Shown piece after piece: positions 1 through 64,000 of a stretch of DNA of 64,000 nt (position 1 is its first letter; the number at the start of each line of letters is the position of its first letter). Position numbers and translations under genes: made by a program. The stretch is from the NCBI RefSeq assembly GCF_004352855.1, contig NZ_SJSC01000004.1, positions 1-64,000 of the forward strand, in the 5' to 3' direction. Source of the stretch: Marinomonas sp. KMM3893 (GTDB lineage Bacteria > Pseudomonadota > Gammaproteobacteria > Pseudomonadales > Marinomonadaceae). Under the pieces are notes generated by a model. It searched no databases, had not been told where the DNA came from, and saw only the letters and a list, made by a program, of their open reading frames with translations.

Positions 1-27
1 AGATAAGCAAGAGTTTTAGATTGTGTT

Positions 28-104
28 GGAGTGGTAGTTCAGTTGGTTAGAATACCTGCCTGTCACGCAGGGGGTCGCGGGTTCGAGTCCCGTCCATTCC
101 GCCA
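28..104 (+). tRNA. tRNA-Asp (GUC)
   Basis: This is a 77-nt cloverleaf with an encoded CCA. The acceptor arm GGAGTGG pairs with CCATTCC (with G-U), the anticodon loop is CTGTCAC between CCTGC and GCAGG, and the T loop is GTTCGAGTC. Anticodon GTC reads Asp. The sequence is identical to the copies at 393, 758 and 4583. Confidence 0.97.
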
Positions 105-171
105 ATTACTTCTTTTCTTAAGAAAGTAAATATGGCAACGAGTTATTAGATATTCACTTTATCTAAACAGC

Positions 172-263
172 GGGTGTGTAGCTCAGTTGGGAGATTCGTT
201 TCCTAGCAAGGCGCAAAACACCGGGAGTTCAAACTCCACATCTAATAAGATGTAAAATTATTA
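172..263 (+). pseudogene. tRNA-Val-like pseudogene, copy 1
   Basis: The first 23 nt (GGGTGTGTAGCTCAGTTGGGAGA) match the 5' end of the true tRNA-Val, then the sequence diverges. A piece resembling GGGAGTTCAAACTCCACA recalls the T arm, but no anticodon stem and no matching 3' acceptor strand can be drawn. It looks like a decayed or chimeric tRNA copy carried along in each repeat unit. Confidence 0.7.
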
Positions 264-264
264 C

Positions 265-340
265 GGGTGTGTAGCTCAGTTGGGAGAGCGTCGCCCTTAC
301 AAGGCGAATGTCGGGAGTTCGAACCTCTCCACACCCACCA
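265..340 (+). tRNA. tRNA-Val (UAC)
   Basis: This is a 76-nt cloverleaf with CCA. The acceptor GGGTGTG pairs with CACACCC, the anticodon arm is GTCGC-CCTTACA-AGGCGA with anticodon TAC, and the T arm is GGGAG-TTCGAAC-CTCTCC. The copies at 630 and 4770 are identical. Confidence 0.96.
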
Positions 341-392
341 CTTACTAAACAGTGGGCTTATTGAGAGATAAGCAAGAGTTTTAGATTGTGTT

Positions 393-469
393 GGAGTGGT
401 AGTTCAGTTGGTTAGAATACCTGCCTGTCACGCAGGGGGTCGCGGGTTCGAGTCCCGTCCATTCCGCCA
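393..469 (+). tRNA. tRNA-Asp (GUC)
   Basis: Second identical copy of the 77-nt tRNA-Asp, 365 bp after the first, with anticodon GTC and encoded CCA. Confidence 0.97.
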
Positions 470-536
470 ATTACTTCTTTTCTTAAGAAAGTAAATTTGG
501 CAAAGAGTTATTAGATATTCACTTTATCTAAACAGC

Positions 537-628
537 GGGTGTGTAGCTCAGTTGGGAGATTCGTTTCCTAGCAAGGCGCAAAACACCGGGAGTTCAAACT
601 CCACATCTAATAAGATGTAAAATTATTA
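537..628 (+). pseudogene. tRNA-Val-like pseudogene, copy 2
   Basis: Second copy of the degenerate tRNA-Val-like stretch, 365 bp after the first and identical in its visible features: a good D-arm half, then lost anticodon and acceptor pairing. Confidence 0.7.
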
Positions 629-629
629 C

Positions 630-705
630 GGGTGTGTAGCTCAGTTGGGAGAGCGTCGCCCTTACAAGGCGAATGTCGGGAGTTCGAACCTCTCCACACC
701 CACCA
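630..705 (+). tRNA. tRNA-Val (UAC)
   Basis: Second intact copy of tRNA-Val with anticodon TAC and encoded CCA, identical to 265-340. Confidence 0.96.
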
Positions 706-757
706 CTTACTAAACAGTGGGCTTGTTCAAAGATAAGCAAGAGTTTTAGATTGTGTT

Positions 758-834
758 GGAGTGGTAGTTCAGTTGGTTAGAATACCTGCCTGTCACGCAG
801 GGGGTCGCGGGTTCGAGTCCCGTCCATTCCGCCA
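758..834 (+). tRNA. tRNA-Asp (GUC)
   Basis: Third identical tRNA-Asp copy, 365 bp after the second, with anticodon GTC and encoded CCA. Confidence 0.97.
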
Positions 835-901
835 ATTACTTCTTTTCTTAAGAAAGTAAATTTGGCAACGAGTTATTAGATATTCACTTTATCTAAACAG
901 C

Positions 902-969
902 GGGTGTGTAGCTCAGTTGGGAGAGCGTCGCCCTTACAAGGCGAATTTCGAACCTCTCCACACCCACCA
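902..969 (+). pseudogene. tRNA-Val with T-arm deletion
   Basis: This 68-nt copy matches the 76-nt tRNA-Val except that 8 nt (GTCGGGAG), the 5' half of the T stem and part of the variable loop, are missing after GCGAAT. The acceptor, D and anticodon arms (TAC) and the CCA are intact. Without a T stem it should not fold as a normal tRNA, so it is called a pseudogene. Confidence 0.85.
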
Positions 970-975
970 TCTAAT

Positions 976-1503
976 TTTTCAGTTAATCCTTTCTAGATTT
1001 CTTTTTATAAAGAATTCTTCTTTGTTGATGCAATAAATTATTTTTGACCGATCCGTGCCATAAATGATTCCTATTTTTTGTTGCCTTATTTCAAAAGCCT
1101 TTCTTGTGTGTTTTTGAGGTTCGCCCTAATAAGCCACAAATCCTCCAGTTTTTCTCTTTTCGAGCACCTTGTTTCACCTCATTGACTCTTTTTTTCTCTC
1201 GCCTAATTTTTAACGTTTGCTGCTTTGTGTATTCGCCTGGTTTTGTGTGAGTAGAGTTCTATTTAAAGCTGTGTGACCTAGGCTTTTTCTTAGTCGGTGC
1301 TTGGAGAGACGCTGAGGGTGGTCTATACGCGGGTTTGTTTACGATGTGTTGGCTTGTATAAACGACGGCTATTTCGTTTTAAGGTGACATCTTCCCTGAG
1401 TAGAAGCGGTAAACATAGGTCTTTTATTCCCGTGAAAAAATAAAAGACTCGCTTTATGGTGTTTGACAGAGATTACCAAGTGGGATTTAGCCGACGCGTA
1501 CAT
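976..1503. other. Non-coding stretch after the tRNA array
   Basis: About 530 AT-rich bases with no supportable gene. The one open frame here (minus strand, 1369-1566) overlaps the transposase start and has no recognisable features. The stretch ends at the apparent left tip of the IS3-type remnant. Confidence 0.6.
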
Positions 1504-2011
1504 TGTCCCGTCCTGAAATAGGTTTACACCTAGGAGACCTATTATGGGGACATCAAGTAATATCAAGCGTAAGCGTACACAGCGTGATTATACAATGGGC
1601 TTTAAAATGCAGGTGGTGATGGCCGTCGAAAAAGGCGACATGACTTATAAGCAAGTTCAAAAAATCTATGGCATCCAAGGTCGATCTACGGTGCTGACGT
1701 GGCTTCGAAAACACGGCAAAATGGATTGGTCCACTACAATGAGGTTACCCATGTCCAAATCACCGAAGGCAAAAGAGAAGCCAGCCCAAACTATCAAAAG
1801 ACTCGAGCGAGAGCTTGAAGATGAGCAATTGAGAAATCGTTTACTCAATACGGTGGTTGATATTCTCGATACTGAGCACGGAATGAATCTCAGAAAAAGT
1901 ATATAGCCAAGGTGCAAGGCGCCTTCAAACTGAAGAAAAAATCAGTTTAAGTCGTTCTTGTCAGCTTCTTGGCATTAGTAGGCAAGCAGTATATCAACAA
2001 GAGCGGCGACA
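1504..2011 (+). pseudogene. IS3-family transposase remnant (orfA and start of orfB)
   Basis: OrfA (1544-1906, 120 aa) has an N-terminal helix-turn-helix (about residues 15-55, with QVQKIYGIQGRSTVLTWLRK) and a C-terminal leucine-zipper-like helix (RLERELEDEQLRNRLL), as in IS3-type OrfA proteins. It has a good ribosome site (TAGGAG). The end of orfA carries an A5G run (1894-1899) where a -1 slip would enter orfB, as is usual in the family. The orfB frame then reads KKYIAKVQGAFKLKKK and must change frame again at an A6 run (1936-1941) to read [19 protein letters not shown], the typical start of IS3 orfB. The copy is therefore frameshifted, and it is cut off at about 2011. TGTCCCGTCCTGAAATAGG at 1504 is the probable left inverted repeat. 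Not functional. Confidence 0.8.
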
Positions 2012-2037
2012 GTGAGTTCAACAACAAGCGCCGTCAA

Positions 2038-2325
2038 ACACGTAAGGAAATTTTCCTTTCTCGCATGAATGAGTTGATGCCTTGGGATCAACTAGAAGCG
2101 GTTATTGAGCCGTTTTATCCTAAACTAGGGAATGGCAGAAGGCCTTATCCGCTATCAACCATGTTCCGCATTCACTGCATGAAACATTGGTACAACATGA
2201 GTGATCCAGCGATGGAGGATGCCTTGTGTGAGATCACGTCCATGCGCTTATTTGCTGACTTATCGTTAGATAACCCAATTCCTGATCACACCAGCATCTT
2301 TGATTTTGTGCTAGCTTGGGGTTAA
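2038..2325 (+). pseudogene. IS5-family transposase N-terminal fragment
   Basis: The reading frame from about 2038 encodes [17 protein letters not shown], then an [17 protein letters not shown] stretch and a [20 protein letters not shown] stretch. This is the conserved N-terminal part (DUF772-like) of IS5-group transposases. Only about 95 of some 300 or more residues remain. Homology ends after PDHTSIFDF and a stop follows at 2325, so the DDE catalytic core is absent. It is fused out of context to the broken IS3 orfB, showing one element landed in another or a recombination joined them. Confidence 0.8.
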
Positions 2326-2363
2326 GGGAGGGAGTGGGTCTGTTGCGTCCGTTTAAACTAAAA

Positions 2364-2394
2364 AGCTCGATAGATTCTAATAATCTATCGAGCT
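2364..2394 (-). terminator. Rho-independent terminator
   Basis: A perfect 13-bp stem AGCTCGATAGATT / AATCTATCGAGCT has a 5-nt loop. Read on the minus strand it is followed by a TTTTAG tract, so it terminates the SnoaL-like gene that ends at 2421. CTCTT on the plus side gives weak two-way ability. Confidence 0.85.
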
Positions 2395-2420
2395 CTTCAA
2401 ATTTGGCAGATGGTTAGCCA

Positions 2421-2921
2421 TTATTTTTTGGCGTGGTAAGCCTTAGAAACTGCGTAGCTGTTTTCGAACCAGTTCCAGCTTTTTACCTTGCCGTTTTCAA
2501 CATGAACTCGTACCGCCCAGCTGAACTTTCCAGTATCTACGCCCGATTTGTTAGTAATTGCACTCATCGTACCCATAAATACTGCTTGGTCACCACTTGC
2601 AAAGCTGTAATCTGTCGACCAGCTAGTGACTTTTAGGCCTGCACCGAAGCGAGGCAGAAAAACGTTAAGCACAGTGTCTTTAGATTTCCAGTTGCCAATC
2701 CACGGAATGCTAGAGTCACCTTCATTGTGCCAGACAAAATCGTCAGCCATTAATGACTGAAGTTTTTTCATATCGCCAGAGCCTGCTGCCCATAGGAATG
2801 CTTGAGCTGTTTCTAGCGTTTTAGCCGAGTCAACTGGTTTGGTGTTATCTGCGAAAGCTGGTGTTAGTTGGAAAAATGCCAATAGTGTCGCTAGACCAAT
2901 TAGTAAATTCTTCTTAAACAT
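2421..2921 (-). CDS. Exported SnoaL-like (NTF2-fold) protein
   Basis: A 166-aa protein. Residues 1-24 form a signal peptide (basic MFKKN start, hydrophobic core, AFA before Asp25), so it is probably periplasmic. The rest resembles the SnoaL/ketosteroid-isomerase-like cone: an early helix pair (TAQAFLWAAGSGDMKKLQSLMADDFVWH), a short loop with PWIGNWKSKD, and late beta strands (WAVRVHVENGKVKSWNWF). Such proteins bind or isomerise small hydrophobic molecules, but no substrate can be read from the sequence. It is divergent from a LysR gene (107 bp apart), which makes it the likely regulated target. A terminator follows. The family call is fairly secure; the function is unknown. Confidence 0.75.
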   Translation of the reverse strand: MFKKNLLIGLATLLAFFQLTPAFADNTKPVDSAKTLETAQAFLWAAGSGDMKKLQSLMADDFVWHNEGDSSIPWIGNWKSKDTVLNVFLPRFGAGLKVTSWSTDYSFASGDQAVFMGTMSAITNKSGVDTGKFSWAVRVHVENGKVKSWNWFENSYAVSKAYHAKK

Positions 2922-3028
2922 CTTTTTCTCCTGATTGTCAGTTTTACATTTTTAATGTGTTGATATGAATATTATGCCTGTGCTATTTTTTTGTATATTC
3001 CCTAATTAAACACATATGGTATGCAAAA

Positions 3029-3913
3029 ATGCACAGCTTGCGATGGAGCGATCTGCAATATGTTCTAGCGGTAGCGAATGAAGGCTCGTTATCTGCCGCA
3101 GCGAGAGCACTTGGTGTCAATCACAGTACTGTATTGCGGCGTCTTGAGGCGTTTGAGTATCGCCATAAAATACGCGTTTTTCATAAACTCTCTGCGGGTT
3201 ATAAATTAACGGTTGAAGGGCAACAATTATTAGAGTCAGCTTTGGTGGTGGAATCCACCGTGAAAGCTCTAGAGCATAAAATCTTTGGTCAAGAAATGAA
3301 GCTAGAAGGGACGCTAAGATTGACCACGACAGACGCTTTGTCGCGTTTAGTCTTGAGCACGCATCTAGCCGCTTTTCATCAACTCTACCCAAAGATTCAG
3401 TTGGAGCTAAGCCTGACTTCTCGTCGCTTAGATATTTCGCATTTAGATGCAGATGTTGCCATTCGTCCTGCTAGTGAGCTGCCAGAAACCTTAGTTGGCT
3501 CTAAATTATGTAAAATAACGTTTGGGGTATATGGGGCACCTGACTATATCAATAGTTTGCAGGGCAAACATCCTATTGAGTCTGCAGCGTGGTTAGTAAT
3601 GTATCAAGGCAGTGCTTCTTTGCAGATTTCAAATTTAATTTCACAAGAAAAAATACTAATGAAAGCCGACTCTTTTGAACCTTTGGTCATGGCTGCTGAA
3701 AATAAAATGGGGTTGGCTTACCTGCCTTGTTTTGTTGGAGATGACTCTAGATCGCTACAAAAAGTCGATATAGATATACAGCACCAAAGCATAGACCTTT
3801 GGATAATGACCCACAAAGATTTGCAAAGCTCCGCTCGGGTAAAAGTGTTTTTAGACTTTATGAAAGAAGCAATAAGAGGGGATTTAAATAGGCTTTCTGG
3901 CTTTGTTAAATAG
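3029..3913 (+). CDS. LysR-family transcriptional regulator
   Basis: A 294-aa protein. Residues about 5-65 form the winged helix-turn-helix of LysR proteins (DLQYVLAVANEGSLSAAARA, then LGVNHSTVLRRLEAFE). The remainder is a periplasmic-binding-like effector domain starting near LRLTTTDALSR. The length is normal for the family. It is transcribed away from the SnoaL-like gene, the usual LysR arrangement in which the regulator controls its divergent neighbour and itself from the 107-bp gap. The ribosome site before the ATG is weak. The effector is unknown. Confidence 0.9.
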   Translation: MHSLRWSDLQYVLAVANEGSLSAAARALGVNHSTVLRRLEAFEYRHKIRVFHKLSAGYKLTVEGQQLLESALVVESTVKALEHKIFGQEMKLEGTLRLTTTDALSRLVLSTHLAAFHQLYPKIQLELSLTSRRLDISHLDADVAIRPASELPETLVGSKLCKITFGVYGAPDYINSLQGKHPIESAAWLVMYQGSASLQISNLISQEKILMKADSFEPLVMAAENKMGLAYLPCFVGDDSRSLQKVDIDIQHQSIDLWIMTHKDLQSSARVKVFLDFMKEAIRGDLNRLSGFVK

Positions 3914-4061
3914 TACGTTTGAGCATTCGCTTTCTAATTCAGTGCCTAAACAGGTAAGTGGGGTCATGCTGGAGAGGTGTCATAGCTGGCGTAGGAAGAT
4001 TCGCTAGGCTTGAAAAGCGTATTTGCAACGGCGTTTTTCAAGGTGGTGGTCGCCTCAAATC

Positions 4062-4277
4062 TTAAGCTACGTTTTTGTGTCGCTCTGGATACTCATTTCT
4101 TTTTGTCTGATACCACATTTCTCGCTTCGCCAGTATCCCAACATCAAGACCATACTGTCTCTGGTTTGGTGTCACAAACTTAATCCTGCTATGGCGATGT
4201 GCATGGTTGCAGCGATAAACAAATTCATTTACCCGTATGCGTGATTCCTCTAATGATCTAAAACCTTCCACGGCCAA
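4062..4277 (-). pseudogene. IS3-family orfB C-terminal remnant
   Basis: The frame reads a SLEESRIRVNEFVYRCN segment followed by HRHSRIKFVTPNQR and ILAKRE...PERH. This is the conserved C-terminal tail of IS3-type integrases (normally HRHSAIKFVTPxQRH, then AKxxxPERW). Only about 70 aa survive, without the DDE core, and on the strand opposite to the orfA remnant at 1544. It is a dead fragment, possibly of a different IS3 copy. Confidence 0.7.
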
Positions 4278-4582
4278 CGTGGATGATACCTTATCGTTCT
4301 AAACAGTGATTCTGAGAGCAAGACGAATCATTATGGTGTCAGCCCTGCTTTTGACGTGTTGCTTATGGCATCGGGTTGGGTTTCTGGTTAAGGGGGAGCG
4401 CGCTAAAGAGTAGGGTGGTGTGGCTGAAATGCTGGAAACAGAATTAATATTGTTTTTTTAAATTAAAGTGTTGATTTAATAAGAATTTCACTTATAATTC
4501 GCGTCGTTGTCATCGAGGGCAGAATGAAATTTTCGCTTCTAGTTATAGATTGCTTAAAATTCAGATCGTATTCGTTGAGACT

Positions 4583-4659
4583 GGAGTGGTAGTTCAGTTG
4601 GTTAGAATACCTGCCTGTCACGCAGGGGGTCGCGGGTTCGAGTCCCGTCCATTCCGCCA
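4583..4659 (+). tRNA. tRNA-Asp (GUC)
   Basis: Fourth identical copy of the 77-nt tRNA-Asp with anticodon GTC and encoded CCA. It is separated from the main array by the IS-rich insert. Confidence 0.97.
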
Positions 4660-4769
4660 ATTACTTCTTTTCTTAAGGGAGTGAGTTTGGCAAAGCGTTA
4701 TTAGATATTCACACTATCTAAGTATTAAGGAGTTAAAACTCCACATCTAATAAGATGTAAAATTATTGC

Positions 4770-4845
4770 GGGTGTGTAGCTCAGTTGGGAGAGCGTCGCC
4801 CTTACAAGGCGAATGTCGGGAGTTCGAACCTCTCCACACCCACCA
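4770..4845 (+). tRNA. tRNA-Val (UAC)
   Basis: Intact 76-nt tRNA-Val, identical to 265-340. The spacer before it keeps the ACTCCACATCTAATAAG part of the tRNA-like pseudogene of the main array but has lost that pseudogene's 5' half. Confidence 0.96.
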
Positions 4846-5343
4846 TTCGATAATTAAGAAATAAAAATATTTTAAGGCTGTAACTTACTGAATTTAATAT
4901 ATATTAAATTTCTAGTTCTTCTTTTTTTACAGTCTACCCTTCCTTTTTTAAATCTATAAATTTCAGCAGAAACTTGCATGTGGCGAATCTGTGACCATCA
5001 TGTGACCATCTTAATTATTTACCTTTTCAATTTTTGCTCATATTTAGATCAGCTTGGCTATTTTATAGCTAATTTCGACCTTCGCCTGTTTTAGTTCACG
5101 ATAAAACCATGATATTCATGGTCACAAATATTCTGTGACCACATTGGTTACTAAGTGACTTTAAAGTACCTAAAGTGCATATTTCTTTACTTGCATAACT
5201 TATTGATGAATAAAGAACTTTCTTGTTAGGTATGATTGGTCGGCTTTGTTGTAGTTAAAACTCCCATGTGACCAAAATACTTAAATAAGTTATTTTTTTG
5301 TTTATAGTATCGAAGTGGGTGTCTTCGTATTGAACGCTCGCGT
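4846..5343. promoter_or_regulatory. Regulatory gap with five TGTGACCA motifs
   Basis: This 498-bp gene-free stretch before the WYL regulator holds TGTGACCA at 4990, 5001, 5134 and 5267, and its reverse complement TGGTCACA at 5119. The pair at 5119-5141 makes an inverted repeat (8-bp arms, 7-bp spacer). The pair at 4990/5001 is a direct repeat with an 11-bp period, about one helical turn. Such clustering suggests binding sites for a dimeric repressor or activator, the adjacent WYL protein being the first candidate. The arms are not in the TGTGA-N6-TCACA order of CRP sites. Confidence 0.6.
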
Positions 5344-6393
5344 ATGATTTTTACTCTTAATCATAGGGGGCAGGGAGTGGGCACTAATTACAACGCATTA
5401 TTTCGTCAGATAGAGATCTTAAGAGCTATTCCAGATAGCCCTGAGCGTGCTATATCGACTGCAACGATACAAACGGTATTAGAGGGGAAAGGCTTTAGTG
5501 TCCCAGAGCGCACTCTTCAGAGAGATCTTAAAGCGTTAACTAAGCAGTTTGGTTTAAATCGTGATACATCAAGACCTATGTACAGGTGGAGTTTTAAAGG
5601 TAATAGTCCTATTAACTTTGAGTCCATGGACACGCCTGCGGCTTTGGCGTGGGTTCTTGCTCGGGATCAGGTTTCTGGTTTACTCCCAAAAATTGCAACG
5701 GAGCAGCTTAATCAATATTTTGAAACTGCTCAAAACTACTTAGATGGCTTAAAGCAAAATAGTCTTGTCGACTGGGCCAATCATGTTACCTCATTGCCAA
5801 ATGGTAAATATTTAGTTCCTGCGAGAGTTAATGATGAAATTTGGTGGAATCTCTCCCTTGCTTTACTTGAAGGCTACGCATTAGATGTCGTTTATAACAA
5901 ACGCGGTGAGGATGAACCGAAGAGCTACGTGATCCATCCTTATGGGATGATTATTCGCCATAGTGTGAGTTATCTGGTTGGGTCAGCAAATGACTATCAG
6001 GATATAGCGCACTTTGCATTACATAGATTTTTGAAAGCAACAAAATCCGAACGAGCCTATCGTCCTGTGCCTAGCTTCAATATACAAGATCACATTTCTT
6101 CAGGTGGGTTTGGTGTGAGGATGTCTGAGCCGTTGAGTGATGATATTCAGCTTAGAGCCACCATCAAGAAGGAATTGGCTCAGACGCTGCTGGAGACACC
6201 TCTGAGTCTTAATCAAGAGTTGGTGTCATCAGATAATTCTGACTTGTATGACTTACTTGTTACTGTTCCTAATGATCAGCAAACGTTTATGTGGGTTTTA
6301 AGCCATGGCTCACAGATTAATGTAATAGAGCCTATGGAGTGGCGTAAAAAAATACATGAGCATGCTAGGGGGATTTTGAATTCTTCAGCATAG
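5344..6393 (+). CDS. WYL-domain transcriptional regulator
   Basis: A 349-aa protein. Residues about 15-75 form a DeoR-like winged helix-turn-helix (YNALFRQIEILRAIP, then PERTLQRDLKAL). Residues about 150-235 form a WYL domain (IWWNLSLALLEGYALDVVYNK, VIHPYGMIIRHSVSYLVGS), followed by a WCX-like C-terminal extension. WYL domains sense ligands such as nucleotides and occur in metabolic and defence regulators. The ATG at 5344 lacks a clear ribosome site, whereas AGGGGG six bases before GTG 5377 would give a 338-aa product starting at Val12. Five TGTGACCA motifs upstream may be its operators. No obvious target gene adjoins it. Confidence 0.85.
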   Translation: MIFTLNHRGQGVGTNYNALFRQIEILRAIPDSPERAISTATIQTVLEGKGFSVPERTLQRDLKALTKQFGLNRDTSRPMYRWSFKGNSPINFESMDTPAALAWVLARDQVSGLLPKIATEQLNQYFETAQNYLDGLKQNSLVDWANHVTSLPNGKYLVPARVNDEIWWNLSLALLEGYALDVVYNKRGEDEPKSYVIHPYGMIIRHSVSYLVGSANDYQDIAHFALHRFLKATKSERAYRPVPSFNIQDHISSGGFGVRMSEPLSDDIQLRATIKKELAQTLLETPLSLNQELVSSDNSDLYDLLVTVPNDQQTFMWVLSHGSQINVIEPMEWRKKIHEHARGILNSSA

Positions 6394-6620
6394 GGTATTC
6401 TTGGCTAGAATAAGATATATTTTCTCAAATGATAGGACTTCAAACCTCATGGTCGATGGAAACAGGTGTGGATTGTCTGGTAATTATACAGCCTGATTTG
6501 AATGCTGTTTTGTCGTTTTGTATTTTTTAGAAGTAACAACACTTGCAACATAGATAGGTGCAGATTATTCACCTTAAATTTAACTATGTTTGATTCTTGA
6601 TTATTTAGAGGTGGAGCAGT

Positions 6621-6663
6621 CTAACTAATTGAAATGTATTATAAATACATTTCAAGCAGTTAG
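6621..6663. terminator. Hairpin between convergent genes
   Basis: The stem GAAATGTAT / ATACATTTC (loop TATAA) extends outward by CTAAC / GTTAG across a small internal loop and is followed by TTTT on the plus strand. It lies between the ends of the WYL gene (+) and the HglS-like gene (-). It is AT-rich, so moderately convincing. The rest of 6394-6689 holds nothing else I can support. Confidence 0.55.
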
Positions 6664-6689
6664 TTTTGATTTGACCTCATTCTGTTATA

Positions 6690-8096
6690 TTAAGCTGTGC
6701 ATAGTGCAAGATTGAGTATTTCCCCGCATTTTTCTATTGAGCGCTTTTGCGTATCAGCATAAAGGTCTAGTTCATCAAGCACTTCTGTTCCAAGAAAATT
6801 TTGAAACTCTATTTGATTAGATGAAATTTTGTATTGTGCTTGAGCATTGTCTCCGAGGTTTGATTGAAAGATTCCAGCAGCACTAACCGGTAGGAAATCT
6901 TCATATACTAGAGGTTCGTACTCGATGAACCCAGCGTTAATCAGATCCTTTAAATTAGTTGGTAGCGTCGTGTTGTCCAATGCTTTATAGCCTTTATCTG
7001 TTACAAAATAGCGGAAGTAAGCGAGGTCTTGATCGTTCATTTCTTTGTAACTATCAGGGAACTTAGAGAAATTTTTTACTAGTATTTCTTTGTAGTGTTG
7101 TGCGTTTTCCTCATTAGGGAATTCTTTCAATTCAGACCGGCTGGCGTTTAATAGTTCGTCATATAGTGCTCTACCTTTTGGAGTTAAAGCTGCACCACGT
7201 TGTTCAATTTCCCCGAAGCGAGCAGTGTGACTGCCTGCTTCACTGCCTTGGTTGCTGAATGTTACTTTTTCTTGCAAAGCTTTGAAGCTAGTTTGGCGCA
7301 GTAAAATAGGACAATTACGACGTGGTGGACCTTCTACAACGGCTTTCGGTGTGATGTTTCGAGCAGGCATTTGATCTTGAGCTTGATCGATATCTAGCGT
7401 GCGAGGAGTCAAATGGTTGATGTGAGGCCCTTTGAAAGCAACCACATCCGCAATCAATCTGTGCTGATTATGTAGTTTTTTATATTCGTTACTTGTGACA
7501 GTAGCAGTCGTATGCCAGCGAAATGTTTCTAACGCTTCATCAATGAAGGTCTCTGCGTCAACCTGGCTCAAACCACCGTCGTGTTCGTACTGTTTGATTA
7601 GTTCTAATAATCTTGGAGTGAATATTTGTCGTTTAGCTAGAGTGTCGACTGCAAGTTGTCGTGTTTCTAAATTGTCGATCAATTCGAGCCTAAGTAACGA
7701 TGTAAACACTCGAAAGGGACTGACTTGTAGGTCTTCCTCACGTACCGCGCGAAATGCAGTGGAATGTACAGGTACGCCAGCAGCTGTTAAATCGTAATAT
7801 CCAACTGGTTCCATTCCCATGACAGAAAAAAGGCGACGAATTGTTGAAAGCTCAGATGGTGTGCCTACACGAATAGCACCATGGCGTTCCATTGATAAGC
7901 GTTTTATCTCGCCAGTACGCTCTAACTGAGCTTTAGTATTTGGTGATATTTCAAGCACTTCTTGATTAATGTCTTCTACTAAAGTGAGCAAATCACCATA
8001 CAGTGGCACCTCTTCTTGGTACATATCTGACATGTGCTTAGAGAACTTCGCACGAATTTTAGATGGATTTTCAAAACTCTCATTCTTTGGTTGCAT
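6690..8096 (-). CDS. hglS: 2-oxoadipate dioxygenase/decarboxylase (HglS/YdcJ type)
   Basis: A 468-aa protein of the DUF1338/YdcJ family. Characterised members (HglS of Pseudomonas putida) are Fe(II) enzymes that turn 2-oxoadipate plus O2 into D-2-hydroxyglutarate and CO2, late in D-lysine catabolism. The known metal ligands (two His and one Glu, with a substrate-binding Arg four residues after the first His) align well by spacing: His72 and Arg76 in ERHGAIRVG, His228 in GPHINHLTPR, and Glu296 in FGEIEQRGAAL. The length is normal. It is divergent from tctC across 458 bp, and the downstream plus-strand genes encode an enzyme and electron carriers suited to D-2-hydroxyglutarate, which supports the assignment. 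Confidence 0.88.
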   Translation of the reverse strand: MQPKNESFENPSKIRAKFSKHMSDMYQEEVPLYGDLLTLVEDINQEVLEISPNTKAQLERTGEIKRLSMERHGAIRVGTPSELSTIRRLFSVMGMEPVGYYDLTAAGVPVHSTAFRAVREEDLQVSPFRVFTSLLRLELIDNLETRQLAVDTLAKRQIFTPRLLELIKQYEHDGGLSQVDAETFIDEALETFRWHTTATVTSNEYKKLHNQHRLIADVVAFKGPHINHLTPRTLDIDQAQDQMPARNITPKAVVEGPPRRNCPILLRQTSFKALQEKVTFSNQGSEAGSHTARFGEIEQRGAALTPKGRALYDELLNASRSELKEFPNEENAQHYKEILVKNFSKFPDSYKEMNDQDLAYFRYFVTDKGYKALDNTTLPTNLKDLINAGFIEYEPLVYEDFLPVSAAGIFQSNLGDNAQAQYKISSNQIEFQNFLGTEVLDELDLYADTQKRSIEKCGEILNLALCTA

Positions 8097-8554
8097 GGCT
8101 TAAAACCTTTCAGAATTATTAAATTGGAATCTTTAATAAGCGGACGATTACGCTCATTTAAATCATCAACGTTAATTATTTTGATGTAGACGGGAGTAAA
8201 ATATAAAACGATTTATACGCATAACATCATTCTAAATTTGAATGCTAAGCCTTTAATCTAAGATATTATGATGCGTCAAGGCTATTGATTTATACAGATT
8301 TTGATTTTATATGATCATTTTATTCGACAAATATCAGCTCATTTAAAATTAGCTATTGTTTTTGTTGGTTTTTTATTTTCATATATGAGGAACTAAAAAG
8401 TAGATCTAATTTTCCATGAAAAAGACACGAATTCAAAAAATGAATGCATGGTGTTCATATTTTGATGTTGTCTTATGTTCTTATTTTTTAGAATATGTGT
8501 ATCGAATATATAAATAAAACCTAAAGCCGAAATAAAAATAAAAGAGGCAAAAAA
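8097..8554. promoter_or_regulatory. Divergent promoter region hglS / tctC
   Basis: A 458-bp AT-rich gap between divergent genes. It must hold both promoters and probably regulator sites. I see no long palindrome or repeat that stands out, and no small gene with a good ribosome site. AAAGAGGC before the tctC ATG is the ribosome site. Confidence 0.5.
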
Positions 8555-9541
8555 ATGAAGTTTAAAAATACTGTTATCGCAATGTCCCTTGTTGCTTCAA
8601 GTGTTGTAATGGGGCTGGGATCAAGCTCTGCCTTTGCTGATTGGCCAACGAAAGACATACATCTTGTAGTGCCGTACTCTGCGGGTGGCAATACGGATGT
8701 ATTGTCGCGTCGAGTGGCGGATCTATTGCAAAATGAACTGGATGTAAACGTCATTGTAGAGAACCGACCTGGTGCTGGTTCAACGGTGGCGACGGGGCGT
8801 CTTGCTCGTGGTGGTCGTAATGCAGATCATACGATTTTGATGGCTTCACCTGGGCATGTAATTGGTGCTTCTATATACCCTAATCTTCCTTATGATGCTG
8901 TAAACGACTTCAAATTTATAGAGAAGTTGCTTGATGCTCCGAATATTATGGTTGTGCCTTCTAGTAGTTCGTATAACAGCGTTGCAGAATTTATTACAGC
9001 GGCCAAATCGAAGCCTATGACCTTCAGTCATCCAGGGGTAGGCAGCTCCGTACATATGTCTGGCGAGCTATTCAAAACACTAACTAAAACAAAGCTTACA
9101 GCGGTTCCATTTCCTGGCAGTGGTGCAGCACTACCTGCTCTTTTAAGTGGTGATGTTGATGTCTCATTTGAGAACGCTTCTACCGTTCTTCCTCATATCC
9201 AATCTGGTGGCTTGAAAGCTCTTGCCGTCACTTCAAGCACTCGTTTCAAATTATTACCTAATCTACCAACCGTTACAGAAACGGAAGGTTATGAATTGGG
9301 GGGATTTGTGACAACGATATGGAATGGGATAATTGCAGGCAATGCCTTTCCGGATGAAGGGGTAGTGGTCTTACAAGCGGCATTACAACGCGTGAAAGAA
9401 AGAAAAGAGTTTACTGAATTCATCGAAAAAATGGGCGCTGAGCCGAGCACGGCTTCTGGTGAGGAGTTCAAATTGTTTATCGCTTCAGAAGTTGAACGTT
9501 GGAAAATGGTTGCCGAAGAAGCCGGTGTTCGTCAGAAGTAA
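8555..9541 (+). CDS. tctC: TctC-type solute-binding protein
   Basis: A 328-aa periplasmic binding protein of the tripartite tricarboxylate transporter (TTT) family. Residues 1-28 form a signal peptide ending SSAFA before Asp29. The mature start WPTKDIHLVVPYSAGGNTDVLSR carries the family motif P(Y/F)xAGGxxD, in which the Asp helps hold the carboxylate ligand. ENRPGAGS and FPGSGAALPALLSGDVD are further family signatures. It delivers a carboxylic acid to TctAB. Next to hglS and a D-2-hydroxyglutarate dehydrogenase-like gene, the substrate may be a C5/C6 dicarboxylate such as 2-oxoadipate or 2-hydroxyglutarate (inference). A stem-loop follows directly. Confidence 0.92.
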   Translation: MKFKNTVIAMSLVASSVVMGLGSSSAFADWPTKDIHLVVPYSAGGNTDVLSRRVADLLQNELDVNVIVENRPGAGSTVATGRLARGGRNADHTILMASPGHVIGASIYPNLPYDAVNDFKFIEKLLDAPNIMVVPSSSSYNSVAEFITAAKSKPMTFSHPGVGSSVHMSGELFKTLTKTKLTAVPFPGSGAALPALLSGDVDVSFENASTVLPHIQSGGLKALAVTSSTRFKLLPNLPTVTETEGYELGGFVTTIWNGIIAGNAFPDEGVVVLQAALQRVKERKEFTEFIEKMGAEPSTASGEEFKLFIASEVERWKMVAEEAGVRQK

Positions 9542-9551
9542 TATGGTTACC

Positions 9552-9578
9552 GAGAGGGGTAGGATTTTTCTACCTCTC
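9552..9578 (+). terminator. Stem-loop after tctC
   Basis: GAGAGG(GG)TAG pairs with CTACCTCTC (9 bp, two-base bulge) around a GATTTTT loop, with no U tract after it. Placed between the binding-protein gene and the permease genes, it may protect or partly terminate the message so that TctC is made in excess. Confidence 0.55.
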
Positions 9579-9611
9579 TAAATAATAATAAGCTTAATAA
9601 GGTGCCTGAAA

Positions 9612-10103
9612 ATGTTTAAAGGTTCTAAGCAATCATCCGCTGATATTTCGACAGTCATGGTTGGCAGTGTGATGCTGGCCTTCGCTTGTATATTACTATT
9701 TTATCTTGTTCCTCACTATGTCACTGAGCCAGCAATGGTTCAGAACCCTATGATGTCTCCAAGCTGGCTACCTCGTTACATGGGGTGGTTGATTTTTATA
9801 ATAGCAATTTTGCTGATTATCCAAGGCCTATTCAGTCAGAATAAAGACAATAAGGAAACTGACGGATCTGAAAAAGGCCCCATTTTACGGTTTTTGTTAA
9901 TGGCTCTGGCGTTATTGGTCTATTTGTTTTTATTTGAACTATTTGGTTCCATATTTAGTGGCGTCTTAGCCACTCTTATACTCTTTGCCGCTCATCCAAT
10001 TCGGAATAAATGGATTTACAGCCTCGCAGTAATTATTCCTGTTGCTATCACTTTATTATTTACCAAGGTTCTAGGTGTGCCATTACCTGTAATGCCTTAT
10101 TAA
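9612..10103 (+). CDS. tctB: TctB-type small membrane subunit
   Basis: A 163-aa protein with four hydrophobic segments (about residues 15-36, 55-75, 93-115 and 125-155), matching the small, poorly conserved TctB subunit of TTT transporters. MMSPSWLPRYMG after the first segment is typical of the family. It lies 70 bp after tctC and 32 bp before tctA. Its role is structural partner of TctA in the inner membrane. Confidence 0.88.
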   Translation: MFKGSKQSSADISTVMVGSVMLAFACILLFYLVPHYVTEPAMVQNPMMSPSWLPRYMGWLIFIIAILLIIQGLFSQNKDNKETDGSEKGPILRFLLMALALLVYLFLFELFGSIFSGVLATLILFAAHPIRNKWIYSLAVIIPVAITLLFTKVLGVPLPVMPY

Positions 10104-10135
10104 ATAAGATTCTTGAGTATATTTAGGACTGTTTT

Positions 10136-11608
10136 ATGGAAAATTTTTCAGAAGTGTTAACACTCTTTTTTGTATGGGATAACTTCATTGCAATTGCTAT
10201 CGGTGTTTTTTTAGGGGTGGTGATTGGTGCTATCCCTGGGCTTACAACAACCATGGCCGTGGCGTTAGCGTTACCTTTTACATTCTCTATGGAGCCTGTT
10301 TCAGCGATACTATTGCTAGTGGGGATATATAAAGGTGGTATGTATGGAGGATCAATAACAGCAATATTGATTCGTACACCAGGCACACCGGCTTCTGCTT
10401 GTACGCTACTGGATGGCTATCCTATGGCGCAGAATGGCGAGGCGAAGAAAGCGCTAAAAATGTCTCTATATTCATCAGTGATAGCCGATATCATCTCTAA
10501 TATTTCACTGATATTTTTTGCGGCGTACCTTGCAAAAATTGCTTTAAATTTTGGTGCTCCGGAATTCTTTTGGCTCATCTGTTTCTCTTTAACCATTATC
10601 GTGTCTTTATCAGGTTCTTCGATTCTCAAAGGCTTTTTGGCAGCTACGTTAGGGATCATGATTTCCTTAATAGGTTTAGATCCTGTCTATGGATCTCAAC
10701 GCTTTACTTTTAATGACTACAATTTGATGGATGGGATCTCATTCGTTCCGTTGCTAATTGGTCTTTTTGCTATCCCTGAAGTAATTGATTTTTACCAACG
10801 AAAAGTCGCATCAAAAATTGTTATTAATGCAAGCGGTAAAGAGGTCTCTTGGAGTGAGTTCAAAAGATGTTTTAAAACAATTGTTCGAGGCAGTTTCATT
10901 GGCGTCATCATTGGTGCTATTCCTGGTAGTGGTGCGACTGCGGCAGCCTTTATCTCTTATAGTGAAGCGCGAAGAAAATCTCCAAATCGAGAGAGCTTCG
11001 GTAAAGGCGAAATAGAGGGGGTTGCAGCCTCTGAAGCAGGAAACAATGGTGTAGCAGGGGCGACTATGATTCCATTGCTTTCACTTGGGATTCCAGGAGA
11101 TGTTGTAACGGCGATTATTCTTGGGGCATTCATGGTTCATGGGCTGACACCAGGTCCTTTGATGTTCCAAGATAATCTCTCTCTCATCTATGCGCTCTTC
11201 ATAGGAATCATGGTCAGCTCCTTGTTTTTATTGGTTGTTGGACTTGGTGCAATAAAGTATTTCTCAAAAATCGCAGATATTCCAAAGGAAATCTTATTCC
11301 CAATTATTGTGATGTTTTGTGTATATGGCGCCTACGCGGTCAATAACAATACATTTGATATCTGGTTGATGATGGGGTTTGGTGTTTTAGGTTATATATT
11401 CAATAAAACTGGGATGGCTTCTGCACCTTTTTTAATTGGATTCATATTAGGACCTATGTTCGAAGATAATCTTAGAAGATCTTTGTTAATTGGTAACTAT
11501 GATATGTCTATTTTCTTTAGAGGGCCAATTACATGGTTCTTTATTGCACTTACATTACTATCAATTATCTTTTCTGTTAAGCGATGGCTTTCATATAGAA
11601 ATAAATAG
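10136..11608 (+). CDS. tctA: TctA-type large permease subunit
   Basis: A 490-aa polytopic membrane protein with about 11-12 hydrophobic segments. It carries TctA signatures: GVVIGAIPGLTTTMAVALALPFTF near the N-terminus, YKGGMYGGSITAILIRTPGTP, and the internal repeat counterparts IIGAIPGSGATAAAFISYSEAR and IPLLSLGIPGDVVTAIILGA. It drives ion-coupled uptake of the carboxylate delivered by TctC. The length is typical. A weak hairpin (11668-11686, GGTAAGG / CCTTGCC) follows before the dehydrogenase gene, so partial termination there is possible. Confidence 0.93.
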   Translation: MENFSEVLTLFFVWDNFIAIAIGVFLGVVIGAIPGLTTTMAVALALPFTFSMEPVSAILLLVGIYKGGMYGGSITAILIRTPGTPASACTLLDGYPMAQNGEAKKALKMSLYSSVIADIISNISLIFFAAYLAKIALNFGAPEFFWLICFSLTIIVSLSGSSILKGFLAATLGIMISLIGLDPVYGSQRFTFNDYNLMDGISFVPLLIGLFAIPEVIDFYQRKVASKIVINASGKEVSWSEFKRCFKTIVRGSFIGVIIGAIPGSGATAAAFISYSEARRKSPNRESFGKGEIEGVAASEAGNNGVAGATMIPLLSLGIPGDVVTAIILGAFMVHGLTPGPLMFQDNLSLIYALFIGIMVSSLFLLVVGLGAIKYFSKIADIPKEILFPIIVMFCVYGAYAVNNNTFDIWLMMGFGVLGYIFNKTGMASAPFLIGFILGPMFEDNLRRSLLIGNYDMSIFFRGPITWFFIALTLLSIIFSVKRWLSYRNK

Positions 11609-11736
11609 AAAGTTATTGTTCTGATTTAAAGGGTTAATTCAAAACTCAATGATTTATTTCCTTTTCTGGTAAGGGTTAACCTTGCCTGTTTATAAAGATT
11701 TTTATATTCACATTTATTATAGAATTGAGGGTTTAT

Positions 11737-13134
11737 ATGGATGCTTTATTGGATGCCATAGAAAAAGTAGTAGGTGAAAAAAACATCCTGCGTGATGAGG
11801 ATGTCCGTTCACGATCAGCAGATTGGATTACAAGAGAGCCGTGTTTGGCGTTAGCGCTTGTTAGGCCAGTTAATGTCGATCAGTTATCACAAGTAATGGC
11901 TTTGTGTTACGAAGCGGATCAGCCAGTCGTGACACATGGTGGTTTGACAGGCTTGGTGCGCGGTGCTGTAGCCGCATCGAATGAGTTGGTTATCTCGCTT
12001 GAGCGTATGACTGAAATTGAATCGGTAGATCCTGTGGGCGGTACTTTGACTGTCCAGGCTGGGGCGCCGCTCCAAGTTGTTCAAGAAGCTGCGGAGCAAA
12101 TCGGGATGCAGTTCGCGTTGGATTTGGGTGCTCGTGGATCTTGTACTATCGGTGGCAATATTGCGACGAATGCGGGCGGTATAAGAGTTATCCGCTACGG
12201 CATGATGCGAGATCAAGTGCTGGGTCTTGAAGTGGTACTGGCTGACGGTTCAGTGGTCAGTTCAATGAATAATATGCTTAAAAATAACGCTGGTTATGAT
12301 TTAAAACATATGTTTATCGGGAGTGAAGGAACGCTTGGAATCGTTACCCGTGCGGTTCTCAAATTACAACCACAGCAGTCTGCGTCACAAACGGCTCTAG
12401 TTGCTTGCGACAGCTTTGAAAATCTCATTGGGTTACTGCAGCACATGAGACAAACCTTAGGGGGAGGGCTCGGCGCATTTGAAGTGATGTGGCGCAGTTA
12501 TTATGCATTATTGACGGAAGAAAGCGGTCGTCATAATCCCCCTCTCGATACAAGTTCTCCCTTTTATGTGTTGATAGAGAGTTTGGGTAATGACCAAGGA
12601 GAGACAGCACAACGATTTGAGCAGGCGATTACATCGGCTTTTGAAAAAGAACTTTTAAGCGATGCCGTAATAGCAAGCTCGGATGCACAACGTGATCGTC
12701 TTTGGGCTATTCGAGAAGATATAGAAGGGCTTTCAGAGTTAATCGCTCCACGTTTTGTTTTTGATATTAGTTTATCGATTGTAGACATGAATACCTATGT
12801 TAATGCATTAGAAGTTTCAGTGAGAAATATCTGGCCAGATGCGAAAGTGGTTGTATTTGGACATTTAGGTGATGGTAATTTGCACGTCTCAATTTCTATG
12901 GGAGAAGTTAATGAGGAAATTCGGATTATCATTGAAGACTTAGTTTATAAGCCACTACAAGCCATTGGTGGATCTATTTCAGCAGAGCACGGGATAGGTA
13001 TAAAGAAGAAAAATCACTTAAATATTTCTAGAAACCCTGGTGAGATAGCGTTGATGATGAAGCTAAAAGAAGTAATGGATCCGAAAGATTTGTTGAATCG
13101 TGGAAAAGTTTTACCGGATAAAACTAACTTATAA
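11737..13134 (+). CDS. FAD-linked D-2-hydroxyacid (probably D-2-hydroxyglutarate) dehydrogenase
   Basis: A 465-aa flavoprotein of the GlcD/D2HGDH family. The N-terminal FAD-binding PCMH domain shows PVVTHGGLTGLVRGA, then the GARGSCTIGGNIATNAGG stretch and GYDLKHMFIGSEGTLGIVT. The C-terminal FAD-oxidase domain has GHLGDGNLHVSIS and ISAEHGIGIKKK, the His motif that binds metal and substrate. The ATG at 11737 is preferred over the TTG at 11725 because GAGGG lies six bases before it. Just upstream of etfBA and ETF-QO, and near hglS, it most likely oxidises D-2-hydroxyglutarate to 2-oxoglutarate with ETF as acceptor. A D-lactate or glycolate role is the alternative. Confidence 0.85.
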   Translation: MDALLDAIEKVVGEKNILRDEDVRSRSADWITREPCLALALVRPVNVDQLSQVMALCYEADQPVVTHGGLTGLVRGAVAASNELVISLERMTEIESVDPVGGTLTVQAGAPLQVVQEAAEQIGMQFALDLGARGSCTIGGNIATNAGGIRVIRYGMMRDQVLGLEVVLADGSVVSSMNNMLKNNAGYDLKHMFIGSEGTLGIVTRAVLKLQPQQSASQTALVACDSFENLIGLLQHMRQTLGGGLGAFEVMWRSYYALLTEESGRHNPPLDTSSPFYVLIESLGNDQGETAQRFEQAITSAFEKELLSDAVIASSDAQRDRLWAIREDIEGLSELIAPRFVFDISLSIVDMNTYVNALEVSVRNIWPDAKVVVFGHLGDGNLHVSISMGEVNEEIRIIIEDLVYKPLQAIGGSISAEHGIGIKKKNHLNISRNPGEIALMMKLKEVMDPKDLLNRGKVLPDKTNL

Positions 13135-13211
13135 TTGTTTTAGATTTTTTGAATGTAGATGATTCTAAGGTAAACGCTAATTCACTCAAATAAAAATGTC
13201 GGGATGTTTTT

Positions 13212-13976
13212 ATGAAAATCATTGTTAGCGTCAAGCGCGTTATTGATTACAACGTTAAAGTACGCGTAAAGACTGATAACTCAGATGTGGATTTGACTAA
13301 TGTTAAAATGTCTCTAAATCCCTTTTGCGAAATTGCGGTTGAAGAAGCAATCCGTCTAAAAGAAGTGGGTGTGGCTTCTGAAATCGTGGTGGTTTCAATC
13401 GGTCCTAATGCTGTTCAAGAGCAGCTGCGTACTGCCATGGCACTTGGTGCGGATCGTGCCATACATATCGAAACGGAGATGCAGCCAGAGCCATTAAACG
13501 TGGCTAAACTCCTCACTAAGATCGTGGAATCGGAGGAGCCTGGATTGGTAATCCTAGGCAAGCAATCTATCGACTCTGATAATAACCAAGTCGGTCAGAT
13601 GCTAGCCGCTTTGACCGGCTGGCCTCAAGGTACTTTTGCTTCGGAGGTAAAGATTGAAGATGGCAAGGCATTAGTGACTCGCGAAGTGGATGGTGGACTA
13701 CGATCTTTATCATTAACTCTGCCCGCTGTTGTTACTACAGACTTGCGACTAAATGAACCACGTTACGCCAAATTACCAGACATCATGAAAGCCAAGCGAA
13801 AACCAATGGAGGTGAAAACGCCAGCAGACTTGAGCGTTCATCTTAAGAAGCATATTTCTCAATTAAAAGTAGAAACACCACCTCAACGCCAAGTGGGCAT
13901 TAAGGTTGATAGTGTTGATGCGCTAATTGATAAGCTGAAAAACGAAGCCAAGATTATTTTAAGGAAATTGGGATGA
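13212..13976 (+). CDS. etfB: Electron transfer flavoprotein beta subunit
   Basis: A 254-aa protein with the EtfB fold: an N-terminal [17 protein letters not shown], the [16 protein letters not shown] signature, and [13 protein letters not shown] followed by [20 protein letters not shown], which contact AMP and EtfA. The length is typical. It forms the soluble FAD/AMP electron carrier with EtfA and overlaps etfA by 4 bp (ATGA), so the two are translationally coupled. The neighbouring dehydrogenase and ETF-QO make this a dedicated chain from the flavoprotein to quinone. Confidence 0.95.
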
Positions 13977-14902
13977 GTATTTTACTAATTGCTGAACACG
14001 ACAATAACAAACTCAATCCAGTGACCTTAAGTGCAGTGACCGCTGCTCGTCAAATTGGTGGCGAAATTACAATACTGGTCGCAGGCAGTAGTTGCCAGAG
14101 TGTTGCTAATGACGCGGTCAAGGTTATGGGTCTTAGCAAGGTGTTGTTGGCTGATAGCGCAGTGTATGAAAAAGGCTTGGCGGAAAGTCTAAGTGCCTTG
14201 ATTGTTGAGTTAGCTGCTGACTATAGCCATATTATGGCCGCAGCGAGCAGTACCATTAAGGATACTATGCCACGTGTTGCAGCCTTACTTGATGTGGGGC
14301 AACTTACAGAGATCGTCGGTGTTGAATCAGACGATACTTTTAAGCGTCCGATCTACGCTGGTAATGCTATCGCAACGGTTCATTCCCATGATGTGGTTAA
14401 GGTTATCACTGTTCGGGCTTCAGCGTTTGATAAGGTTGAAGCTGAAGGTGGTAATGCCAGTATTGACGTTGTAAATGTTGTCTTCGATATGGGCCGCTCG
14501 CGCTTTGTTAGTGAGGCGTTGCTTAAATCAGATCGTCCAGAGTTAGCGGTAGCTAACACCGTGATATCTGGCGGACGGGGCATGGGCTCTGCCGAGAGTT
14601 TTAATTTGCTTGAAAAGGTTGCTGACAAACTTGGAGCTGCGGTTGGTGCTTCTCGGGCTGCTGTAGATGCCGGTTTTGTAAGCAACGATCTGCAGGTTGG
14701 TCAGACCGGAAAAATTGTGGCGCCGGAGTTATATATTGCCGTGGGGATTTCTGGTGCGATCCAGCATTTAGCGGGAATGAAAGAATCTAAGGTGATTGTG
14801 GCGATCAATAAGGATGAAGAAGCGCCAATCTTCCAAGTGGCTGATTATGGTTTGGTAGGCGATCTGTTTGAGATTCTACCTGAACTGGAAGCGAAGCTCT
14901 AA
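13973..14902 (+). CDS. etfA: Electron transfer flavoprotein alpha subunit
   Basis: A 309-aa protein. The N-terminal domain starts [21 protein letters not shown]. The C-terminal FAD-binding domain shows [56 protein letters not shown] and [21 protein letters not shown], all standard EtfA motifs. Its start overlaps the etfB stop by 4 bp. A hairpin (GAAGCTCT / AGAGCTTC, 14893-14920) spans the stop codon. Confidence 0.95.
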
Positions 14903-15025
14903 AACCGAGTCCAGAGCTTCTAATTATACTCTGTAAAATTAAACGCGGCTGACGGTGCTCCTTTCTCATATGGATCATCGTGTATGTATAGTCACGCGCT
15001 CATTATTTGTAAACGAGGTTCCCCC

Positions 15026-16696
15026 ATGCGTGAATCCATGGAATTTGATGTAGTCATTGTCGGTGCCGGGCCAGCTGGGCTTAGTGCGGCCTGTCGCTTA
15101 ATGCAACAAGCGCAGGAAAAGACGATGGAGCTTACTGTCTGTGTTGTCGAAAAAGGTTCTGAAATTGGTGCCCACATTCTTTCGGGGGCTGTTATTGAGT
15201 CCCGTGCTATGGATGAGCTTTTTCCAGATTGGAAGGCAATGGGAGCACCATTGAATACGCCAGTGTTTTCAGATGAGCTTTACCTTCTTAAAAGTGAAAC
15301 GATAGCGCAAAAGCTGCCTAACGCACTGATACCCAAGACGATGCATAACACTGGCCATGGTTTGGATAACTACGTGGTTAGTCTGGGGAATGTATGTCGT
15401 TGGTTGGCTGAACAAGCCGAAGGTTTGGGCGTGGAGATATTCCCTGGCTTTGCGGCCGCTGAAATTCTGTTTCATGAGAATGGACCTTTCAAAGGAAGTG
15501 TTAAAGGTATTGCAACAGGCGACATGGGGGTGACAGCTTCAGGTGAGCAAGGGCCAAACTATATGGAAGGGATGGAACTTCATGCGAAGTACACTCTTTT
15601 TGCAGAAGGTTGCCGTGGTCATCTCGGTAAGCAGTTGATCGAGCAGTTTAACCTCGATATTGAAGCGGATGCTCAGCATTACGGGCTTGGCATCAAGGAG
15701 CTTTGGGAAATTGATCCGAAAAAGCATAGGCCTGGTTTGGTTGTGCATGGTTCAGGTTGGCCGCTTGAAGGCGATACTACTGGAGGCTTCTTCCTATATC
15801 ACCTGGAGAACAACCAAGTGGCAGCTGGTCTCATTGTCGATTTAAATTATACAAACCCGTGGCTTAGTCCGTTCGATGAGTTTCAGCGATTGAAGCATCA
15901 TCCAGTGTTGGCGAATCATCTCGATGGCGGAAAACGTGTGGCGTACGGTGCTCGTGCCATTGCTAAGGGTGGATTTAACTCGCTACCTAAAATGGTATTT
16001 CCTGGTGGATTATTGATCGGTTGCAATGCAGGCACTCTTAATTTCAGTAAGATCAAAGGGACCCATACCGCCATGAAATCGGGCATGTTGGCTGGTGAAG
16101 CAGTGTTTGAAGCCATTGCTGAGGGTAATGAAGGCGGCTCTGAACTGAATAGCTTCAGTAACAAATTTAAGGCGAGCTGGGCTTATGATGAACTGTTTCG
16201 ATCCCGTAATTTTGGACCATCGATGCATAAATTCGGACCGATTCTCGGAGGCGTTTTTAATTTTGTCGATCAGAATCTGTTTGGCGGTAAATTGCCAATA
16301 ACGCTGCATGATAACAAGCAGGATTATGCTCAGCTGAAGCCTGCGGACCAGTGCACGAAAATTAAGTATCCCAAGCCAGATGGCAAGCTAAGTTTCGATA
16401 AACTGTCCTCAGTATTCATCTCAAACACTAATCACGAAGAAGGTCAGCCCTGTCATCTAAAACTGAAGGACTCAAGTCTTCCAATAGTGCGAAACCTACC
16501 TATTTTCGCAGAACCAGCTCAACGCTACTGTCCCGCGGGGGTGTATGAGGTTAATGAAAGAGAATCTGGTGCGTTTTTTCAGATTAACTCGCAGAACTGT
16601 TTACACTGCAAGGCGTGCGATATTAAGGACCCTTCTCAGAACATCATCTGGACGGCTCCTGAAGGTGCTGGCGGACCAAATTATCCGAATTTCTAA
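15026..16696 (+). CDS. Electron transfer flavoprotein-ubiquinone oxidoreductase
   Basis: A 556-aa membrane-associated FAD and 4Fe-4S protein that passes electrons from reduced ETF to ubiquinone. The N-terminal dinucleotide-binding motif is DVVIVGAGPAGLSAA. EKGSEIGAHILSGAVIE and the GGFNSLPKMVFPGGLLIGCN stretch are family signatures. The C-terminal cluster ligands are Cys in RYCPAGVYEV plus three in NCLHCKACDIKDPSQN. I start it at ATG 15026, with CGAGG about eight bases upstream, rather than the earlier ATG at 14984, because the protein then begins like its relatives. It completes the D-2-hydroxyglutarate to quinone chain. Confidence 0.95.
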   Translation: MRESMEFDVVIVGAGPAGLSAACRLMQQAQEKTMELTVCVVEKGSEIGAHILSGAVIESRAMDELFPDWKAMGAPLNTPVFSDELYLLKSETIAQKLPNALIPKTMHNTGHGLDNYVVSLGNVCRWLAEQAEGLGVEIFPGFAAAEILFHENGPFKGSVKGIATGDMGVTASGEQGPNYMEGMELHAKYTLFAEGCRGHLGKQLIEQFNLDIEADAQHYGLGIKELWEIDPKKHRPGLVVHGSGWPLEGDTTGGFFLYHLENNQVAAGLIVDLNYTNPWLSPFDEFQRLKHHPVLANHLDGGKRVAYGARAIAKGGFNSLPKMVFPGGLLIGCNAGTLNFSKIKGTHTAMKSGMLAGEAVFEAIAEGNEGGSELNSFSNKFKASWAYDELFRSRNFGPSMHKFGPILGGVFNFVDQNLFGGKLPITLHDNKQDYAQLKPADQCTKIKYPKPDGKLSFDKLSSVFISNTNHEEGQPCHLKLKDSSLPIVRNLPIFAEPAQRYCPAGVYEVNERESGAFFQINSQNCLHCKACDIKDPSQNIIWTAPEGAGGPNYPNF

Positions 16697-16857
16697 TACT
16701 GTACTGCTTTATATGCCAAAGCACTGCTAGTCGTTAAGAGTTTTATTCGGCCAGTACAGTGCTGTTCTGGATAGGGGTATGAGAGATCTTAGGCGATCAA
16801 GTAGCCTGTAATGTTATTTATCGGTTCAGAGTCTCTTATGGTTATTGATAGGATTTG

Positions 16858-17772
16858 TTATTGGGTAGACATTTTTAGAAGCCACTCCCGTAAAGCTGAT
16901 ACAGTAGGAGACTGGTCTTGATGAGGGGTTATATGTAGAGAGTAGTCATATTTTAGTGCATCTACTTTTAATGGGGTGAAAGGTATAACTAATGATCCGT
17001 TTGCAATTTCATCTTCAACGAGACAAGAGGGTACCAACGCAATTCCAATTCCAGCGGATGCGGCTTGGAGTACATGGGAAGTCATTTCGAATTGAGGCCC
17101 AAGACGAATATTGGTTGTTGAAAGGTCATGGACAGCAAACCATTGAAACCAATCATCGGGCCTTGTTGATACTTGTAAAAGCGTGTGTAATCCAGCATCA
17201 GATGGTGTGTTAAAAGGTACCCTTTCGAGTAGTGCAGGACTGACTACTGGTACTAAATAATCCTTGACTAGGTGGTACGATGTCATTCCTGGCCAAGCTC
17301 GACCACCACCACTTATAGCAGAGTCTATTCCTTCTAATTCCATATTAAATTGGCGTACTTTTGCATGTATGTGAACAAGAATGTTGGGGTGCTCAATATA
17401 GAAATCAGCCAAACGTGGCATTAACCATTTTGCAGCGAAGGTTGGTAAGCAGGCAAGGTTAATTGATGTTGCTGTAGTCTTATAGGTATTTAAATTTTGT
17501 GACGCATTGCGTATTCGTTGAAGTCCACTGCTCACTTCTCGCATGTACATTGCACCCGCATCATTCAATTGTAATTGTTTTCCGTTTCGGACAAATAATT
17601 CAACTTCCAGTAAATCTTCCAATGATTGTATGTGCCTGCTTACAACGCTTTGTGTGAGAGAAAGCTCTTTGGCTGCTAGCGTAAAGCTAAGGTTCCTTGC
17701 AGATGCTTCAAAAGCTAATAGCCAAGGCATGGAGGGGGTAAGTCGGCGCTGGTTTGTTGATTTATTAGTCAT
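16858..17772 (-). CDS. LysR-family regulator (GcvA-like)
   Basis: A 304-aa protein. The DNA-binding domain (about residues 13-72) reads PWLLAFEASARNLSFTLAAKEL, then SLTQSVVSRHIQSLEDLLEVELF. The effector domain resembles the GcvA-type subgroup (LACLPTFAAKWLMPRLADFYIEHPN, AWPGMTSYHLVKDYLVPVVSP). It converges with the ETF-QO gene and is the only regulator beside the 2-oxoadipate/D-2-hydroxyglutarate block, so it may control it. It does not share a promoter region with that block, so this link is an inference. Confidence 0.88.
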   Translation of the reverse strand: MTNKSTNQRRLTPSMPWLLAFEASARNLSFTLAAKELSLTQSVVSRHIQSLEDLLEVELFVRNGKQLQLNDAGAMYMREVSSGLQRIRNASQNLNTYKTTATSINLACLPTFAAKWLMPRLADFYIEHPNILVHIHAKVRQFNMELEGIDSAISGGGRAWPGMTSYHLVKDYLVPVVSPALLERVPFNTPSDAGLHTLLQVSTRPDDWFQWFAVHDLSTTNIRLGPQFEMTSHVLQAASAGIGIALVPSCLVEDEIANGSLVIPFTPLKVDALKYDYSLHITPHQDQSPTVSALREWLLKMSTQ

Positions 17773-18103
17773 ATATGTACTCTATAGACCTCTGTCTCAA
17801 TTTTAGAATTTTAGGAAGTTTAAATGTAGTGACTTAAATGTACAATTACTGAAACGCCAGATTTATGCCTTAAATAAAATAGGTATGAATTAAAATAAGA
17901 TAGCGAAATAGCTTCGTGTAAACAATCCACTTTTATTAAATAGCCTCAACGTAACTCATGACCTATTTCGGGATTTTATAAAACCCATCTCCTGCGTCAT
18001 ATGGTGACGCATGCTTTTCACGACTACTCTTTTATTTTCTGTTTCGTCTGTTAGTATCAAAAAGTCAACTGATTGATTTTTGTATTTTAATGGTGGATTA
18101 CAC
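17773..18103. promoter_or_regulatory. Gap at the left edge of the defence/mobile island
   Basis: A 331-bp AT-rich gap. The clearest structure is the inverted repeat TGCGTCA-TATGG-TGACGCA at 17993-18011, followed by TGCTTTTC. It could be an operator, a weak terminator or part of a recombination site for the giant recombinase downstream. GGTGG eight bases before ATG 18104 is the ribosome site of the next gene. Confidence 0.45.
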
Positions 18104-18943
18104 ATGGCTGAAATGAACTTAGGTGAAGTGGTATGTAAGGTGGATCTTGAAATTGAAGGGATAGCTTTTTATGAGAAAGAAGGTGGTGTGCTTGTCTCTG
18201 CGATGGACAGTAGTGGTAATGAAGCTGTTAAACTTATCAGTAAACTATTGGGGGATATTTCGTTTATAGCCAATAGTAACGGTCTCCTGAAGTTAGAAAA
18301 AAAACAAGCAGGCTTCAAACTAAAAAAAGATTGTTTCTCAATTCTAATATTTCCTAAATACTTTAAGATTTTGTATTTTTTCGATGATAAAAACAGAGAC
18401 TTATTTAGTACTGTGCGAAAAATTGTATGTGATGTTATGGATACATCGTTCAAATATTACGGTAAATGCTTTGATACTATTAATAATGCAAAAACTAAGC
18501 TAGACAACTCAGTTTATGATATTGCAGGCGAAAACTGCGTTAAACAAATTGCGAGTTCAGTTGCAACTATACGTGAGCTATCTAAAGGCAAAGAAATTAC
18601 TGTCGAAATTGATGATTATCAACCTATTATCATTAATACAGAAACTGTTCCACACAAGTTAATTAGTAAAATTGATGATAAGCCGCATAATTTAGAACAA
18701 TACGAAATTATAGCAGTAGATAAGAAAAAGAGCGAAACTATGGTGTTGCCGTATACGGGTAAGGGCAGCAAAAAAATAACATTATCCCATGATCAATTCT
18801 GTTTGTTTCGAAAGGAATATGGTTTTGGTTTGTTGCCTGAAGGTCCTTTTTTCGACTTTAAAGTTAAGCAGATTACAGGAGGGAAATACAATTTACTTAG
18901 TTTTAACGTATTTGAAAGTCCGCAAAATCAGTTAGGACTTTGA
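18104..18943 (+). CDS. Uncharacterised protein, partner of giant recombinase
   Basis: A 279-aa soluble protein that I do not recognise. It has no signal peptide or membrane segment. It is rich in Lys and beta-type segments (GVLVSAMDSSGNEAV, FSILIFPKYFKILYFF, KEITVEIDDYQPIIIN), with a central helical part. I start it at ATG 18104 (MAEMNLGEV) because GGTGG lies just upstream; a TTG at 18080 would add eight residues. The next gene's ATG lies two bases past its stop, so the two form a tight operon and probably act together. Confidence 0.7.
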   Translation: MAEMNLGEVVCKVDLEIEGIAFYEKEGGVLVSAMDSSGNEAVKLISKLLGDISFIANSNGLLKLEKKQAGFKLKKDCFSILIFPKYFKILYFFDDKNRDLFSTVRKIVCDVMDTSFKYYGKCFDTINNAKTKLDNSVYDIAGENCVKQIASSVATIRELSKGKEITVEIDDYQPIIINTETVPHKLISKIDDKPHNLEQYEIIAVDKKKSETMVLPYTGKGSKKITLSHDQFCLFRKEYGFGLLPEGPFFDFKVKQITGGKYNLLSFNVFESPQNQLGL

Positions 18944-18945
18944 GT

Positions 18946-21900
18946 ATGATTTCTCAATTACTGAGTAATTGGCCTGAAGAGGGTGTGTCATTTGATCAAA
19001 AGAGGGCCGCGCTTCGTTTTTTTGTCCGAGGTTTACGTGCTGTTAAATACAAGCAAAATATAGAAGAGCCACTATTAAGCGTAGATGCTTTATTCCAGGA
19101 AAGCGTCTCGGCTGAAATTGATTTACATCTGCTGAAAACAAACGTCACAGGAAAATTTGAATCTAGAGCTGTGTCTACTTTAGCAACTATTGATGTTGCT
19201 ACTTACTATTCAGTTGAGCTGAGTAGGGTTCCATTATTAATGCAATCCGCTGTATTTATTTCACTATTTTCCCACAACAATTCACCTCGCGATAGTGTAA
19301 CTATTATGGAGGCAGCTGGAAATATTCGACGTTTGATCACGTCTAGTAGATTAATGATATCTGAAGTTCCTGATGGCTTGGATTTGTTGGAAACATTGGA
19401 ATATGTTGTACATTTGAACATCAAAAGAAATGCAGTCTCGTTTGTTTTTTTTAAACTTGTTAAACAAGGCTGGTCGGTTTTTACTCAGTTAAAAAGTGAT
19501 GTCCGTGCTGACATCATCCCACCGCGAAGAAAGCGACATCACAAGCCTCAGATTCAAACGCAGCCAATACCCTTTTCTGGTAATGAATTAACGATAGAGG
19601 AACCCGAAGAGAGCCAACACATTGAACTAGATGAAAGCTCTGTATTTCCAGTTCGTGCTGCACAGCGAGATTTATTTCGTAATAAAATCATTGAAACCAG
19701 AGAGCAGTTTGGTCTGCTGCTTTGCCCAGTTCGTTTATCATCTCTCGAAGTGCAAGGTGTTCGGAAATGGTTGAGTTCAGCGTCTGGCTCAATATCATCT
19801 GTATTAGCATCATTAGTGATGCTCACTGCGTTGAAAGAGCATGAAATTTTGGGGCTGCATGTTACTAATTTAACGACTGAAGTAGAGCCTCTAATGAGTG
19901 ATGGAGCTGTGTATGGTGTGGTTGATCTTCAAGCACATGTCTACTGGCGTAGAGAGCTTGATGTCCAAAACCGCTTTAGTCCTTCAGAAGAAAACTTACC
20001 TTGGTTAAATAATCATCAGCAATGGTTAGCTTTACCCATCCCTGAGCTTTTTATTGGAATTATATCTGGGGTAGTGCTCCATTCAGATCAATGTACAGTT
20101 GAGACATGGTTGGATCTCAGTAATGAAAAACAAGCAAAGGAGTTTCTTAATCATGCCTGTAGAGAAATTCGAGAAATAGGGCAATTACAAAGGCCTATTA
20201 GTAGAAGGGAGCTTCGTTACTGGCTATTTGCTTGTGTTGCAGATCGGTTCGGACAACATGTTGCGTCGTTAATTTTTGCAAATAACAGTTTTTCTAACTC
20301 GACAAGGCACTACTACATGGCTGCGAGTGCAGAAGATCTTCAGCGGCTCTTTGTACAAGCCATCAACCCATTTACACCAGTTGATATGTCCAGTGCCCGA
20401 GATGTTGATCAAGCAGGGATGGTAGGATCTCGTCTATCTATTTCAGTGGCTCGTTTTAAACAACGATTAGCAAGTAAGGTGAGCGCTTTAAATGAATTGT
20501 TGCTGACAGTTAAAACGGAAAAAGACCTTGAACAGCTAAGATATATTTATAATTTGATCGCAGCTTATACAGTGACCATGTTCGCGTGTGCTACTAGTCA
20601 TCGACGACACAATTCAATTTTTATTGAACACTCTTGTTGGAACTATGATTATTCACAGGTTCTTGTTGCTGATAAGATTTTCTTCGGTGAAAGTGCCGTT
20701 CGAATTATACCCGTTCCAGAAATGTTATCCTCACAAATCAGAAATTCTAAGGGGTGGGTTGAGCAAATTATTAAGCGCTTAATAGCTATACGACATCCTT
20801 TTTCTGAAATATTGATTGCGTCTTTATCCCGCAGAGGCAATACCCCTTTTCTTGGTGTTTGGGTGGGTGAGAATACGTTGACTACAGCTGGAACTTCGCA
20901 AATTTCAATGTGCTTAGGTGACGATTGGACACTTCCCCAAAATTGTATGCGACAGCTTTCTTATCAAGCCATGTTTCAGCAACCCCAATCATCTCAATAT
21001 TTAGATCATCAAATGGGGCATGTTTCATCCGCTCTTAATTCTTTTCAGAACACATCGTTAAGAAGCTTGCATGATGATGAGAAGAATTCACATCGAGACT
21101 TTATTGGGAATAGTTTAAACGAACTTGGTTTTGTGAATTTGAGGCGTACCAAATTTAGTGGCATTGCAAAGCTTGATGCCACTTATTTTTTGCCAGAAAC
21201 AATCAACGGTAATGACACTATAACGACTAAACAATTAGCGACAACCGCTCTAACTAGTGTTATGGCAGAGGTGAAAGCTACTAATAAATCAGTATATGAG
21301 CTTCTTGATGAAAAGCTTGCTGATCAACCATTTATACATGAAGAAGCGTTGAAACAATTAGAAGCCTTAATGATCGATGAGAATGGCAATCAGTTAGATG
21401 ATGAAACCTTTGAGCGTTTACTCAAAGGTGTATATTTCAAGAGCCCAAAAGTTGAAACGGTTTTTCCTTATAGAATGCACATGGCTGAGCATAGTCACCA
21501 AATTCTGTATGCTCAATTTATTGAGCTAGTTGCAGCTCTGTTTAATCAATATGAAGGTCTAGATAATGACTATTTAAAGTCGATATTATTAATATCTCTC
21601 ATATTTGATGGGGAAAATACAGTCGCTGATTTTTTAAAAATAAAGACTGAGAAATCCTTAATCATTGAAAATATTTCCTATAAGAACCATTATTTAACTG
21701 GCGATATTGAGAAGAAGCCTATCATCTTTTCAGGCATTAGTAGTGTGCTATTGATTCTATTGTTGAATAAATCGGATTCAAGAAGTGTAAAGTTCAACAT
21801 TGCACAACTTGATAAATGTCTTATCCTTCTAACTGGCCGAAAGCGTCAAAGCATTGCTGGAAATCTCCTAAACCTAATGCGTGACTTTGTTAATGTAGCT

Positions 21901-24207
21901 TTGCGCGAGCTTCAAGCTAATACCTGGAGTCTGGTTGGCTTGCTTAAACACATTAGTATTAATCCTCGACCAGGTGAAACTGGGGTTCTATTCGGGCTAC
22001 GTCAAGGTACGGTTAAAACGAAACACTTATCTTTTCATGCCTTGATGCGTTTGATATCACCAATACAGTTTTTTACGCTTAACAGTACTCAGGAGCTAGC
22101 CTCTGTCCAAGAGAGGGCATTGGAAAAACGATCCTATAAAACGACTAAGGACAAATCGTTTTACAAAGCGTTTTTTAAAGAGTTACCGCAAGCACTTGAT
22201 GAAGCAGATAACAATGCAAAGATGGGCATAAGAAGCTATTGGAATCATTTGATTAAAGATGGCAAGTCACGATCATCTGTTAGCGAGTTGGTAAATGACT
22301 CCAATTCGCTGCCTGAAATAATAGTATTGATTCTGTCCTGGCTACTTGAAGCGGCTTCTAGACATGGGCAGCGCGATACTGGGTTGCAGATATCGACAAT
22401 AAAAACATATTTATCTACGATTGGTCCTGCGTTGTGTGAGCTATGCTCGAATACATCATTACTATCATTAGACTACGACGACCTTATTGATGTTTATCAA
22501 GGTGTGATTGACATGGGAGAGCCGACTCACACGCAATCCAGATCAAAACGTTTGATGGACTTTCATAAACAATGCCGACGATATTTTCCATTTCCCAAAG
22601 TAGATTGGCAAGATCTGGATGTGCCATTAGTCGATGAAGCAATTACTCGAAATATCATCACGCATGTGGAATACGAAAGGGCGTTTAATCTTCTAGAAAA
22701 TGACCAATATCTAACCCCATCAGAGCAAGAATCTTGTCTTGCTGTTCTCATTATTAGTTATCGACTAATGACAAGACGTGGAGAAACTCGACGTCTAAGA
22801 GTAAACGACTGGTGTGTGCAAAGTGGTCTGTGTTCGGTGCGTAGTAATGTTTTTGGTAGTACCAAGACGGTTAAGGGGAATAGACGAATTCCTTACACTG
22901 TCTTAATGACAACAGATGAGCAAGAGCGAATTCACGGGTTCATTGAGAAAGCAAAGACGCAAAATGGCAATTCTCCATTATTTTGTGATTCATTGTTTCC
23001 AAACCGTATTCGAAGTATGGATAAAACATTCAATCGAGTAACAGAGGCCCTTCAACTGGCAACAGGTGATAAAAGTACGCGTCTTTATGATTGCAGGCAT
23101 ACGGGTATAAACTTTATTTCAACAGCATTGCAATTAAGTGATAGCCAGACAGATCCGATTGCCTTATCCATCAAGCGATGGTTGCCATGCGGTACTTTTG
23201 CAGAGTTTCAAGAGAGTTTTCGCCAAGCGACTATAGGCAACCCATCAACACGTCATGCCTTGTTACCAGCGTTGGCAATGATGGTCGGTCACAGTTCAGC
23301 GACAACCACCATCAGTAACTATATTCACCTGACTCATTATTGGAGATGGCTTGCGATAGAGCGAGAACTTAGATCTCTGAAAACCTTAGATAGCGGCTTA
23401 CAAGCTCTTGTTAAAATGCCTAAAGCACAATTTTTCCGACAGAAAAACAAAACAGGTTTATCTGCTGCTTATTGCATACTCGAAGATTTAATAACAAAGG
23501 GCGCCACAGCAAATCTTATTAGTGAAGAGGGAAGCCACTTTCCAGAACTAGAGTTAAGTGATATTGCGCAAGATACTCTTACTGCGAGGCTGGTATCGAT
23601 CAAAGACATTGAGCGGTCACTTAGAGTGCTGGAATACCTCAATGTGACCTCAGGTAGTAACGGTATTGATCTGAATGGTGAACAGGCCCAGTATGTGATT
23701 GAAAAGTCTGATTTAGAAACCAGCTTTGTGAGTCGTGTTTGGCAAGCCTATCAAGACACGTTAGAGAAAGATGTTGGCTATCGGGCTTTTTCCATTCCAG
23801 CTCGCCTCAATAATGTCGTGTTGCCTGATGCCTATCGTCCAAAAGCCGCTGAAGCATACCTATCTGACCCTGATTTTTGGGGACCCATAAAAGTATTACT
23901 TTCTCTTGATCAAACTACATTAAACCGTTTTTTATCCCTATGGGGGCACGCTTGGGATGCCTCAGACCGAGTGTGTAAAGTACCCGAAAATAAACGAGCG
24001 GAGTGGCAAGCTATTTTGGGGCGATTATCTTGGTATCCAGAGTTCAAGCCACAATCAGAGGTGAGAAGGCATCAGCATGGTATTCTAGTGAAATGTCATG
24101 AGTTAAGACTGCTAAGCAAGAATAGAGAAGAAGAGGGGGTGAGTATGTTGAAGCTAAGTCATGCCTTGTTCTTAATGACGTTACAGCAGAAGCTAGCATT
24201 GAGTTAA
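18946..24207 (+). CDS. Giant protein with C-terminal tyrosine recombinase domain
   Basis: About 1753 aa, roughly four to five times a normal integrase. Residues about 1245-1480 carry the tyrosine recombinase core: Arg1277/1278 in MTRRGETRRLR, Lys1307 in STKTVKGNRR, YDCRHTG with Arg1384 (the usual first His is Tyr), GHSS with His1449, and Tyr1459 in SNYIHL as nucleophile. Residues about 1150-1235 look like the N-terminal core-binding SAM-like region. A second stretch around residues 440-480 (ACVADRFGQHVASLI, then NNSFSNSTRHYYMAASAEDL) recalls a decayed GH..T..Y box, hinting at an inactive recombinase copy in the N-terminal half. The role of the first 1100 residues is unknown. Probably site-specific recombination for a mobile island. 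ATG 18946 is chosen over TTG 18940. Confidence 0.8.
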   Translation: MISQLLSNWPEEGVSFDQKRAALRFFVRGLRAVKYKQNIEEPLLSVDALFQESVSAEIDLHLLKTNVTGKFESRAVSTLATIDVATYYSVELSRVPLLMQSAVFISLFSHNNSPRDSVTIMEAAGNIRRLITSSRLMISEVPDGLDLLETLEYVVHLNIKRNAVSFVFFKLVKQGWSVFTQLKSDVRADIIPPRRKRHHKPQIQTQPIPFSGNELTIEEPEESQHIELDESSVFPVRAAQRDLFRNKIIETREQFGLLLCPVRLSSLEVQGVRKWLSSASGSISSVLASLVMLTALKEHEILGLHVTNLTTEVEPLMSDGAVYGVVDLQAHVYWRRELDVQNRFSPSEENLPWLNNHQQWLALPIPELFIGIISGVVLHSDQCTVETWLDLSNEKQAKEFLNHACREIREIGQLQRPISRRELRYWLFACVADRFGQHVASLIFANNSFSNSTRHYYMAASAEDLQRLFVQAINPFTPVDMSSARDVDQAGMVGSRLSISVARFKQRLASKVSALNELLLTVKTEKDLEQLRYIYNLIAAYTVTMFACATSHRRHNSIFIEHSCWNYDYSQVLVADKIFFGESAVRIIPVPEMLSSQIRNSKGWVEQIIKRLIAIRHPFSEILIASLSRRGNTPFLGVWVGENTLTTAGTSQISMCLGDDWTLPQNCMRQLSYQAMFQQPQSSQYLDHQMGHVSSALNSFQNTSLRSLHDDEKNSHRDFIGNSLNELGFVNLRRTKFSGIAKLDATYFLPETINGNDTITTKQLATTALTSVMAEVKATNKSVYELLDEKLADQPFIHEEALKQLEALMIDENGNQLDDETFERLLKGVYFKSPKVETVFPYRMHMAEHSHQILYAQFIELVAALFNQYEGLDNDYLKSILLISLIFDGENTVADFLKIKTEKSLIIENISYKNHYLTGDIEKKPIIFSGISSVLLILLLNKSDSRSVKFNIAQLDKCLILLTGRKRQSIAGNLLNLMRDFVNVALRELQANTWSLVGLLKHISINPRPGETGVLFGLRQGTVKTKHLSFHALMRLISPIQFFTLNSTQELASVQERALEKRSYKTTKDKSFYKAFFKELPQALDEADNNAKMGIRSYWNHLIKDGKSRSSVSELVNDSNSLPEIIVLILSWLLEAASRHGQRDTGLQISTIKTYLSTIGPALCELCSNTSLLSLDYDDLIDVYQGVIDMGEPTHTQSRSKRLMDFHKQCRRYFPFPKVDWQDLDVPLVDEAITRNIITHVEYERAFNLLENDQYLTPSEQESCLAVLIISYRLMTRRGETRRLRVNDWCVQSGLCSVRSNVFGSTKTVKGNRRIPYTVLMTTDEQERIHGFIEKAKTQNGNSPLFCDSLFPNRIRSMDKTFNRVTEALQLATGDKSTRLYDCRHTGINFISTALQLSDSQTDPIALSIKRWLPCGTFAEFQESFRQATIGNPSTRHALLPALAMMVGHSSATTTISNYIHLTHYWRWLAIERELRSLKTLDSGLQALVKMPKAQFFRQKNKTGLSAAYCILEDLITKGATANLISEEGSHFPELELSDIAQDTLTARLVSIKDIERSLRVLEYLNVTSGSNGIDLNGEQAQYVIEKSDLETSFVSRVWQAYQDTLEKDVGYRAFSIPARLNNVVLPDAYRPKAAEAYLSDPDFWGPIKVLLSLDQTTLNRFLSLWGHAWDASDRVCKVPENKRAEWQAILGRLSWYPEFKPQSEVRRHQHGILVKCHELRLLSKNREEEGVSMLKLSHALFLMTLQQKLALS

Positions 24208-24307
24208 TGTAACGTTAAAAAGACGGCTTGCTCATTGAAAGGAACAATAGCTTTCTTTGCTCATCTTTTCTGGATTAAACTTTATGAATGAGTGGAGGTA
24301 TCTCGAT

Positions 24308-24409
24308 ATGATGAACACTTGGTTAGAAAGAAAACTTGAAGAAAGCTTCCTTTGTTTACTGCTATTGTCTCTTCCTGCTGCTTTCGCGGTTGGCTACTGT
24401 ATTTTTTAA
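24308..24409 (+). CDS. Small membrane peptide (33 aa)
   Basis: A 33-aa open frame begins with tandem ATGs after a strong ribosome site (GGAGG, nine bases upstream). A charged N-terminus (MMNTWLERKLEES) is followed by one hydrophobic segment (FLCLLLLSLPAAFAVGYCIF) up to the stop. It may be a single-span membrane peptide or a toxin-like microprotein. No homology can be claimed. It sits between the giant recombinase and tandem hairpins upstream of hsdM. Confidence 0.4.
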   Translation: MMNTWLERKLEESFLCLLLLSLPAAFAVGYCIF

Positions 24410-24438
24410 AGAAAATAATGTGATCGGAAGAGTTTTTA

Positions 24439-24469
24439 GGCGCCGCGAGGCGCCCACAGCAAAGCTGTG
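24439..24469 (+). terminator. Tandem hairpins upstream of hsdM
   Basis: Two stem-loops lie back to back: GGCGCC-GCGA-GGCGCC and CACAGC-AAA-GCTGTG, followed by TTTGCTCT. They probably end transcription of the recombinase operon and small ORF. From 24470 to 24718 I see no gene, only the leader and promoter of hsdM. Confidence 0.6.
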
Positions 24470-24718
24470 TTTGCTCTAATGTAGAAGGCAGTGCCCGAAG
24501 TGTTCCAAGGGGGAGATGCAGGGATGGCGCAGGTTACTGATAGAGATAATTTAGCTGGCGATAAAAGGCTATAGACTGCTTTGGGTTATCAATAAAAGAC
24601 ATTATCAAGTAATATACCTGTATTTTTTTCGCAAGGTAAAGTAGTTGCTATCCAGCGTTCATGCATCTTACTTTGCTTAGAACAAGTACCCCGTTTAGAA
24701 CAAGGCGAAACACCGCCA

Positions 24719-26398
24719 ATGGAGAAAATCCAGCTCATGGAACCGACAGAAGTAAACGCAGCATCGGCTAAACCTGTAAAAACCCCTTCAGCAAAAAAGA
24801 AACCCACTAAGAAAAAACCAAGCAAAGGCTTTGAAGAAACCTTATGGGATACCGCGAACCAATTGCGCGGCAGTGTTGAATCCTCCGAATACAAGCATGT
24901 TGTATTGAGTTTAGTGTTCCTTAAATTCATCAGTGATAAATTCGAAGCCCGTCGCCAACAAATGATGGACGACGGTCAAGAAGCCTTTATCGAGATGAAA
25001 GAGTTTTACCAGCAAGACAACATCTTCTATTTGCCCGAAGAAACGCGCTGGTCTTATGTAAAAGTGCGTGCCAAGCAAGACGATATCGCGGTGATTATTG
25101 ATTCCGCCTTAGCCACCATAGAAAAGAACAACCCAAGTTTAAAAGGCGCACTGCCAGACAATTACTTCTCTCGCCAAAACTTGGAAGTAAAAAAGCTTGC
25201 GTCCCTTATCGACAGCATTGAAAACATCGACACCCTCGCCAACGAATGCGACACCACAGAAGAAGACCTAGTGGGTCGAGTGTACGAATACTTTTTGGGT
25301 AAATTTGCTGCCACAGAAGGCAAGGGCGGCGGCGAATTCTACACGCCAAAGTCTGTGGTGACCCTATTGGCACAAATGCTCGAACCCTACCAAGGCACAG
25401 TGTATGACCCTTGTTGTGGTTCTGGCGGTATGTTTGTGCAATCTTTGAAATTCGTCAAAGAGCACGAAGGCCGCAGTAAAGACATCGCCATTTATGGGCA
25501 AGAACTTACCTCGACCACCTACAAACTGGCGAAGATGAACTTGGCGATTCGTGGCTTGTCGGGCAACTTGGGTGAAAAGCCCGCAGACACCTTTTTCTCC
25601 GATCAGCACCCTGACTTAAAAGCCGATTACATCATGGCGAATCCGCCATTTAATCTAAAAGACTGGCGCAGCGAATCGGAACTTACAGACGATCCACGAT
25701 TTGCAGGCTACCGTACGCCGCCAACGGGCAATGCCAACTATGGTTGGATATTACACATGCTCTCGAAACTCAGCGAAACCGGCACCGCAGGGTTTGTACT
25801 GGCGAACGGCTCCATGAGTTCGAACACGTCAGGGGAAGGGGAGATACGCCAGCAGCTAGTGGAAAACGACCGCGTAGAATGCATGATCGCTTTGCCGGGG
25901 CAGTTGTTTTACACCACACAAATTCCTGTTTGCTTGTGGGTTATCAGCAAAGACAAAACTGCGAACGCAAGCAAAGGTTTCCGCAACCGCGAAACCGAAA
26001 CCCTATTCATCGACGCCCGTGAAATGGGCTCCATGATCAGCCGTGTACACAAAGACCTCACTGTGGATGATCTCGCGAAAATCGCCGACACCTTCCACGC
26101 CTGGCGCAGCAGCGATGAAGCCTTGAAACAACGCGTGGCAAGCGGCGACTGCAAAATCAGTGAATACCAAGACCTTGCAGGCTTCTGCAAATCCGCCACC
26201 ATAGAAGACATCAAAACCAACGACTATGTACTCACACCGGGCCGTTACGTGGGCGCTGCTGAGATTGAAGACGACGGCATTCCCTTTGAAGTGAAAATGC
26301 GCGAACTCAGCCAAACCCTTTATAGCCAAATGAAGCAAGCGGAAGAGCTTGATAAAGCCATTCGCAAGAATTTAGAGGGGCTGGGTTATGGAGAGTGA
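24719..26398 (+). CDS. hsdM: Type I restriction-modification methyltransferase subunit
   Basis: A 559-aa N6-adenine DNA methyltransferase. After a Lys/Ala-rich leader (about residues 14-36), the N-terminal HsdM helical domain begins at FEETLWDTANQLRGSVESSEY. The catalytic domain shows FYTPKSVVTLLAQML, motif I YDPCCGSGGMF (about residue 230) and motif IV NPPF (about 310). The C-terminus DKAIRKNLEGLGYG fits HsdM. A second in-frame ATG at 24737 is possible. It overlaps hsdS by 11 bp. With HsdS it methylates the host site, and with HsdR it forms the restriction complex encoded about 6 kb downstream. Confidence 0.95.
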   Translation: MEKIQLMEPTEVNAASAKPVKTPSAKKKPTKKKPSKGFEETLWDTANQLRGSVESSEYKHVVLSLVFLKFISDKFEARRQQMMDDGQEAFIEMKEFYQQDNIFYLPEETRWSYVKVRAKQDDIAVIIDSALATIEKNNPSLKGALPDNYFSRQNLEVKKLASLIDSIENIDTLANECDTTEEDLVGRVYEYFLGKFAATEGKGGGEFYTPKSVVTLLAQMLEPYQGTVYDPCCGSGGMFVQSLKFVKEHEGRSKDIAIYGQELTSTTYKLAKMNLAIRGLSGNLGEKPADTFFSDQHPDLKADYIMANPPFNLKDWRSESELTDDPRFAGYRTPPTGNANYGWILHMLSKLSETGTAGFVLANGSMSSNTSGEGEIRQQLVENDRVECMIALPGQLFYTTQIPVCLWVISKDKTANASKGFRNRETETLFIDAREMGSMISRVHKDLTVDDLAKIADTFHAWRSSDEALKQRVASGDCKISEYQDLAGFCKSATIEDIKTNDYVLTPGRYVGAAEIEDDGIPFEVKMRELSQTLYSQMKQAEELDKAIRKNLEGLGYGE

Positions 26399-27728
26399 GT
26401 GGCCGTTACAACCATTAGATAGTTTAGTCACGATTCATGACTCAAAAAGAAAACCTATAAAAAAATCAGAGAGAAAAGCTGGTCCTTATCCTTATTACGG
26501 TGCATCAGATATAGCAGATTATGTTGATAGTTATGCCTTTGATGGGCTTTATCTTCTTCTCTCTGAAGATGGTGATAACTTAAGAACTAGGAATACCCCA
26601 ATTGCATTTACGGCAAGCGGTAAATTTTGGGTTAATAATCACGCTCATGTATTACAAGGATCTGATGATTTAGATACCATTTTTTTATGTTATGCATTGC
26701 AGTATGCAGAAATAGATAGCTATATTTCTGGTTCGACGAGACCTAAAATCACTCAGACAGACTTAAAAAAAATTCCTGTTAGAGCTCCTAGTATGAAAGT
26801 TAGGCATGCAATTGCGGAATTTGTATATGACTTTGATAACAAAATCTCCCTTAACCGCCAAATCAATCAAACCCTAGAACAAATGGCGCAGGCCTTGTTT
26901 AAATCGTGGTTTGTGGATTTTGATCCTGTGATCGACAACGCTTTAGATGCAGGCAACCCCATTCCAGACGCCTTGGCCGAACGTGCCGCATGTCGCCAAG
27001 ACGCTCGCGCCAGCGATGACTTTCAACCTTTACCAGATGATGTACGACAACTTTTCCCCAGTGAATTCGAAGAGAGTGAACTTGGGTGGATTCCGAAAGG
27101 GTGGAATGATGTAACGCTTCATGATTTAGTCGAATCAAAGTCTGTTACTTATCCTCTTAAAAGTGTTAAGGAAGTTGTGTTCTTAAATACTGGAGATATT
27201 GAAAATGGCCAATTTTTACACAGAAATATCTCTAAAGTAGACGGTTTACCAGGGCAAGCAAAAAAATCCATTAAGGAAAAAGATATTTTGTTTAGTGAAA
27301 TACGCCCAAAAAATAAACGCTTTGCCTTTGTTGATTTTAATTCAGAGCAGTATGTTGTTTCTACAAAATTAATGGTTTTAAGAGCTAAAGCTGGAATCGA
27401 ACCAGAGCTGCCATATTTCTTACTGACATTAGAAAAAACAACAGATGAGCTTCAGCGTATTGCAGAATTACGATCAGGTACCTTTCCACAAATAACATTT
27501 TCTGAACTGGCGTTTATTAATTTTAGCCTGCCATCAAACATGGCTTTAATTGAGAAGTTTGTTTCTCAAACATTAAAGCCTTTTTATAGGAGAGTATCTC
27601 AGTTAGCAGTCGAAAATAGTTCGTTAGAGTCACTTCGTGACACCTTACTCCCCAAACTCATTTCCGGTGAGTTACGTTTGGATTCTGTCGAAGTTGAACA
27701 GGCCAAAAGCCTGCTTGATGGTGAGTAA
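26388..27728 (+). CDS. hsdS: Type I restriction-modification specificity subunit
   Basis: A 446-aa protein with two target-recognition domains, about residues 1-145 and 225-400. The central conserved helix (KISLNRQINQTLEQMAQALFKSWFVDFDPV, about residues 155-185) and the C-terminal one (SLRDTLLPKLISGELRL) act as spacers. Each TRD reads one half of a bipartite DNA site. The TRDs are visibly richer in A and T than the conserved central part (26840-27110), as expected where recognition domains have been swapped by recombination. The recognition sequence cannot be read from this. Confidence 0.93.
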   Translation: MESEWPLQPLDSLVTIHDSKRKPIKKSERKAGPYPYYGASDIADYVDSYAFDGLYLLLSEDGDNLRTRNTPIAFTASGKFWVNNHAHVLQGSDDLDTIFLCYALQYAEIDSYISGSTRPKITQTDLKKIPVRAPSMKVRHAIAEFVYDFDNKISLNRQINQTLEQMAQALFKSWFVDFDPVIDNALDAGNPIPDALAERAACRQDARASDDFQPLPDDVRQLFPSEFEESELGWIPKGWNDVTLHDLVESKSVTYPLKSVKEVVFLNTGDIENGQFLHRNISKVDGLPGQAKKSIKEKDILFSEIRPKNKRFAFVDFNSEQYVVSTKLMVLRAKAGIEPELPYFLLTLEKTTDELQRIAELRSGTFPQITFSELAFINFSLPSNMALIEKFVSQTLKPFYRRVSQLAVENSSLESLRDTLLPKLISGELRLDSVEVEQAKSLLDGE

Positions 27729-27747
27729 AACGAGACAGTCAATGGGC

Positions 27748-27787
27748 AATACAACGCCAAATATAGAAGACTATTTGGTGTTGTATT
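27748..27787. terminator. Long stem-loop after hsdS
   Basis: AATACAACGCCAAATA pairs with TATTTGGTGTTGTATT: 16 bp with one G-U pair and an 8-nt loop. No U tract follows, so it may be a terminator variant, an RNA-stability element or a scar at the edge of the inserted three-gene block. It is by far the strongest structure in this gap. Confidence 0.6.
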
Positions 27788-27847
27788 ACCGCCGGTAATT
27801 GAATAACGTTTTTTCGCTATTGCGGCAAGATGTGCGCAGGCTAGAGT

Positions 27848-29251
27848 ATGTATCTTAATCAATTTTTTACTGACTACGACGAGACCATCACCCAATCTTT
27901 AAATATTGACCCATTAGGCATGACCATGATTTGGTCGAGCTTGGGTCAAGCCATTTTCAATAATCGTGTGAGCTCAATTTCGAATGATGTGCGCAATTAC
28001 ACGCTCAATCTCGTGCATCATTATGTGATAAAAACCTTAGTCGACAGTGTTGATGCCAAGTTAAGCGGCGAGCTAGAGAAGGTCTATGGACAAATAGACA
28101 GCTTGGCTTTTAAGCAAACGTGTTTGATATTTCTCGAAAACGTTTTTGTCTTTTCCATGCTGGCCGCAGAATCGGCAGAAGATGTGCAAACACAAGGCAT
28201 TTTGGGGGCATCAAAAGCACGCTTAAAGATTTCTCAAAATACGACCAAACGCATACCCAAAGCACCCCTTATTTTCACCCGAGACTCGCAAGAGCAGCTT
28301 TTGGTTCGACAGCTGACCTTAGGTGTCAGTGGCCGATATAAAACCCCTTTTATCGAATTATCCTTTTTTGACAAAGCGCTTCGTTATCATCAACCCCACT
28401 CTATTCCACAATGGGAAAACGCCCAGGCGTTTATTGTCTCTCATAAGGGGTTGCGCCAATTGGCTGAGACATCTGTTTCGTTTCTAAAAGCATTCATCAA
28501 ACAAAACCATTTTAAACCCCGTGTGAGTTGGCAAGACATTCCCGAAGCCATAAAGCGCCAGTATGTTGAATGCTTTGCTTCTTCTGAAGTGGTGGGAAGT
28601 TACAGCAAAGACTTTTGGTTGAAGGTGACGGCGCTGGATCAAAAAGCCTCTGGTTCGCTTTATCAGGCCATTAGTGAGTTGGGCAGTGACCATTCTTCTG
28701 CTCAAGTGTATTTTGAGCGCGCTCTTCAGCTAGAAACCGATGATCAAGAAAAGAAGAGGCTCAATGATATTTGCCAAGTGGAGCCTTTTCTCGCGGAGTG
28801 TGAGCTGTTGTTTACCGTATTGATGAGTCAAAAGCTTCAGACAGAGAAAGAGGTTTACGATACCTACTGTGGTTTAAAACGAAATGTGAGTTCAATCATC
28901 ACGCTTGCACGAGGTTTAGCGACTCTTGATGTGAAATGGTCAGATTCTGCTAGAAAGCGTTATGAAACATTGCTCGAAATGAGAGAGCTGGAAGGTAGTG
29001 ACGCACAGGCGAATATGACGGTGCTGGTGGATAAACTACTCCAATATCACCACAATATTATGGCGCAGAGAGGGCAGAGCCCTTGGGTCGAAAAAGATCG
29101 TCAGGGAAATTATCGGTGTCATGTGGCGCTTCGAAGTCTTCCCGAGCCAGAGAGAAGGCCGTATAAATCTTGGTATCATAGGTATTATCTTGACCAATTT
29201 AGCCAGTTAATTCGCGGCTTAGAAGGAAAGGGTCATGACGCAAACATTTAA
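27848..29251 (+). CDS. Uncharacterised protein of an RM-embedded three-gene cassette
   Basis: A 467-aa protein without recognisable domain, signal peptide or membrane segment. It is mainly alpha-helical by eye, with a long N-terminal helical part (TLNLVHHYVIKTLVDSVDAKLSGELEKVYGQID) and a C-terminal region rich in aromatic and basic residues (PERRPYKSWYHRYYLDQF). It overlaps the PLD-like gene by 17 bp, so the two are co-translated. By position it is a partner of the PLD-like nuclease and the SNF2-like helicase that follow, all placed between hsdS and hsdR. Confidence 0.7.
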   Translation: MYLNQFFTDYDETITQSLNIDPLGMTMIWSSLGQAIFNNRVSSISNDVRNYTLNLVHHYVIKTLVDSVDAKLSGELEKVYGQIDSLAFKQTCLIFLENVFVFSMLAAESAEDVQTQGILGASKARLKISQNTTKRIPKAPLIFTRDSQEQLLVRQLTLGVSGRYKTPFIELSFFDKALRYHQPHSIPQWENAQAFIVSHKGLRQLAETSVSFLKAFIKQNHFKPRVSWQDIPEAIKRQYVECFASSEVVGSYSKDFWLKVTALDQKASGSLYQAISELGSDHSSAQVYFERALQLETDDQEKKRLNDICQVEPFLAECELLFTVLMSQKLQTEKEVYDTYCGLKRNVSSIITLARGLATLDVKWSDSARKRYETLLEMRELEGSDAQANMTVLVDKLLQYHHNIMAQRGQSPWVEKDRQGNYRCHVALRSLPEPERRPYKSWYHRYYLDQFSQLIRGLEGKGHDANI

Positions 29252-31202
29252 AATGACGGATGCCTTAAAGCAGCAAGTTCAAGATTTAGGGACGCTAAAA
29301 TATGCTTGGTTTACCTCTTTTAATCTAAATGTGGACTTTTTCGAACGCCACGTTTTGTCTACGCTGTTGGAAATGGAGCCTCCTCGAAGTCGGATTGATT
29401 TTGAGCTGATGCAGCAAAAGCTTAATGGTTCCGTATTAGACAATAGAAAAGCGGGGCCTAGTATTGATGTTAAAGTGTTTGCTGATCAGAGAATGTACGA
29501 TGCCAATGACGTTAAGCGCACGGCAATAGAGGTGTATGGCGTTGCTCCGGTTTCCATGACTGGCGTGAGGAAAAGTCGTCTGGATAAGAGTTCTTTATTC
29601 CACCCCAAGGTGATCTTTCTTCAGGACGATCAGGGAAAAGCTATTTTAGGGGTAGGCAGCGCCAATTTAACGCAAAGTGGTTGGTCAACAAACCAAGAAG
29701 TCTTTTCTTTTCATCAGGTCGAATGTGCCCATCAAGCAGAGGCAATACGATGTTTTTTTAAACCACTCTTCAAATTTAATGCTATCAAACACCCATTTAA
29801 GTTTGGAAAAACGTTAAGAAAGGCGCCAAGCCCATCCGATTGGTATTTTGTGCATACCTTTTTGAATGCGGAGCGTGGCTCTGAACACACTTCTCTTCTT
29901 GGGCATCTTTTGAATGAGCCAAATACAAAGGAACTTGTTGTCTGGTCGCCTTACTTTCCGAGAGACTTAGCTGGGTTTATAGACCGCCTTCGAGGCATCC
30001 ATTCCAGTGAGGAGTTGACCGTGTGTTTGATTCCAGATTTGGTTGAAAATAAACAAATGCGTACGGAGTGGTCTTCTTCCTTAAATGACCAGATTAATGA
30101 TCAGCAATTACGGTTTTATCGAAACCCTGTTCAGCCAGATGAACGCAGCGAGCTATGCCACGCTAAGGTCTGGATGACGGAGCACAAATTGGCTATTGGT
30201 TCTTGGAACTTTACGGCTCCGGGTTCCAATATTGCACTTGAAGAGGGCGAATCTGGTCATGTGAATGTGGAGGCCGGTGTGGTGTTTAACCATACCCAGC
30301 CATTAACGGATGTGCTGAAAGAGTCTTTGACTATTGGTGAAGGTAACTTCATGGAAAGCGTAGAGCTAAATGCGCATGCCCTTGAGGTGGCTGAACTTTT
30401 GCCTGTCAATGTGAGAGTGTCATTTGATTGGGAAACACTGACTTACAATTTAGCCGCTGAAAAGGTGGATAAGAGCCAAGTTTTACAAAGCGTAGAAATA
30501 CGCTTGCCTGATATTATCGGGCCCATATCTTTCGTCTTTGAGACGGATGGCGCTGCTCTTGAACTTAATAAAACGTTGACGGTTGAACCAAGCGAATTAC
30601 TGGTTAATCACACTTATGAGTTGATCATAAACAGCGATCAACGATACCGTTGTTTCATTGTTGAACACAATAGTGTCATGCGTCGTGTGGAGCAGTTTGA
30701 CTCGTTAGATGAAATTTTTGACTGTTTAATCTCTGGTCAACCGCTTGTGAATCACCCAAATGCCTCATTGCGAGAGAGCATTTTAAACAATGACCACGAT
30801 CTGCTCATTGAGCAAGAAGCAGGCTCTTTGGGCTCCCAATCCGCCCCTTCGGCGTTAAGTTATTTCCGAATGTTTCAAGCGATGCATGAATACGAGAAGC
30901 GCATTCAGTTGTCGAAGTCAGACGTCATGATTGAGCAGTATGGCTTTGTCATTCCTGGGTGTCTCATTGAGATGAAGAACAGAATCGAGACAGAGCTAGA
31001 CCGAGAGATGAATGTGTTCAATTGGTATATGGCGCAGGAGTTTAATCGATTAATTAAGTTGGCTAAGTGTAAAGCGAAAGCACCAAGCTTAGAAAAGCGC
31101 TTAAGTTCGCTTAGTCTCCGCGACTTGGATAAAGCAAAGGACATAGGCAGTCATAAATATCGTAAATTGATCAAGAAAAAGAGTGATTATGTCACTATCT
31201 AA
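29235..31202 (+). CDS. Phospholipase D-like nuclease
   Basis: A 655-aa protein with two PLD (HKD-type) motifs. The first is HPKVIF (about residue 122) with GVGSANLTQSGW about 20 residues later; the second is CHAKVWMTEHKLAIGSWNFT (about residues 307-323). Two such motifs form one active site through a phospho-histidine. In defence loci these proteins are usually nucleases (for example DrmC of DISARM). The C-terminal third is unassigned. It overlaps the gene before and the helicase after, indicating a tight operon. The family is secure; nuclease activity is inferred. Confidence 0.82.
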   Translation: MTQTFKMTDALKQQVQDLGTLKYAWFTSFNLNVDFFERHVLSTLLEMEPPRSRIDFELMQQKLNGSVLDNRKAGPSIDVKVFADQRMYDANDVKRTAIEVYGVAPVSMTGVRKSRLDKSSLFHPKVIFLQDDQGKAILGVGSANLTQSGWSTNQEVFSFHQVECAHQAEAIRCFFKPLFKFNAIKHPFKFGKTLRKAPSPSDWYFVHTFLNAERGSEHTSLLGHLLNEPNTKELVVWSPYFPRDLAGFIDRLRGIHSSEELTVCLIPDLVENKQMRTEWSSSLNDQINDQQLRFYRNPVQPDERSELCHAKVWMTEHKLAIGSWNFTAPGSNIALEEGESGHVNVEAGVVFNHTQPLTDVLKESLTIGEGNFMESVELNAHALEVAELLPVNVRVSFDWETLTYNLAAEKVDKSQVLQSVEIRLPDIIGPISFVFETDGAALELNKTLTVEPSELLVNHTYELIINSDQRYRCFIVEHNSVMRRVEQFDSLDEIFDCLISGQPLVNHPNASLRESILNNDHDLLIEQEAGSLGSQSAPSALSYFRMFQAMHEYEKRIQLSKSDVMIEQYGFVIPGCLIEMKNRIETELDREMNVFNWYMAQEFNRLIKLAKCKAKAPSLEKRLSSLSLRDLDKAKDIGSHKYRKLIKKKSDYVTI

Positions 31203-33897
31203 TTGGGCAAGGATTACCCCTCAAGAAGTATCAAAGCAGATGAGTTTTGTAGAAGGCGATAAAAGCTGGGCATACAAAGCGGACCAAAACCATTCTATGG
31301 CGGCCAAGCAAGCAGAGGGTGTCGCTTACTTATGTCGATTATTGCATCAGCACGGTCTTGCCTTACTCGCTGATGAAGTGGGCATGGGAAAAACCTTTCA
31401 AGCCATCGGGATTATTCGCCTGTTACAGCAAGTAAAACCGGATGCCAAAATATTGGTGATTGCCCCCAATAAAGGTCTCTGTATTCAATGGATAGGGGAG
31501 TTTGATACATTCGCGAAAAGTCATTGGCGCGGAGGCAGTACAGAGCCTCTTAAGATTGCAGAGCCTCAATCCCAGCTTGAAGATATGGTTAACTTGATCG
31601 ATAAAGAGCATCATGTTTACTTTACGACGATTCATTCTTTTAGTGGCTTAGCGGACAGTGAAAACGGAAAAATTGCGCAGGCAGAGAGCAAAGCTAAAGC
31701 GCTAAATAACCGTGTGATGGAGGCTTTAGGCGGGGAAGGGTTTGATCTTTTAGTGATCGATGAGGCCCATTATTTACGAAATATAGAAGGCGGCTCGCAA
31801 AGAGTGGCCGCTGCAAAAGCGTTTTTTGGCGAAGGGGACGAAGCGCTGGCAAAGCAAGTGTTGCTGATGACAGCGACGCCCACCCATTCATCGGTAAATG
31901 ATGTCGCCAATATCCTTGGTTATTTTGCCCCTGACAGTGAATTGAAAAACAGTGAAACACAAGCGCCTTATGATGCATCAGACCTGTTAACAAGGTACGG
32001 ATTAAGACGGCACCGTCTTTTAGAAGGCGCTAGTGGTCGTCATTATGCTAAACAACATTATCGTAAAGAGACTGTACTCCCTGTTTCTTTTTCTGGGAAT
32101 CAGAACGCAGAGCTCTTCTTCGGGCTTTATCAACGGGAATTAGTAAGGAAAGTTCAAGGCAAGGGAGCTAATCGACAGTTTCTCTATGGTTATCTTGAAG
32201 GGTTTGAATCCTTTGGTGAGGATAAAGATCAAGCTGATAAAGCTAAACAAGAGAAAAAAGAGAAGCAGGACAAAGAAAAGACTAATAGTGCGTTTAAGAA
32301 AGCGGCAGATACTGAGCTTCTGGCTTGTTTGAGTCGAGAATATTATGAATATTATGAATGTTTTGGAGCGTTTCCAGAACATCCAAAATACAAAGCCTTA
32401 GTGGATCATTTTGTTCCAAATCAACTGAATCACACAAAGCTGGATAATATTAAACACCTTGTATTTGTTCGTCGTATCCCTTCTGTTAGGGAGCTTACTA
32501 AGCGGGTTAATTCACGTTATGACAAGGTATTTGGCGATCAAATATCCGAGGCACTTAACTTAAGCAAGGCTCAAAAGCAAGAATGGCAGAGTACTCAGTG
32601 GAGTCGGGTTTGGCTGAACAATCAGTTCAATAAAGAGAATGATCCTACCGGACAAGACGCTCTTACAGATGAAAAAGAAGATGGCGCCGATCTTGATCAG
32701 TCGAATAACAGCGATAACTACTTACGGTCACGGATCACCGAATTGTTCGTTGTTAAAAAGCGTGATGAAGAAAATCTGCAGGAAACTCAGAACACGGTGT
32801 GTACGAATATCGCGCTGCGCTTTAGAAAGCCTGAAAGTATTTTTTCTATGTTTTTGGAACCCGCTTTGGATTATCTGGAAGAAGATTACCCCTATTTTTG
32901 GGAGGCTCAGAGTGGTCAGAGTAAGCGAGCGATGTACGCGACAGCGGCACATCACCAGCGTGCTGAGCGGTATTCGTTTAACGTGACTGATTCTAAGGGC
33001 AATGAGAAAAAGGAAGAAGAGCCACTGCCTACTATCTGGAAGTACTTAGTCAATAAGTTGAACGATAAAGAAAAAAGTACACTAAATAGCTGGGACCCAT
33101 CGACCAAAGAAAACTTTTCGAACTATTTTAAAGCCGGTGTGTTGTTTGCCAGCCCCGTTATGATCGAGCTTTTTTGTTGGCTATATATATTTGATAACGA
33201 TGTAAGTTTGCATAAGCGTGGTGAAAGTGCCCAACAGCGTTATAAGCGCTTCATCAAAGATTTTTCTGAGAAACTGTCAAAATCAATGCTTCTGTGGTAT
33301 TTCAAAGCGGCACTGACAACGTTTGAAGATGTGTGTAGAAAGGTTGCTCGTGTGGCGTTAGATAACATAGAGAATGACTGGCATGAGCTTAAAGCGCACA
33401 GCTCTCCTGCAGCCTATGCGAGTGGTGAAAGCTCTAATAGAGAAAATTTACAGCTTGGGTTTAATACGCCTTTTTATCCGAATGTGCTGGTGGCGACGTC
33501 GGTTTTTCAAGAGGGTGTCAATTTACACCTTCAATGTAATGAGGTGCATCATTATGGCCTGGCTGGCAGCCCAGGGAGTCACGAACAACGCGTAGGTCGT
33601 ATAGATCGCTTATTCGGCAAAGTGAATCGCCAGTATAAAGATCAACAGCAAAGTGAATTGAGAATAAACTTTCCGTATTTAGAGCATTCCTTTGATGAAG
33701 ATCAGCTAGCTTCTTTCCTAGAACGTAAAGTGAAGGCTGAAAGTAAATTAGACAAATGCTTAATGGATGACACTGATTCACGAATAGGGACAGAGAAGTC
33801 GTATGAATGGAAGTCTTACTTGAAACAACCAGAACGGACAGAAGACAGTACCATTGAAGATCCGTATCCCGCGATATTTTCTGAAGAGAAAGAGTAA
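31189..33897 (+). CDS. SNF2-like superfamily 2 helicase/ATPase
   Basis: About 902 aa. The N-terminal ATPase lobe has a Walker A-type motif ADEVGMGKTFQAIGI (about residue 62), the DEAH box VIDEAHYLRN (about 190) and motif III LLMTATPTHSS. A charged, lysine-rich coiled stretch lies at about residues 345-365. The C-terminal lobe carries motifs V and VI (LVATSVFQEGVNLHLQ, HEQRVGRIDRL). The family translocates on double-stranded DNA. I start it at ATG 31189 with AAAGAG upstream (GTG 31183 is possible). It overlaps the PLD-like gene by 14 bp. It resembles the helicase of DISARM-like systems but lacks the DrmA/DrmB partners. Confidence 0.85.
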   Translation: MSLSNWARITPQEVSKQMSFVEGDKSWAYKADQNHSMAAKQAEGVAYLCRLLHQHGLALLADEVGMGKTFQAIGIIRLLQQVKPDAKILVIAPNKGLCIQWIGEFDTFAKSHWRGGSTEPLKIAEPQSQLEDMVNLIDKEHHVYFTTIHSFSGLADSENGKIAQAESKAKALNNRVMEALGGEGFDLLVIDEAHYLRNIEGGSQRVAAAKAFFGEGDEALAKQVLLMTATPTHSSVNDVANILGYFAPDSELKNSETQAPYDASDLLTRYGLRRHRLLEGASGRHYAKQHYRKETVLPVSFSGNQNAELFFGLYQRELVRKVQGKGANRQFLYGYLEGFESFGEDKDQADKAKQEKKEKQDKEKTNSAFKKAADTELLACLSREYYEYYECFGAFPEHPKYKALVDHFVPNQLNHTKLDNIKHLVFVRRIPSVRELTKRVNSRYDKVFGDQISEALNLSKAQKQEWQSTQWSRVWLNNQFNKENDPTGQDALTDEKEDGADLDQSNNSDNYLRSRITELFVVKKRDEENLQETQNTVCTNIALRFRKPESIFSMFLEPALDYLEEDYPYFWEAQSGQSKRAMYATAAHHQRAERYSFNVTDSKGNEKKEEEPLPTIWKYLVNKLNDKEKSTLNSWDPSTKENFSNYFKAGVLFASPVMIELFCWLYIFDNDVSLHKRGESAQQRYKRFIKDFSEKLSKSMLLWYFKAALTTFEDVCRKVARVALDNIENDWHELKAHSSPAAYASGESSNRENLQLGFNTPFYPNVLVATSVFQEGVNLHLQCNEVHHYGLAGSPGSHEQRVGRIDRLFGKVNRQYKDQQQSELRINFPYLEHSFDEDQLASFLERKVKAESKLDKCLMDDTDSRIGTEKSYEWKSYLKQPERTEDSTIEDPYPAIFSEEKE

Positions 33898-34025
33898 TAA
33901 AAGAGTATTTCAAAAACGATGTAAAATATCGCTTACGACGAGCGGTTAAAAGGCTTGCCTGGCGTAGTGTAAAGTGAGACTGTAAATACGCAGTACGAAC
34001 AAGGACATAGAGGGAATTTTTAGGC

Positions 34026-37000
34026 ATGGTTGCAGTGGTTCGCGACATTAAATTTACCGAAGCAAGATTAGAGCAAGCTATTATCGAGTTACTCGGTGAG
34101 CAGGGCTATCCCCATGTTCTGGGTCAGGACGTGGCGCGAAACGAGCCGTCTCAAGTATTGATTCTGGACGATCTACGACGTTATCTGTCTAAGCAGTATC
34201 AGCAAGACGGCATTACGCCCAGCGAAATCGAATCCATTATTCGTCAGTTACAGAGTTTACCCGCCAGCGACCTTTACCGAAGCAACAAAACCTTTTGTCA
34301 TTGGTTAGCAAATGGTTTTTTGTTTAAACGAGAAGACCGTAACCAAAAAGATTTGTACATTGAGTTGATCGACACACAGCAACTTAATGCCGCTCTCGCT
34401 CAATTATTCAACGTATCAGAGACGTTGGCCGACGAGGCTGATTTACAACAAGTCGCTGATCCTGTGCCGCCTTATTTCCTTTCTCCGTCGAACGTATCTT
34501 CTGACTCGAATGTTTATAAATTAGTGAATCAACTTGAAATAGAAGGCGTCGATGGGCAAATGCGCATTCCCGATGGCATTTTATATGTGAACGGTTTGCC
34601 GTTGGTCGTGTTTGAGTTTAAGTCTGCGGTACGAGAAAAAAGCGCTTCGGTTTATGATGCGTGGAAACAAATTTGTATTCGCTATAAACGCGACATTCCA
34701 CAACTCTTTGTTTATAACGCCTTTACCATCATCAGTGATGGCGTGAATAATAAGCTTGGTAACCTGTTTGCGCCTTACGAATATTATTATGCGTGGCGCA
34801 AGGAAACTGGCTTTGAATCTGCCGAAAAAGACGGCATTAATTCCCTTTACACCATGATCCAGGGTTTGTTCAACAAGACGCGATTATTGGACGTGGCGAA
34901 GAACTTTGTCTTCTTTCCCGACACCACGAAAAAAGAAATCAAGGTGTGTTGTCGTTACCCTCAATATTATGCGGCTCGCAAGCTGTATTTTAATATTTTA
35001 AAGGAACGCAAGCCCCAAGGCTCAGGTAAGGGCGGCACTTACTTTGGTGCGACAGGCTGTGGCAAAAGCTACACCATGCAGTTCTTGTGTCGTTTATTGA
35101 TGAAGAGCATCGACTTTGAAAGTCCCACCATTGTCTTAATCACGGATCGTACCGATTTGGACGATCAGCTTTCTAAGCAGTTTGAAGACGCTACTAACTA
35201 CATTGGTGACGACACCATTGTGTCGGTCAGCAGCCGTGAAGATTTGCGGGCTAAGTTACAAGGTATCAAGAGTGGTGGCGTGTTTCTGACGACCATCCAT
35301 AAGTTTACCGAAGACCTGCAATTACTCTCTGAGCGCACCAATATCATTTGTATTTCAGACGAAGCTCATCGTTCTCAAGTGAATCTCGACAAAAAAACCG
35401 TGATCAAATACAGCGAAGGCAAAGCCATTTCGATGAAAGAAACCTACGGCTTTGCCAAGTATTTGCACGACTCTTTGCCGAACGCCACTTATGTAGGTTT
35501 CACCGGCACGCCCATAGACGCCACGCTGGATGTATTTGGCCAAGCCATCGACAGCTACACCATGACCGAAGCGGTGAACGACGAAATCACGGTTCGCATT
35601 GTCTACGAAGGCCGCGCCGCGAAAGTCTTTTTGGATAATAGCAAATTAGCGGAAGTTGAAAAATACTACGACGATTGCGCCGCAGAAGGCTCCAGTGAAC
35701 ATCAAATAGAAGAGAGTAAAAAAGCCTCGGCCAATATGAATGCGATTCTGGGCGACCCTGACCGCATTGACGCCTTGGCGAAAGACTTTGTTTTCCATTA
35801 TGAAAGCCGAGTGAACGAAGGTTCTTCTATTAAAGGCAAAGCCATGTTTGTCTGCTCGAACCGTGAGATTGCCTATGATTTTTATAAAGCGGTTAAAGCA
35901 CTGCGACCAGTTTGGTTTGAAAAACGCCAAACCGCCGATGAGGTTGAGTTAACTGAGAAAGAACAAAAAGAGCTTATGTCTCTGGAACGGGTGCAAATGG
36001 TAATGACCCGTAACAAAGATGACGTAGCCGAGATGTATCAGCTGGTCGGGACAAAAGATCATCGCAAAGAACTGGATCGCCAATTCAAAAATGCGAAATC
36101 CAATTTCAAAATCGCCATCGTAGTGGACATGTGGCTTACTGGGTTTGACGTGCCAGAGCTAGATACCATTTACATTGATAAGCCGTTACAGAAGCATAAT
36201 TTGATTCAAACTATTTCTCGGGTAAACCGTAAGTTTGAAGGCAAAGAAAAAGGCTTGGTGGTGGATTACATCGGCATTAAATCTCGTATGAATCAAGCCT
36301 TGGCCATGTATTCCAAAGCCGACACAAGCAGTTTAGAAGATGTGAATTTGTCGGTCGTGGAAGTAAAAAACCACTTGGATTTACTCAAGCAAATGTTTCA
36401 CAGCTTTGATGTTTCACCGTATTTTAGTGACGAGCCACGTTTGCAATTGGAGTGTTTAAACCAAGGGGCCGAATTCGTCTTACAAACCAAAAAGGGTGAA
36501 AACCGTTTTATGGGCTTGGTTAAGCGTTTAAAAGCCGCTTACGATATTTGCTGTGGCAGTGATCGTATTGATCAAACCGAACGCAACCTGATTCATTTTT
36601 ATATCTCCGTGCGGTCTATTGTCTTCAAATTAACCAAAGGCGACGCCCCCGATACTGCGCAAATGAATAACCGCGTAAGAGAACTAATCGCCGAAGCACT
36701 TAGAGCGGATGGGGTGGAAGAGATTTACACCATTGGCGAAGACAAAGCCGACGCCATCGATATTTTCGATGAAGAATATTTAGCGCGGATCAATAAAATC
36801 AAACTGCCTAACACCAAGATTCAACTGCTGCAAAAAATGCTGCAAAAAGCCATTAGTGAATTTAAAAAAGTGAACCAAGTGAAAGGCATCGACTTTTCCT
36901 CACGTTTTGAAGCCTTGGTAGAACAATACAACGAACGCCGAGAAAACGATGAACTCAACGGCGAAGAGTTCGACACCTTTAGCCAAGAAATGACCGACAT

Positions 37001-37337
37001 GATCTACGACATGGCAAAAGAAATGGGCTCCTTTGCTGACCTCGGAATCGACCTAGAAGAAAAAGCCTTCTTCGACATCTTAGAACACATGCAAAAGAAA
37101 TATGACTTTAGTTATGATGCTGGCAAAATGCTTGAACTCGCTAAAGCCATGAAAGTCATCGTCGACGATGTCTCCAAATACCCAGACTTTGCCAAACGCG
37201 ATGATATTAAAGCCACACTCAAAGTTGATTTAATACTGCTGCTACATAAATACGGATTCCCTCCCGTCGCCAACGACGACGTGTACAAAAGCGTGTTAGA
37301 GCAGGCGGAGAACTATAAAAAATACAATTCGAATTAG
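34026..37337 (+). CDS. hsdR: Type I restriction endonuclease subunit
   Basis: An 1103-aa motor and nuclease subunit. The N-terminal PD-(D/E)xK nuclease shows PDGILYVNGLPLVVFEFKS (about residues 180-200). The SF2 translocase has Walker A FGATGCGKSYTM (about 338), DEAHRS (about 443) and VGFTGTPID, with motif VI near QTISRVNRKFEGKEKG. A helical C-terminal region binds the HsdM/HsdS core. The length fits the family. It lies 128 bp after the helicase gene with its own ribosome site. Codon use resembles that of hsdM rather than the three genes between, supporting an inserted cassette. Confidence 0.95.
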   Translation: MVAVVRDIKFTEARLEQAIIELLGEQGYPHVLGQDVARNEPSQVLILDDLRRYLSKQYQQDGITPSEIESIIRQLQSLPASDLYRSNKTFCHWLANGFLFKREDRNQKDLYIELIDTQQLNAALAQLFNVSETLADEADLQQVADPVPPYFLSPSNVSSDSNVYKLVNQLEIEGVDGQMRIPDGILYVNGLPLVVFEFKSAVREKSASVYDAWKQICIRYKRDIPQLFVYNAFTIISDGVNNKLGNLFAPYEYYYAWRKETGFESAEKDGINSLYTMIQGLFNKTRLLDVAKNFVFFPDTTKKEIKVCCRYPQYYAARKLYFNILKERKPQGSGKGGTYFGATGCGKSYTMQFLCRLLMKSIDFESPTIVLITDRTDLDDQLSKQFEDATNYIGDDTIVSVSSREDLRAKLQGIKSGGVFLTTIHKFTEDLQLLSERTNIICISDEAHRSQVNLDKKTVIKYSEGKAISMKETYGFAKYLHDSLPNATYVGFTGTPIDATLDVFGQAIDSYTMTEAVNDEITVRIVYEGRAAKVFLDNSKLAEVEKYYDDCAAEGSSEHQIEESKKASANMNAILGDPDRIDALAKDFVFHYESRVNEGSSIKGKAMFVCSNREIAYDFYKAVKALRPVWFEKRQTADEVELTEKEQKELMSLERVQMVMTRNKDDVAEMYQLVGTKDHRKELDRQFKNAKSNFKIAIVVDMWLTGFDVPELDTIYIDKPLQKHNLIQTISRVNRKFEGKEKGLVVDYIGIKSRMNQALAMYSKADTSSLEDVNLSVVEVKNHLDLLKQMFHSFDVSPYFSDEPRLQLECLNQGAEFVLQTKKGENRFMGLVKRLKAAYDICCGSDRIDQTERNLIHFYISVRSIVFKLTKGDAPDTAQMNNRVRELIAEALRADGVEEIYTIGEDKADAIDIFDEEYLARINKIKLPNTKIQLLQKMLQKAISEFKKVNQVKGIDFSSRFEALVEQYNERRENDELNGEEFDTFSQEMTDMIYDMAKEMGSFADLGIDLEEKAFFDILEHMQKKYDFSYDAGKMLELAKAMKVIVDDVSKYPDFAKRDDIKATLKVDLILLLHKYGFPPVANDDVYKSVLEQAENYKKYNSN

Positions 37338-37402
37338 TATGACCGTTTCAATATTAGGTATAGCACTCGAAAGAGTGTGGGGGATGAATAGGTATTTTTA
37401 GT

Positions 37403-40400
37403 ATGTTGAAGATTGAAGATTTAATTTTTAAAGAAATCAAAAATAACCCACATATTAAAGCTAGAGATATAGCCAAAAAGCTATCTCTTGATCGTAAGCT
37501 TGTTAATAAATACCTTTATGGTCAATTGAAAGATAAAGTTTTGAAAAGTTCAGATTTCACATGGTCTTTAAAAAATATAAACCAAAAGGAATTCAAGAAA
37601 GGAATGGAGAATATGTCGAATACTCAGGAGGACTCTAATTTTTCATTCGATTCCTTGCAGGCTATTAGAAATAGATTGTTAGACCTTACTGGGCGAAACA
37701 GACTGCTTAATTTTAATCATGGCAAATCGGGATTTATAAGAGTTGTAGATGAAATGCCGGATCAATTAGCTTCTAATATACTTGAAGGTGATTCTTTTAC
37801 TTTTATACCTGTTGCGGAACCATTGCGAGAAGAATTAATTGAGAATGGATATATCCTTATTGATGATAGCCAAGAGGTAAAAGTAAAAGCTGATCCAAGT
37901 GCTAAAGAATGGGCAAAAGTCAAAGGGTTTAATACAAGCTATGAGCTGCCATTAAGTATTAAATCTAAAGATTCAAAGCATAACGATACCAATATCCAAT
38001 CGCTTCTTTATCCACGAGAGCTAGAAGCACAGTTACGTAACATTCGAACCAAGGCAAATACTGCTATTGAAGAAACTGGCGCAAATATCCTTTATTTAGC
38101 ATTTGGCTTTCTTGAGTGGTTTGAAGATGAAAAATCAAACGTAAAAAAACAAGCTCCATTGTATTTGATGCCGGTAAAAATTGATAAAGCTTCATTAAAT
38201 AAAGATCTTGGTACATATACTTACACTATTGAATACACAGGCGAAGATATAATTTCAAATTTATCTTTGAGAGAAAAGCTAAAACATGATTTTCATCTTG
38301 AACTGCCGGAATTAACGGTAGACGTTCTACCAGAAGAATACTTAAAGAATGTTGAAAGCCAATTTTTACAACATAAACCTAAATGGAAGGTTAAGCGTTT
38401 TGCTACGCTATCTATGTTCGATTTCGGAAAGTTATTAATGTACTTGGATTTAGATCCTGCTCGCTGGCCTGAAGGTGCGAAAAACATTCAAAACCACTCA
38501 ATTCTTAAAAAGTTCTTTGCTAAACAAGGTGTTGATGATGGTAATGGAAGTAACACAAGTTTCGGTGAAGAGTATCTAATAGATAAGCTTGATGATGTAC
38601 ATCAACAATATCCATTAATAGACGATGCAGATAGCTCACAGCACAGTGCGTTGGTTGATGCTATTCAGGGAAAAGACTTAGTTATCGAAGGTCCTCCAGG
38701 CTCTGGTAAATCTCAAACCATTACTAATTTAATCGCAGCGGCTATCTCTCAAGGTAAGAAAGTACTTTTTGTTGCTGAGAAAATGGCTGCACTTCAAGTC
38801 GTAAAATCTAGACTGTCTAGAGCTGGTTTAGGTGATTTTTGTCTAGAACTACACAGTCATAAAACACAGAAAAAACAAGTATATGAAAATATAGCCAAGC
38901 GAATAAACAACCAAGATGATTATCGTTACCCGTCAACAATTGATATTGATATCCAAATGTATGAAGAGAAAAAAGAAGCATTAACTCGTTATGCAAATTT
39001 GATCAACAGCACATGGAAAAACACAGGGAGAACAATTCATCAAATCTTTTCTACAGCAACACGGTATCGTGAAGAATTCGCAAATATTTCGTTAGAAGAT
39101 ATTAAGCCTGATCACATTAATGGCCAAAGATTCGATGAAATATCATCAAGAAGAACTACAGATGAACTTAAGAAATATACTGATGTTTTTGATGAGGTGA
39201 AAAAACAATTCGGTTCAGAGGCTGAGTTATCAGACCATCCTTGGTTTGGTGTCTACAATAAATCAATCCAGCTATTTGATTGTGATGATGTATGCAAGCT
39301 GTTGGTTGCTTGGAATAGCACTATTGCTGATTTAGAAGAATCAGTTAAGCCATTTAATGAACAACTTAACAGCGATATAGTGAATGATATTAGCTCATTG
39401 AAGCAAGTATTAGCTGACAGTAATAAGATACCTAAACTAAAAGGTTCGGAATATCTTCAAGCTCTAAAATTAATAACCGATCAGAAAGCCAATGAATTAA
39501 CCGAATACATCAAGCGATTTAAAACGACATCTGCGCAGTTAGAGTCGTTGAAAGAATTATTTGAGCTAACCGTTTTAAGCGAAGGTGAAAGCCTAGAGCA
39601 CTTTACAAAATCGAATCAAAATTTACAAAAAGAGTGTAAAAATCTCGAATTAAAGCTAACTAATATTTTTCAACAGTTGCAGCAGCTTAAAACATTAAGA
39701 GACGTAAGTCTTTCGCTTTCAGATGATTTAAAAACATTAACTGAGCAAGACACCAGCTTATCTAACTTATTATCCTCATCGTATAATGGCTTTTTAGAAT
39801 GTAAGCAGTATTTTGAACATATTAACGCCCTTGATATCACGTTAATATCTAGAAGGCATGAGCTATTTGATAATGAACTTTTAGACCGTCACCTAGCTAA
39901 TTTAGAAGAGCTTCTTCCTAAAATTCAACCTCTACACAAGAGCTTAGAACAACACTTTAACCTAGAAAATTTACCTACAGAAAATGAACTAAAAGAAATT
40001 GATAGCATTATGAAAAATGCAGGAATTTTCTGTTGGTTTAGTAGTGAGTGGCGAGCAGCTAAATCAAAACTGCTTATGTATGCTAAGGGTTTGAAGCCTA
40101 AAGCTAAAAAGTTAGTACCATTTATTGCTAGCTTAACAGCGTATCGAGAGTTGATAGATCAATTAAACAAAGAATCCGCTTACCAAACTTTGCTACAACA
40201 TGAGTTTAAAGGGATTGATACACCAATAGCTGAAGTCATCAGCCTTAGAGCGTGGTATAAAGATATTCGTGCCTCGTATGGTGTAGGCTTTGGTAACAAA
40301 GTGTCTTTTGCTAATTCATTATTTTCTATCGAGAGTGAATTATTTAAAGGGTTAAAGCATTTAGCTGCATCAAAATCACTTGCAGAATTCGAGCAGTTTT

Positions 40401-43042
40401 CTCAATTGTTTCCTCAACTTGAAAGTGTTTTTTCTCATCCATTATTTGACGATAAAAATACAGATTTGTCAGCAGATGTTGGTATTTCATCGTTTGTTGA
40501 TGAACTAGAAAGCGATATTAGAACTTTACAATTCTTATCTAAGAAAGACTTTACTTTAAGTCAGTTAACAAAATGTATTGAACAAGTTTCAACTTTAGTG
40601 AGTGCAGAGCATGTACTTAATGAGAATGATATTGTTCGAGAGTTATTTGATGAAAGTACTCAATTATCAATTAGAAATGATTCTAGAACGCAACTCATAA
40701 AAATAGAATCTACATTAGAACTAAGTAGAGCAATTAATTTTCTCGAATCAGAGCCTTTAAAAGAGTACTTATTAAGTAATGTTAGCAGTGAAGCACTTCA
40801 GATAATTAAGGGGAATTTAGAAAATATTTCAATTGTGTTTAATAGCTATCAACATACATTACAGGAGTTTTCTCACAAAGTTGATTTGGATGAGAATGCC
40901 TGGTTTAAAGGCACAAATGGTAAATTAACGCTCATGCAAGAACGTAATAACAAAGCCATTAGCCAACCTCGCTGGTTAAGTACTTGGGTAGACTTTATAA
41001 GAATAAGATCATCCTTATCAGATAAAGGATTAGAAAATTTATTACATAACACCGAAATTGGTGCTTTAGATTTAGAAAATATTGAACAAATCTATGTTTA
41101 CTCAGTATTTGATATTCTAGCCAGAGAAATCATAAATGAAAATGAGGAGTTAGCTTATTTTTCAGGAGCCGACCAAAATGCAATTCGTAAACAATTTAGA
41201 GAATACGACAATAAGCTAAAAACATTACAACAAGAGAAAATAGCTTATCAAGTCGCACAAACCGGCGTGTCTAACATCGTTTCTGGTATTTCTAGCGGCA
41301 AGGTTTCTTCTTACACAGAAATGGGGCTTATCAATAATGAGGTGAACAAAAAAACTCGTCACGCACCGATAAGGCAACTAGTTAGACGAGCAGGTAAATC
41401 TTTAGTGGCTTTAAAACCCTGCTTCATGATGGGGCCAAATTCAGTAGCGCAATACCTAGCACCTGGGGAATTAGAGTTTGACTTGGTTGTGATGGACGAA
41501 GCATCACAAATTAAACCTCAAGATGCTTTAGGTACTATTGCTAGAGGTAAACAATTAGTTGTTGTTGGCGACCCTAAACAGTTACCACCAACTAGTTTTT
41601 TTGACAAAGCAGTTGATAACGATGATGAAGATACCACAGCGATAGAGCAATCAGAAAGCATCCTTGATGTCTCTTTTCCTATGTTCCATGCTCGTAGGTT
41701 ACGTTGGCATTATCGCTCGCGTCACGAAAGCTTAATCGCCTTTTCAAACCAAGAGTTTTACGACAGTAACTTAGTGGTATTCCCATCACCATCAAGTAAA
41801 AGTGATGAATTTGGTATTAAATTTACTCATGTAAAAAGTGGTCGCTTTGTAAATCAGCATAACATTGAAGAAGCGAAGGTGATTGCCGAAGCAGTGAGAA
41901 ATCATTTATTGCATCGCCCACATGAGTCGTTAGGTGTGGTTGCTATGAGTTCAAAACAGCGAGAGCAAATAGAGCGTTGTGTGGAAGAACTATCTAAAGA
42001 TGACCCTCAATTTAGAGATGTACTGGCGGATAACGCTAATACAGATGAAGCATTATTCCTTAAAAACCTTGAAAATGTGCAAGGTGATGAAAGAGACGTG
42101 ATCTATATTTCATGCACCTACGGTCCTCAAGAAGCAGGTGCGGCTCAAATGCCACAGCGTTTTGGCCCAATTAATTCAGCCGCAGGTGGTAGACGCTTAA
42201 ACGTCTTATTTACCCGTTCTAAAAAACGTATGCATGTTTTCAGTTCGATGACCGAAGGGCATATTGTCGCCTCAGAAACATCAAGCCCCGGAGTGAAAGC
42301 GCTGAAAAGCTTTTTAAGCTTTGCCCAGACTGGCAAACTTCAACAGCAAAAACATACTGGCAAACAGCCAGATAGCGATTTTGAAATTTCAGTGATGAAC
42401 GCCCTAAAACTTGAAGGGTTCAATTGTGTGCCACAAGTTGGGGTTGCCGGTTACTTTATTGACCTAGCTGTACAAGATCCAGGGCAGCCTGGCCGATATT
42501 TAATGGGCGTGGAATGTGATGGAGCAACATACCACTCTGCTAAATCTGCTCGTGATAGAGACAGATTGCGTCAGTCGGTATTAGAAGGTTTAGGTTGGAA
42601 TATTAAACGAATTTGGTCAACCGACTGGTTTAAAAACCCGCAGGCTCAATTAAAACCGGTTATTGAAGCACTTCATCAGCTAAAAACTGAAGTACCTGAA
42701 CATGCAGAAATAGAATCTGAAGTAGAAGATATTGAAAGTGTTATCGAGCACGAGAGCCAGGTATTAGACGAACTAGATAGGTTTATTCAAACAAATGATT
42801 TATTAGAGGACAAACTTCAAAAGTTTGCTGAGGAAGTTATCCCTACTACCGATGAAGTGCCTTTGGCAAGTAGGCTGCTAAGACCTGCTATGATAGCCGC
42901 TTTATGTGAATTTAAACCTATTTCAAAAAGTGAATTTCTGGAGCTAATACCTTCATATCTCCGTACAGCTACATCTAACAAACATGGAGGATATCTTGAG
43001 CAAGTACTCAATCTTATTGCTCAAGATGAAAAGGAAATTTAG
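37403..43042 (+). CDS. DUF4011-type SF1 helicase with C-terminal nuclease domain
   Basis: An 1879-aa protein. A winged-helix start (about residues 1-60, HIKARDIAKKLSLDRKLVNKYL) precedes a DUF4011-like region (IRNRLLDLTGRNRLLNFNHGK, about 90). The split SF1 helicase has Walker A EGPPGSGKSQTITN (about 430) and VVMDEASQIKPQDAL (about 1365), then GDPKQLPPTSFFD, LRWHYRSRHESLIAFSN and VQGDERDVIYIS. The long insert between the two helicase halves (about 500-1300) is helical and coiled-coil-like. Residues about 1655-1755 form a Vsr/MTES_1575-like nuclease (DFEISVMNAL, FIDLAVQDP, GVECDGATYHS, WNIKRIWSTDW). The C-terminus resembles DUF3320. Such proteins are found in defence islands and probably restrict phage DNA. 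AT-rich compared with hsdR. Confidence 0.87.
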   Translation: MLKIEDLIFKEIKNNPHIKARDIAKKLSLDRKLVNKYLYGQLKDKVLKSSDFTWSLKNINQKEFKKGMENMSNTQEDSNFSFDSLQAIRNRLLDLTGRNRLLNFNHGKSGFIRVVDEMPDQLASNILEGDSFTFIPVAEPLREELIENGYILIDDSQEVKVKADPSAKEWAKVKGFNTSYELPLSIKSKDSKHNDTNIQSLLYPRELEAQLRNIRTKANTAIEETGANILYLAFGFLEWFEDEKSNVKKQAPLYLMPVKIDKASLNKDLGTYTYTIEYTGEDIISNLSLREKLKHDFHLELPELTVDVLPEEYLKNVESQFLQHKPKWKVKRFATLSMFDFGKLLMYLDLDPARWPEGAKNIQNHSILKKFFAKQGVDDGNGSNTSFGEEYLIDKLDDVHQQYPLIDDADSSQHSALVDAIQGKDLVIEGPPGSGKSQTITNLIAAAISQGKKVLFVAEKMAALQVVKSRLSRAGLGDFCLELHSHKTQKKQVYENIAKRINNQDDYRYPSTIDIDIQMYEEKKEALTRYANLINSTWKNTGRTIHQIFSTATRYREEFANISLEDIKPDHINGQRFDEISSRRTTDELKKYTDVFDEVKKQFGSEAELSDHPWFGVYNKSIQLFDCDDVCKLLVAWNSTIADLEESVKPFNEQLNSDIVNDISSLKQVLADSNKIPKLKGSEYLQALKLITDQKANELTEYIKRFKTTSAQLESLKELFELTVLSEGESLEHFTKSNQNLQKECKNLELKLTNIFQQLQQLKTLRDVSLSLSDDLKTLTEQDTSLSNLLSSSYNGFLECKQYFEHINALDITLISRRHELFDNELLDRHLANLEELLPKIQPLHKSLEQHFNLENLPTENELKEIDSIMKNAGIFCWFSSEWRAAKSKLLMYAKGLKPKAKKLVPFIASLTAYRELIDQLNKESAYQTLLQHEFKGIDTPIAEVISLRAWYKDIRASYGVGFGNKVSFANSLFSIESELFKGLKHLAASKSLAEFEQFSQLFPQLESVFSHPLFDDKNTDLSADVGISSFVDELESDIRTLQFLSKKDFTLSQLTKCIEQVSTLVSAEHVLNENDIVRELFDESTQLSIRNDSRTQLIKIESTLELSRAINFLESEPLKEYLLSNVSSEALQIIKGNLENISIVFNSYQHTLQEFSHKVDLDENAWFKGTNGKLTLMQERNNKAISQPRWLSTWVDFIRIRSSLSDKGLENLLHNTEIGALDLENIEQIYVYSVFDILAREIINENEELAYFSGADQNAIRKQFREYDNKLKTLQQEKIAYQVAQTGVSNIVSGISSGKVSSYTEMGLINNEVNKKTRHAPIRQLVRRAGKSLVALKPCFMMGPNSVAQYLAPGELEFDLVVMDEASQIKPQDALGTIARGKQLVVVGDPKQLPPTSFFDKAVDNDDEDTTAIEQSESILDVSFPMFHARRLRWHYRSRHESLIAFSNQEFYDSNLVVFPSPSSKSDEFGIKFTHVKSGRFVNQHNIEEAKVIAEAVRNHLLHRPHESLGVVAMSSKQREQIERCVEELSKDDPQFRDVLADNANTDEALFLKNLENVQGDERDVIYISCTYGPQEAGAAQMPQRFGPINSAAGGRRLNVLFTRSKKRMHVFSSMTEGHIVASETSSPGVKALKSFLSFAQTGKLQQQKHTGKQPDSDFEISVMNALKLEGFNCVPQVGVAGYFIDLAVQDPGQPGRYLMGVECDGATYHSAKSARDRDRLRQSVLEGLGWNIKRIWSTDWFKNPQAQLKPVIEALHQLKTEVPEHAEIESEVEDIESVIEHESQVLDELDRFIQTNDLLEDKLQKFAEEVIPTTDEVPLASRLLRPAMIAALCEFKPISKSEFLELIPSYLRTATSNKHGGYLEQVLNLIAQDEKEI

Positions 43043-43080
43043 AGATATGTAATATTTAAGCCTAAACTGAAGTGTATAAA

Positions 43081-43104
43081 CTGCGTAGATATCAATCTAC
43101 GCAG
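43081..43104. terminator. Bidirectional terminator
   Basis: A perfect 10-bp stem CTGCGTAGAT-ATCA-ATCTACGCAG lies between the convergent helicase gene and the 215-aa minus-strand gene. T-rich sequence follows it on the plus strand (GCTTTGAATTTT) and TTTATA follows on the minus strand. Confidence 0.85.
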
Positions 43105-43120
43105 GCTTTGAATTTTACTT

Positions 43121-43768
43121 TTAATCGCCAATTAATCTCTTTTCCCATATTTTGAAAGGAGTCTGGTTCTTAAGTTGGATTAATTCCTTGCCTACGATTT
43201 CAATATTGAGGTTTTTATAAACCTTAGCTGTGAGATCAACGCAAAACTCATAATCGTTAGTATTTGAGTGTTGCTGATAAAGCTCTAAGCTACTGTAATA
43301 ATTGGTTTTTTTGTTGAAATGCTGTACTAATTTTAAGCAATGCTCCTTAATTTGGATGTCAGTGATGGCGTTTATACGTTCGAATAATGATAAATAAATT
43401 TTATTGTTTGGCTTTACAGTCTGGCTTTTATTTAAAAAAGTTATTTCAGAATTTAGTGTGTTATTAGTCACTGACTCATACCACGCTAAGTAAAAAAAGT
43501 ACCCATGTTTATAGTTCTTTACAGCAGCCTCAAGCATGATGTAGTCGTTTACCTTTTTTTCTAGCCGCTGAAAATTATCACCAAGTAGACGGAGCTCTAA
43601 TTCACCAGTTCCTTCAATATCGGTGATAATTGCTACGCGCTGGGGGTAATTGCTTTCATTATGAATGACGTTTAACTTTTTCAAAAAATAACACCCCTTG
43701 AATCGGACTAGATTACTAATATCATCTAAATCTGGTTGGGTGGCGGAGCGAGCTTGTAAGTTACGCAT
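43121..43768 (-). CDS. Uncharacterised protein downstream of integrase
   Basis: A 215-aa soluble protein that I do not recognise. It has no signal or membrane segment, is rich in Asn, Lys and Tyr, and shows alternating beta (RVAIITDIEGTGELELRLLGD) and helical segments. Its start overlaps the integrase stop by 8 bp, so it is co-translated with the integrase. It may be integrase-associated or cargo of the element. A strong terminator closes it. Confidence 0.7.
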   Translation of the reverse strand: MRNLQARSATQPDLDDISNLVRFKGCYFLKKLNVIHNESNYPQRVAIITDIEGTGELELRLLGDNFQRLEKKVNDYIMLEAAVKNYKHGYFFYLAWYESVTNNTLNSEITFLNKSQTVKPNNKIYLSLFERINAITDIQIKEHCLKLVQHFNKKTNYYSSLELYQQHSNTNDYEFCVDLTAKVYKNLNIEIVGKELIQLKNQTPFKIWEKRLIGD

Positions 43769-44966
43769 GACGAATCTCCAATTTGGTGTTTAGTAATTTT
43801 TCCATGGCACTGCCATCCATTCTGGTTAGATTGGGAACGTATCGAGAGTAGACGCGAAATAACATTTCGGTATTTGCATGGCCCATTTGTCGGGCAATCC
43901 ACTCTGGTGACTCTCCTGAGGCTAACCAGAATGTCGCGGCTGTGTGTCGTGTTTGATAAGGCCTTCTTTTTTCGATACCTAAGCTGCCAAGTAAGGGGTA
44001 CCAAACCCGTTTGGTAACATTGTTATGGCTTAGTGCTTCGCCTTCACGATTGCAAAAGACAAACTTATTAAAATGAGCAGAATGTTTTTGCTGACGCTTT
44101 AATGCCTCAAAAACCGGTGTGCTCATTTGGATATCACGAAGAGAAGATTCGGTCTTGGTTTCGTCCTCTGCACCAGCAACGATAGTTTCACGGATCTTGA
44201 TTAGCCTTTTTTCGAAATCAACGTACTTCCATTTAAGACCATCAATTTCACCTGTGCGCATTCCTGTAAAGAAACGTACGAGAAAATAGTCTCGGTAATC
44301 AGGTCGAACTTTACTGAGAATTCTATTTACTTCAGTCACTGTAAAAGGGTGCGCGTCCGTCTTTGGTGACTTTAATGGTTTAATGCGAATGTAGGGCGTG
44401 ATAAAGTTAAATTCATCGGCAGCGTCCTCGAAGATGCGTTTCAATGGATTCATGATCTTATTAATACGAGTGTTAGATAGGCTTTCTTTACTGTTTCGTC
44501 CAGGTACTTTGGCGAGAACTGTGCGAAACGTAAGCAGATCATTTCTTGTGATGCTGTCGATTTTCTTGTCACCAAAAAATGGCAGATAATGTTTATTGAT
44601 GATGCTTTCTACATTGATTATATGAGACCGTCTCCAACTTACTTTATTGTGTTTGAACCAGGTTTCAACAAACACAGAAAAGACTTCAGCTTCTTTTCGT
44701 CCTTGCTGTTCCAGCCAAAGATCAGGCTCGTACGTTTTTTGTTCTATATCTGAGAAGTAACCACTCATTTTGCTTTCTGGAAAACGCATGGCGTATCTGA
44801 AGGTACCTGCAATGATTTCAGACTCGACCTGTGTGAGTAGCTTTTCAAGCTTACGCTTATTTGCAATGGTCGCTTTCAGCGCTGTTTGTTCTCTGCAACG
44901 TTTCCCCATGTATCGAAAATCAAGGTAAAGAGTGTTTGTTTCTTTGCGTACGCTGACACTTGCCAT
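43761..44966 (-). CDS. Tyrosine site-specific integrase
   Basis: A 401-aa phage/island-type integrase. The N-terminal arm-binding part (MASVSVRKETNTLYLDFRYMG) is followed by a core-binding domain (FSVFVETWFKHNKVSWRRSH) and the catalytic domain: Arg in FFTGMRTGEIDGLKW, Lys in DETKTESSLRDIQM, YQTRHTAATF, QMGHANTEM and Tyr in FRVYSRYVP. I start it at ATG 44966 because GAGGAG lies just upstream and the ATG comes two bases after the stop of the Xis-like gene; an earlier ATG (45044) would overlap that gene. It should integrate and excise the island. Confidence 0.93.
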   Translation of the reverse strand: MASVSVRKETNTLYLDFRYMGKRCREQTALKATIANKRKLEKLLTQVESEIIAGTFRYAMRFPESKMSGYFSDIEQKTYEPDLWLEQQGRKEAEVFSVFVETWFKHNKVSWRRSHIINVESIINKHYLPFFGDKKIDSITRNDLLTFRTVLAKVPGRNSKESLSNTRINKIMNPLKRIFEDAADEFNFITPYIRIKPLKSPKTDAHPFTVTEVNRILSKVRPDYRDYFLVRFFTGMRTGEIDGLKWKYVDFEKRLIKIRETIVAGAEDETKTESSLRDIQMSTPVFEALKRQQKHSAHFNKFVFCNREGEALSHNNVTKRVWYPLLGSLGIEKRRPYQTRHTAATFWLASGESPEWIARQMGHANTEMLFRVYSRYVPNLTRMDGSAMEKLLNTKLEIRHA

Positions 44967-44968
44967 AA

Positions 44969-45187
44969 CTACATCTCCTCTGAGTAGGCCAAAGCCAGTG
45001 AGTCTTCCACTAGGCTTAACATGTCTTGCTCGACATTTTCCCAAATAAAAAGAATTTTTCTTCTATTGAAAGGGCGTATGTAGTGACGTCCTTCAAATAG
45101 GCAGCTATCCACTAAATCGTTACGGATAGTGCGAACGTTATAATGGATTCTCTCTGCGAGCTGTTCTGTGGTAAGGTAAGTGTTCAT
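44969..45187 (-). CDS. Xis-like helix-turn-helix protein
   Basis: A 72-aa protein with the MerR/AlpA-type HTH_17 fold (YLTTEQLAERIHYNVRTIRND, then GRHYIRPFNRRKILFIW). It is directly upstream of the integrase gene and separated from it by 2 bp, as for excisionases or directionality factors. GAGGAG precedes its ATG. It is divergent from the Cro-like gene across the 127-bp region with twin palindromes. Confidence 0.82.
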   Translation of the reverse strand: MNTYLTTEQLAERIHYNVRTIRNDLVDSCLFEGRHYIRPFNRRKILFIWENVEQDMLSLVEDSLALAYSEEM

Positions 45188-45221
45188 AGTTATCTCCTCA
45201 AATGAGTAAATATATCATTAT

Positions 45222-45241
45222 TTGATAATATATATTATCAA
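45222..45241. promoter_or_regulatory. Palindromic operator O1
   Basis: A perfect 20-bp palindrome TTGATAATAT/ATATTATCAA lies 34 bp upstream of the Xis-like gene, probably over its promoter. It is the likely target of the divergent Cro/C1-like protein. Confidence 0.75.
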
Positions 45242-45282
45242 TATGATCAATTTAGGTCACTTCGAGTAGGTTGTCAACATTT

Positions 45283-45302
45283 TTGATTAAAAATATTATC
45301 AA
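45283..45302. promoter_or_regulatory. Palindromic operator O2
   Basis: TTGATTAAAAATATTATCAA has the same outer arms as O1 with three changes in the middle left half. It is centred 61 bp from O1 and sits just before the Cro-like gene, so autoregulation is likely. Confidence 0.7.
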
Positions 45303-45314
45303 TGGATCTTAAAT

Positions 45315-45548
45315 ATGATCAGATTTAGGTTGCAAGAGTTGATTACTGATAAGTCGTTTAAAGAAAACAGGCGTATAACAATAGGGGAGGTTGCTGCTGA
45401 GACTGGCATTAATCGTATGACGTTATCTAAAATGATTAATCACAAAGGTTATAGTACTGTGACGGATAACTTAGATAAGTTGTGTTCATACTTTGATTGT
45501 GAATTAGTGGAGCTTGCGGAGTATCTACCTGTAAAACAAGATGATTAG
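45315..45548 (+). CDS. Cro/C1-type (XRE) HTH regulator
   Basis: A 77-aa single-domain DNA-binding protein. The helix-turn-helix covers about residues 21-50 (RITIGEVAAETGINRMTLSKMI), followed by a dimer-forming tail (NLDKLCSYFDCELVELAEYLP). It is divergent from xis-int with palindromic operators O1 and O2 in between, as in phage and island switches. The ribosome site is poor, which suits a repressor made in small amounts. Confidence 0.87.
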   Translation: MIRFRLQELITDKSFKENRRITIGEVAAETGINRMTLSKMINHKGYSTVTDNLDKLCSYFDCELVELAEYLPVKQDD

Positions 45549-45665
45549 ATTTTCTCAAAGTCACAGTGCTTTATGACTTTTATATAAAGAAATTCGTAAG
45601 AATGAAAAAACAAAAAGTGTGAAATCAATGCCTTTTCGTTGGTAGAGGAATAGTTATTTTTGGCG

Positions 45666-45995
45666 TCAAAGAATTATATCTTCTAGTTGGCTTAACAATT
45701 GTTGGCCTTTTGATGTAAGTCTTACTCCTCTGTTGAAACCAGTGTCTGCATACTCTACCAAGCCAAGGCCATCACTAGAGCGATATTTACTCCCTGAAGA
45801 AAGCTTTCGAAATTGTCCTAAGGCGAATTTATATTCAGCAGAGGTTGCGTCATTAGTAGAAGCTAGGTCGAGAACGGAAAGAGCTGCTTCTTTTTCTTTG
45901 GCGATCATTAGAAAGAAAATCATCTGATTGATGCTAGTAATACCGAAACTTTGGGCTATATGAAGGGCTTTTATGAGTTTCTGGTGTTCATTCAT
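45666..45995 (-). CDS. Small winged-helix (MarR-like) protein
   Basis: A 109-aa protein. An N-terminal helical part (QKLIKALHIAQSFGITSINQMIFFLMIAK) leads into a recognition-like helix (EYKFALGQFRKLS) and ends in a wing plus helix, RGVRLTSKGQQLLSQLEDI, as in MarR-like winged-helix proteins. It could be a transcription factor of the island or of the neighbouring SOS genes. The family match is by motif only. Confidence 0.6.
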   Translation of the reverse strand: MNEHQKLIKALHIAQSFGITSINQMIFFLMIAKEKEAALSVLDLASTNDATSAEYKFALGQFRKLSSGSKYRSSDGLGLVEYADTGFNRGVRLTSKGQQLLSQLEDIIL

Positions 45996-46280
45996 TTCTA
46001 TTTAGGCTCTTTCGCTTTATGAGTATTTGGACTGTCGATTGTAATAGTTTCCATTACAAAGGCCATCGCGTAAACCTATCAATAGGGCTTAAAAAATGCT
46101 AATTCAAGTTATTCAAACGGCTAATATCAGCATAATCAGTAGCCCTGATAGACTGCCTGCCACTAACTCTGGAGTATCCTGGCAGTTTGCCTAGAGTAGA
46201 TTCCCTAATTTTTCTCTTAGAGTTTGGAATTTATCCTCTTGCGAGAATTCACTTGGCTATTCGTAGTCTCTAAATATATA
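45996..46280. other. Gene-free stretch before umuD
   Basis: About 285 bp with no supportable gene. It holds small inverted repeats (GTAAT...ATTAC near 46039; CTGCC...GGCAG about 46154-46186) but nothing that names a function. The right edge of the island may lie here. Confidence 0.4.
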
Positions 46281-46296
46281 CTGTATATCCATACAG
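46281..46296 (+). promoter_or_regulatory. LexA (SOS) box of umuD
   Basis: CTGTATATCCATACAG matches the gammaproteobacterial LexA consensus CTGT-N8-ACAG, 15 bp before the umuD ATG, so umuDC should be induced by DNA damage. Confidence 0.92.
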
Positions 46297-46310
46297 CATA
46301 TTGGTGAGTT

Positions 46311-46757
46311 ATGCGTGTAACTTATTTAGGTGTATCTGAATCGTCGGAGTTTATCGCGGCAAATAGTCTGCGAATTCCGCTTTATGCTGACTCTGTGTCA
46401 GCTGGGTTTCCTTCTCCGGCGCAAGATTTTGTTGAGCGAACGTTGGACCTTAATGAGTTTTGTGTCTCCCGTCCTGCATCTACGTTCTATGTTCGTGCCC
46501 AAGGTGACTCCATGATTGAAGCTGGTATCTTATCAGGTGATGTTTTGCTGGTAGATAAGTCATTAACCGCTCGTCATGGTGATATCGTAATTGCCTGTAT
46601 TCATGGAGAAATGACTGTAAAGACCTTGGAGTTACAACCTAATGTGCTTCTTCGCCCTAGAAATCAGGCTTATAAAGTCATTGTGATAACAGAAGAGTCA
46701 GAGTTCGAGGTTTTTGGTGTAGTAACCAGCGTGATTCGTAAGTATGAGCGTGGCTGA
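46311..46757 (+). CDS. umuD: UmuD, SOS translesion polymerase subunit
   Basis: A 148-aa S24 serine peptidase of the LexA/UmuD type. The self-cleavage site Ala-Gly lies in SVSAGFPSPAQDF (about residues 30-33). The nucleophile Ser is in AQGDSMIEAGI and the Lys partner in EMTVKTLEL. After RecA-stimulated cleavage UmuD' joins UmuC to form DNA polymerase V. A LexA box lies just upstream. Its stop overlaps the umuC start (TGATG). It looks intact. Confidence 0.95.
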   Translation: MRVTYLGVSESSEFIAANSLRIPLYADSVSAGFPSPAQDFVERTLDLNEFCVSRPASTFYVRAQGDSMIEAGILSGDVLLVDKSLTARHGDIVIACIHGEMTVKTLELQPNVLLRPRNQAYKVIVITEESEFEVFGVVTSVIRKYERG

Positions 46758-48027
46758 TGCAAACAGTGTTTGCTTTAGTCGATTGCAATAACTTTTATGC
46801 TAGTTGTGAGAAGTTGTTTCGACCTGATTTGAAACGCACACCCATAGTTGTCTTATCTAACAATGATGGCTGTGTCATTGCACGTTCAAAAGAAGCAAAA
46901 TCGCTGGGTATTAAGATGGGCGTGCCGATGTTTCAGGTTCAGGAAGAGATAAAGCAGCATGGGATTGTGTGTTTTTCATCGAACTATGCACTGTATGCGG
47001 ATATGTCGAATCGAGTAATGACTATTTTGGAAGAGGAAGCGCCACGGCTGGAAGTGTATTCCATCGATGAAGGCTTTATGGATTTAACCGGTGTTGATCA
47101 TGTAACGGGTTTGCTGGCGTTTGGTAAACGAGTAAAAGCTAAGGTCGATAAATGGACAGGAATTACAGTGGGGATTGGTATAGCTCCCACCAAAACATTG
47201 GCTAAGTTGGCTAATCACGCTGCAAAGAAATATCCAGCGACGGGTTCTGTCGTGGATTTGATGGACTCAGATAGACAAAAGCGTTTGCTTGCATTGGTTG
47301 ACGTGAGTGATGTGTGGGGCGTTGGCAGTCGTACTACGGCAAAGCTAAAGGAGAGGGGGATTCATATTGGGTTGGACTTAGCTAACGCTGATCCTAAATC
47401 CATTCGTAGTGAGTTTTCTGTAGTGTTAGAGCGAACTATTCGAGAGCTGAATGGTGTGTCTTGCTTGGATTTAGAGTTAGTCAGGCCGACTAAACAACAA
47501 ATTATTTGTAGTCGTTCATTTGGTCATAAAGTGACGGAGAAGCGCGAACTTCGGGAAGCCATCGCCAAGTACACAACCAGAGCCGCCGAGAAACTACGTG
47601 GGGAAAACGCCTTTGTCGCGTTGTGAGTGTGTTTATCCGTACCAGCCCCTTTATTCCAAACGAACCGCAGTACTCGAAAACGTTATCTGCAGAACTCCCC
47701 AATCCAACTGACGACACACGATATTTATTAGAAGTGGCCGACGTGTTGTTTCGTCGTATGTATCGGACGGGCTATCGCTATGCCAAAGGTGGGGTGATGC
47801 TGACAGACTTCTACGAACATGGAGCCTTACAACAAGATTTATTTCGAGCAGACAGCACGAAAACCAATTCAAAAGCCCTAATGAGTGTCGTGGACAAAAT
47901 CAATCACAGCGACCTGGGTAACGTCTTTTTTGCCTCGCAAGGTGTGTCACCACAATGGTCAATGAAACGAGAACATCTATCGCCAGCATACACGACTAGG
48001 TGGGAGGAGTTGCCAAAGGTTTTTTGA
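46757..48027 (+). pseudogene. umuC: umuC split by a frameshift
   Basis: A Y-family polymerase (DNA polymerase V catalytic subunit) in two frames. 46757-47626 encodes residues 1-289 with the catalytic carboxylates in ALVDCNNFYASCE and YSIDEGFMDL and the helix-hairpin-helix. It ends FVAL-stop inside the little-finger domain. 47623-48027 continues in the -1 frame from GTG (SVFIRTSPFIPNEPQYSK, then HRYAK-like and LSPAYTTRW) through the normal C-terminus. Together they give about the usual 420 aa. The 4-bp GTGA overlap could let a separate C-terminal piece be made, but a simple inactivating indel is more likely. Confidence 0.85.
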
Positions 48028-48101
48028 TTCAAAGTGTAGAAAATTTAAATTGACTATTGGTTTAAAAACGCCAACGACAATGATTGATTGAGAGGTATTC
48101 C

Positions 48102-48524
48102 ATGAGCGATAAAATCACCAAAGAAAATGCTAGTAATGTGCCAACAGACCAGATAGTAGCAACGGTTGTTTTATGGCTTGAGAAACAATGCCTACAGGAA
48201 CGTTGGGATATATCTGATGAACAGATATGTACTTTTCTCGGTGGTATTTCGGTTTTTACGTGGAATCAATGGGTAGAGACTGCACAAAGTCATAAGAGTA
48301 TCCAAGTAGACCAAGAGACTATTGATAGATTAGCGCTACTAGTGGATATTGATAAGATGATTCGTTGGAGTGCACCAAGTGGATATGGTTATGACTTCTT
48401 CAAAAGGGCAATTAATCACCCGACATTTAATAGCAAATCAGCTAAAGAGTTCATGCTAGAGAACCATTCGCTTGCTGATTTTGTTAAGGTCAGAAATCAT
48501 TTTCGAAGCAGAGTGCTTTTTTAA
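48102..48524 (+). CDS. Uncharacterised small protein, antitoxin-like C-terminus
   Basis: A 140-aa protein started at ATG 48102, with GAGAGG upstream (48084 is an earlier ATG). No signal peptide. The C-terminal end (FNSKSAKEFMLENHSLADFVKVRNHFRSR) weakly recalls the MbcA/ParS/Xre toxin-binding domain, in which a conserved turn is followed by a helix of the form hLxxVRxxL. No matching RES toxin is seen nearby. The call is tentative. Confidence 0.5.
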   Translation: MSDKITKENASNVPTDQIVATVVLWLEKQCLQERWDISDEQICTFLGGISVFTWNQWVETAQSHKSIQVDQETIDRLALLVDIDKMIRWSAPSGYGYDFFKRAINHPTFNSKSAKEFMLENHSLADFVKVRNHFRSRVLF

Positions 48525-48595
48525 AAACACCTTAGTCTTATTTGGCTTTTCATGTAGATTGTCATTGTATTCAACAGTCATTCTGGGGGAGATAG

Positions 48596-48817
48596 ATGAT
48601 GCCTAAACGAGAGAACTATGCAGAAAAAAGCATTGATATTAATGATGTTGAGAAAAATCTTGATCGAGTCTTGAATGAGTCTAAAGATGCGTCTATTGCT
48701 ATTGTGAAGGACGGAACCCCCGTATTTTACTGTGTACCTGCTGACACTTATGCCGTTATGCTAGAAACGATTGAAGCATCTGAGATGGAAGAGTTAAGTG
48801 CAGAATTCATCAATTAG
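48596..48817 (+). CDS. Phd/YefM-type antitoxin (StbD-like)
   Basis: A 73-aa protein with the Phd/YefM fold: SIDINDVEKNLDRVLNESKDASIAIVKDG, then TPVFYCVPADTYAVMLETIE. GGGGGAGA before the ATG is the ribosome site. Such antitoxins bind their own promoter and neutralise a RelE/ParE-type toxin. No toxin gene follows; instead a fragment of another antitoxin does, so this one is an orphan or lost its partner. Confidence 0.75.
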   Translation: MMPKRENYAEKSIDINDVEKNLDRVLNESKDASIAIVKDGTPVFYCVPADTYAVMLETIEASEMEELSAEFIN

Positions 48818-48819
48818 GC

Positions 48820-48978
48820 CTGAAGCTGTTTGGTGACGATGACAAGTGGAAGTCTTGGATCAAAAAGCCAGCGTTAGCTTTAGGTGGTGAGGCTCCAGAA
48901 TCAGTGATGGTGACTAAAGAAGGAATGCAGCGGGCAAGTGATCTTTTGGGAAAAATTCGCCACGGAGTTATAATTTAA
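48820..48978 (+). pseudogene. Fragment of an Xre/MbcA/ParS antitoxin C-terminus
   Basis: The frame reads LKLFGDDDKWKSWIKKPALA, then LGGEAPESVMVTKEGMQRAS and DLLGKIRHGVII-stop. This matches the toxin-binding (DUF2384-like) C-terminal domain of Xre/MbcA/ParS antitoxins: lFGd...W...p..algG..P......eG...v...L..I..Gv. No start codon or N-terminal HTH is present, and the frame opens only inside the preceding gene. It is a remnant of a deleted RES-Xre locus. Confidence 0.65.
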
Positions 48979-49137
48979 ATAATAACTTAGTTATCTGATA
49001 CTAAGAGTCTAAATGCTAGCCGCTTTTTTACTTGCAATAGACTCATAGTTGGTCGCTACTGGTTAGATCTCTGATCTATCAAGATTCTCAGTTTTTGCTG
49101 TGACTGGGTTTATAACAGTCAGGGAAGTCCATCCAGT

Positions 49138-50169
49138 TTAGTTTGAACTTTCTCTGATAATCAGTTTTCCTGTTACCAATGCTTTTACTGGCGGATTAGT
49201 AGACTGGGCTATTATCATGTCATCAATTAATCGGATGGCCATAGATCCTATTTGCTGCTTTGGTACATCTATAGTTGTTAGGGAAGGGGATAGAAGGCTA
49301 CTCATTGGTAAATTATCAAAACCTATTACTGATACATCCGCTGGAATTTTGTGCCCTAATTCTTCCAAGGCGCGCATTACGCCAAATGCAACTATATCGT
49401 TGACGCAAAAGTAAGCATCAGCCACACTATCTTGTTGTTCTATATATTGCTTTGCTTGTTCGTACGCTTCGTCACGAGTTGCTGCTACAGTGAACTGATC
49501 TTGTTTCGATATTTTGATATCTAGCTTGTAACAAGCTCGGTAGAAAGCTTCTTCACGTAATCTGAAGTTTTCAACCTTGGTATTACTTCCAACAAAACCC
49601 ACTCGCTTAAATTTAGAGTTCTTAAATTGTGAAGCAACGGCAAAAATTGTCTGATCATTATCCATATTTACAAAGTTAGCTTCTAAAAATGGATAAAATG
49701 TATCTATGAAAACAATATGTTGTCCACATTTAGAAAGAACTGTGATGTCTTCTTCAGTCAATTCTGTGCCTAACGCTATAATACCACTGAGATCGCTCCC
49801 TTCTATCGCTGAAAGTATGCTATGCATGTCAGTCCCATTCAATGTAATGACCTCTAGAGCATAATCGCGTCGAGAAGCTTCGATTGACATACCGTCTATA
49901 TAATCAGAAATAAAATGGTTGTGGTCACGATTCACGGTTTGGCCATGCTTCGCTATTTTAAGAAAACGTAGTGTGTGTGATGAGTCATTCTTTGATTTGT
50001 TTAGCCTAGGTCTATAGTTTAGCTCCAAGACAGCTGCATGTACTCTGTCGCGAGTCGATTTCGAGATGTCACCTTTACCATTGAGTACAAGAGAGGCTGT
50101 TGATGTGGAAACTTGAGCGTGATTGGCAACTTCTTTCAGAGTGACAGTTTTTTTGTTCGTTGTATCCAT
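49138..50169 (-). CDS. LacI-family transcriptional repressor
   Basis: A 343-aa protein. The LacI HTH (VTLKEVANHAQVSTSTASLVL) and hinge (TRDRVHAAVLELNYRPR) occupy residues about 8-60. The rest is a periplasmic-binding-like sugar domain (SGIIALGTELTEEDI, DAYFCVNDIVAFGVMRALEE, VIGFDNLPMSSLLSPSLTTI). It is divergent from the ABC/kinase operon across 165 bp containing an inverted repeat, so it probably represses that operon and releases it on binding the sugar or its phosphate. Confidence 0.92.
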   Translation of the reverse strand: MDTTNKKTVTLKEVANHAQVSTSTASLVLNGKGDISKSTRDRVHAAVLELNYRPRLNKSKNDSSHTLRFLKIAKHGQTVNRDHNHFISDYIDGMSIEASRRDYALEVITLNGTDMHSILSAIEGSDLSGIIALGTELTEEDITVLSKCGQHIVFIDTFYPFLEANFVNMDNDQTIFAVASQFKNSKFKRVGFVGSNTKVENFRLREEAFYRACYKLDIKISKQDQFTVAATRDEAYEQAKQYIEQQDSVADAYFCVNDIVAFGVMRALEELGHKIPADVSVIGFDNLPMSSLLSPSLTTIDVPKQQIGSMAIRLIDDMIIAQSTNPPVKALVTGKLIIRESSN

Positions 50170-50290
50170 GGTTTAAATGTAGGTTCCTATTATTAGGTTA
50201 TTTAATAAAACTTTTTAAATTCTTCTAAACCCATGACTCATGCTTTTTTTAAGAGATATGTATTGTACACGAAAAATCTTACTGATATGG

Positions 50291-50320
50291 TTTAGTAAAT
50301 CAATGATTAGTTTTACTAAA
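50291..50320. promoter_or_regulatory. Candidate operator of the sugar operon
   Basis: TTTAGTAAA and TTTACTAAA form a 9-bp inverted repeat with a 12-bp spacer, ending just before the AGGAGG ribosome site of the first permease gene. It could be the LacI-family operator, although the spacer is longer than usual. Confidence 0.45.
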
Positions 50321-50334
50321 TTTTAGGAGGGCTT

Positions 50335-51342
50335 ATGAAACGCGATGCAAATCTTTGGGTGTTATGTACTCTGATCATCGTTTTATTCGGATTTGGTGGT
50401 GTCGTTTCTGGCGGGACTTATCTGTCATTATTCAATCTTCAATCTATGGCGATGCAGGTTCCAGAAATTGGTTTGTTAGCTATTGGTGTTATGTTGGCTA
50501 TGTGTGCGGGAAACGGCGGAATTGATTTGTCAGGGATCGCAAACGCGAATCTTTCTGGTGTCGCGTCAGGTATTTTTACTCTCTCACTTTTTGATGCTTC
50601 TCAGGACCCTATGCTCTTCACTATAGCCTTTGCTGCTGGATGTGTTGTGATTGGATTACTTGGAGGGATTTTTAACGGAGTTATCATCTCGAGATTTGGT
50701 ATTACTCCCATTCTTGGGACTTTAGGAACACAAATGTTATTTACTGGAGTTGCCGTGGTTTTGTCTGACGGACGCTCAGTTACAGTCGGTTCACCTGACC
50801 CTTTGTATGTGATCGGTAATGGGCTTGTTTTTGGTATTCCTACTAGTTTTATTATCTTTATTCTAATTGGTTGTTTATTGGGTGTGATCTTGAAATATAC
50901 ACCTTATGGCATGCGTTTGATGCTGACTGGTGCAAATCCAAAAGCAGCAGTTTATAGCGGCTTTCCAAGTGGACGAATTATTATCACGACATATGCTATT
51001 TCAGGGCTTTTAGCCGGAATTGCAGGAATTATTATTGCGGCACGTAATATCAATGTTAAGTGGGACTACGGATCATCTTATCTGCTTGTTGCAATCTTGA
51101 TTGCTGTTATGGCAGGCGTAAGACCCGAGGGAGGGTATGGCCGCATTATTACTGTTATTTTATCCGCAGTCGTTCTGCAATTACTATCGAGCTTACTGAA
51201 CTTTATTGGTTTGTCTAACTTTGTTAGAGATTTAGCTTGGGGAGTACTTTTGTTGTGCTTCTTAGGTGTGGGGCGCTTTGATCTGATAAACCGGATTTTA
51301 GCCTCTTTAACTTCGATGCGCTCCCCTCACGTGACGAAGTAA
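50335..51342 (+). CDS. Sugar ABC transporter permease 1 (RbsC-like)
   Basis: A 335-aa polytopic inner-membrane protein of the ribose/xylose branched permease family, with about 8-10 hydrophobic segments. Signatures are GNGGIDLSGIANANLSGVASG, near the family's usual GGIDLSVGS turn, then FNGVIISRFGITPILGTLGT and NPKAAVYSGFPSGRI. AGGAGG lies five bases before the ATG. It is one of two different permeases in this operon (the other at 54065), which probably form a heterodimer. It is the first gene of the operon, ahead of the binding protein, an uncommon order. Confidence 0.9.
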   Translation: MKRDANLWVLCTLIIVLFGFGGVVSGGTYLSLFNLQSMAMQVPEIGLLAIGVMLAMCAGNGGIDLSGIANANLSGVASGIFTLSLFDASQDPMLFTIAFAAGCVVIGLLGGIFNGVIISRFGITPILGTLGTQMLFTGVAVVLSDGRSVTVGSPDPLYVIGNGLVFGIPTSFIIFILIGCLLGVILKYTPYGMRLMLTGANPKAAVYSGFPSGRIIITTYAISGLLAGIAGIIIAARNINVKWDYGSSYLLVAILIAVMAGVRPEGGYGRIITVILSAVVLQLLSSLLNFIGLSNFVRDLAWGVLLLCFLGVGRFDLINRILASLTSMRSPHVTK

Positions 51343-51377
51343 TGAGATTAAAGAGGGATCATTGTAGGAGAAAGGAA

Positions 51378-52394
51378 ATGAAAAATAAAAATAATACGCT
51401 AAATAAAAGAGTCAAATTAGCTTTACTTACTGCCGCTATGGGTATGGCTGGTCATAGTGCATTTGCTGCAGATGGAAACACAATTACAACCGTTGTAAAA
51501 ATTAGCGGTATTCCATGGTTTGACCGTATGGAGACGGGGGTTGAGTTGTATGCTAAGCAGCACCCTGAAATGAATATATCTCAAGTTGGTCCCGCAACAG
51601 CAGATTCAGCACAACAGTTACAAATAATCCAAGATCTTATTGCTAAAGGTACTGATGCTCTTGCAGTTGTCCCGATGGATCCCACAATTCTTGAGGCTCT
51701 TTTGAAACGAGCTATGGCTCGTGGAACAATCGTTGTGACACATGAAGCAGATAACCAAATTAATACAATGGTCGATGTTGAAGCCTTTGATAATACAGAT
51801 TATGGAACTGCTTTAAATGAGCGTCTTGCTGACTGTATGGGGGGGGCTGGGAAGTGGACTACATTTGTGGGATCACTTGGTAGTCGAACTCATTTACAGT
51901 GGGTTGGGGCTGGTGAAAAAAATGCGATGAAATATCCTGGAATGAAACTTGTTGATCCGAATAACGAATCTTTCGATGATGCAAATGGTACCTACAAGAA
52001 GGCTAAAGAAATTCTACGTAAACACCCTGATATTAAAGGGTTTCAAACATCTGCGGGTAATGACGTTCTTGGTGTAGGGCGTGCGATTGAAGAAGCAGGT
52101 CTTGCTGGTAAAGTTTGTCTTGTCGGAACAGGGTTGCCAAATCCTTCAGCGGCGTATCTCGATAGTGGAGCTATCACAGCTATTGGTTTCTGGGACCCTC
52201 AAAAAGCCGGTATGGCAATGAACGAAGTTGCACGTATTTTACTTAAAGGCGGACAGATTGAAGATGGTATGAACCTTGGTGTTGAGGGATATGAGCACGT
52301 TTCTGTTCGCCCTGGTGCAGGTGATGGAAAGCTTTTGGTTGGTAATGGCATGGTCCTTGTCGATAAAGAAACTTACAAAGAACACCTTTTCTAA
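51378..52394 (+). CDS. Sugar ABC transporter periplasmic binding protein
   Basis: A 338-aa RbsB/LsrB-type binding protein. Residues 1-30 form a signal peptide (KRVKLALLTAAMGMAG, then HSAFA). The mature part has the type I periplasmic fold: VVKISGIPWFDRMETGVE, IIQDLIAKGTDALAVVPMDP, FQTSAGNDVLGVGRAIEEAG. I start it at ATG 51378 (AGGAGAAAGG upstream) rather than at the ATG overlapping the permease stop. It resembles autoinducer-2/rhamnose-type binding proteins more than ribose ones. A perfect stem-loop follows it. Confidence 0.9.
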   Translation: MKNKNNTLNKRVKLALLTAAMGMAGHSAFAADGNTITTVVKISGIPWFDRMETGVELYAKQHPEMNISQVGPATADSAQQLQIIQDLIAKGTDALAVVPMDPTILEALLKRAMARGTIVVTHEADNQINTMVDVEAFDNTDYGTALNERLADCMGGAGKWTTFVGSLGSRTHLQWVGAGEKNAMKYPGMKLVDPNNESFDDANGTYKKAKEILRKHPDIKGFQTSAGNDVLGVGRAIEEAGLAGKVCLVGTGLPNPSAAYLDSGAITAIGFWDPQKAGMAMNEVARILLKGGQIEDGMNLGVEGYEHVSVRPGAGDGKLLVGNGMVLVDKETYKEHLF

Positions 52395-52412
52395 ATAACG
52401 ATGGATATGTCC

Positions 52413-52435
52413 AGTCGGAGATGAATTCTCCGACT
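52413..52435 (+). terminator. Stem-loop after the binding-protein gene
   Basis: A perfect 9-bp stem AGTCGGAGA-TGAAT-TCTCCGACT followed by GTTTC. Inside the operon it probably stabilises the upstream message or partly ends transcription, raising the binding protein over the membrane subunits. Confidence 0.7.
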
Positions 52436-52499
52436 GTTTCACCTACATATGTGGCAGATCTTTAGTCTGTCTAAAGCGTCTACTTAGAGGGTTAATCCT

Positions 52500-54047
52500 A
52501 TGAGTAAAACTCCATTACAAAATGCGCCTTTTTTGTCTCTAAACAATATTCACAAACATTTTGGCGGTGTCCGGGCTTTACGTGGTGTCGATCTGACGAT
52601 TGAGCAAGGTAAGGCTTATCATTTACTTGGAGAAAATGGTTGTGGCAAAAGCACGGTAATCAAGATTATGTCAGGAGCGCATGATCCAACGGAAGGTGTT
52701 ATTAATCTTGACGGCGAGCGGCTTAATCGTTTGACACCGATGAGCGCACTCGAAGCTGGAATTGAGACTGTTTATCAGGATCTGTCGCTCTTACCTAACC
52801 TTACAGTAGCTGAAAATGTAGCGTTAGGTGAGCAACTAGTCGCTGGAAAAGGAAGGCTGCTTCGTTTACTAAATAAGCAAAAAATCAAGCAAACCGCCAT
52901 CGATGCTTTGCAGAAAGTGGGCTTGGAAGCAGACGAATCTCTGTTAGGGCAAGTTATAGCTGATTTACCTTTGGCTGTCCGTCAGCGTGTTGCAATTGCA
53001 CGTGCAATTGCCGCAGAAGCACGTCTTGTAATTATGGATGAACCTACAACGTCTTTGACTAGACACGAAGTTGAAGTGCTGATCGAAGTTGTTGGGCGAC
53101 TTCTAGATAATAATGTTGCCGTTTTATTTGTAACCCACAAACTTGAAGAAAGCTACCGGATCGGCGGAGATGCAATAGTGTTCCGTGATGGTCTATGCGT
53201 GGCACAGGGGGCTCTTGAAAACTACACTCGTCTTCAGCTTGCTGAACTTATGACTGGGCGATCTATTGAGGCTGTCCGCTATAGAACAGGGAAACCAAAA
53301 GGTACAGTGCTATTGGAGGCAACAGAGCTTGGTTCAGGGCATGGTTTCCATAATATTAGCTTTAATATTCAACATGGTGAAATTGTTGGAGTAACAGGTT
53401 TGTCGGATTCTGGCCGCAATGAGCTTGCTATGGCTTTGGCTGGTCATGTGCCTATTCAGCAAGGCGTGCTGACGCTTGAGGGAGAAGATGTCCGTATATC
53501 TTCGCCTGAAGACGCTATCAAATATGGTATTGGATACGTACCAGAAGACCGTTTATCGGAAGGTCTGTTTATAGAAAAGTCTATTTATGAAAATGAAATC
53601 CCTTTGATTCTTGATCGTATTTCTGGAAGTTTTGGTTTGCTTGATGACAAAAAAGGACGGGCGGCTGCGGGTGAAATATCGGCGGAAATGAAACTTAATA
53701 CTACAAATTTAGATTTACCTGTTAGCGCATTGTCCGGTGGTAATCAGCAACGAGTTTTGATAGGGCGGTGGCTTAGTATCAATCCGAGGTTATTGATCTT
53801 GCATGGACCAACTGTTGGAGTGGATGTTGGATCAAAAGAGACTATTTTTCATGCAATTCAAGAAATGGCCGAACGTGGAATTGGCTTGTTGATTATCTCC
53901 GATGATTTGCCAGAATTACTACAAAACTGTGACCGTATTCTTGTGATGCATTCAGGGTGTATCGTTGAAAATTTTAATGCTGAAGAGGTGAGTGATGATC
54001 GCATTTATAAATCCATGCTTGCTAGCTCCCTAGAAGTCTCAGAATAA
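52500..54047 (+). CDS. Sugar ABC transporter ATPase (RbsA-like, two domains)
   Basis: A 515-aa protein with two fused ATP-binding domains. The first has Walker A GENGCGKST, Walker B LVIMDEPTTSL and a divergent signature (LPLAVRQRVAIARA). The second has a degenerate Walker A (GLSDSGRNELA), signature LSGGNQQRVLIGRWL and a Walker B-like LILHGPTVGVDVGSK. This asymmetry is normal for the RbsA/XylG/MglA group. It powers uptake through the two permeases of the operon. Confidence 0.93.
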   Translation: MSKTPLQNAPFLSLNNIHKHFGGVRALRGVDLTIEQGKAYHLLGENGCGKSTVIKIMSGAHDPTEGVINLDGERLNRLTPMSALEAGIETVYQDLSLLPNLTVAENVALGEQLVAGKGRLLRLLNKQKIKQTAIDALQKVGLEADESLLGQVIADLPLAVRQRVAIARAIAAEARLVIMDEPTTSLTRHEVEVLIEVVGRLLDNNVAVLFVTHKLEESYRIGGDAIVFRDGLCVAQGALENYTRLQLAELMTGRSIEAVRYRTGKPKGTVLLEATELGSGHGFHNISFNIQHGEIVGVTGLSDSGRNELAMALAGHVPIQQGVLTLEGEDVRISSPEDAIKYGIGYVPEDRLSEGLFIEKSIYENEIPLILDRISGSFGLLDDKKGRAAAGEISAEMKLNTTNLDLPVSALSGGNQQRVLIGRWLSINPRLLILHGPTVGVDVGSKETIFHAIQEMAERGIGLLIISDDLPELLQNCDRILVMHSGCIVENFNAEEVSDDRIYKSMLASSLEVSE

Positions 54048-54064
54048 AAATGGTGGTGTATAAA

Positions 54065-55105
54065 ATGACAGATAAAACAATGGACAATCAATCCGATTTT
54101 TCGCCTCATCTAAAACGGAAACGGAGATTTTTGCTCTTTCAAGGGCGTCCAGAAACAGTGAGTTTACTTCTACTCATCGTGATTTTTGCTGGGGTTTCTT
54201 TTATTAATCCTTCTTTTTTGCAGATATCATCTTTAGTCGATATCGCGCGTGCAAGTGTGGTGACTGGATTGTTTGCTCTTGGTGTATTTACTGTTTTAGC
54301 GGCTGGTGGAATTGATATTTCGTTTCCTGCAATCGCAGCTCTTGCTATGTATGGTGTGAGTACGTTTGTACTCGATGTTTTTCCAGAAATGCCGATAGCT
54401 TTGATCGTTTTTTCATCCGTGTTGATAGGGCTAATACTTGGATCTGTGAATGGTGTTTTGGTACATGGTTTGAGAGTGCCAGCTTTAATTGTAACTATTG
54501 GAACACAGTACTTTTATCGAGGAATTCTACTCGTTTTTGTTGGAACTGTGTGGTTAATGGAAATGCCATCTCAAATGACTGATTTTGGAAAATGGTCCTT
54601 ATTAGACATAGAGTCCAACAACGGAGTTACCGTTAGTTTACCTGTATATTTTTTAGTATTACCAATTGCTGCTTTTACTACATGGTTCATTTTTAACCGA
54701 ACACTTATGGGGCGTGCAATTTTTGCAGTGGGCGGCAACGCTGGTGTGGCTGAACGACTTGGATATGATCTTAGGAAAGTGCGTGTATTTGCTTTCGGCT
54801 ACGCCGGAGGGCTAGCTGGACTAGCAGGTATTATTCAAGCTTCTGCAAATCGTATGGCCAACCCTTTTGATTTTGCGGGAACTGAAATCGGCGTCATAGC
54901 GGCGGTTGTTTTAGGGGGGGCCCGTATAACGGGCGGTACTGGATCTGTTATTGGGACCATTCTTGGTGTTTTGCTTGTCACAGTTGTTAATAACGTACTT
55001 GTTCTAGTTGGCATTCCAAGTACGTGGCAACGAGTTGTTGTCGGTGCCTTTATTCTTCTGGCTGCGGCCTTTTTTGTTCTGCGTGACCGTAAGTCCGCTC
55101 GGTAA
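54065..55105 (+). CDS. Sugar ABC transporter permease 2 (RbsC-like)
   Basis: A 346-aa polytopic membrane protein of the same family as permease 1, with the signatures LAAGGIDISFPAIAALAMYG, VNGVLVHGLRVPALIVTIGT, GRAIFAVGGNAGVAERLGYD and GGARITGGTGSVIGTILGV. ATG 54065 is preferred over 54050 because GGTGG lies eight bases before it. It pairs with permease 1 and the RbsA-like ATPase. Confidence 0.92.
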   Translation: MTDKTMDNQSDFSPHLKRKRRFLLFQGRPETVSLLLLIVIFAGVSFINPSFLQISSLVDIARASVVTGLFALGVFTVLAAGGIDISFPAIAALAMYGVSTFVLDVFPEMPIALIVFSSVLIGLILGSVNGVLVHGLRVPALIVTIGTQYFYRGILLVFVGTVWLMEMPSQMTDFGKWSLLDIESNNGVTVSLPVYFLVLPIAAFTTWFIFNRTLMGRAIFAVGGNAGVAERLGYDLRKVRVFAFGYAGGLAGLAGIIQASANRMANPFDFAGTEIGVIAAVVLGGARITGGTGSVIGTILGVLLVTVVNNVLVLVGIPSTWQRVVVGAFILLAAAFFVLRDRKSAR

Positions 55106-55121
55106 TATTGGAGTTAAACAT

Positions 55122-56129
55122 ATGAAAAAATTTCTTAATAACCCTGAAAACTTCGTCGATGAAATGCTCGAAGGTATCTACCATGCACATCCAGAAGTAA
55201 CCAGTGTGGGTGAAGATCTACGCTGCTTTGTACGGACGAAACCGGTAAAAGGTAAAGTCGGCTTAGTTACTGGTGGAGGATCTGGACACTTACCTTTGTT
55301 CCTCGGATATGTAGGCGATAACATGCTAGATGGTGCGGGGGTTGGCGGAGTTTTTCAGTCGCCATCGTCTGAGCAGGTTCTAGAAGTAACAAAGTATGTA
55401 GATCAAGGTGCTGGGGTTCTTTATCTTTATGGTAATTATTCGGGTGATCTCATCAATTTCGATATGGCTGGTGAATTGGCAGATTTTGAAGGTATTAAAA
55501 CCGCTACAGTTGTTGGGCGTGATGATGTGGCATCTTCTATTGTTGGTGAAGAGCACAAGAGACGTGGAGTTGCAGGTATTTTCTTTCTTTACAAAGTTGC
55601 AGGAGCTGCCGCAGCGCAGATGAAACCACTAAATGAGGTAGCTCGTTTGGCTGAAAAAGCAAGTGCGCGTACACGGACTATTGGTGTGGCTTTATCTCCT
55701 TGTATTGTGCCAGAAATTGGTAAGCCAAGTTTTAACCTTGGAGAAAATGAAATGGAAATTGGTATGGGTATTCATGGTGAAAATGGAATTACTCGTAAGA
55801 ACATGACACCAGCAGACGAAGTAGTAGACGAGATGATGGTTCGTATTCTAGCAGAGCAATCTTACGAAGTAGAACAAGACGTTGCTGTGTTGATTAATGG
55901 CCTTGGAGCAACACCTTTGGAAGAGCTTTATGTTATCTACCGCCGTACTGCTCAAGTGTTGGAGAAGGCTGGAGCAGTAATTAGGCATGTTTTCATTGGG
56001 GAGTTTGCGACCTCAATGGAAATGGCTGGTGCTTCTATTTCTGTAATGCAGTTAGATGATGAGCTCGAACCTCTGGTCGCTGCAGGCGCAAACACACCAT
56101 TTTTCAAACACATTAAGCGTCAAGGATAA
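55122..56129 (+). CDS. DhaK-like ketose kinase subunit
   Basis: A 335-aa protein of the dihydroxyacetone kinase DhaK family. It has KVGLVTGGGSGHLPLFLGYVG, VLYLYGNYSGDLINFDMA and the His that binds the substrate carbonyl covalently (His218 in MGIHGENGI), with NGLGATPLEELYVIYR after it. ATG 55122 follows a GGAG ribosome site and gives the family's usual N-terminus; longer starts run into the permease gene. Paired with the DhaL-like gene 5 bp downstream, it should phosphorylate a short ketose. No DhaM phosphotransferase is nearby. Erythrulose-type substrates are possible (inference). Confidence 0.9.
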   Translation: MKKFLNNPENFVDEMLEGIYHAHPEVTSVGEDLRCFVRTKPVKGKVGLVTGGGSGHLPLFLGYVGDNMLDGAGVGGVFQSPSSEQVLEVTKYVDQGAGVLYLYGNYSGDLINFDMAGELADFEGIKTATVVGRDDVASSIVGEEHKRRGVAGIFFLYKVAGAAAAQMKPLNEVARLAEKASARTRTIGVALSPCIVPEIGKPSFNLGENEMEIGMGIHGENGITRKNMTPADEVVDEMMVRILAEQSYEVEQDVAVLINGLGATPLEELYVIYRRTAQVLEKAGAVIRHVFIGEFATSMEMAGASISVMQLDDELEPLVAAGANTPFFKHIKRQG

Positions 56130-56134
56130 GTATC

Positions 56135-56773
56135 ATGGACTATTTTACTTCTAGCAATATTCCGGCTCTATTCGAACGCTTTTCCTTAGTTTTCGCAGAG
56201 CAAAAAGAAGCGTTAATTGAGCTTGATAGCAAAGTTGGTGACAGTGATCTTGGTTTGACAATGGCAAAGGGGTTTGCAGCAGCAGCTGCTGCTGTTTTAG
56301 AACTTGAAAATGCAGATATAGAAACCCAGTTTAAAACAGCAGGGGTAGCAATTGCCCGTGCAGCGCCATCAACAATGGGAACGCTTATGGCGACCGGGTT
56401 CATGCGTGGGTCTGGTGTAACTAAAGGATGTGAGACATTAGGAACAGTGAAACTTGCCGAGTTTTGGGTAGCATTTCGAGATGGGGTGGCGCAACGTGGC
56501 CGTGTGCAACTTGGCGATAAGACGGTCGTTGATGTATTACATCCGATTGCTGAAACCATGATGATACAAGCGAAAACGGATACGGCTTTGCCTGATGCAT
56601 TGAACAGTGCGTATGTAAGTGCAGTCGAAGCCCTTGAGGTTACCAAGGGGTTAGTGGCACAGCATGGTAAAGCCGCAGCTTTTCAGGAAAAAAGCCGAGG
56701 TGTCCAAGATGCAGGAAGTACGGTAGCTGTTATTTTAGTTAAAACGATGGCTGATTTTATTTGTGAAGTTTGA
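56135..56773 (+). CDS. DhaL-like nucleotide-binding kinase subunit
   Basis: A 212-aa helical-barrel protein of the DhaL family. The Mg-nucleotide ligands are the Asp residues in LDSKVGDSDLGLTMAKG (about residues 31-47). RAAPSTMGTLMATGF, GDKTVVDVLHPI and RGVQDAGSTVAVIL are further conserved parts. It begins 5 bp after the DhaK-like gene. In PTS-type systems DhaL holds ADP as a cofactor recharged by DhaM. Without DhaM in the operon, ATP is more likely to be the direct donor here. Confidence 0.9.
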   Translation: MDYFTSSNIPALFERFSLVFAEQKEALIELDSKVGDSDLGLTMAKGFAAAAAAVLELENADIETQFKTAGVAIARAAPSTMGTLMATGFMRGSGVTKGCETLGTVKLAEFWVAFRDGVAQRGRVQLGDKTVVDVLHPIAETMMIQAKTDTALPDALNSAYVSAVEALEVTKGLVAQHGKAAAFQEKSRGVQDAGSTVAVILVKTMADFICEV

Positions 56774-56815
56774 ATTCAAGCTTTCTCAAATTGAAAGTGT
56801 ATAGGGAGAATTATT

Positions 56816-57862
56816 ATGCAGTATCGAACACTTGGGCAAAGCGGATTGAAGGTTTCAGCTTTATCGATGGGGACTTTTTCATTTGGTGGGGCTGGGCCAT
56901 TCGCGGCTATAGCATCTCAAGGAACTAAAGAAGCGTCACGATTGATGGATTGCTGTATAGATCACGGTGTCAATTTGATTGATACTGCTAATATGTACTC
57001 AACGGGTTTGGCAGAGGAAATTGTTGGTGAAGTGCTTGTTGGGCGCAGCGCAGATATTTTGGTGTCGACCAAAGCTCGCATGAAAATAGGAGATGGGCCA
57101 AATGACGAGGGAGCGAGCCGATGGCATTTAATTCGTGAGTGTGAGCGTTCTTTGAAGAGGTTGGGGCGGGATCATATAGATATATACCATATCCATGAAT
57201 GGGATGGACAAACACCGGTTGAAGAGACTATGGAAGCTCTTGATACACTCGTACGTCAAGGCAAAATCCGATATGCGGGGTGTTCCAACTATACTGGTTG
57301 GCAGATTATGAAATCTTTGATGGCTTCTGAACAAAAAAAACTTCAGCGCTTTGTTACCCAGCAAATACATTACACACTTGAAGCGCGAGAGGCTGAATAT
57401 GAACTTTTACCTCTTTCAATAGATCAAGGAATTGGTGTTACTGTTTGGAGTCCATTAGCTGCTGGCCTGCTTAGTGGTAAACATACCCGCGAAAATCCAG
57501 TCGCGCCTGGTAGTCGTCAGTCTAAAGGGTGGAGTGAGCCTCCAATTCGTGACCAAGATCGTTTATGGCGCATCGTAGATACTCTGATAGATATCGCATC
57601 TGTGCACAGGGTCGAAGCTGCTCAGGTTGCTTTGGCTTGGACTCTTTCTCGCCCTGCGATTGCATCTTTGATTGTTGGTGGTACTTCGGTGAAGCAATTC
57701 GAGAACAATTTTCGAGCTTTAGATTTACATTTAAGTACGGAAGACTTAATGCGTCTTGATGAAGTTAGTCGCCCACCACAAATTTATCCACTTTGGCATC
57801 AATCGCAATTCGCGACTTCGCGATTTGGAATGCCTGACCTCGCAGGAGCAGGAGCTTTCTGA
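56816..57862 (+). CDS. Aldo/keto reductase
   Basis: A 348-aa TIM-barrel oxidoreductase. The catalytic tetrad is visible: Asp and Tyr in IDTANMYSTGLAEEIVG, Lys in ILVSTKARM and His in DIYHIHEWDG. The NADP-binding end shows ASLIVGGTSVKQFENNFRAL. It belongs to the YajO/Tas-like bacterial group. As the last gene of the sugar operon it may interconvert an aldose, ketose or polyol that the DhaKL-like kinase then uses. The direction and substrate are unknown. Confidence 0.9.
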   Translation: MQYRTLGQSGLKVSALSMGTFSFGGAGPFAAIASQGTKEASRLMDCCIDHGVNLIDTANMYSTGLAEEIVGEVLVGRSADILVSTKARMKIGDGPNDEGASRWHLIRECERSLKRLGRDHIDIYHIHEWDGQTPVEETMEALDTLVRQGKIRYAGCSNYTGWQIMKSLMASEQKKLQRFVTQQIHYTLEAREAEYELLPLSIDQGIGVTVWSPLAAGLLSGKHTRENPVAPGSRQSKGWSEPPIRDQDRLWRIVDTLIDIASVHRVEAAQVALAWTLSRPAIASLIVGGTSVKQFENNFRALDLHLSTEDLMRLDEVSRPPQIYPLWHQSQFATSRFGMPDLAGAGAF

Positions 57863-58211
57863 TTATCCTATCTGTGAGTATGACAGACACTCTGGCGTAT
57901 TTTCTAATGAGGAGAGTTTCGTTAAGTAATTTGAGAACAAGTTAAACTATTCGGTTTAAAAAACTGAATAGTTTATTTTCAATAAACAACTTGATCGATT
58001 TGAATGAGATTGGACTACTTGATATTGTCTTTAGCTAAACTTTTATAGATTGTCTTCCAGCCACTCAAGTGACTTTTAACAGATACTCTTCTTTTTTCAG
58101 ATACTCACTTTTGATTGGATCGATTTATCAAGAGTGAGTTGAAAAAGATGGACTAATCTTAACCCATTTCTCAGTCTCGCCTATTAATAATAGAATTCAT
58201 ATATTAGTGTC
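57863..58211. other. Gap between convergent sugar operons
   Basis: 349 bp without a gene. It holds the strong terminator at 57944-57974 and a 13-bp inverted repeat at 58103-58139 (ACTCACTTTTGAT / ATCAAGAGTGAGT, one G-U pair) that has no U tract on either strand. The latter may be a terminator variant for the minus-strand operon. Confidence 0.6.
57944..57974 (+). terminator. Rho-independent terminator of the kinase operon
   Basis: AAACTATTC-G-GTTT pairs with AAAC-T-GAATAGTTT around an AAA loop, a 14-bp stem with one G-U pair, followed by ATTTTC. It ends the plus-strand sugar operon. Confidence 0.85.
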
Positions 58212-58922
58212 CTAATAGCTTGCCATTTCATTTATGAACTTCAAGACTCCTTCATAGCTATCGACTACACAGTCTGCTCCGGCATCGATCAGTTTCTGTT
58301 TGTGACTAGGGTGTTGGGCGTGGGCTCCTGCGATAAGGCCAATACTTAGCATGCCAGCCCGTTTTGCAGCTTGAATACCCGCTGGACTATCTTCAATTAC
58401 AAGGGTTGTATTGGCTGGAACCCCCATTTTCTGTGCAGCTAGCAAGAATAGATCTGGAGCTGGTTTGCCATTTTTTACCATGGTTGATGAAAATACCTTA
58501 CCAGAAAAATAGGTGTTCAAACGAGTGGCTGTAAGGCTAACATTGATTCGCTCTGGATGAGAAGAAGATGCTACACAGTAGGGCAAGGAGAGGTGTTCGA
58601 TAAAATCTTCAATACCTGGGATGGGCTGAAGTTCTTGATAAAATTGAGCGAATAAGTCTTTGTTCATTGCGTTTAGTGCTGCTGGGGTCAACTCCACACC
58701 CTGCGAGGCAAACAATTCCTCTCTAGCTGACTTCATGCTTCGTCCCTGAAACTGAACAATCACTTCGTCTTTAGTAAGCTTGCCTCCTTCGGAGAGGATT
58801 AAGCGATGCAAGGCATCAATGGATAGCACTTCGCTATCCACTAATACTCCATCACAATCAAAAATAATCAATTCTAAAGCGGTTTGTTGCTTAGATACTG
58901 GATGCCCTGCTTGTTCCAACAC
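58212..58922 (-). CDS. HAD-superfamily sugar phosphatase / phosphomutase-like
   Basis: A 236-aa HAD hydrolase. Motif I is IIFDCDGVLVDSE (nucleophile and acid Asp), motif II is CVASSSHPERI, and motif III/IV is KNGKPAPDLFLLAA with VIEDSPAGIQAAKRAG. A helical cap sits between motifs I and II. It resembles beta-phosphoglucomutase-like phosphatases (YqaB/GS1 group). It is 2 bp from the FGGY kinase in the same operon, so it may remove a dead-end or excess sugar phosphate. Confidence 0.88.
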   Translation of the reverse strand: MLEQAGHPVSKQQTALELIIFDCDGVLVDSEVLSIDALHRLILSEGGKLTKDEVIVQFQGRSMKSAREELFASQGVELTPAALNAMNKDLFAQFYQELQPIPGIEDFIEHLSLPYCVASSSHPERINVSLTATRLNTYFSGKVFSSTMVKNGKPAPDLFLLAAQKMGVPANTTLVIEDSPAGIQAAKRAGMLSIGLIAGAHAQHPSHKQKLIDAGADCVVDSYEGVLKFINEMASY

Positions 58923-58924
58923 AC

Positions 58925-60565
58925 TTATAACTCCCTTGCCATAGTTTGTAATTTGGTAAAGGCAAGAAATCGGGATTCATGCCGTTGTACAATGTTTGCT
59001 GAAGTCGCGGGTAAATAGCTACCTCCAAACGATGACATTGACTGCATTGCGAGGTTTAAATCTGCATATGCCCCTGCGGCAACGGCCGCCAGCATAGCTG
59101 TGCCTAATAGGACAGGTTCATCAGTATGGGGTGCAATTACTTCTTTGCCAGTGGCATCAGCTATAAGTTGTCTTATCAAGGGGTCTTGGCCGGCCCCACC
59201 ACTAATAACTATTCGATGAATATTCAGACCTTCTGCGGCTTGTACTTCTATGATCTGTCGTAATCCATAGGCGATACCGCAAATGCCTGCAATATAAAAG
59301 GTGATCAAACTGTCGATGGATTTCTCCATACTTAAGCCCGCAATAATAGCTCGGGCATTGGGATCAGCAAATGGTGCACGGTTCCCTAGAAATTCAGGTA
59401 CTACATGGACGTTTTGGGCCAAATTGACCGCATCGCTAAGATTGGTAATTTGGCTTTTAGTCTGTTTGGATAGCCAGGCAGTTAATGGTGTAGCAGCATC
59501 TTTTGCCAATAGGGTCGCTTCTGCAGACGCTGGATGCATTAACACTAAATGGTCTATGGCAGCTCCTGCCGCGGACTGTCCAGCTTCGTTAAGCCACATG
59601 CCGGGTATCATAGCGGAAAAATACGGCCCCCAAACACCGGGAACGGTCACCGCATTGCTAGAAGTTGTTAATGTACAAGCGGAGGTGCCAAAAACGTAAG
59701 CCAAACAATCTTCCGGGGTTGATGTGCCTGTTTTAGTCAAAGCACCCACAGACCCTACGCCACCAGCATGCGCATCAATTAAACCAGCAGCGACAGCAAT
59801 ACCTGTGTTTAAGCCAAGTTCTTTGGCCGCAGAAGCAGTTAGGCCTTGGCCTAAGGCGGTACCTGGGGCGACGACTTTTTTGCCAATTTTGGCAAATTGA
59901 TCTGCTGCTAATTCCCCTAAACCAATTGCTTCAAAGTAAGAGTTATCCCAGCGTTTTTCATGTGCTAGATAAGTCCATTTGCACACTAGGGTGCAAATGG
60001 ATCTAGCCTGAGAGCCAGAAGCACGAAACGTAAGGTAATCTGTCAAATCAAAAAAATGGTGGGCGTTATGATAAGTTTCAGGTAAATGCGCTTTTAACCA
60101 GAGTAATTTTGGTGTTTCCATTTCTGGTGAAATGCGGTTACCTACATAATTTAGAACTGTATGTCCTAGCTCATTGATAGCTTGCGCTTGCTCTATTGCT
60201 CTTTGATCCATCCAAACAATCACATTACGATCGGCAATGCCATGCTCACCCACAGACAAAGGCTGATGGTTTTCTCCTAGAACTACTAAGGAGCAGGTCG
60301 CATCGAAAGATAACCCGATGATGGATTCCAAGGGCAAGCCTGACATCGAGACGACGTTTTGCACACATGTACAAACTGCTTGCCATATGTTGTCTGAAGA
60401 CTGTTCATATCGAGCATCCCTGTCTTGGTAGGTCACAATATTTTGTTTTGAAGTATGTAGCAAGGTTCCTTGCAAATCAAACAAGCCAGCACGAACGCTG
60501 CCCGTACCAACGTCAACGCCAACTAAATAACAGGAAGCTGTGTTATGAATTTGTTTACTCATCAT
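58925..60565 (-). CDS. FGGY-family carbohydrate kinase (pentulose kinase type)
   Basis: A 546-aa protein with the FGGY fold. The N-terminal phosphate-binding loop is YLVGVDVGTGSVRAGLFD. GLSFDATCSLVVL and IVWMDQRAIEQAQAIN are typical of the D-ribulokinase-like/YDCK subgroup. GLIDAHAGGVGSVGAL, YVFGTSACTLTTS and the C-terminal IVISGGAGQDPLIRQLIADATGKEV complete the active site. It probably phosphorylates the ketose made by the neighbouring SDR. GGAAGA precedes the tandem ATGs. Confidence 0.9.
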   Translation of the reverse strand: MMSKQIHNTASCYLVGVDVGTGSVRAGLFDLQGTLLHTSKQNIVTYQDRDARYEQSSDNIWQAVCTCVQNVVSMSGLPLESIIGLSFDATCSLVVLGENHQPLSVGEHGIADRNVIVWMDQRAIEQAQAINELGHTVLNYVGNRISPEMETPKLLWLKAHLPETYHNAHHFFDLTDYLTFRASGSQARSICTLVCKWTYLAHEKRWDNSYFEAIGLGELAADQFAKIGKKVVAPGTALGQGLTASAAKELGLNTGIAVAAGLIDAHAGGVGSVGALTKTGTSTPEDCLAYVFGTSACTLTTSSNAVTVPGVWGPYFSAMIPGMWLNEAGQSAAGAAIDHLVLMHPASAEATLLAKDAATPLTAWLSKQTKSQITNLSDAVNLAQNVHVVPEFLGNRAPFADPNARAIIAGLSMEKSIDSLITFYIAGICGIAYGLRQIIEVQAAEGLNIHRIVISGGAGQDPLIRQLIADATGKEVIAPHTDEPVLLGTAMLAAVAAGAYADLNLAMQSMSSFGGSYLPATSANIVQRHESRFLAFTKLQTMAREL

Positions 60566-60576
60566 TTTATCTTCCC

Positions 60577-61308
60577 TTATAAATCAACACTGTTAGGTAA
60601 AATAACTAGATCGCGAATGGTGACATTAGCAGGTCGTGTCAGCATGAAAACAACAGAATCCGCAACTACTTCTGGCTGCATTAGGCTACCATTTTCCAAT
60701 GCTTCCTCCATTTTTTCGGCAGGCCAATCGTCTAATAAAGAAGTAACAACTGGGCCAGGCGCTACTGCGCCAACTCGAATAGAATGAACACTTAGCTGAC
60801 GGCGTAAAGTATGAACAAATGCTTGGATCGCATGTTTTGATGCCGTATAAATTGGCTCCCATACAACAGGCACTAAGCCCGCAATAGAGCTGGTAACGAT
60901 GATGTCACCGCCTTTTTGAGCAATCATATGTGGTAGTACGGAGTGTATAGATCGAAACACCGAATTGATGTTTAGGTTCAGCATACGATCCCATTCATTT
61001 GGATTGCCATCGACGAAAACACCGCCGACATAACTGCCAGCATTGGCATGAAAGACGTGTAAACGTCCTTCGGTTAATGCCAAAATTCGTTCTAATAGAA
61101 AGTCCACTTCATCTGTTTCCATTAAGTCAATGACCAAGGGAATGGCTTTGCTGCCTAATTCCGTACAAACACTTTCCAATGCACTTGCTGAGCGGTCAAT
61201 CAATACAACGTTGGCACCTTCGGCAATAAAAGCCTTCGCGCAGGATAAACCAATGCCTGATGCTGCCCCTGTTATTGCGATGAATTTGCCCTGTAAATTG
61301 CTATTCAT
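60577..61308 (-). CDS. SDR-family polyol/sugar dehydrogenase
   Basis: A 243-aa short-chain dehydrogenase. The NAD(P) motif [11 protein letters not shown] is at residues about 11-21, NAG in [11 protein letters not shown], and the catalytic Ser/Tyr/Lys in [28 protein letters not shown] 61308 with AAGGAGTAT upstream is preferred over 61353. In an operon with a sugar importer and a pentulose kinase it most likely oxidises an imported polyol to a ketose (inference). Confidence 0.9.
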
Positions 61309-61330
61309 ATAATACTCCTTAACGATAATG

Positions 61331-62590
61331 TTATGCTTTACCGTGAGAAACACGGCTTTGACGGGCTAAGCTGTCAACAATGACGGCAATGGCTAGCACT
61401 GCACCTGTGATCATGTAGCGGTGAGAGGATGATAAATTTAGCAAGGTTAAGCCGTTGGCAATTGATTGAATAACAATAATCCCTAGTAAGGCAGACCATG
61501 CAGAGCCTCGACCGCCGAACAAGCTAGTGCCACCGATGACTGCGGCAGCAATGGCGTTCAAATTAACATCTCCAGTTCCTGCTTGTTGGCTTGCTGAGGC
61601 TAAACGTGATGCTGCCAAAACGCCTCCCAGAGCGGCTAAAGATGAGCATAAAACAAATGCACTAATGTAAATCGCTTTAACATTAATGCCTGCGCGGCGG
61701 GCTGCTTCAGCGTTGCCGCCAACTGCAAACATATACCGCCCCCATTTCGTTCGTGTAAGGGCATAATTCATCAGAATAACCAAAAGAATAAATAGGCCAA
61801 ACATCCAAGGCACACCACGGGATTGATTTAAGTAGAATGCTACCGCTTGTAGTGCGAAAGTAACCAATAAGGCTTTGACAATTATGCTAGTGAGGCTTTT
61901 AGCTGAAAGGTTAGCTGATTGACGCTTGTCACGAATTCGCGCACCCATGACTACGATCACGACACCTGGGATTAACGCAAAGAAATGAGCTGCCCAAGCT
62001 GGCATGATCATCAATTGACCAAAATCTACCATGGATGAGCCGTATGGTAAGTTTATAGAGCCGGTAGAACCTAGAAGAAAAAGTTGAAAACCAAGTAGTG
62101 CTAATAAGCCTGCTAAGGTAGATACAAAGCTAGGCATACCAAATTTGGTACGCAAAAAAGCATAAGCGAAGCCCATCATAGCACCAACACACAAACTTGC
62201 CCCAATGGCTAAGGCCAGTGGCCATCCTTGATTAACCCACAGAACGCCCAGTAAGGCTGACCCCACACCACTCATAGAGCCAACGGAAAGGTCTATTTCC
62301 CCTAACATTAAGACACATACAATACCTAGTGCGATAATGCCAACGGTTGAACAGTCAAACAATAGGTTCACAAGATTATTTGGGGACAAGAATATTGGAT
62401 TAATTACGGTAAAAATCCCCCAAATTAACACTAGGCCAATTATCACGGGCAAGGACCCAAGGTCACCTGATTTAACCCTGTTGATCGACGCTTTTAGGCT
62501 GTCTGCAATACTGTTAGAGTGGGTGACGCGTATATCACTGCGATCTAGTAGTGCATTGCTATCATTGGGTTTATGCATTGAATCACTCAT
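61331..62590 (-). CDS. Sugar ABC transporter permease (XylH-like)
   Basis: A 419-aa membrane protein, longer than RbsC-type permeases and close to XylH in size, with about 12 or more hydrophobic segments. It has [58 protein letters not shown] and [20 protein letters not shown]. Its start overlaps the ATPase stop by 4 bp, so the two are coupled. The N-terminal 40 residues are a soluble leader. Confidence 0.92.
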
Positions 62591-63405
62591 GCTTGTTCCT
62601 CGGTTTTAGTCTCTGCTTCTGCTAAGCGTTTTGCTCTTCTTGATACCGCATTGTCTGTAGCGCCTGTAATGGCGCCGATTAAGGCTTCGTTTGATGCACT
62701 TACATCAAATACTCCATTGTTCTTTCCTAGGCGTAAGACCACAATACGATCAGCTATCGCTCGAACGTCTTGCATGTTATGAGAAATCATAATGACGCCT
62801 AGGCCTTTCGCTTTTACTCGCTCCACTAAATTCAGAACCTCAGCTGTTTGAGCGACACCCAATGCCGCAGTGGGCTCATCCAGCATTATTATTTTAGGGT
62901 TTGATAGCAGTGATCGTGCAATTGCAACGGTTTGTCGCTGTCCCCCCGACAGTGATGCCACCACATCGCGTACACTAGGAATACGAGCGGCTAACTCGTT
63001 TAGTAATGTCCACGAGGTGACTTCCATGGTGGTTTCATCTAAGTGCAATGCGCTCTTTTCTTGACCCAAAAAGATATTGGCTACTACATCTAAGTTTTCA
63101 CAGAGGGCAAGGTCTTGGAAAACGGTTGCAATTCCCAGGTCTAGTGCGTCGCTTGGTCCATTCATAGAGACTTCTTTTCCTTCAAAAAGGATCGACCCAG
63201 AGGTGGGTGAGTGGGCACCAGCTAAGGTTTTAATAAGGGTTGATTTGCCAGCGCCGTTATCTCCAACTAGGGCTACCACTTCACCTGGAAAAACATCCAA
63301 ATCTATGTCGGTGAGGGCTGCAACTGCTCCAAAGTTTTTAGACACTTTACGCAGACTCAAGATAGGCTGAGGCCCTTCTGAGCGTGCAGAAGTATTGGAA
63401 GACAT
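62587..63405 (-). CDS. Sugar ABC transporter ATPase (single domain)
   Basis: A 272-aa protein with one ATP-binding domain: Walker A LVGDNGAGKSTLIK, signature ASLSGGQRQTVAIARSLL, Walker B IIMLDEPTAAL and switch His in MISHNMQD. RbsA/XylG proteins have two fused domains, so this is the shorter FrcA-type form that works as a homodimer. ATG 63405 is chosen (GGAGAAGATC upstream) over 63417. It overlaps the permease gene by 4 bp. Confidence 0.92.
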   Translation of the reverse strand: MSSNTSARSEGPQPILSLRKVSKNFGAVAALTDIDLDVFPGEVVALVGDNGAGKSTLIKTLAGAHSPTSGSILFEGKEVSMNGPSDALDLGIATVFQDLALCENLDVVANIFLGQEKSALHLDETTMEVTSWTLLNELAARIPSVRDVVASLSGGQRQTVAIARSLLSNPKIIMLDEPTAALGVAQTAEVLNLVERVKAKGLGVIMISHNMQDVRAIADRIVVLRLGKNNGVFDVSASNEALIGAITGATDNAVSRRAKRLAEAETKTEEQA

Positions 63406-63437
63406 GATCTTCTCCACTAAATATTAGTTAGGAAAGA

Positions 63438-63463
63438 TGCCACTCACAGAATGGTGAGTGGCA
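63438..63463 (-). terminator. Stem-loop after the binding-protein gene
   Basis: A perfect 10-bp stem TGCCACTCAC-AGAATG-GTGAGTGGCA lies between the XylF-like gene and the ATPase gene, read on the minus strand. No clear U tract, so it is more likely a stabiliser or attenuator than a full terminator. Confidence 0.7.
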
Positions 63464-63487
63464 GGTTATTAAAATAATCAGTGCGAC

Positions 63488-64000
63488 TTAGCGCAAGATA
63501 CCAAGTTCTTTACAGCCGGCGATATAGCGCCCAGTGCACACATCGTCTGCGGAAGTGACACCACTATCAAAGATAATTTCTTTGATATTTTCACGAGTCA
63601 CTACTTCAGGAACAAATAATTCAGAAGGTGTGTTGTACAGCGTTGTTTTGGCTACAGGTTTAACACCATTTAACATCTGTACTACCACATTAGCTGCAGC
63701 GGCAGCGACGATTTCAGAGGGCTTAGAAATGGTATTGTATTGATCGCCAGCAATAATCAATTGCAGTGCAGCTATAGTGGCATCATTCCCAGTAACTGGA
63801 GGAAGTGGGTCAACACCAGCTGCTTTTAGGGCGGCGATCGCGCCACCAGCCGTGCCATCATTAGCAGCAACAATACCTATAATATCAGAGCCGAAACGCG
63901 CAATTTGACCATTCGCCCAGGTTTGTGCTTTTGGTGGCGCCCAGTCTGGAGTGTCATATTCTGCGATGGTGGAATAGCCACTGTTATCTAAGCCATCATC
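63488..64000 (-). CDS. XylF-like sugar-binding protein (C-terminal part, cut by window end)
   Basis: The frame is open from the stop at 63488 to the end of the window, giving at least 171 residues; the start lies beyond 64000. The visible part matches the C-terminal lobe of xylose-type binding proteins: DWAPPKAQTWANGQIARFG, IVAANDGTAGGAIAALKAAG, PPVTGNDATIAALQLIIAGDQ and NTISKPSEIVAAAAANVVV. It delivers a pentose, polyol or related sugar to the ATPase/permease encoded just downstream. Confidence 0.9.
   Translation of the reverse strand, partial: DDGLDNSGYSTIAEYDTPDWAPPKAQTWANGQIARFGSDIIGIVAANDGTAGGAIAALKAAGVDPLPPVTGNDATIAALQLIIAGDQYNTISKPSEIVAAAAANVVVQMLNGVKPVAKTTLYNTPSELFVPEVVTRENIKEIIFDSGVTSADDVCTGRYIAGCKELGILR

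Follow-up and report, generated by a model that had tools for sequence, protein, structure and literature searches.

A giant chain of tyrosine recombinase units facing an arm-type integrase on a putative defence-carrying island of Marinomonas

Introduction

The locus described here raises the question of what the greater part of a giant tyrosine recombinase (YR) is made of, and what this protein may do together with the small gene that is coupled to it. The window, by which we mean the whole stretch of DNA that was analysed, is 64,000 nucleotides long and comes from Marinomonas sp. KMM3893 (GCF_004352855.1 NZ_SJSC01000004.1:1-64000). An earlier note on this DNA had reported a chain of 1753 amino acids (aa) with a complete catalytic set at its end, an upstream gene of 279 aa coupled to it (referred to here as the partner), and about 1100 N-terminal residues of unknown nature. 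The coordinates and lengths of both genes were confirmed (Table 1), and the partner stop codon (18941-18943) is separated from the giant ATG by 2 bp. An alternative start, TTG at 18940, would make the giant 2 aa longer, and at the same junction in relatives the two genes overlap by 4-14 bp. No model in Pfam, NCBIfam or PADLOC matched the giant or the partner, and none of the NCBIfam family-level models matched the giant or its split relatives; the Pfam Phage_integrase cut-off was passed by a 37%-identical giant relative, in the equivalent of the C-terminal YR region. We found no earlier description of this family in the open-access literature.

Table 1. Features of the locus, with positions counted from the first letter of the window; those in the last line are given by locus.
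Feature	Position	Strand	Remarks
LysR-type regulator, host flank	16858-17772	-	etf-LysR block conserved in three giant-free relatives
Approximate left island boundary	17838-17843		last base homologous to island-free relatives
Palindrome TGCGTCATATGGTGACGCA	17993-18011	+	about 90 bp before partner; candidate operator or recombination site
Partner gene, no known family	18104-18943	+	279 aa; Marinomonas orthologues 28-40% identity
Divergent (swapped) cassette	18104-19440	+	partner and giant residues 1-165
Giant tyrosine recombinase	18946-24207	+	1753 aa; ATG 18946, stop ends 24207
D1, probable degenerate YR domain	19699-20391	+	residues 252-482; Y457 invariant; no Arg/Lys/His set
D2, YR domain	20401-21156	+	residues 486-737; nucleophile not conserved
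D3, complete YR domain	22288-23379	+	residues 1115-1478; R1277, K1307, R1384, H1449, Y1459
Putative membrane ORF after giant	24284-24409	+	41 aa; conserved in G254, cargo differs beyond
Type I RM and PDC-M27 cargo	24719-37337	+	hsdM 24719-26398, hsdS 26388-27728, hsdR 34026-37337
PADLOC candidate PDC-M27A/B/C	27848-33897	+	between hsdS and hsdR, enclosed by type I RM
Hhe-type large helicase defence protein, cargo	37403-43042	+	
Gene overlapping integrase	43121-43768	-	215 aa; homologue at same position in G098
Arm-type integrase (PF12167 and PF00589)	43761-45044	-	convergent with giant; sole subfamily member in genome
Approximate right island boundary	45674		homology to three relatives resumes
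Conserved gene of about 290 aa in other genera	L032 3404-4303; L037 7097-7966; L040 11253-12119; L041 11299-12180; L044 9276-10145

Results

Domain composition of the giant recombinase

The C-terminal domain D3 contains Arg-I, Lys, Arg-II, His and Tyr in the order and spacing that are right for the tyrosine recombinase superfamily. The catalytic residues were found to be those listed in the earlier note, and the Arg that it had left unnamed is R1277. In an alignment of 30 D3 sequences, R1277, K1307, R1313, R1384, G1448-H1449 and Y1459 were invariant throughout, in agreement with an earlier alignment (n = 21); as the catalytic residues are unchanged in 21 and then in 30 relatives, the presence of this site is not due to chance. 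The His of the HxxR motif is replaced by Tyr1381 in the giant from the window, and it is present in 19 of 21 relatives. When compared with solved structures, the D3 profile matched 3nkh (2e-12) and also Tn-type Int, XerA, and Cre.

The N-terminal region is largely explained by a further YR domain, D2, and by a probable degenerate one, D1. D2 is the clearer of these (residues ~486-737, with 'MGH' at 690-692) and had been overlooked in the earlier note. Residues R553, K577, R586, R669, G691, and H692 are kept in all 37 D2 sequences, and the D2 profile matched XerC-like 4a8e (6e-8), XerD (1.5e-6) and XerA (2e-5). At the nucleophile position, no Tyr is found from H+8 to H+11 in 25 of the 37 sequences and Ser is present at H+12 in 32. 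As judged from these sequences, D2 has the YR fold, and catalytic activity is not expected because the catalytic Tyr is not conserved. A decayed box that had been proposed at residues 440-480 does exist and forms the end of D1 ('FANNSFSNSTRHYYMA'), where Y457 is invariant in 28/28 sequences, but it lacks the GH. The D1 profile found no match in the PDB; in hhalign comparisons, which were weak but in register, its first part aligned with the region around Arg-I in D3 and its last part with box II of D2. On the basis of these weak profile alignments, D1 is probably a third, fully degenerate YR copy. AlphaFold gave pLDDT values of 31-32 for D1-D2 and the partner, with two input sequences (that of the window and one relative).

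Comparison with M. vulgaris gave dN/dS values of 0.19 for D1, 0.14 for D2 and 0.07 for D3, which are rough values, as synonymous sites are near saturation; D1 and D2 were at about 0.14-0.27, and the overall range of values was 0.07-0.29. These low values indicate that D1, D2, and D3 are all under purifying selection and that none of them is drifting. The giant is read, from its sequence, as a covalent assembly of YR units in which D3 is intact, D2 is disarmed and D1 is probably degenerate. The suggestion of an ancient tandem duplication with one dead copy was borne out in that extra YR copies are present in the N-terminal half, but there are probably two of them and they are not decaying.

Relatives and fusion history

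The closest named relative, from M. vulgaris A79, shows 65% identity along the whole chain, and a search of genomes of the same order revealed full-length Marinomonas relatives in G098 (38%) and G293 (34%), with more distant relatives spread over many families of this order. A profile search detected the N-terminal half of the giant in 13 of 369 sampled gammaproteobacterial genomes; no relatives were found in viral contigs or in phage records. Two gene formats were observed, viz. a single chain of ~1750-1920 aa, or a split pair of ~790-860 and ~730-1150 aa. The gene break of seven split pairs corresponds to giant residue ~733-738, whereas in L034 (539+1238 aa) it lies at residue ~477, and L134 too has its break between D1 and D2. 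As these splits in other Gammaproteobacteria fall at domain borders, the giant is a fusion of recombinase genes, and fusion and fission describe its history better than a simple tandem duplication.

In the close relative G254, the giant (contigs C22/C21; loci L050 and L049) is interrupted near residue ~512 and again near ~1326 by an IS3-family transposase. This disruption is a recent inactivation, and the broken copy indicates that the giant is dispensable in that strain. An independent insertion at the same locus in G254 was considered and rejected, since the flanks are 94-100% identical and point to shared ancestry.

The partner gene and the divergent cassette

The partner, as judged by detectable similarity, is a lineage-specific gene. 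Only three relatives, all of them Marinomonas (M. vulgaris, G254, and G098), yielded an orthologue, while a fourth Marinomonas, G293, has in the same position a gene of 336 aa with no detectable similarity to it. Many distant giants are coupled to a different small upstream gene (158-415 aa); some of these genes are interrelated and none is related to the partner. A PDB profile search with the partner and the small genes of the split type gave nothing significant. The earlier note had treated the two genes as a pair and had counted homologues without the partner as evidence against its reading, which is borne out in part: this gene is absent from G293 and from all distant relatives, where another gene or none takes its place, but it is kept in the three Marinomonas. 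Just upstream, G098 and M. vulgaris carry a gene for a WYL-domain regulator.

In comparison with G254, the partner and the N-terminus of the giant show 33-65% nucleotide identity, between a left flank (including the LysR gene) at 94-100% and a right flank at 79-95%. The divergence has sharp edges, and the G254 partner is nearer to that of M. vulgaris than to that of the window. The partner and the N-terminal part of the giant thus act as a single exchangeable cassette. The palindrome that precedes the partner is retained in M. vulgaris, and in G254 a change in one arm is matched by a change in the other (ACGTCA..TGACGT); no convincing second copy was found in the window.

In other genera, a gene of ~290 aa without a Pfam match converges with the single-chain giant from its downstream side, at a distance of 14-34 bp (Table 1); it is a possible counterpart of the partner.

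The island in the window

The region from about 17.84 to 45.67 kb constitutes an island of ~28 kb, with the partner-giant pair at its left end and the arm-type integrase at its right. The giant is found where the conserved gene order of the host ends, and the cargo downstream of it is different in G254. No attachment (att) repeats were found at the two island boundaries, and neither tRNA nor tmRNA genes were detected near 17.8 or 45.7 kb. A 10-bp match between 17824 and 45078 was discounted as an att repeat, as it lies within conserved coding DNA. No clean empty site was found; the island-free relatives G416, G409, and G419 share the left flank only.

Some further features of this region are recorded here in their own right. 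The PDC-M27A/B/C genes (PLD protein and SNF2-like helicase) within the type I RM operon form an unusual composite defence locus. A sequence of 49 bp at the left edge of the island (17856-17904) is found in three places in G403 with 88-90% identity. To the right of the island, umuD (46311-46757) is intact, and umuC (46757-48027) is split into two overlapping ORFs, an IMS part of 289 aa and an IMS_C+DUF4113 part of 134 aa, which indicates that it is probably frameshifted. In the window, the ETF-QO gene (14984-16696, 570 aa) is full-length, whereas relatives that share the etf-LysR block have in its place only a ~330-bp remnant or a short ORF (164 aa in G254). Lastly, repeated and clustered tRNA-Asp(gtc)/tRNA-Val(tac) genes are present at 28-834 and 4583-4845.

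Pairing of the giant and the integrase in different loci

We surveyed 29 giant loci for the presence of an arm-type integrase, and 23 of these could be assessed. An integrase located downstream of the giant and convergent with it was present in 20 of the 23, at a distance of 0.1-81 kb, where ~1.6% per locus is expected by chance; the exceptions are L047, L030, and L045. Two more convergent cases (L118, L144) fall outside this count, and G292 contains two giant-integrase units in tandem. The catalytic residues of the integrase are invariant in 20/20 sequences, and integrase distances are correlated with those of D3 (Mantel r 0.71, p 2e-4) by a statistic that ignores host relatedness. Phage-defence cargo is often present between giant and integrase. 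The defence genes found beside the giant include Fic and type I RM (G098), MkoA-like and others (G254), BREX (G293 and G315), and a type I MTase with PDC-S06 (G350).

Comparison with known recombinase systems

GInt and SE islands both encode several YRs and a small protein, and all of the core genes that have been tested are needed for recombination (PMC5385486, PMC10214605). The module of the strand-biased circularizing integrative elements (SE; intA-tfp-intB-srap) resembles the module described here in having several YRs, one YR fold without the catalytic set and a small auxiliary protein, and in its location at one end of a cargo-bearing gammaproteobacterial island; the sizes are also similar (545+614+671 aa vs 1753 aa for the giant). 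However, SE has three genes instead of one fused chain, its small protein is encoded downstream and not upstream, and the facing arm-type integrase is an additional component of the island in the window. A profile search (SE-Pda04Ya311 proteins, pAQU1) detected no homology, the best value being that for IntA (E=0.02). SE are further marked by imperfect terminal inverted repeats, a 6-bp spacer in attS and a strand-biased circle; no repeat pair was found at the two boundaries here. GInt (ginABCD; Genomic Island with three Integrases) likewise has three YR-type proteins, one of them without a catalytic Arg, and a small protein, all encoded at the 5' ends of site-specific islands, whose cargo can reach 70+ kb and includes defence genes in E. 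coli (PMC5385486, PMC10121019). Its genes are separate, its small protein is of the HLH type and its 3' end is AT-rich without an integrase, whereas here, in a comparison by description only, a single fused ORF is found with an arm-type integrase at the far end.

GMT (Gamma-Mobile-Trio; GmtX/Y/Z) islands, as described in two papers that cite Mahata 2024 (PMC12039261, PMC12715929), are also defence-rich gammaproteobacterial islands marked by recombinase genes. The GmtY model NF040693 (441 positions) had no match in the genome of the window, and the whole NCBIfam scan, in which the models were not picked out singly, returned no GmtX or GmtZ match. The IntY/AlpA islands (I55 type, phage defence elements) share an arm-type/P4-like integrase, defence cargo and the lack of conjugation genes, but they are located at tmRNA/tRNA genes with direct repeats, neither of which was seen at the borders here, and their descriptions name no giant YR. 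RIT (recombinase in trio) and Tn554 (tnpABC) also encode cooperating YRs together; by description (PMC10214605), these are separate genes of ordinary size, and no convergent integrase is known for them. The giant module is best read as analogous to the multi-recombinase islands of the GInt, SE, and GMT kinds, while it is not SE by sequence and not GMT by the GmtY model.

Discussion

The reading that we favour, to which we attach slightly more belief than doubt, is that the partner-giant pair forms the recombination module of the ~28-kb defence-carrying integrative island. According to this proposal, D3 would cut and join DNA at the island ends, and D1 and D2 would most likely bind DNA or have an architectural role within the synapse. 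During excision and integration of the island, the giant would work together, or alternate, with the arm-type integrase, and the variable partner and the giant N-terminus may supply site or regulatory specificity.

The main alternative, which we consider unlikely, is that the giant is itself cargo: the arm-type integrase would move the island, and the giant-partner pair would be derived from YRs but act in regulation, stabilisation or defence. Most giant islands contain a complete canonical integrase, and defence islands with a single integrase are known to be excised by that enzyme alone, e.g., by IntY in the case of I55 (PMC12595487). A repressor can also arise from the YR fold, as in the case of MrpR of SPbeta, and two relatives carry WYL regulators upstream. 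The sharp divergence of partner and N-terminus would then reflect an arms race or switching of repressor specificity. However, regulators usually lose the catalytic residues, which in D3 are all kept in 30/30 sequences, and the constant, convergent placement relative to a single integrase subfamily suggests a core function for the element and not exchangeable cargo. A role for the pair as its own small transposon, similar to SE or Tn554, that has landed in or beside integrase islands appears to us improbable. Multi-YR transposons of similar total size do exist (SE core genes, PMC9345347), and the split-type module is compact and sometimes only 0.1-1.2 kb from the integrase; but the same integrase subfamily recurs in the same relative orientation in many families, no terminal repeats surround the unit, and no further copies of the giant were found in the genome of the window. 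A chance fusion of decaying integrase genes without present function, for which the disrupted copy in G254 could be cited, is very hard to credit, being largely refuted by conservation, viz. residues that are invariant across 30-37 sequences and dN/dS values of 0.07-0.29.

The presence of the giant and its facing integrase on defence islands points to a way, not yet named, in which such islands could be moved between bacteria. In its widest and only tentative form, which we think rather less likely to be right than wrong, the proposal of a recombination module would extend to a family of defence islands, so far without a name, that is widespread in Gammaproteobacteria. These islands would be moved by two facing modules that form a mixed recombination complex, one being the giant, with a single active YR unit, two inactive ones and a partner that confers specificity and can be exchanged, and the other the arm-type integrase.

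How 'integrase-only' defence islands move has been stated to be an open question (PMC10121019). A giant recombinase facing an arm-type integrase would provide a hallmark for such islands, and the pair could be used to locate their ends and cargo. The giant may represent a natural counterpart, in one chain, of the multi-recombinase complexes of GInt and SE, and point mutations in it could separate what active and inactive subunits contribute.

Follow-up and report, generated by a model that had tools for sequence, protein, structure and literature searches.

Gene content of the locus

The window analysed here is a 64,000-nucleotide stretch of the Marinomonas sp. KMM3893 genome, and it contains a type I restriction-modification (RM) operon in which three open reading frames, referred to here as genes A, B and C, are present between hsdS and hsdR (27848-33897; Table 1). 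Gene A overlaps gene B by 17 bp, and B overlaps C by 14 bp when C is counted from the ATG at 31189, which gives a protein of 902 residues and aligns with the start used in L006, another locus carrying the trio; a GTG upstream, at 31183, would give 904 residues. Between hsdS and gene A is a stem-loop of 16 pairs including one G-U, with arms at 27748-27763 and 27772-27787 and a loop of 8 nt; the 76-nt stretch that holds it folds at -25.3 kcal/mol (z = -4.84), which is unusually stable for its composition and is equalled by 0 of 200 shuffles. An exact-seed inverted-repeat search missed this element because the G-U pair interrupts the 9-base seed. The initial annotation had described three genes overlapping by 14-17 bp between hsdS and hsdR, a two-HKD PLD-like protein and an SNF2-like helicase among their products, and a 16-bp stem-loop ahead of them; this description is borne out by the reading frames and their Pfam-typed flanks, by both HxK...GSxN motifs in gene B, by the Pfam SNF2-rel_dom and Helicase_C domains and the DEAH motif in gene C, and by the pairing and shuffle statistics of the stem-loop.

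Table 1. Coordinates of the cassette, the host RM genes and the neighbouring sequence elements in the window
Feature	Position	Strand	Details
hsdM, type I methyltransferase	24719..26398	+	Pfam N6_Mtase 359 bits + HsdM_N
hsdS, specificity subunit	26388..27728	+	Pfam Methylase_S, two stretches
degenerate direct repeat, left copy (spans hsdS stop)	27705..27755	+	local alignment
stem-loop, hsdS-gene A gap	27748..27787	+	fold z = -4.84
gene A, PDC-M27A	27848..29251	+	467 aa; PADLOC PDLC04552 583 bits over 1-461; all-helical model
gene B, PDC-M27B	29235..31202	+	655 aa; PADLOC PDLC04553 734 bits; Pfam PLDc_2
gene C, PDC-M27C	31189..33897	+	902 aa; PADLOC PDLC04556 1221 bits; Pfam SNF2-rel_dom + Helicase_C
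degenerate direct repeat, right copy (upstream of hsdR)	33949..34000	+	local alignment
hsdR, restriction/translocation subunit	34026..37337	+	Pfam HSDR_N, SWI2_SNF2, T1RH-like_C

The stem-loop was considered as a part of the cassette and rejected, as it was not seen upstream of those other copies for which folding was computed; the gap between hsdM and gene A in locus L011 does hold a hairpin, but a different one, and no similar stem-loop was found in the hsdS-hsdR gaps of three relatives with an empty site. The cassette is also flanked by a degenerate direct repeat of 52 columns, for which 1 of 1000 shuffles scored as well when wider regions were compared and 75 of 1000 when the gaps alone were used; since several comparisons were made, the repeat is suggestive at best of a terminal repeat of the cassette.

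The surroundings of the operon hold further genes. Directly 3' of hsdR is a full-length Hhe anti-phage protein (37403-43042, + strand), with a DUF4011 helicase and a C-terminal nuclease domain, that scores 2598 bits (NCBIfam cut-off 2000). On the right, the defence region is bordered by a phage-type integrase (Arm-DNA-bind_2, Phage_integrase) and a small gene at 43121-45044 on the - strand. Upstream of hsdM, two overlapping genes (18080-24207, + strand) encode proteins of 287 and 1755 residues, neither with a Pfam match; a region of the larger one resembles the catalytic part of tyrosine recombinases (CRHTG...GHSSATTTISNY), and on this likeness the island may be moved by it, as a large integrase of unusual type. 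Alternating copies of tRNA-Asp and tRNA-Val lie at the start of the window, five at 28-834 and two more 3.7 kb on, at 4583-4845.

Predicted properties of the three proteins

Gene B encodes a putative nuclease of the PLD family with two HKD motifs and an extra C-terminal region (about 382-655). The catalytic residues, H123/K125/N144 and H309/K311/N325, are invariant in 22 sequences, and the predicted structure (pLDDT 82) is a two-domain PLD pseudodimer over residues 1-381, for which the nearest folds are the 5' exonucleases PLD3 and PLD4, and Tdp1 (Z 19-21); further matches of the model are three PLD restriction enzymes, NgoAVII, BfiI and SauUSI. Gene C is, by sequence, predicted to be an SNF2-type SF2 translocase, with likeness to RapA and chromatin remodellers; its Walker A motif DEVGMGKT (62-69), the DEAH box (191-194) and motif VI, QRVGRxDR (800-807), are conserved in 16 sequences. 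Gene A has no Pfam domain, and its all-helical model, which is fairly confident (pLDDT 82.8), gave no Foldseek match with E < 0.001; a second fold comparison returned scattered helical matches with Z of at most 5.1, from which novelty of the fold does not follow. A search of PDB sequences with gene A and gene B profiles found no match. Two sequences from plasmid records were left out of the inputs to structure prediction.

The trio matches the catalogued candidate system PDC-M27

The top matches of all three proteins in PADLOC-DB are PDC-M27A, B and C, nearly full length in each case: residues 1-461 of gene A align with positions 1-458 of 460 in PDLC04552 (E 6.7e-176), gene B covers 1-633 of 635 in PDLC04553 (E 2.8e-221), and gene C, whose frame overlaps that of gene B, covers 1-890 of 892 in PDLC04556 (E 0). 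The next-best PADLOC matches are ZacB (31 bits) and DrmC (20 bits) for gene B, and ZacC (90 bits), BrxHI (66), DpdE (59) and DrmD (57) for gene C. Because all three proteins match, the trio is already catalogued, and as judged by these profiles it is a member of the candidate defence system PDC-M27; the PDC entries of PADLOC are predictions. A full-text search covering part of the literature found no paper that names PDC-M27.

Distribution of the trio

In a sample of 398 Pseudomonadota genomes, the two that have gene A are also the two that have gene B, an agreement far beyond chance; besides the genome of the window, the one with the trio is that of L006. A pattern derived from gene A, run against GTDB genomes, returned at least 24 loci in Alpha-, Beta- and Gammaproteobacteria, and the trio was also found on three plasmids, two of Vibrio nigripulchritudo and one of Rhodoferax. 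In addition to the window we mapped 27 loci, among them one of the two Vibrio plasmids, and in 22 of them A, B and C are consecutive on one strand with overlapping or abutting frames, so that the three genes do co-occur elsewhere; in one of the 22 (L031) gene A is split while B and C are intact. The remaining five comprise three that are cut off by contig ends (L012, L016 and L022) and two that are broken: L029, where gene A is spread over two frames and gene B lies close to the contig end, and L032, with only a piece of A. The occurrence of A and B in the same genomes, together with the conserved consecutive order, indicates that the trio is one functional unit. No relatives of the trio were detected in viral contigs, in phage records (queried with gene B) or in E. 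coli genomes (searched at the DNA level). Since the trio is rare (two of the 398 genomes), conservation cannot separate anti-phage from anti-plasmid defence.

Other defence genes lie close to some copies: Septu and a type I RM system in L011, a piece of Hhe in L022, the DruE gene of a type III Druantia in L021 (3318-9677), and a UG17 reverse transcriptase in L007 (20325-21392).

We searched the flanks of these loci (at most 10 kb, less where the contig was small) for RM neighbours, using HsdM, HsdS and HsdR of the window and three further sets as queries. Type I RM genes were found within about 10 kb of the trio in three of the 27 loci (L011, L022 and L025), all of subfamilies other than that of the window; the search for the trio outside RM loci that had been proposed with the initial annotation did find it there. 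In L011 (1210-15970) the order is hsdR-hsdS-ptuA-ptuB-hsdM, followed by A-B-C about 55-67 bp after hsdM; here the Septu pair, PtuA and PtuB, separates hsdS from hsdM within a type I RM operon. In none of the 27 does the trio lie within an hsdS-hsdR gap, so that of 28 loci the window alone has this arrangement. With none inside hsdS-hsdR and only three near RM genes, the trio appears to be a self-contained unit, and its distribution does not sustain the suggested link with the RM enzyme.

The hsdS-hsdR gap as a cargo slot

Among close relatives of the window's hsdR, hsdS often lies directly upstream. Five genomes of the same genus have an HsdR 66-86% identical to that of the window and hsdM and hsdS in the same order; in three of them the hsdS-hsdR gap is empty (117 bp in L052, 75 bp in L053 and 83 bp in L054), in L055 it is occupied by a RhuM-Fic gene, and L056 has four genes there: a RhuM-Fic gene, an AAA ATPase gene and two unknowns. 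In farther relatives the gap is empty (L070, an E. coli chromosome, L058, and a Klebsiella plasmid, L059) or filled by genes other than the trio (L067, L068 and L071); L069 was assigned to neither group. The cargo of L055 is flanked by a 58-bp duplication, 97% identical, of the 5' end of hsdR (12213-12270 and 13314-13371), which judging from the sequence is likely the trace of an insertion. RhuM/Fic-like, DUF1016/YhcG nuclease and Schlafen AlbA_2-type genes recur in the hsd operons of L055, L056, L067 and L068, where such cargo is also found between hsdM and hsdS.

The hsdS-hsdR slot is a published defence hotspot (PMC12255303), and other systems occupy comparable positions in type I RM operons: PrrC sits inside the EcoprrI operon, whose enzyme controls it (PMC3874165), DarTG2 lies with RptR inside a type I RM operon (PMC12255303), and TgvAB of Vibrio cholerae is found in a type I RM cluster and gives protection when expressed in the absence of that cluster (PMC11411939). 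The proteins of these three systems are unrelated to the trio, and of the three only PrrC is described in these papers as controlled by the RM enzyme. Compared with the other members of PDC-M27, with which it agrees in full-length matches of all three proteins, gene order and overlaps, the window copy shows no substantial difference except that it is embedded between hsdS and hsdR, unlike all 27 other loci.

Relation to DISARM and Azaca

DISARM (DrmA, DrmB, DrmC, DrmD, DrmM) combines a PLD protein with an SNF2-type helicase, as the trio does, but it also has DrmB with its DUF1998 domain, DrmA and a dedicated methylase, all three of which the trio lacks. That DrmA and DrmB are missing, as the initial annotation had noted, is confirmed, for DrmB in the genome as a whole: no protein matches DUF1998/MZB, the DrmB domain, in a search that found matches in 8 of 14 control genomes, and none of the trio proteins is DrmA or DrmB, gene C scoring 29.5 bits with a DrmA model against 1221 for PDC-M27C. 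There is no methylase within the trio either; the only one nearby is hsdM of the surrounding RM operon, whose relatives occur without the trio. Membership in DISARM is ruled out by the lack of a DUF1998/MZB protein in the genome and of DrmA in the trio. We regard as very improbable a reduced form of DISARM, with C standing in for DrmA/DrmD and B for DrmC: the weak matches of C to DrmD and DpdE and of B to DrmC, far under the curated NCBIfam cut-offs, would speak for it, but PDC-M27 scores are more than tenfold above those of the Drm models, and both the DrmB domain and a methylase are wanting. The earlier proposal of a distinct anti-phage system stands in that the trio is a separate three-gene unit and not DISARM, but not in the sense of an uncatalogued one, as PADLOC already lists it.

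Azaca (ZacA, ZacB, ZacC) is reportedly a validated system, described by Millman et al. 2022. It is the closest validated relative of the trio: it has three genes in the same order, a first gene, a PLD gene and an SF2 helicase gene (L037-L040), and the helicase C-terminal lobe of ZacC is homologous to that of gene C (hhalign probability 98%, E 1.4e-14), a lobe common to many SF2 helicases. A PLD-like domain is listed for Azaca (PMC10952713). A strongly diverged Azaca, with gene A a ZacA homologue that has lost all recognisable similarity and the trio functioning exactly like Azaca, would account for these likenesses and for ZacB and ZacC being the best PADLOC matches of B and C outside PDC-M27; we consider it unlikely. 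ZacA is a DUF6361 protein, and no DUF6361 match was found in gene A or in the whole genome by a family search that does find it in G154 and G223; profile comparison of gene A with ZacA gave non-significant probabilities of 4.5% with the full-length proteins and 0.9% when restricted to their N-termini. A by-eye N-terminal likeness (DxLG...SSIxxxxR), which had made gene A a candidate ZacA/DUF6361 homologue, failed in both comparisons and was discarded. Gene B shares only the HKD region with ZacB, aligning over 41 columns around one HKD motif (probability 22%; 31 bits against 734 for PDC-M27B), ZacC is longer than gene C (about 1050 against 902 residues), and PADLOC lists PDC-M27 and Azaca as separate systems. 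As gene A is not detectably related to ZacA, membership in Azaca is not claimed, but by analogy the trio may well work like Azaca.

Proposed function

Taking the evidence together, we think it likely that the cassette represents PDC-M27 as a portable candidate anti-phage system of three genes, that it reached the hsdS-hsdR gap as a recurrent cargo slot, and that it works as follows. From the motifs and models, the trio most likely acts as a DNA translocase with a PLD nuclease, independently of RM methylation. Gene C, the SNF2-type translocase, would load on invading or replicating phage DNA and move along it with ATP; gene B, the two-HKD phosphodiesterase of the phospholipase D type, would be the nuclease, either recruited to that DNA or set free on it; and the helical gene A protein could be an adaptor or recognition partner, a role that is a guess because it has no recognisable domain or fold. 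The three proteins presumably form a complex, and its putative effect would be anti-phage. Self would probably be told from non-self by DNA structure or a phage product rather than by the RM methyl mark, since a unit that has no methylase and stands alone in most genomes argues against the reading of such a mark. Hachiman is an established nuclease-helicase pair that senses DNA damage (PMC12278908).

Two other readings bear on the setting of the cassette and on its target. Functional coupling to the RM enzyme in the manner of PrrC and EcoprrI, with the cassette held inactive or triggered when the type I complex fails, has a precedent in the type IC operon EcoprrI, whose enzyme sequesters the PrrC inside it (PMC3874165), and the trio does follow hsdM closely in L011 and has type I RM genes nearby in L022 and L025; it is nevertheless improbable, because those RM systems belong to other subfamilies, the window is the sole locus with the trio inside hsdS-hsdR, and the same slot in relatives holds unrelated genes. 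More doubtful still is its fuller version, drawn by analogy with PrrC, in which the trio of this strain would be read from the RM operon and kept silent or steered by the type I enzyme, phages that block RM would trigger it as a DNA-degrading second line, and gene A would be a new sensor fold. A module for DNA repair or plasmid exclusion rather than phage defence could likewise be imagined, as an SNF2 translocase with a PLD/Tdp1-like phosphodiesterase could process protein-linked or damaged DNA and Tdp1 is among the nearest folds of the gene B model; we give this small weight in view of the patchy, rare spread over three proteobacterial classes and plasmids, the defence genes in the neighbourhood, and the lodging of the trio in a slot for defence cargo.

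The portable candidate system thus remains the preferred reading, and the trio is a catalogued candidate in a known defence slot. The relatives with an empty site in the same genus make both PDC-M27 and the slot readily testable. Should PDC-M27 prove functional, it would join Azaca as another trio that combines a PLD protein with a helicase. Its first subunit differs from that of Azaca, and the role of this subunit would then be directly comparable between the two systems.
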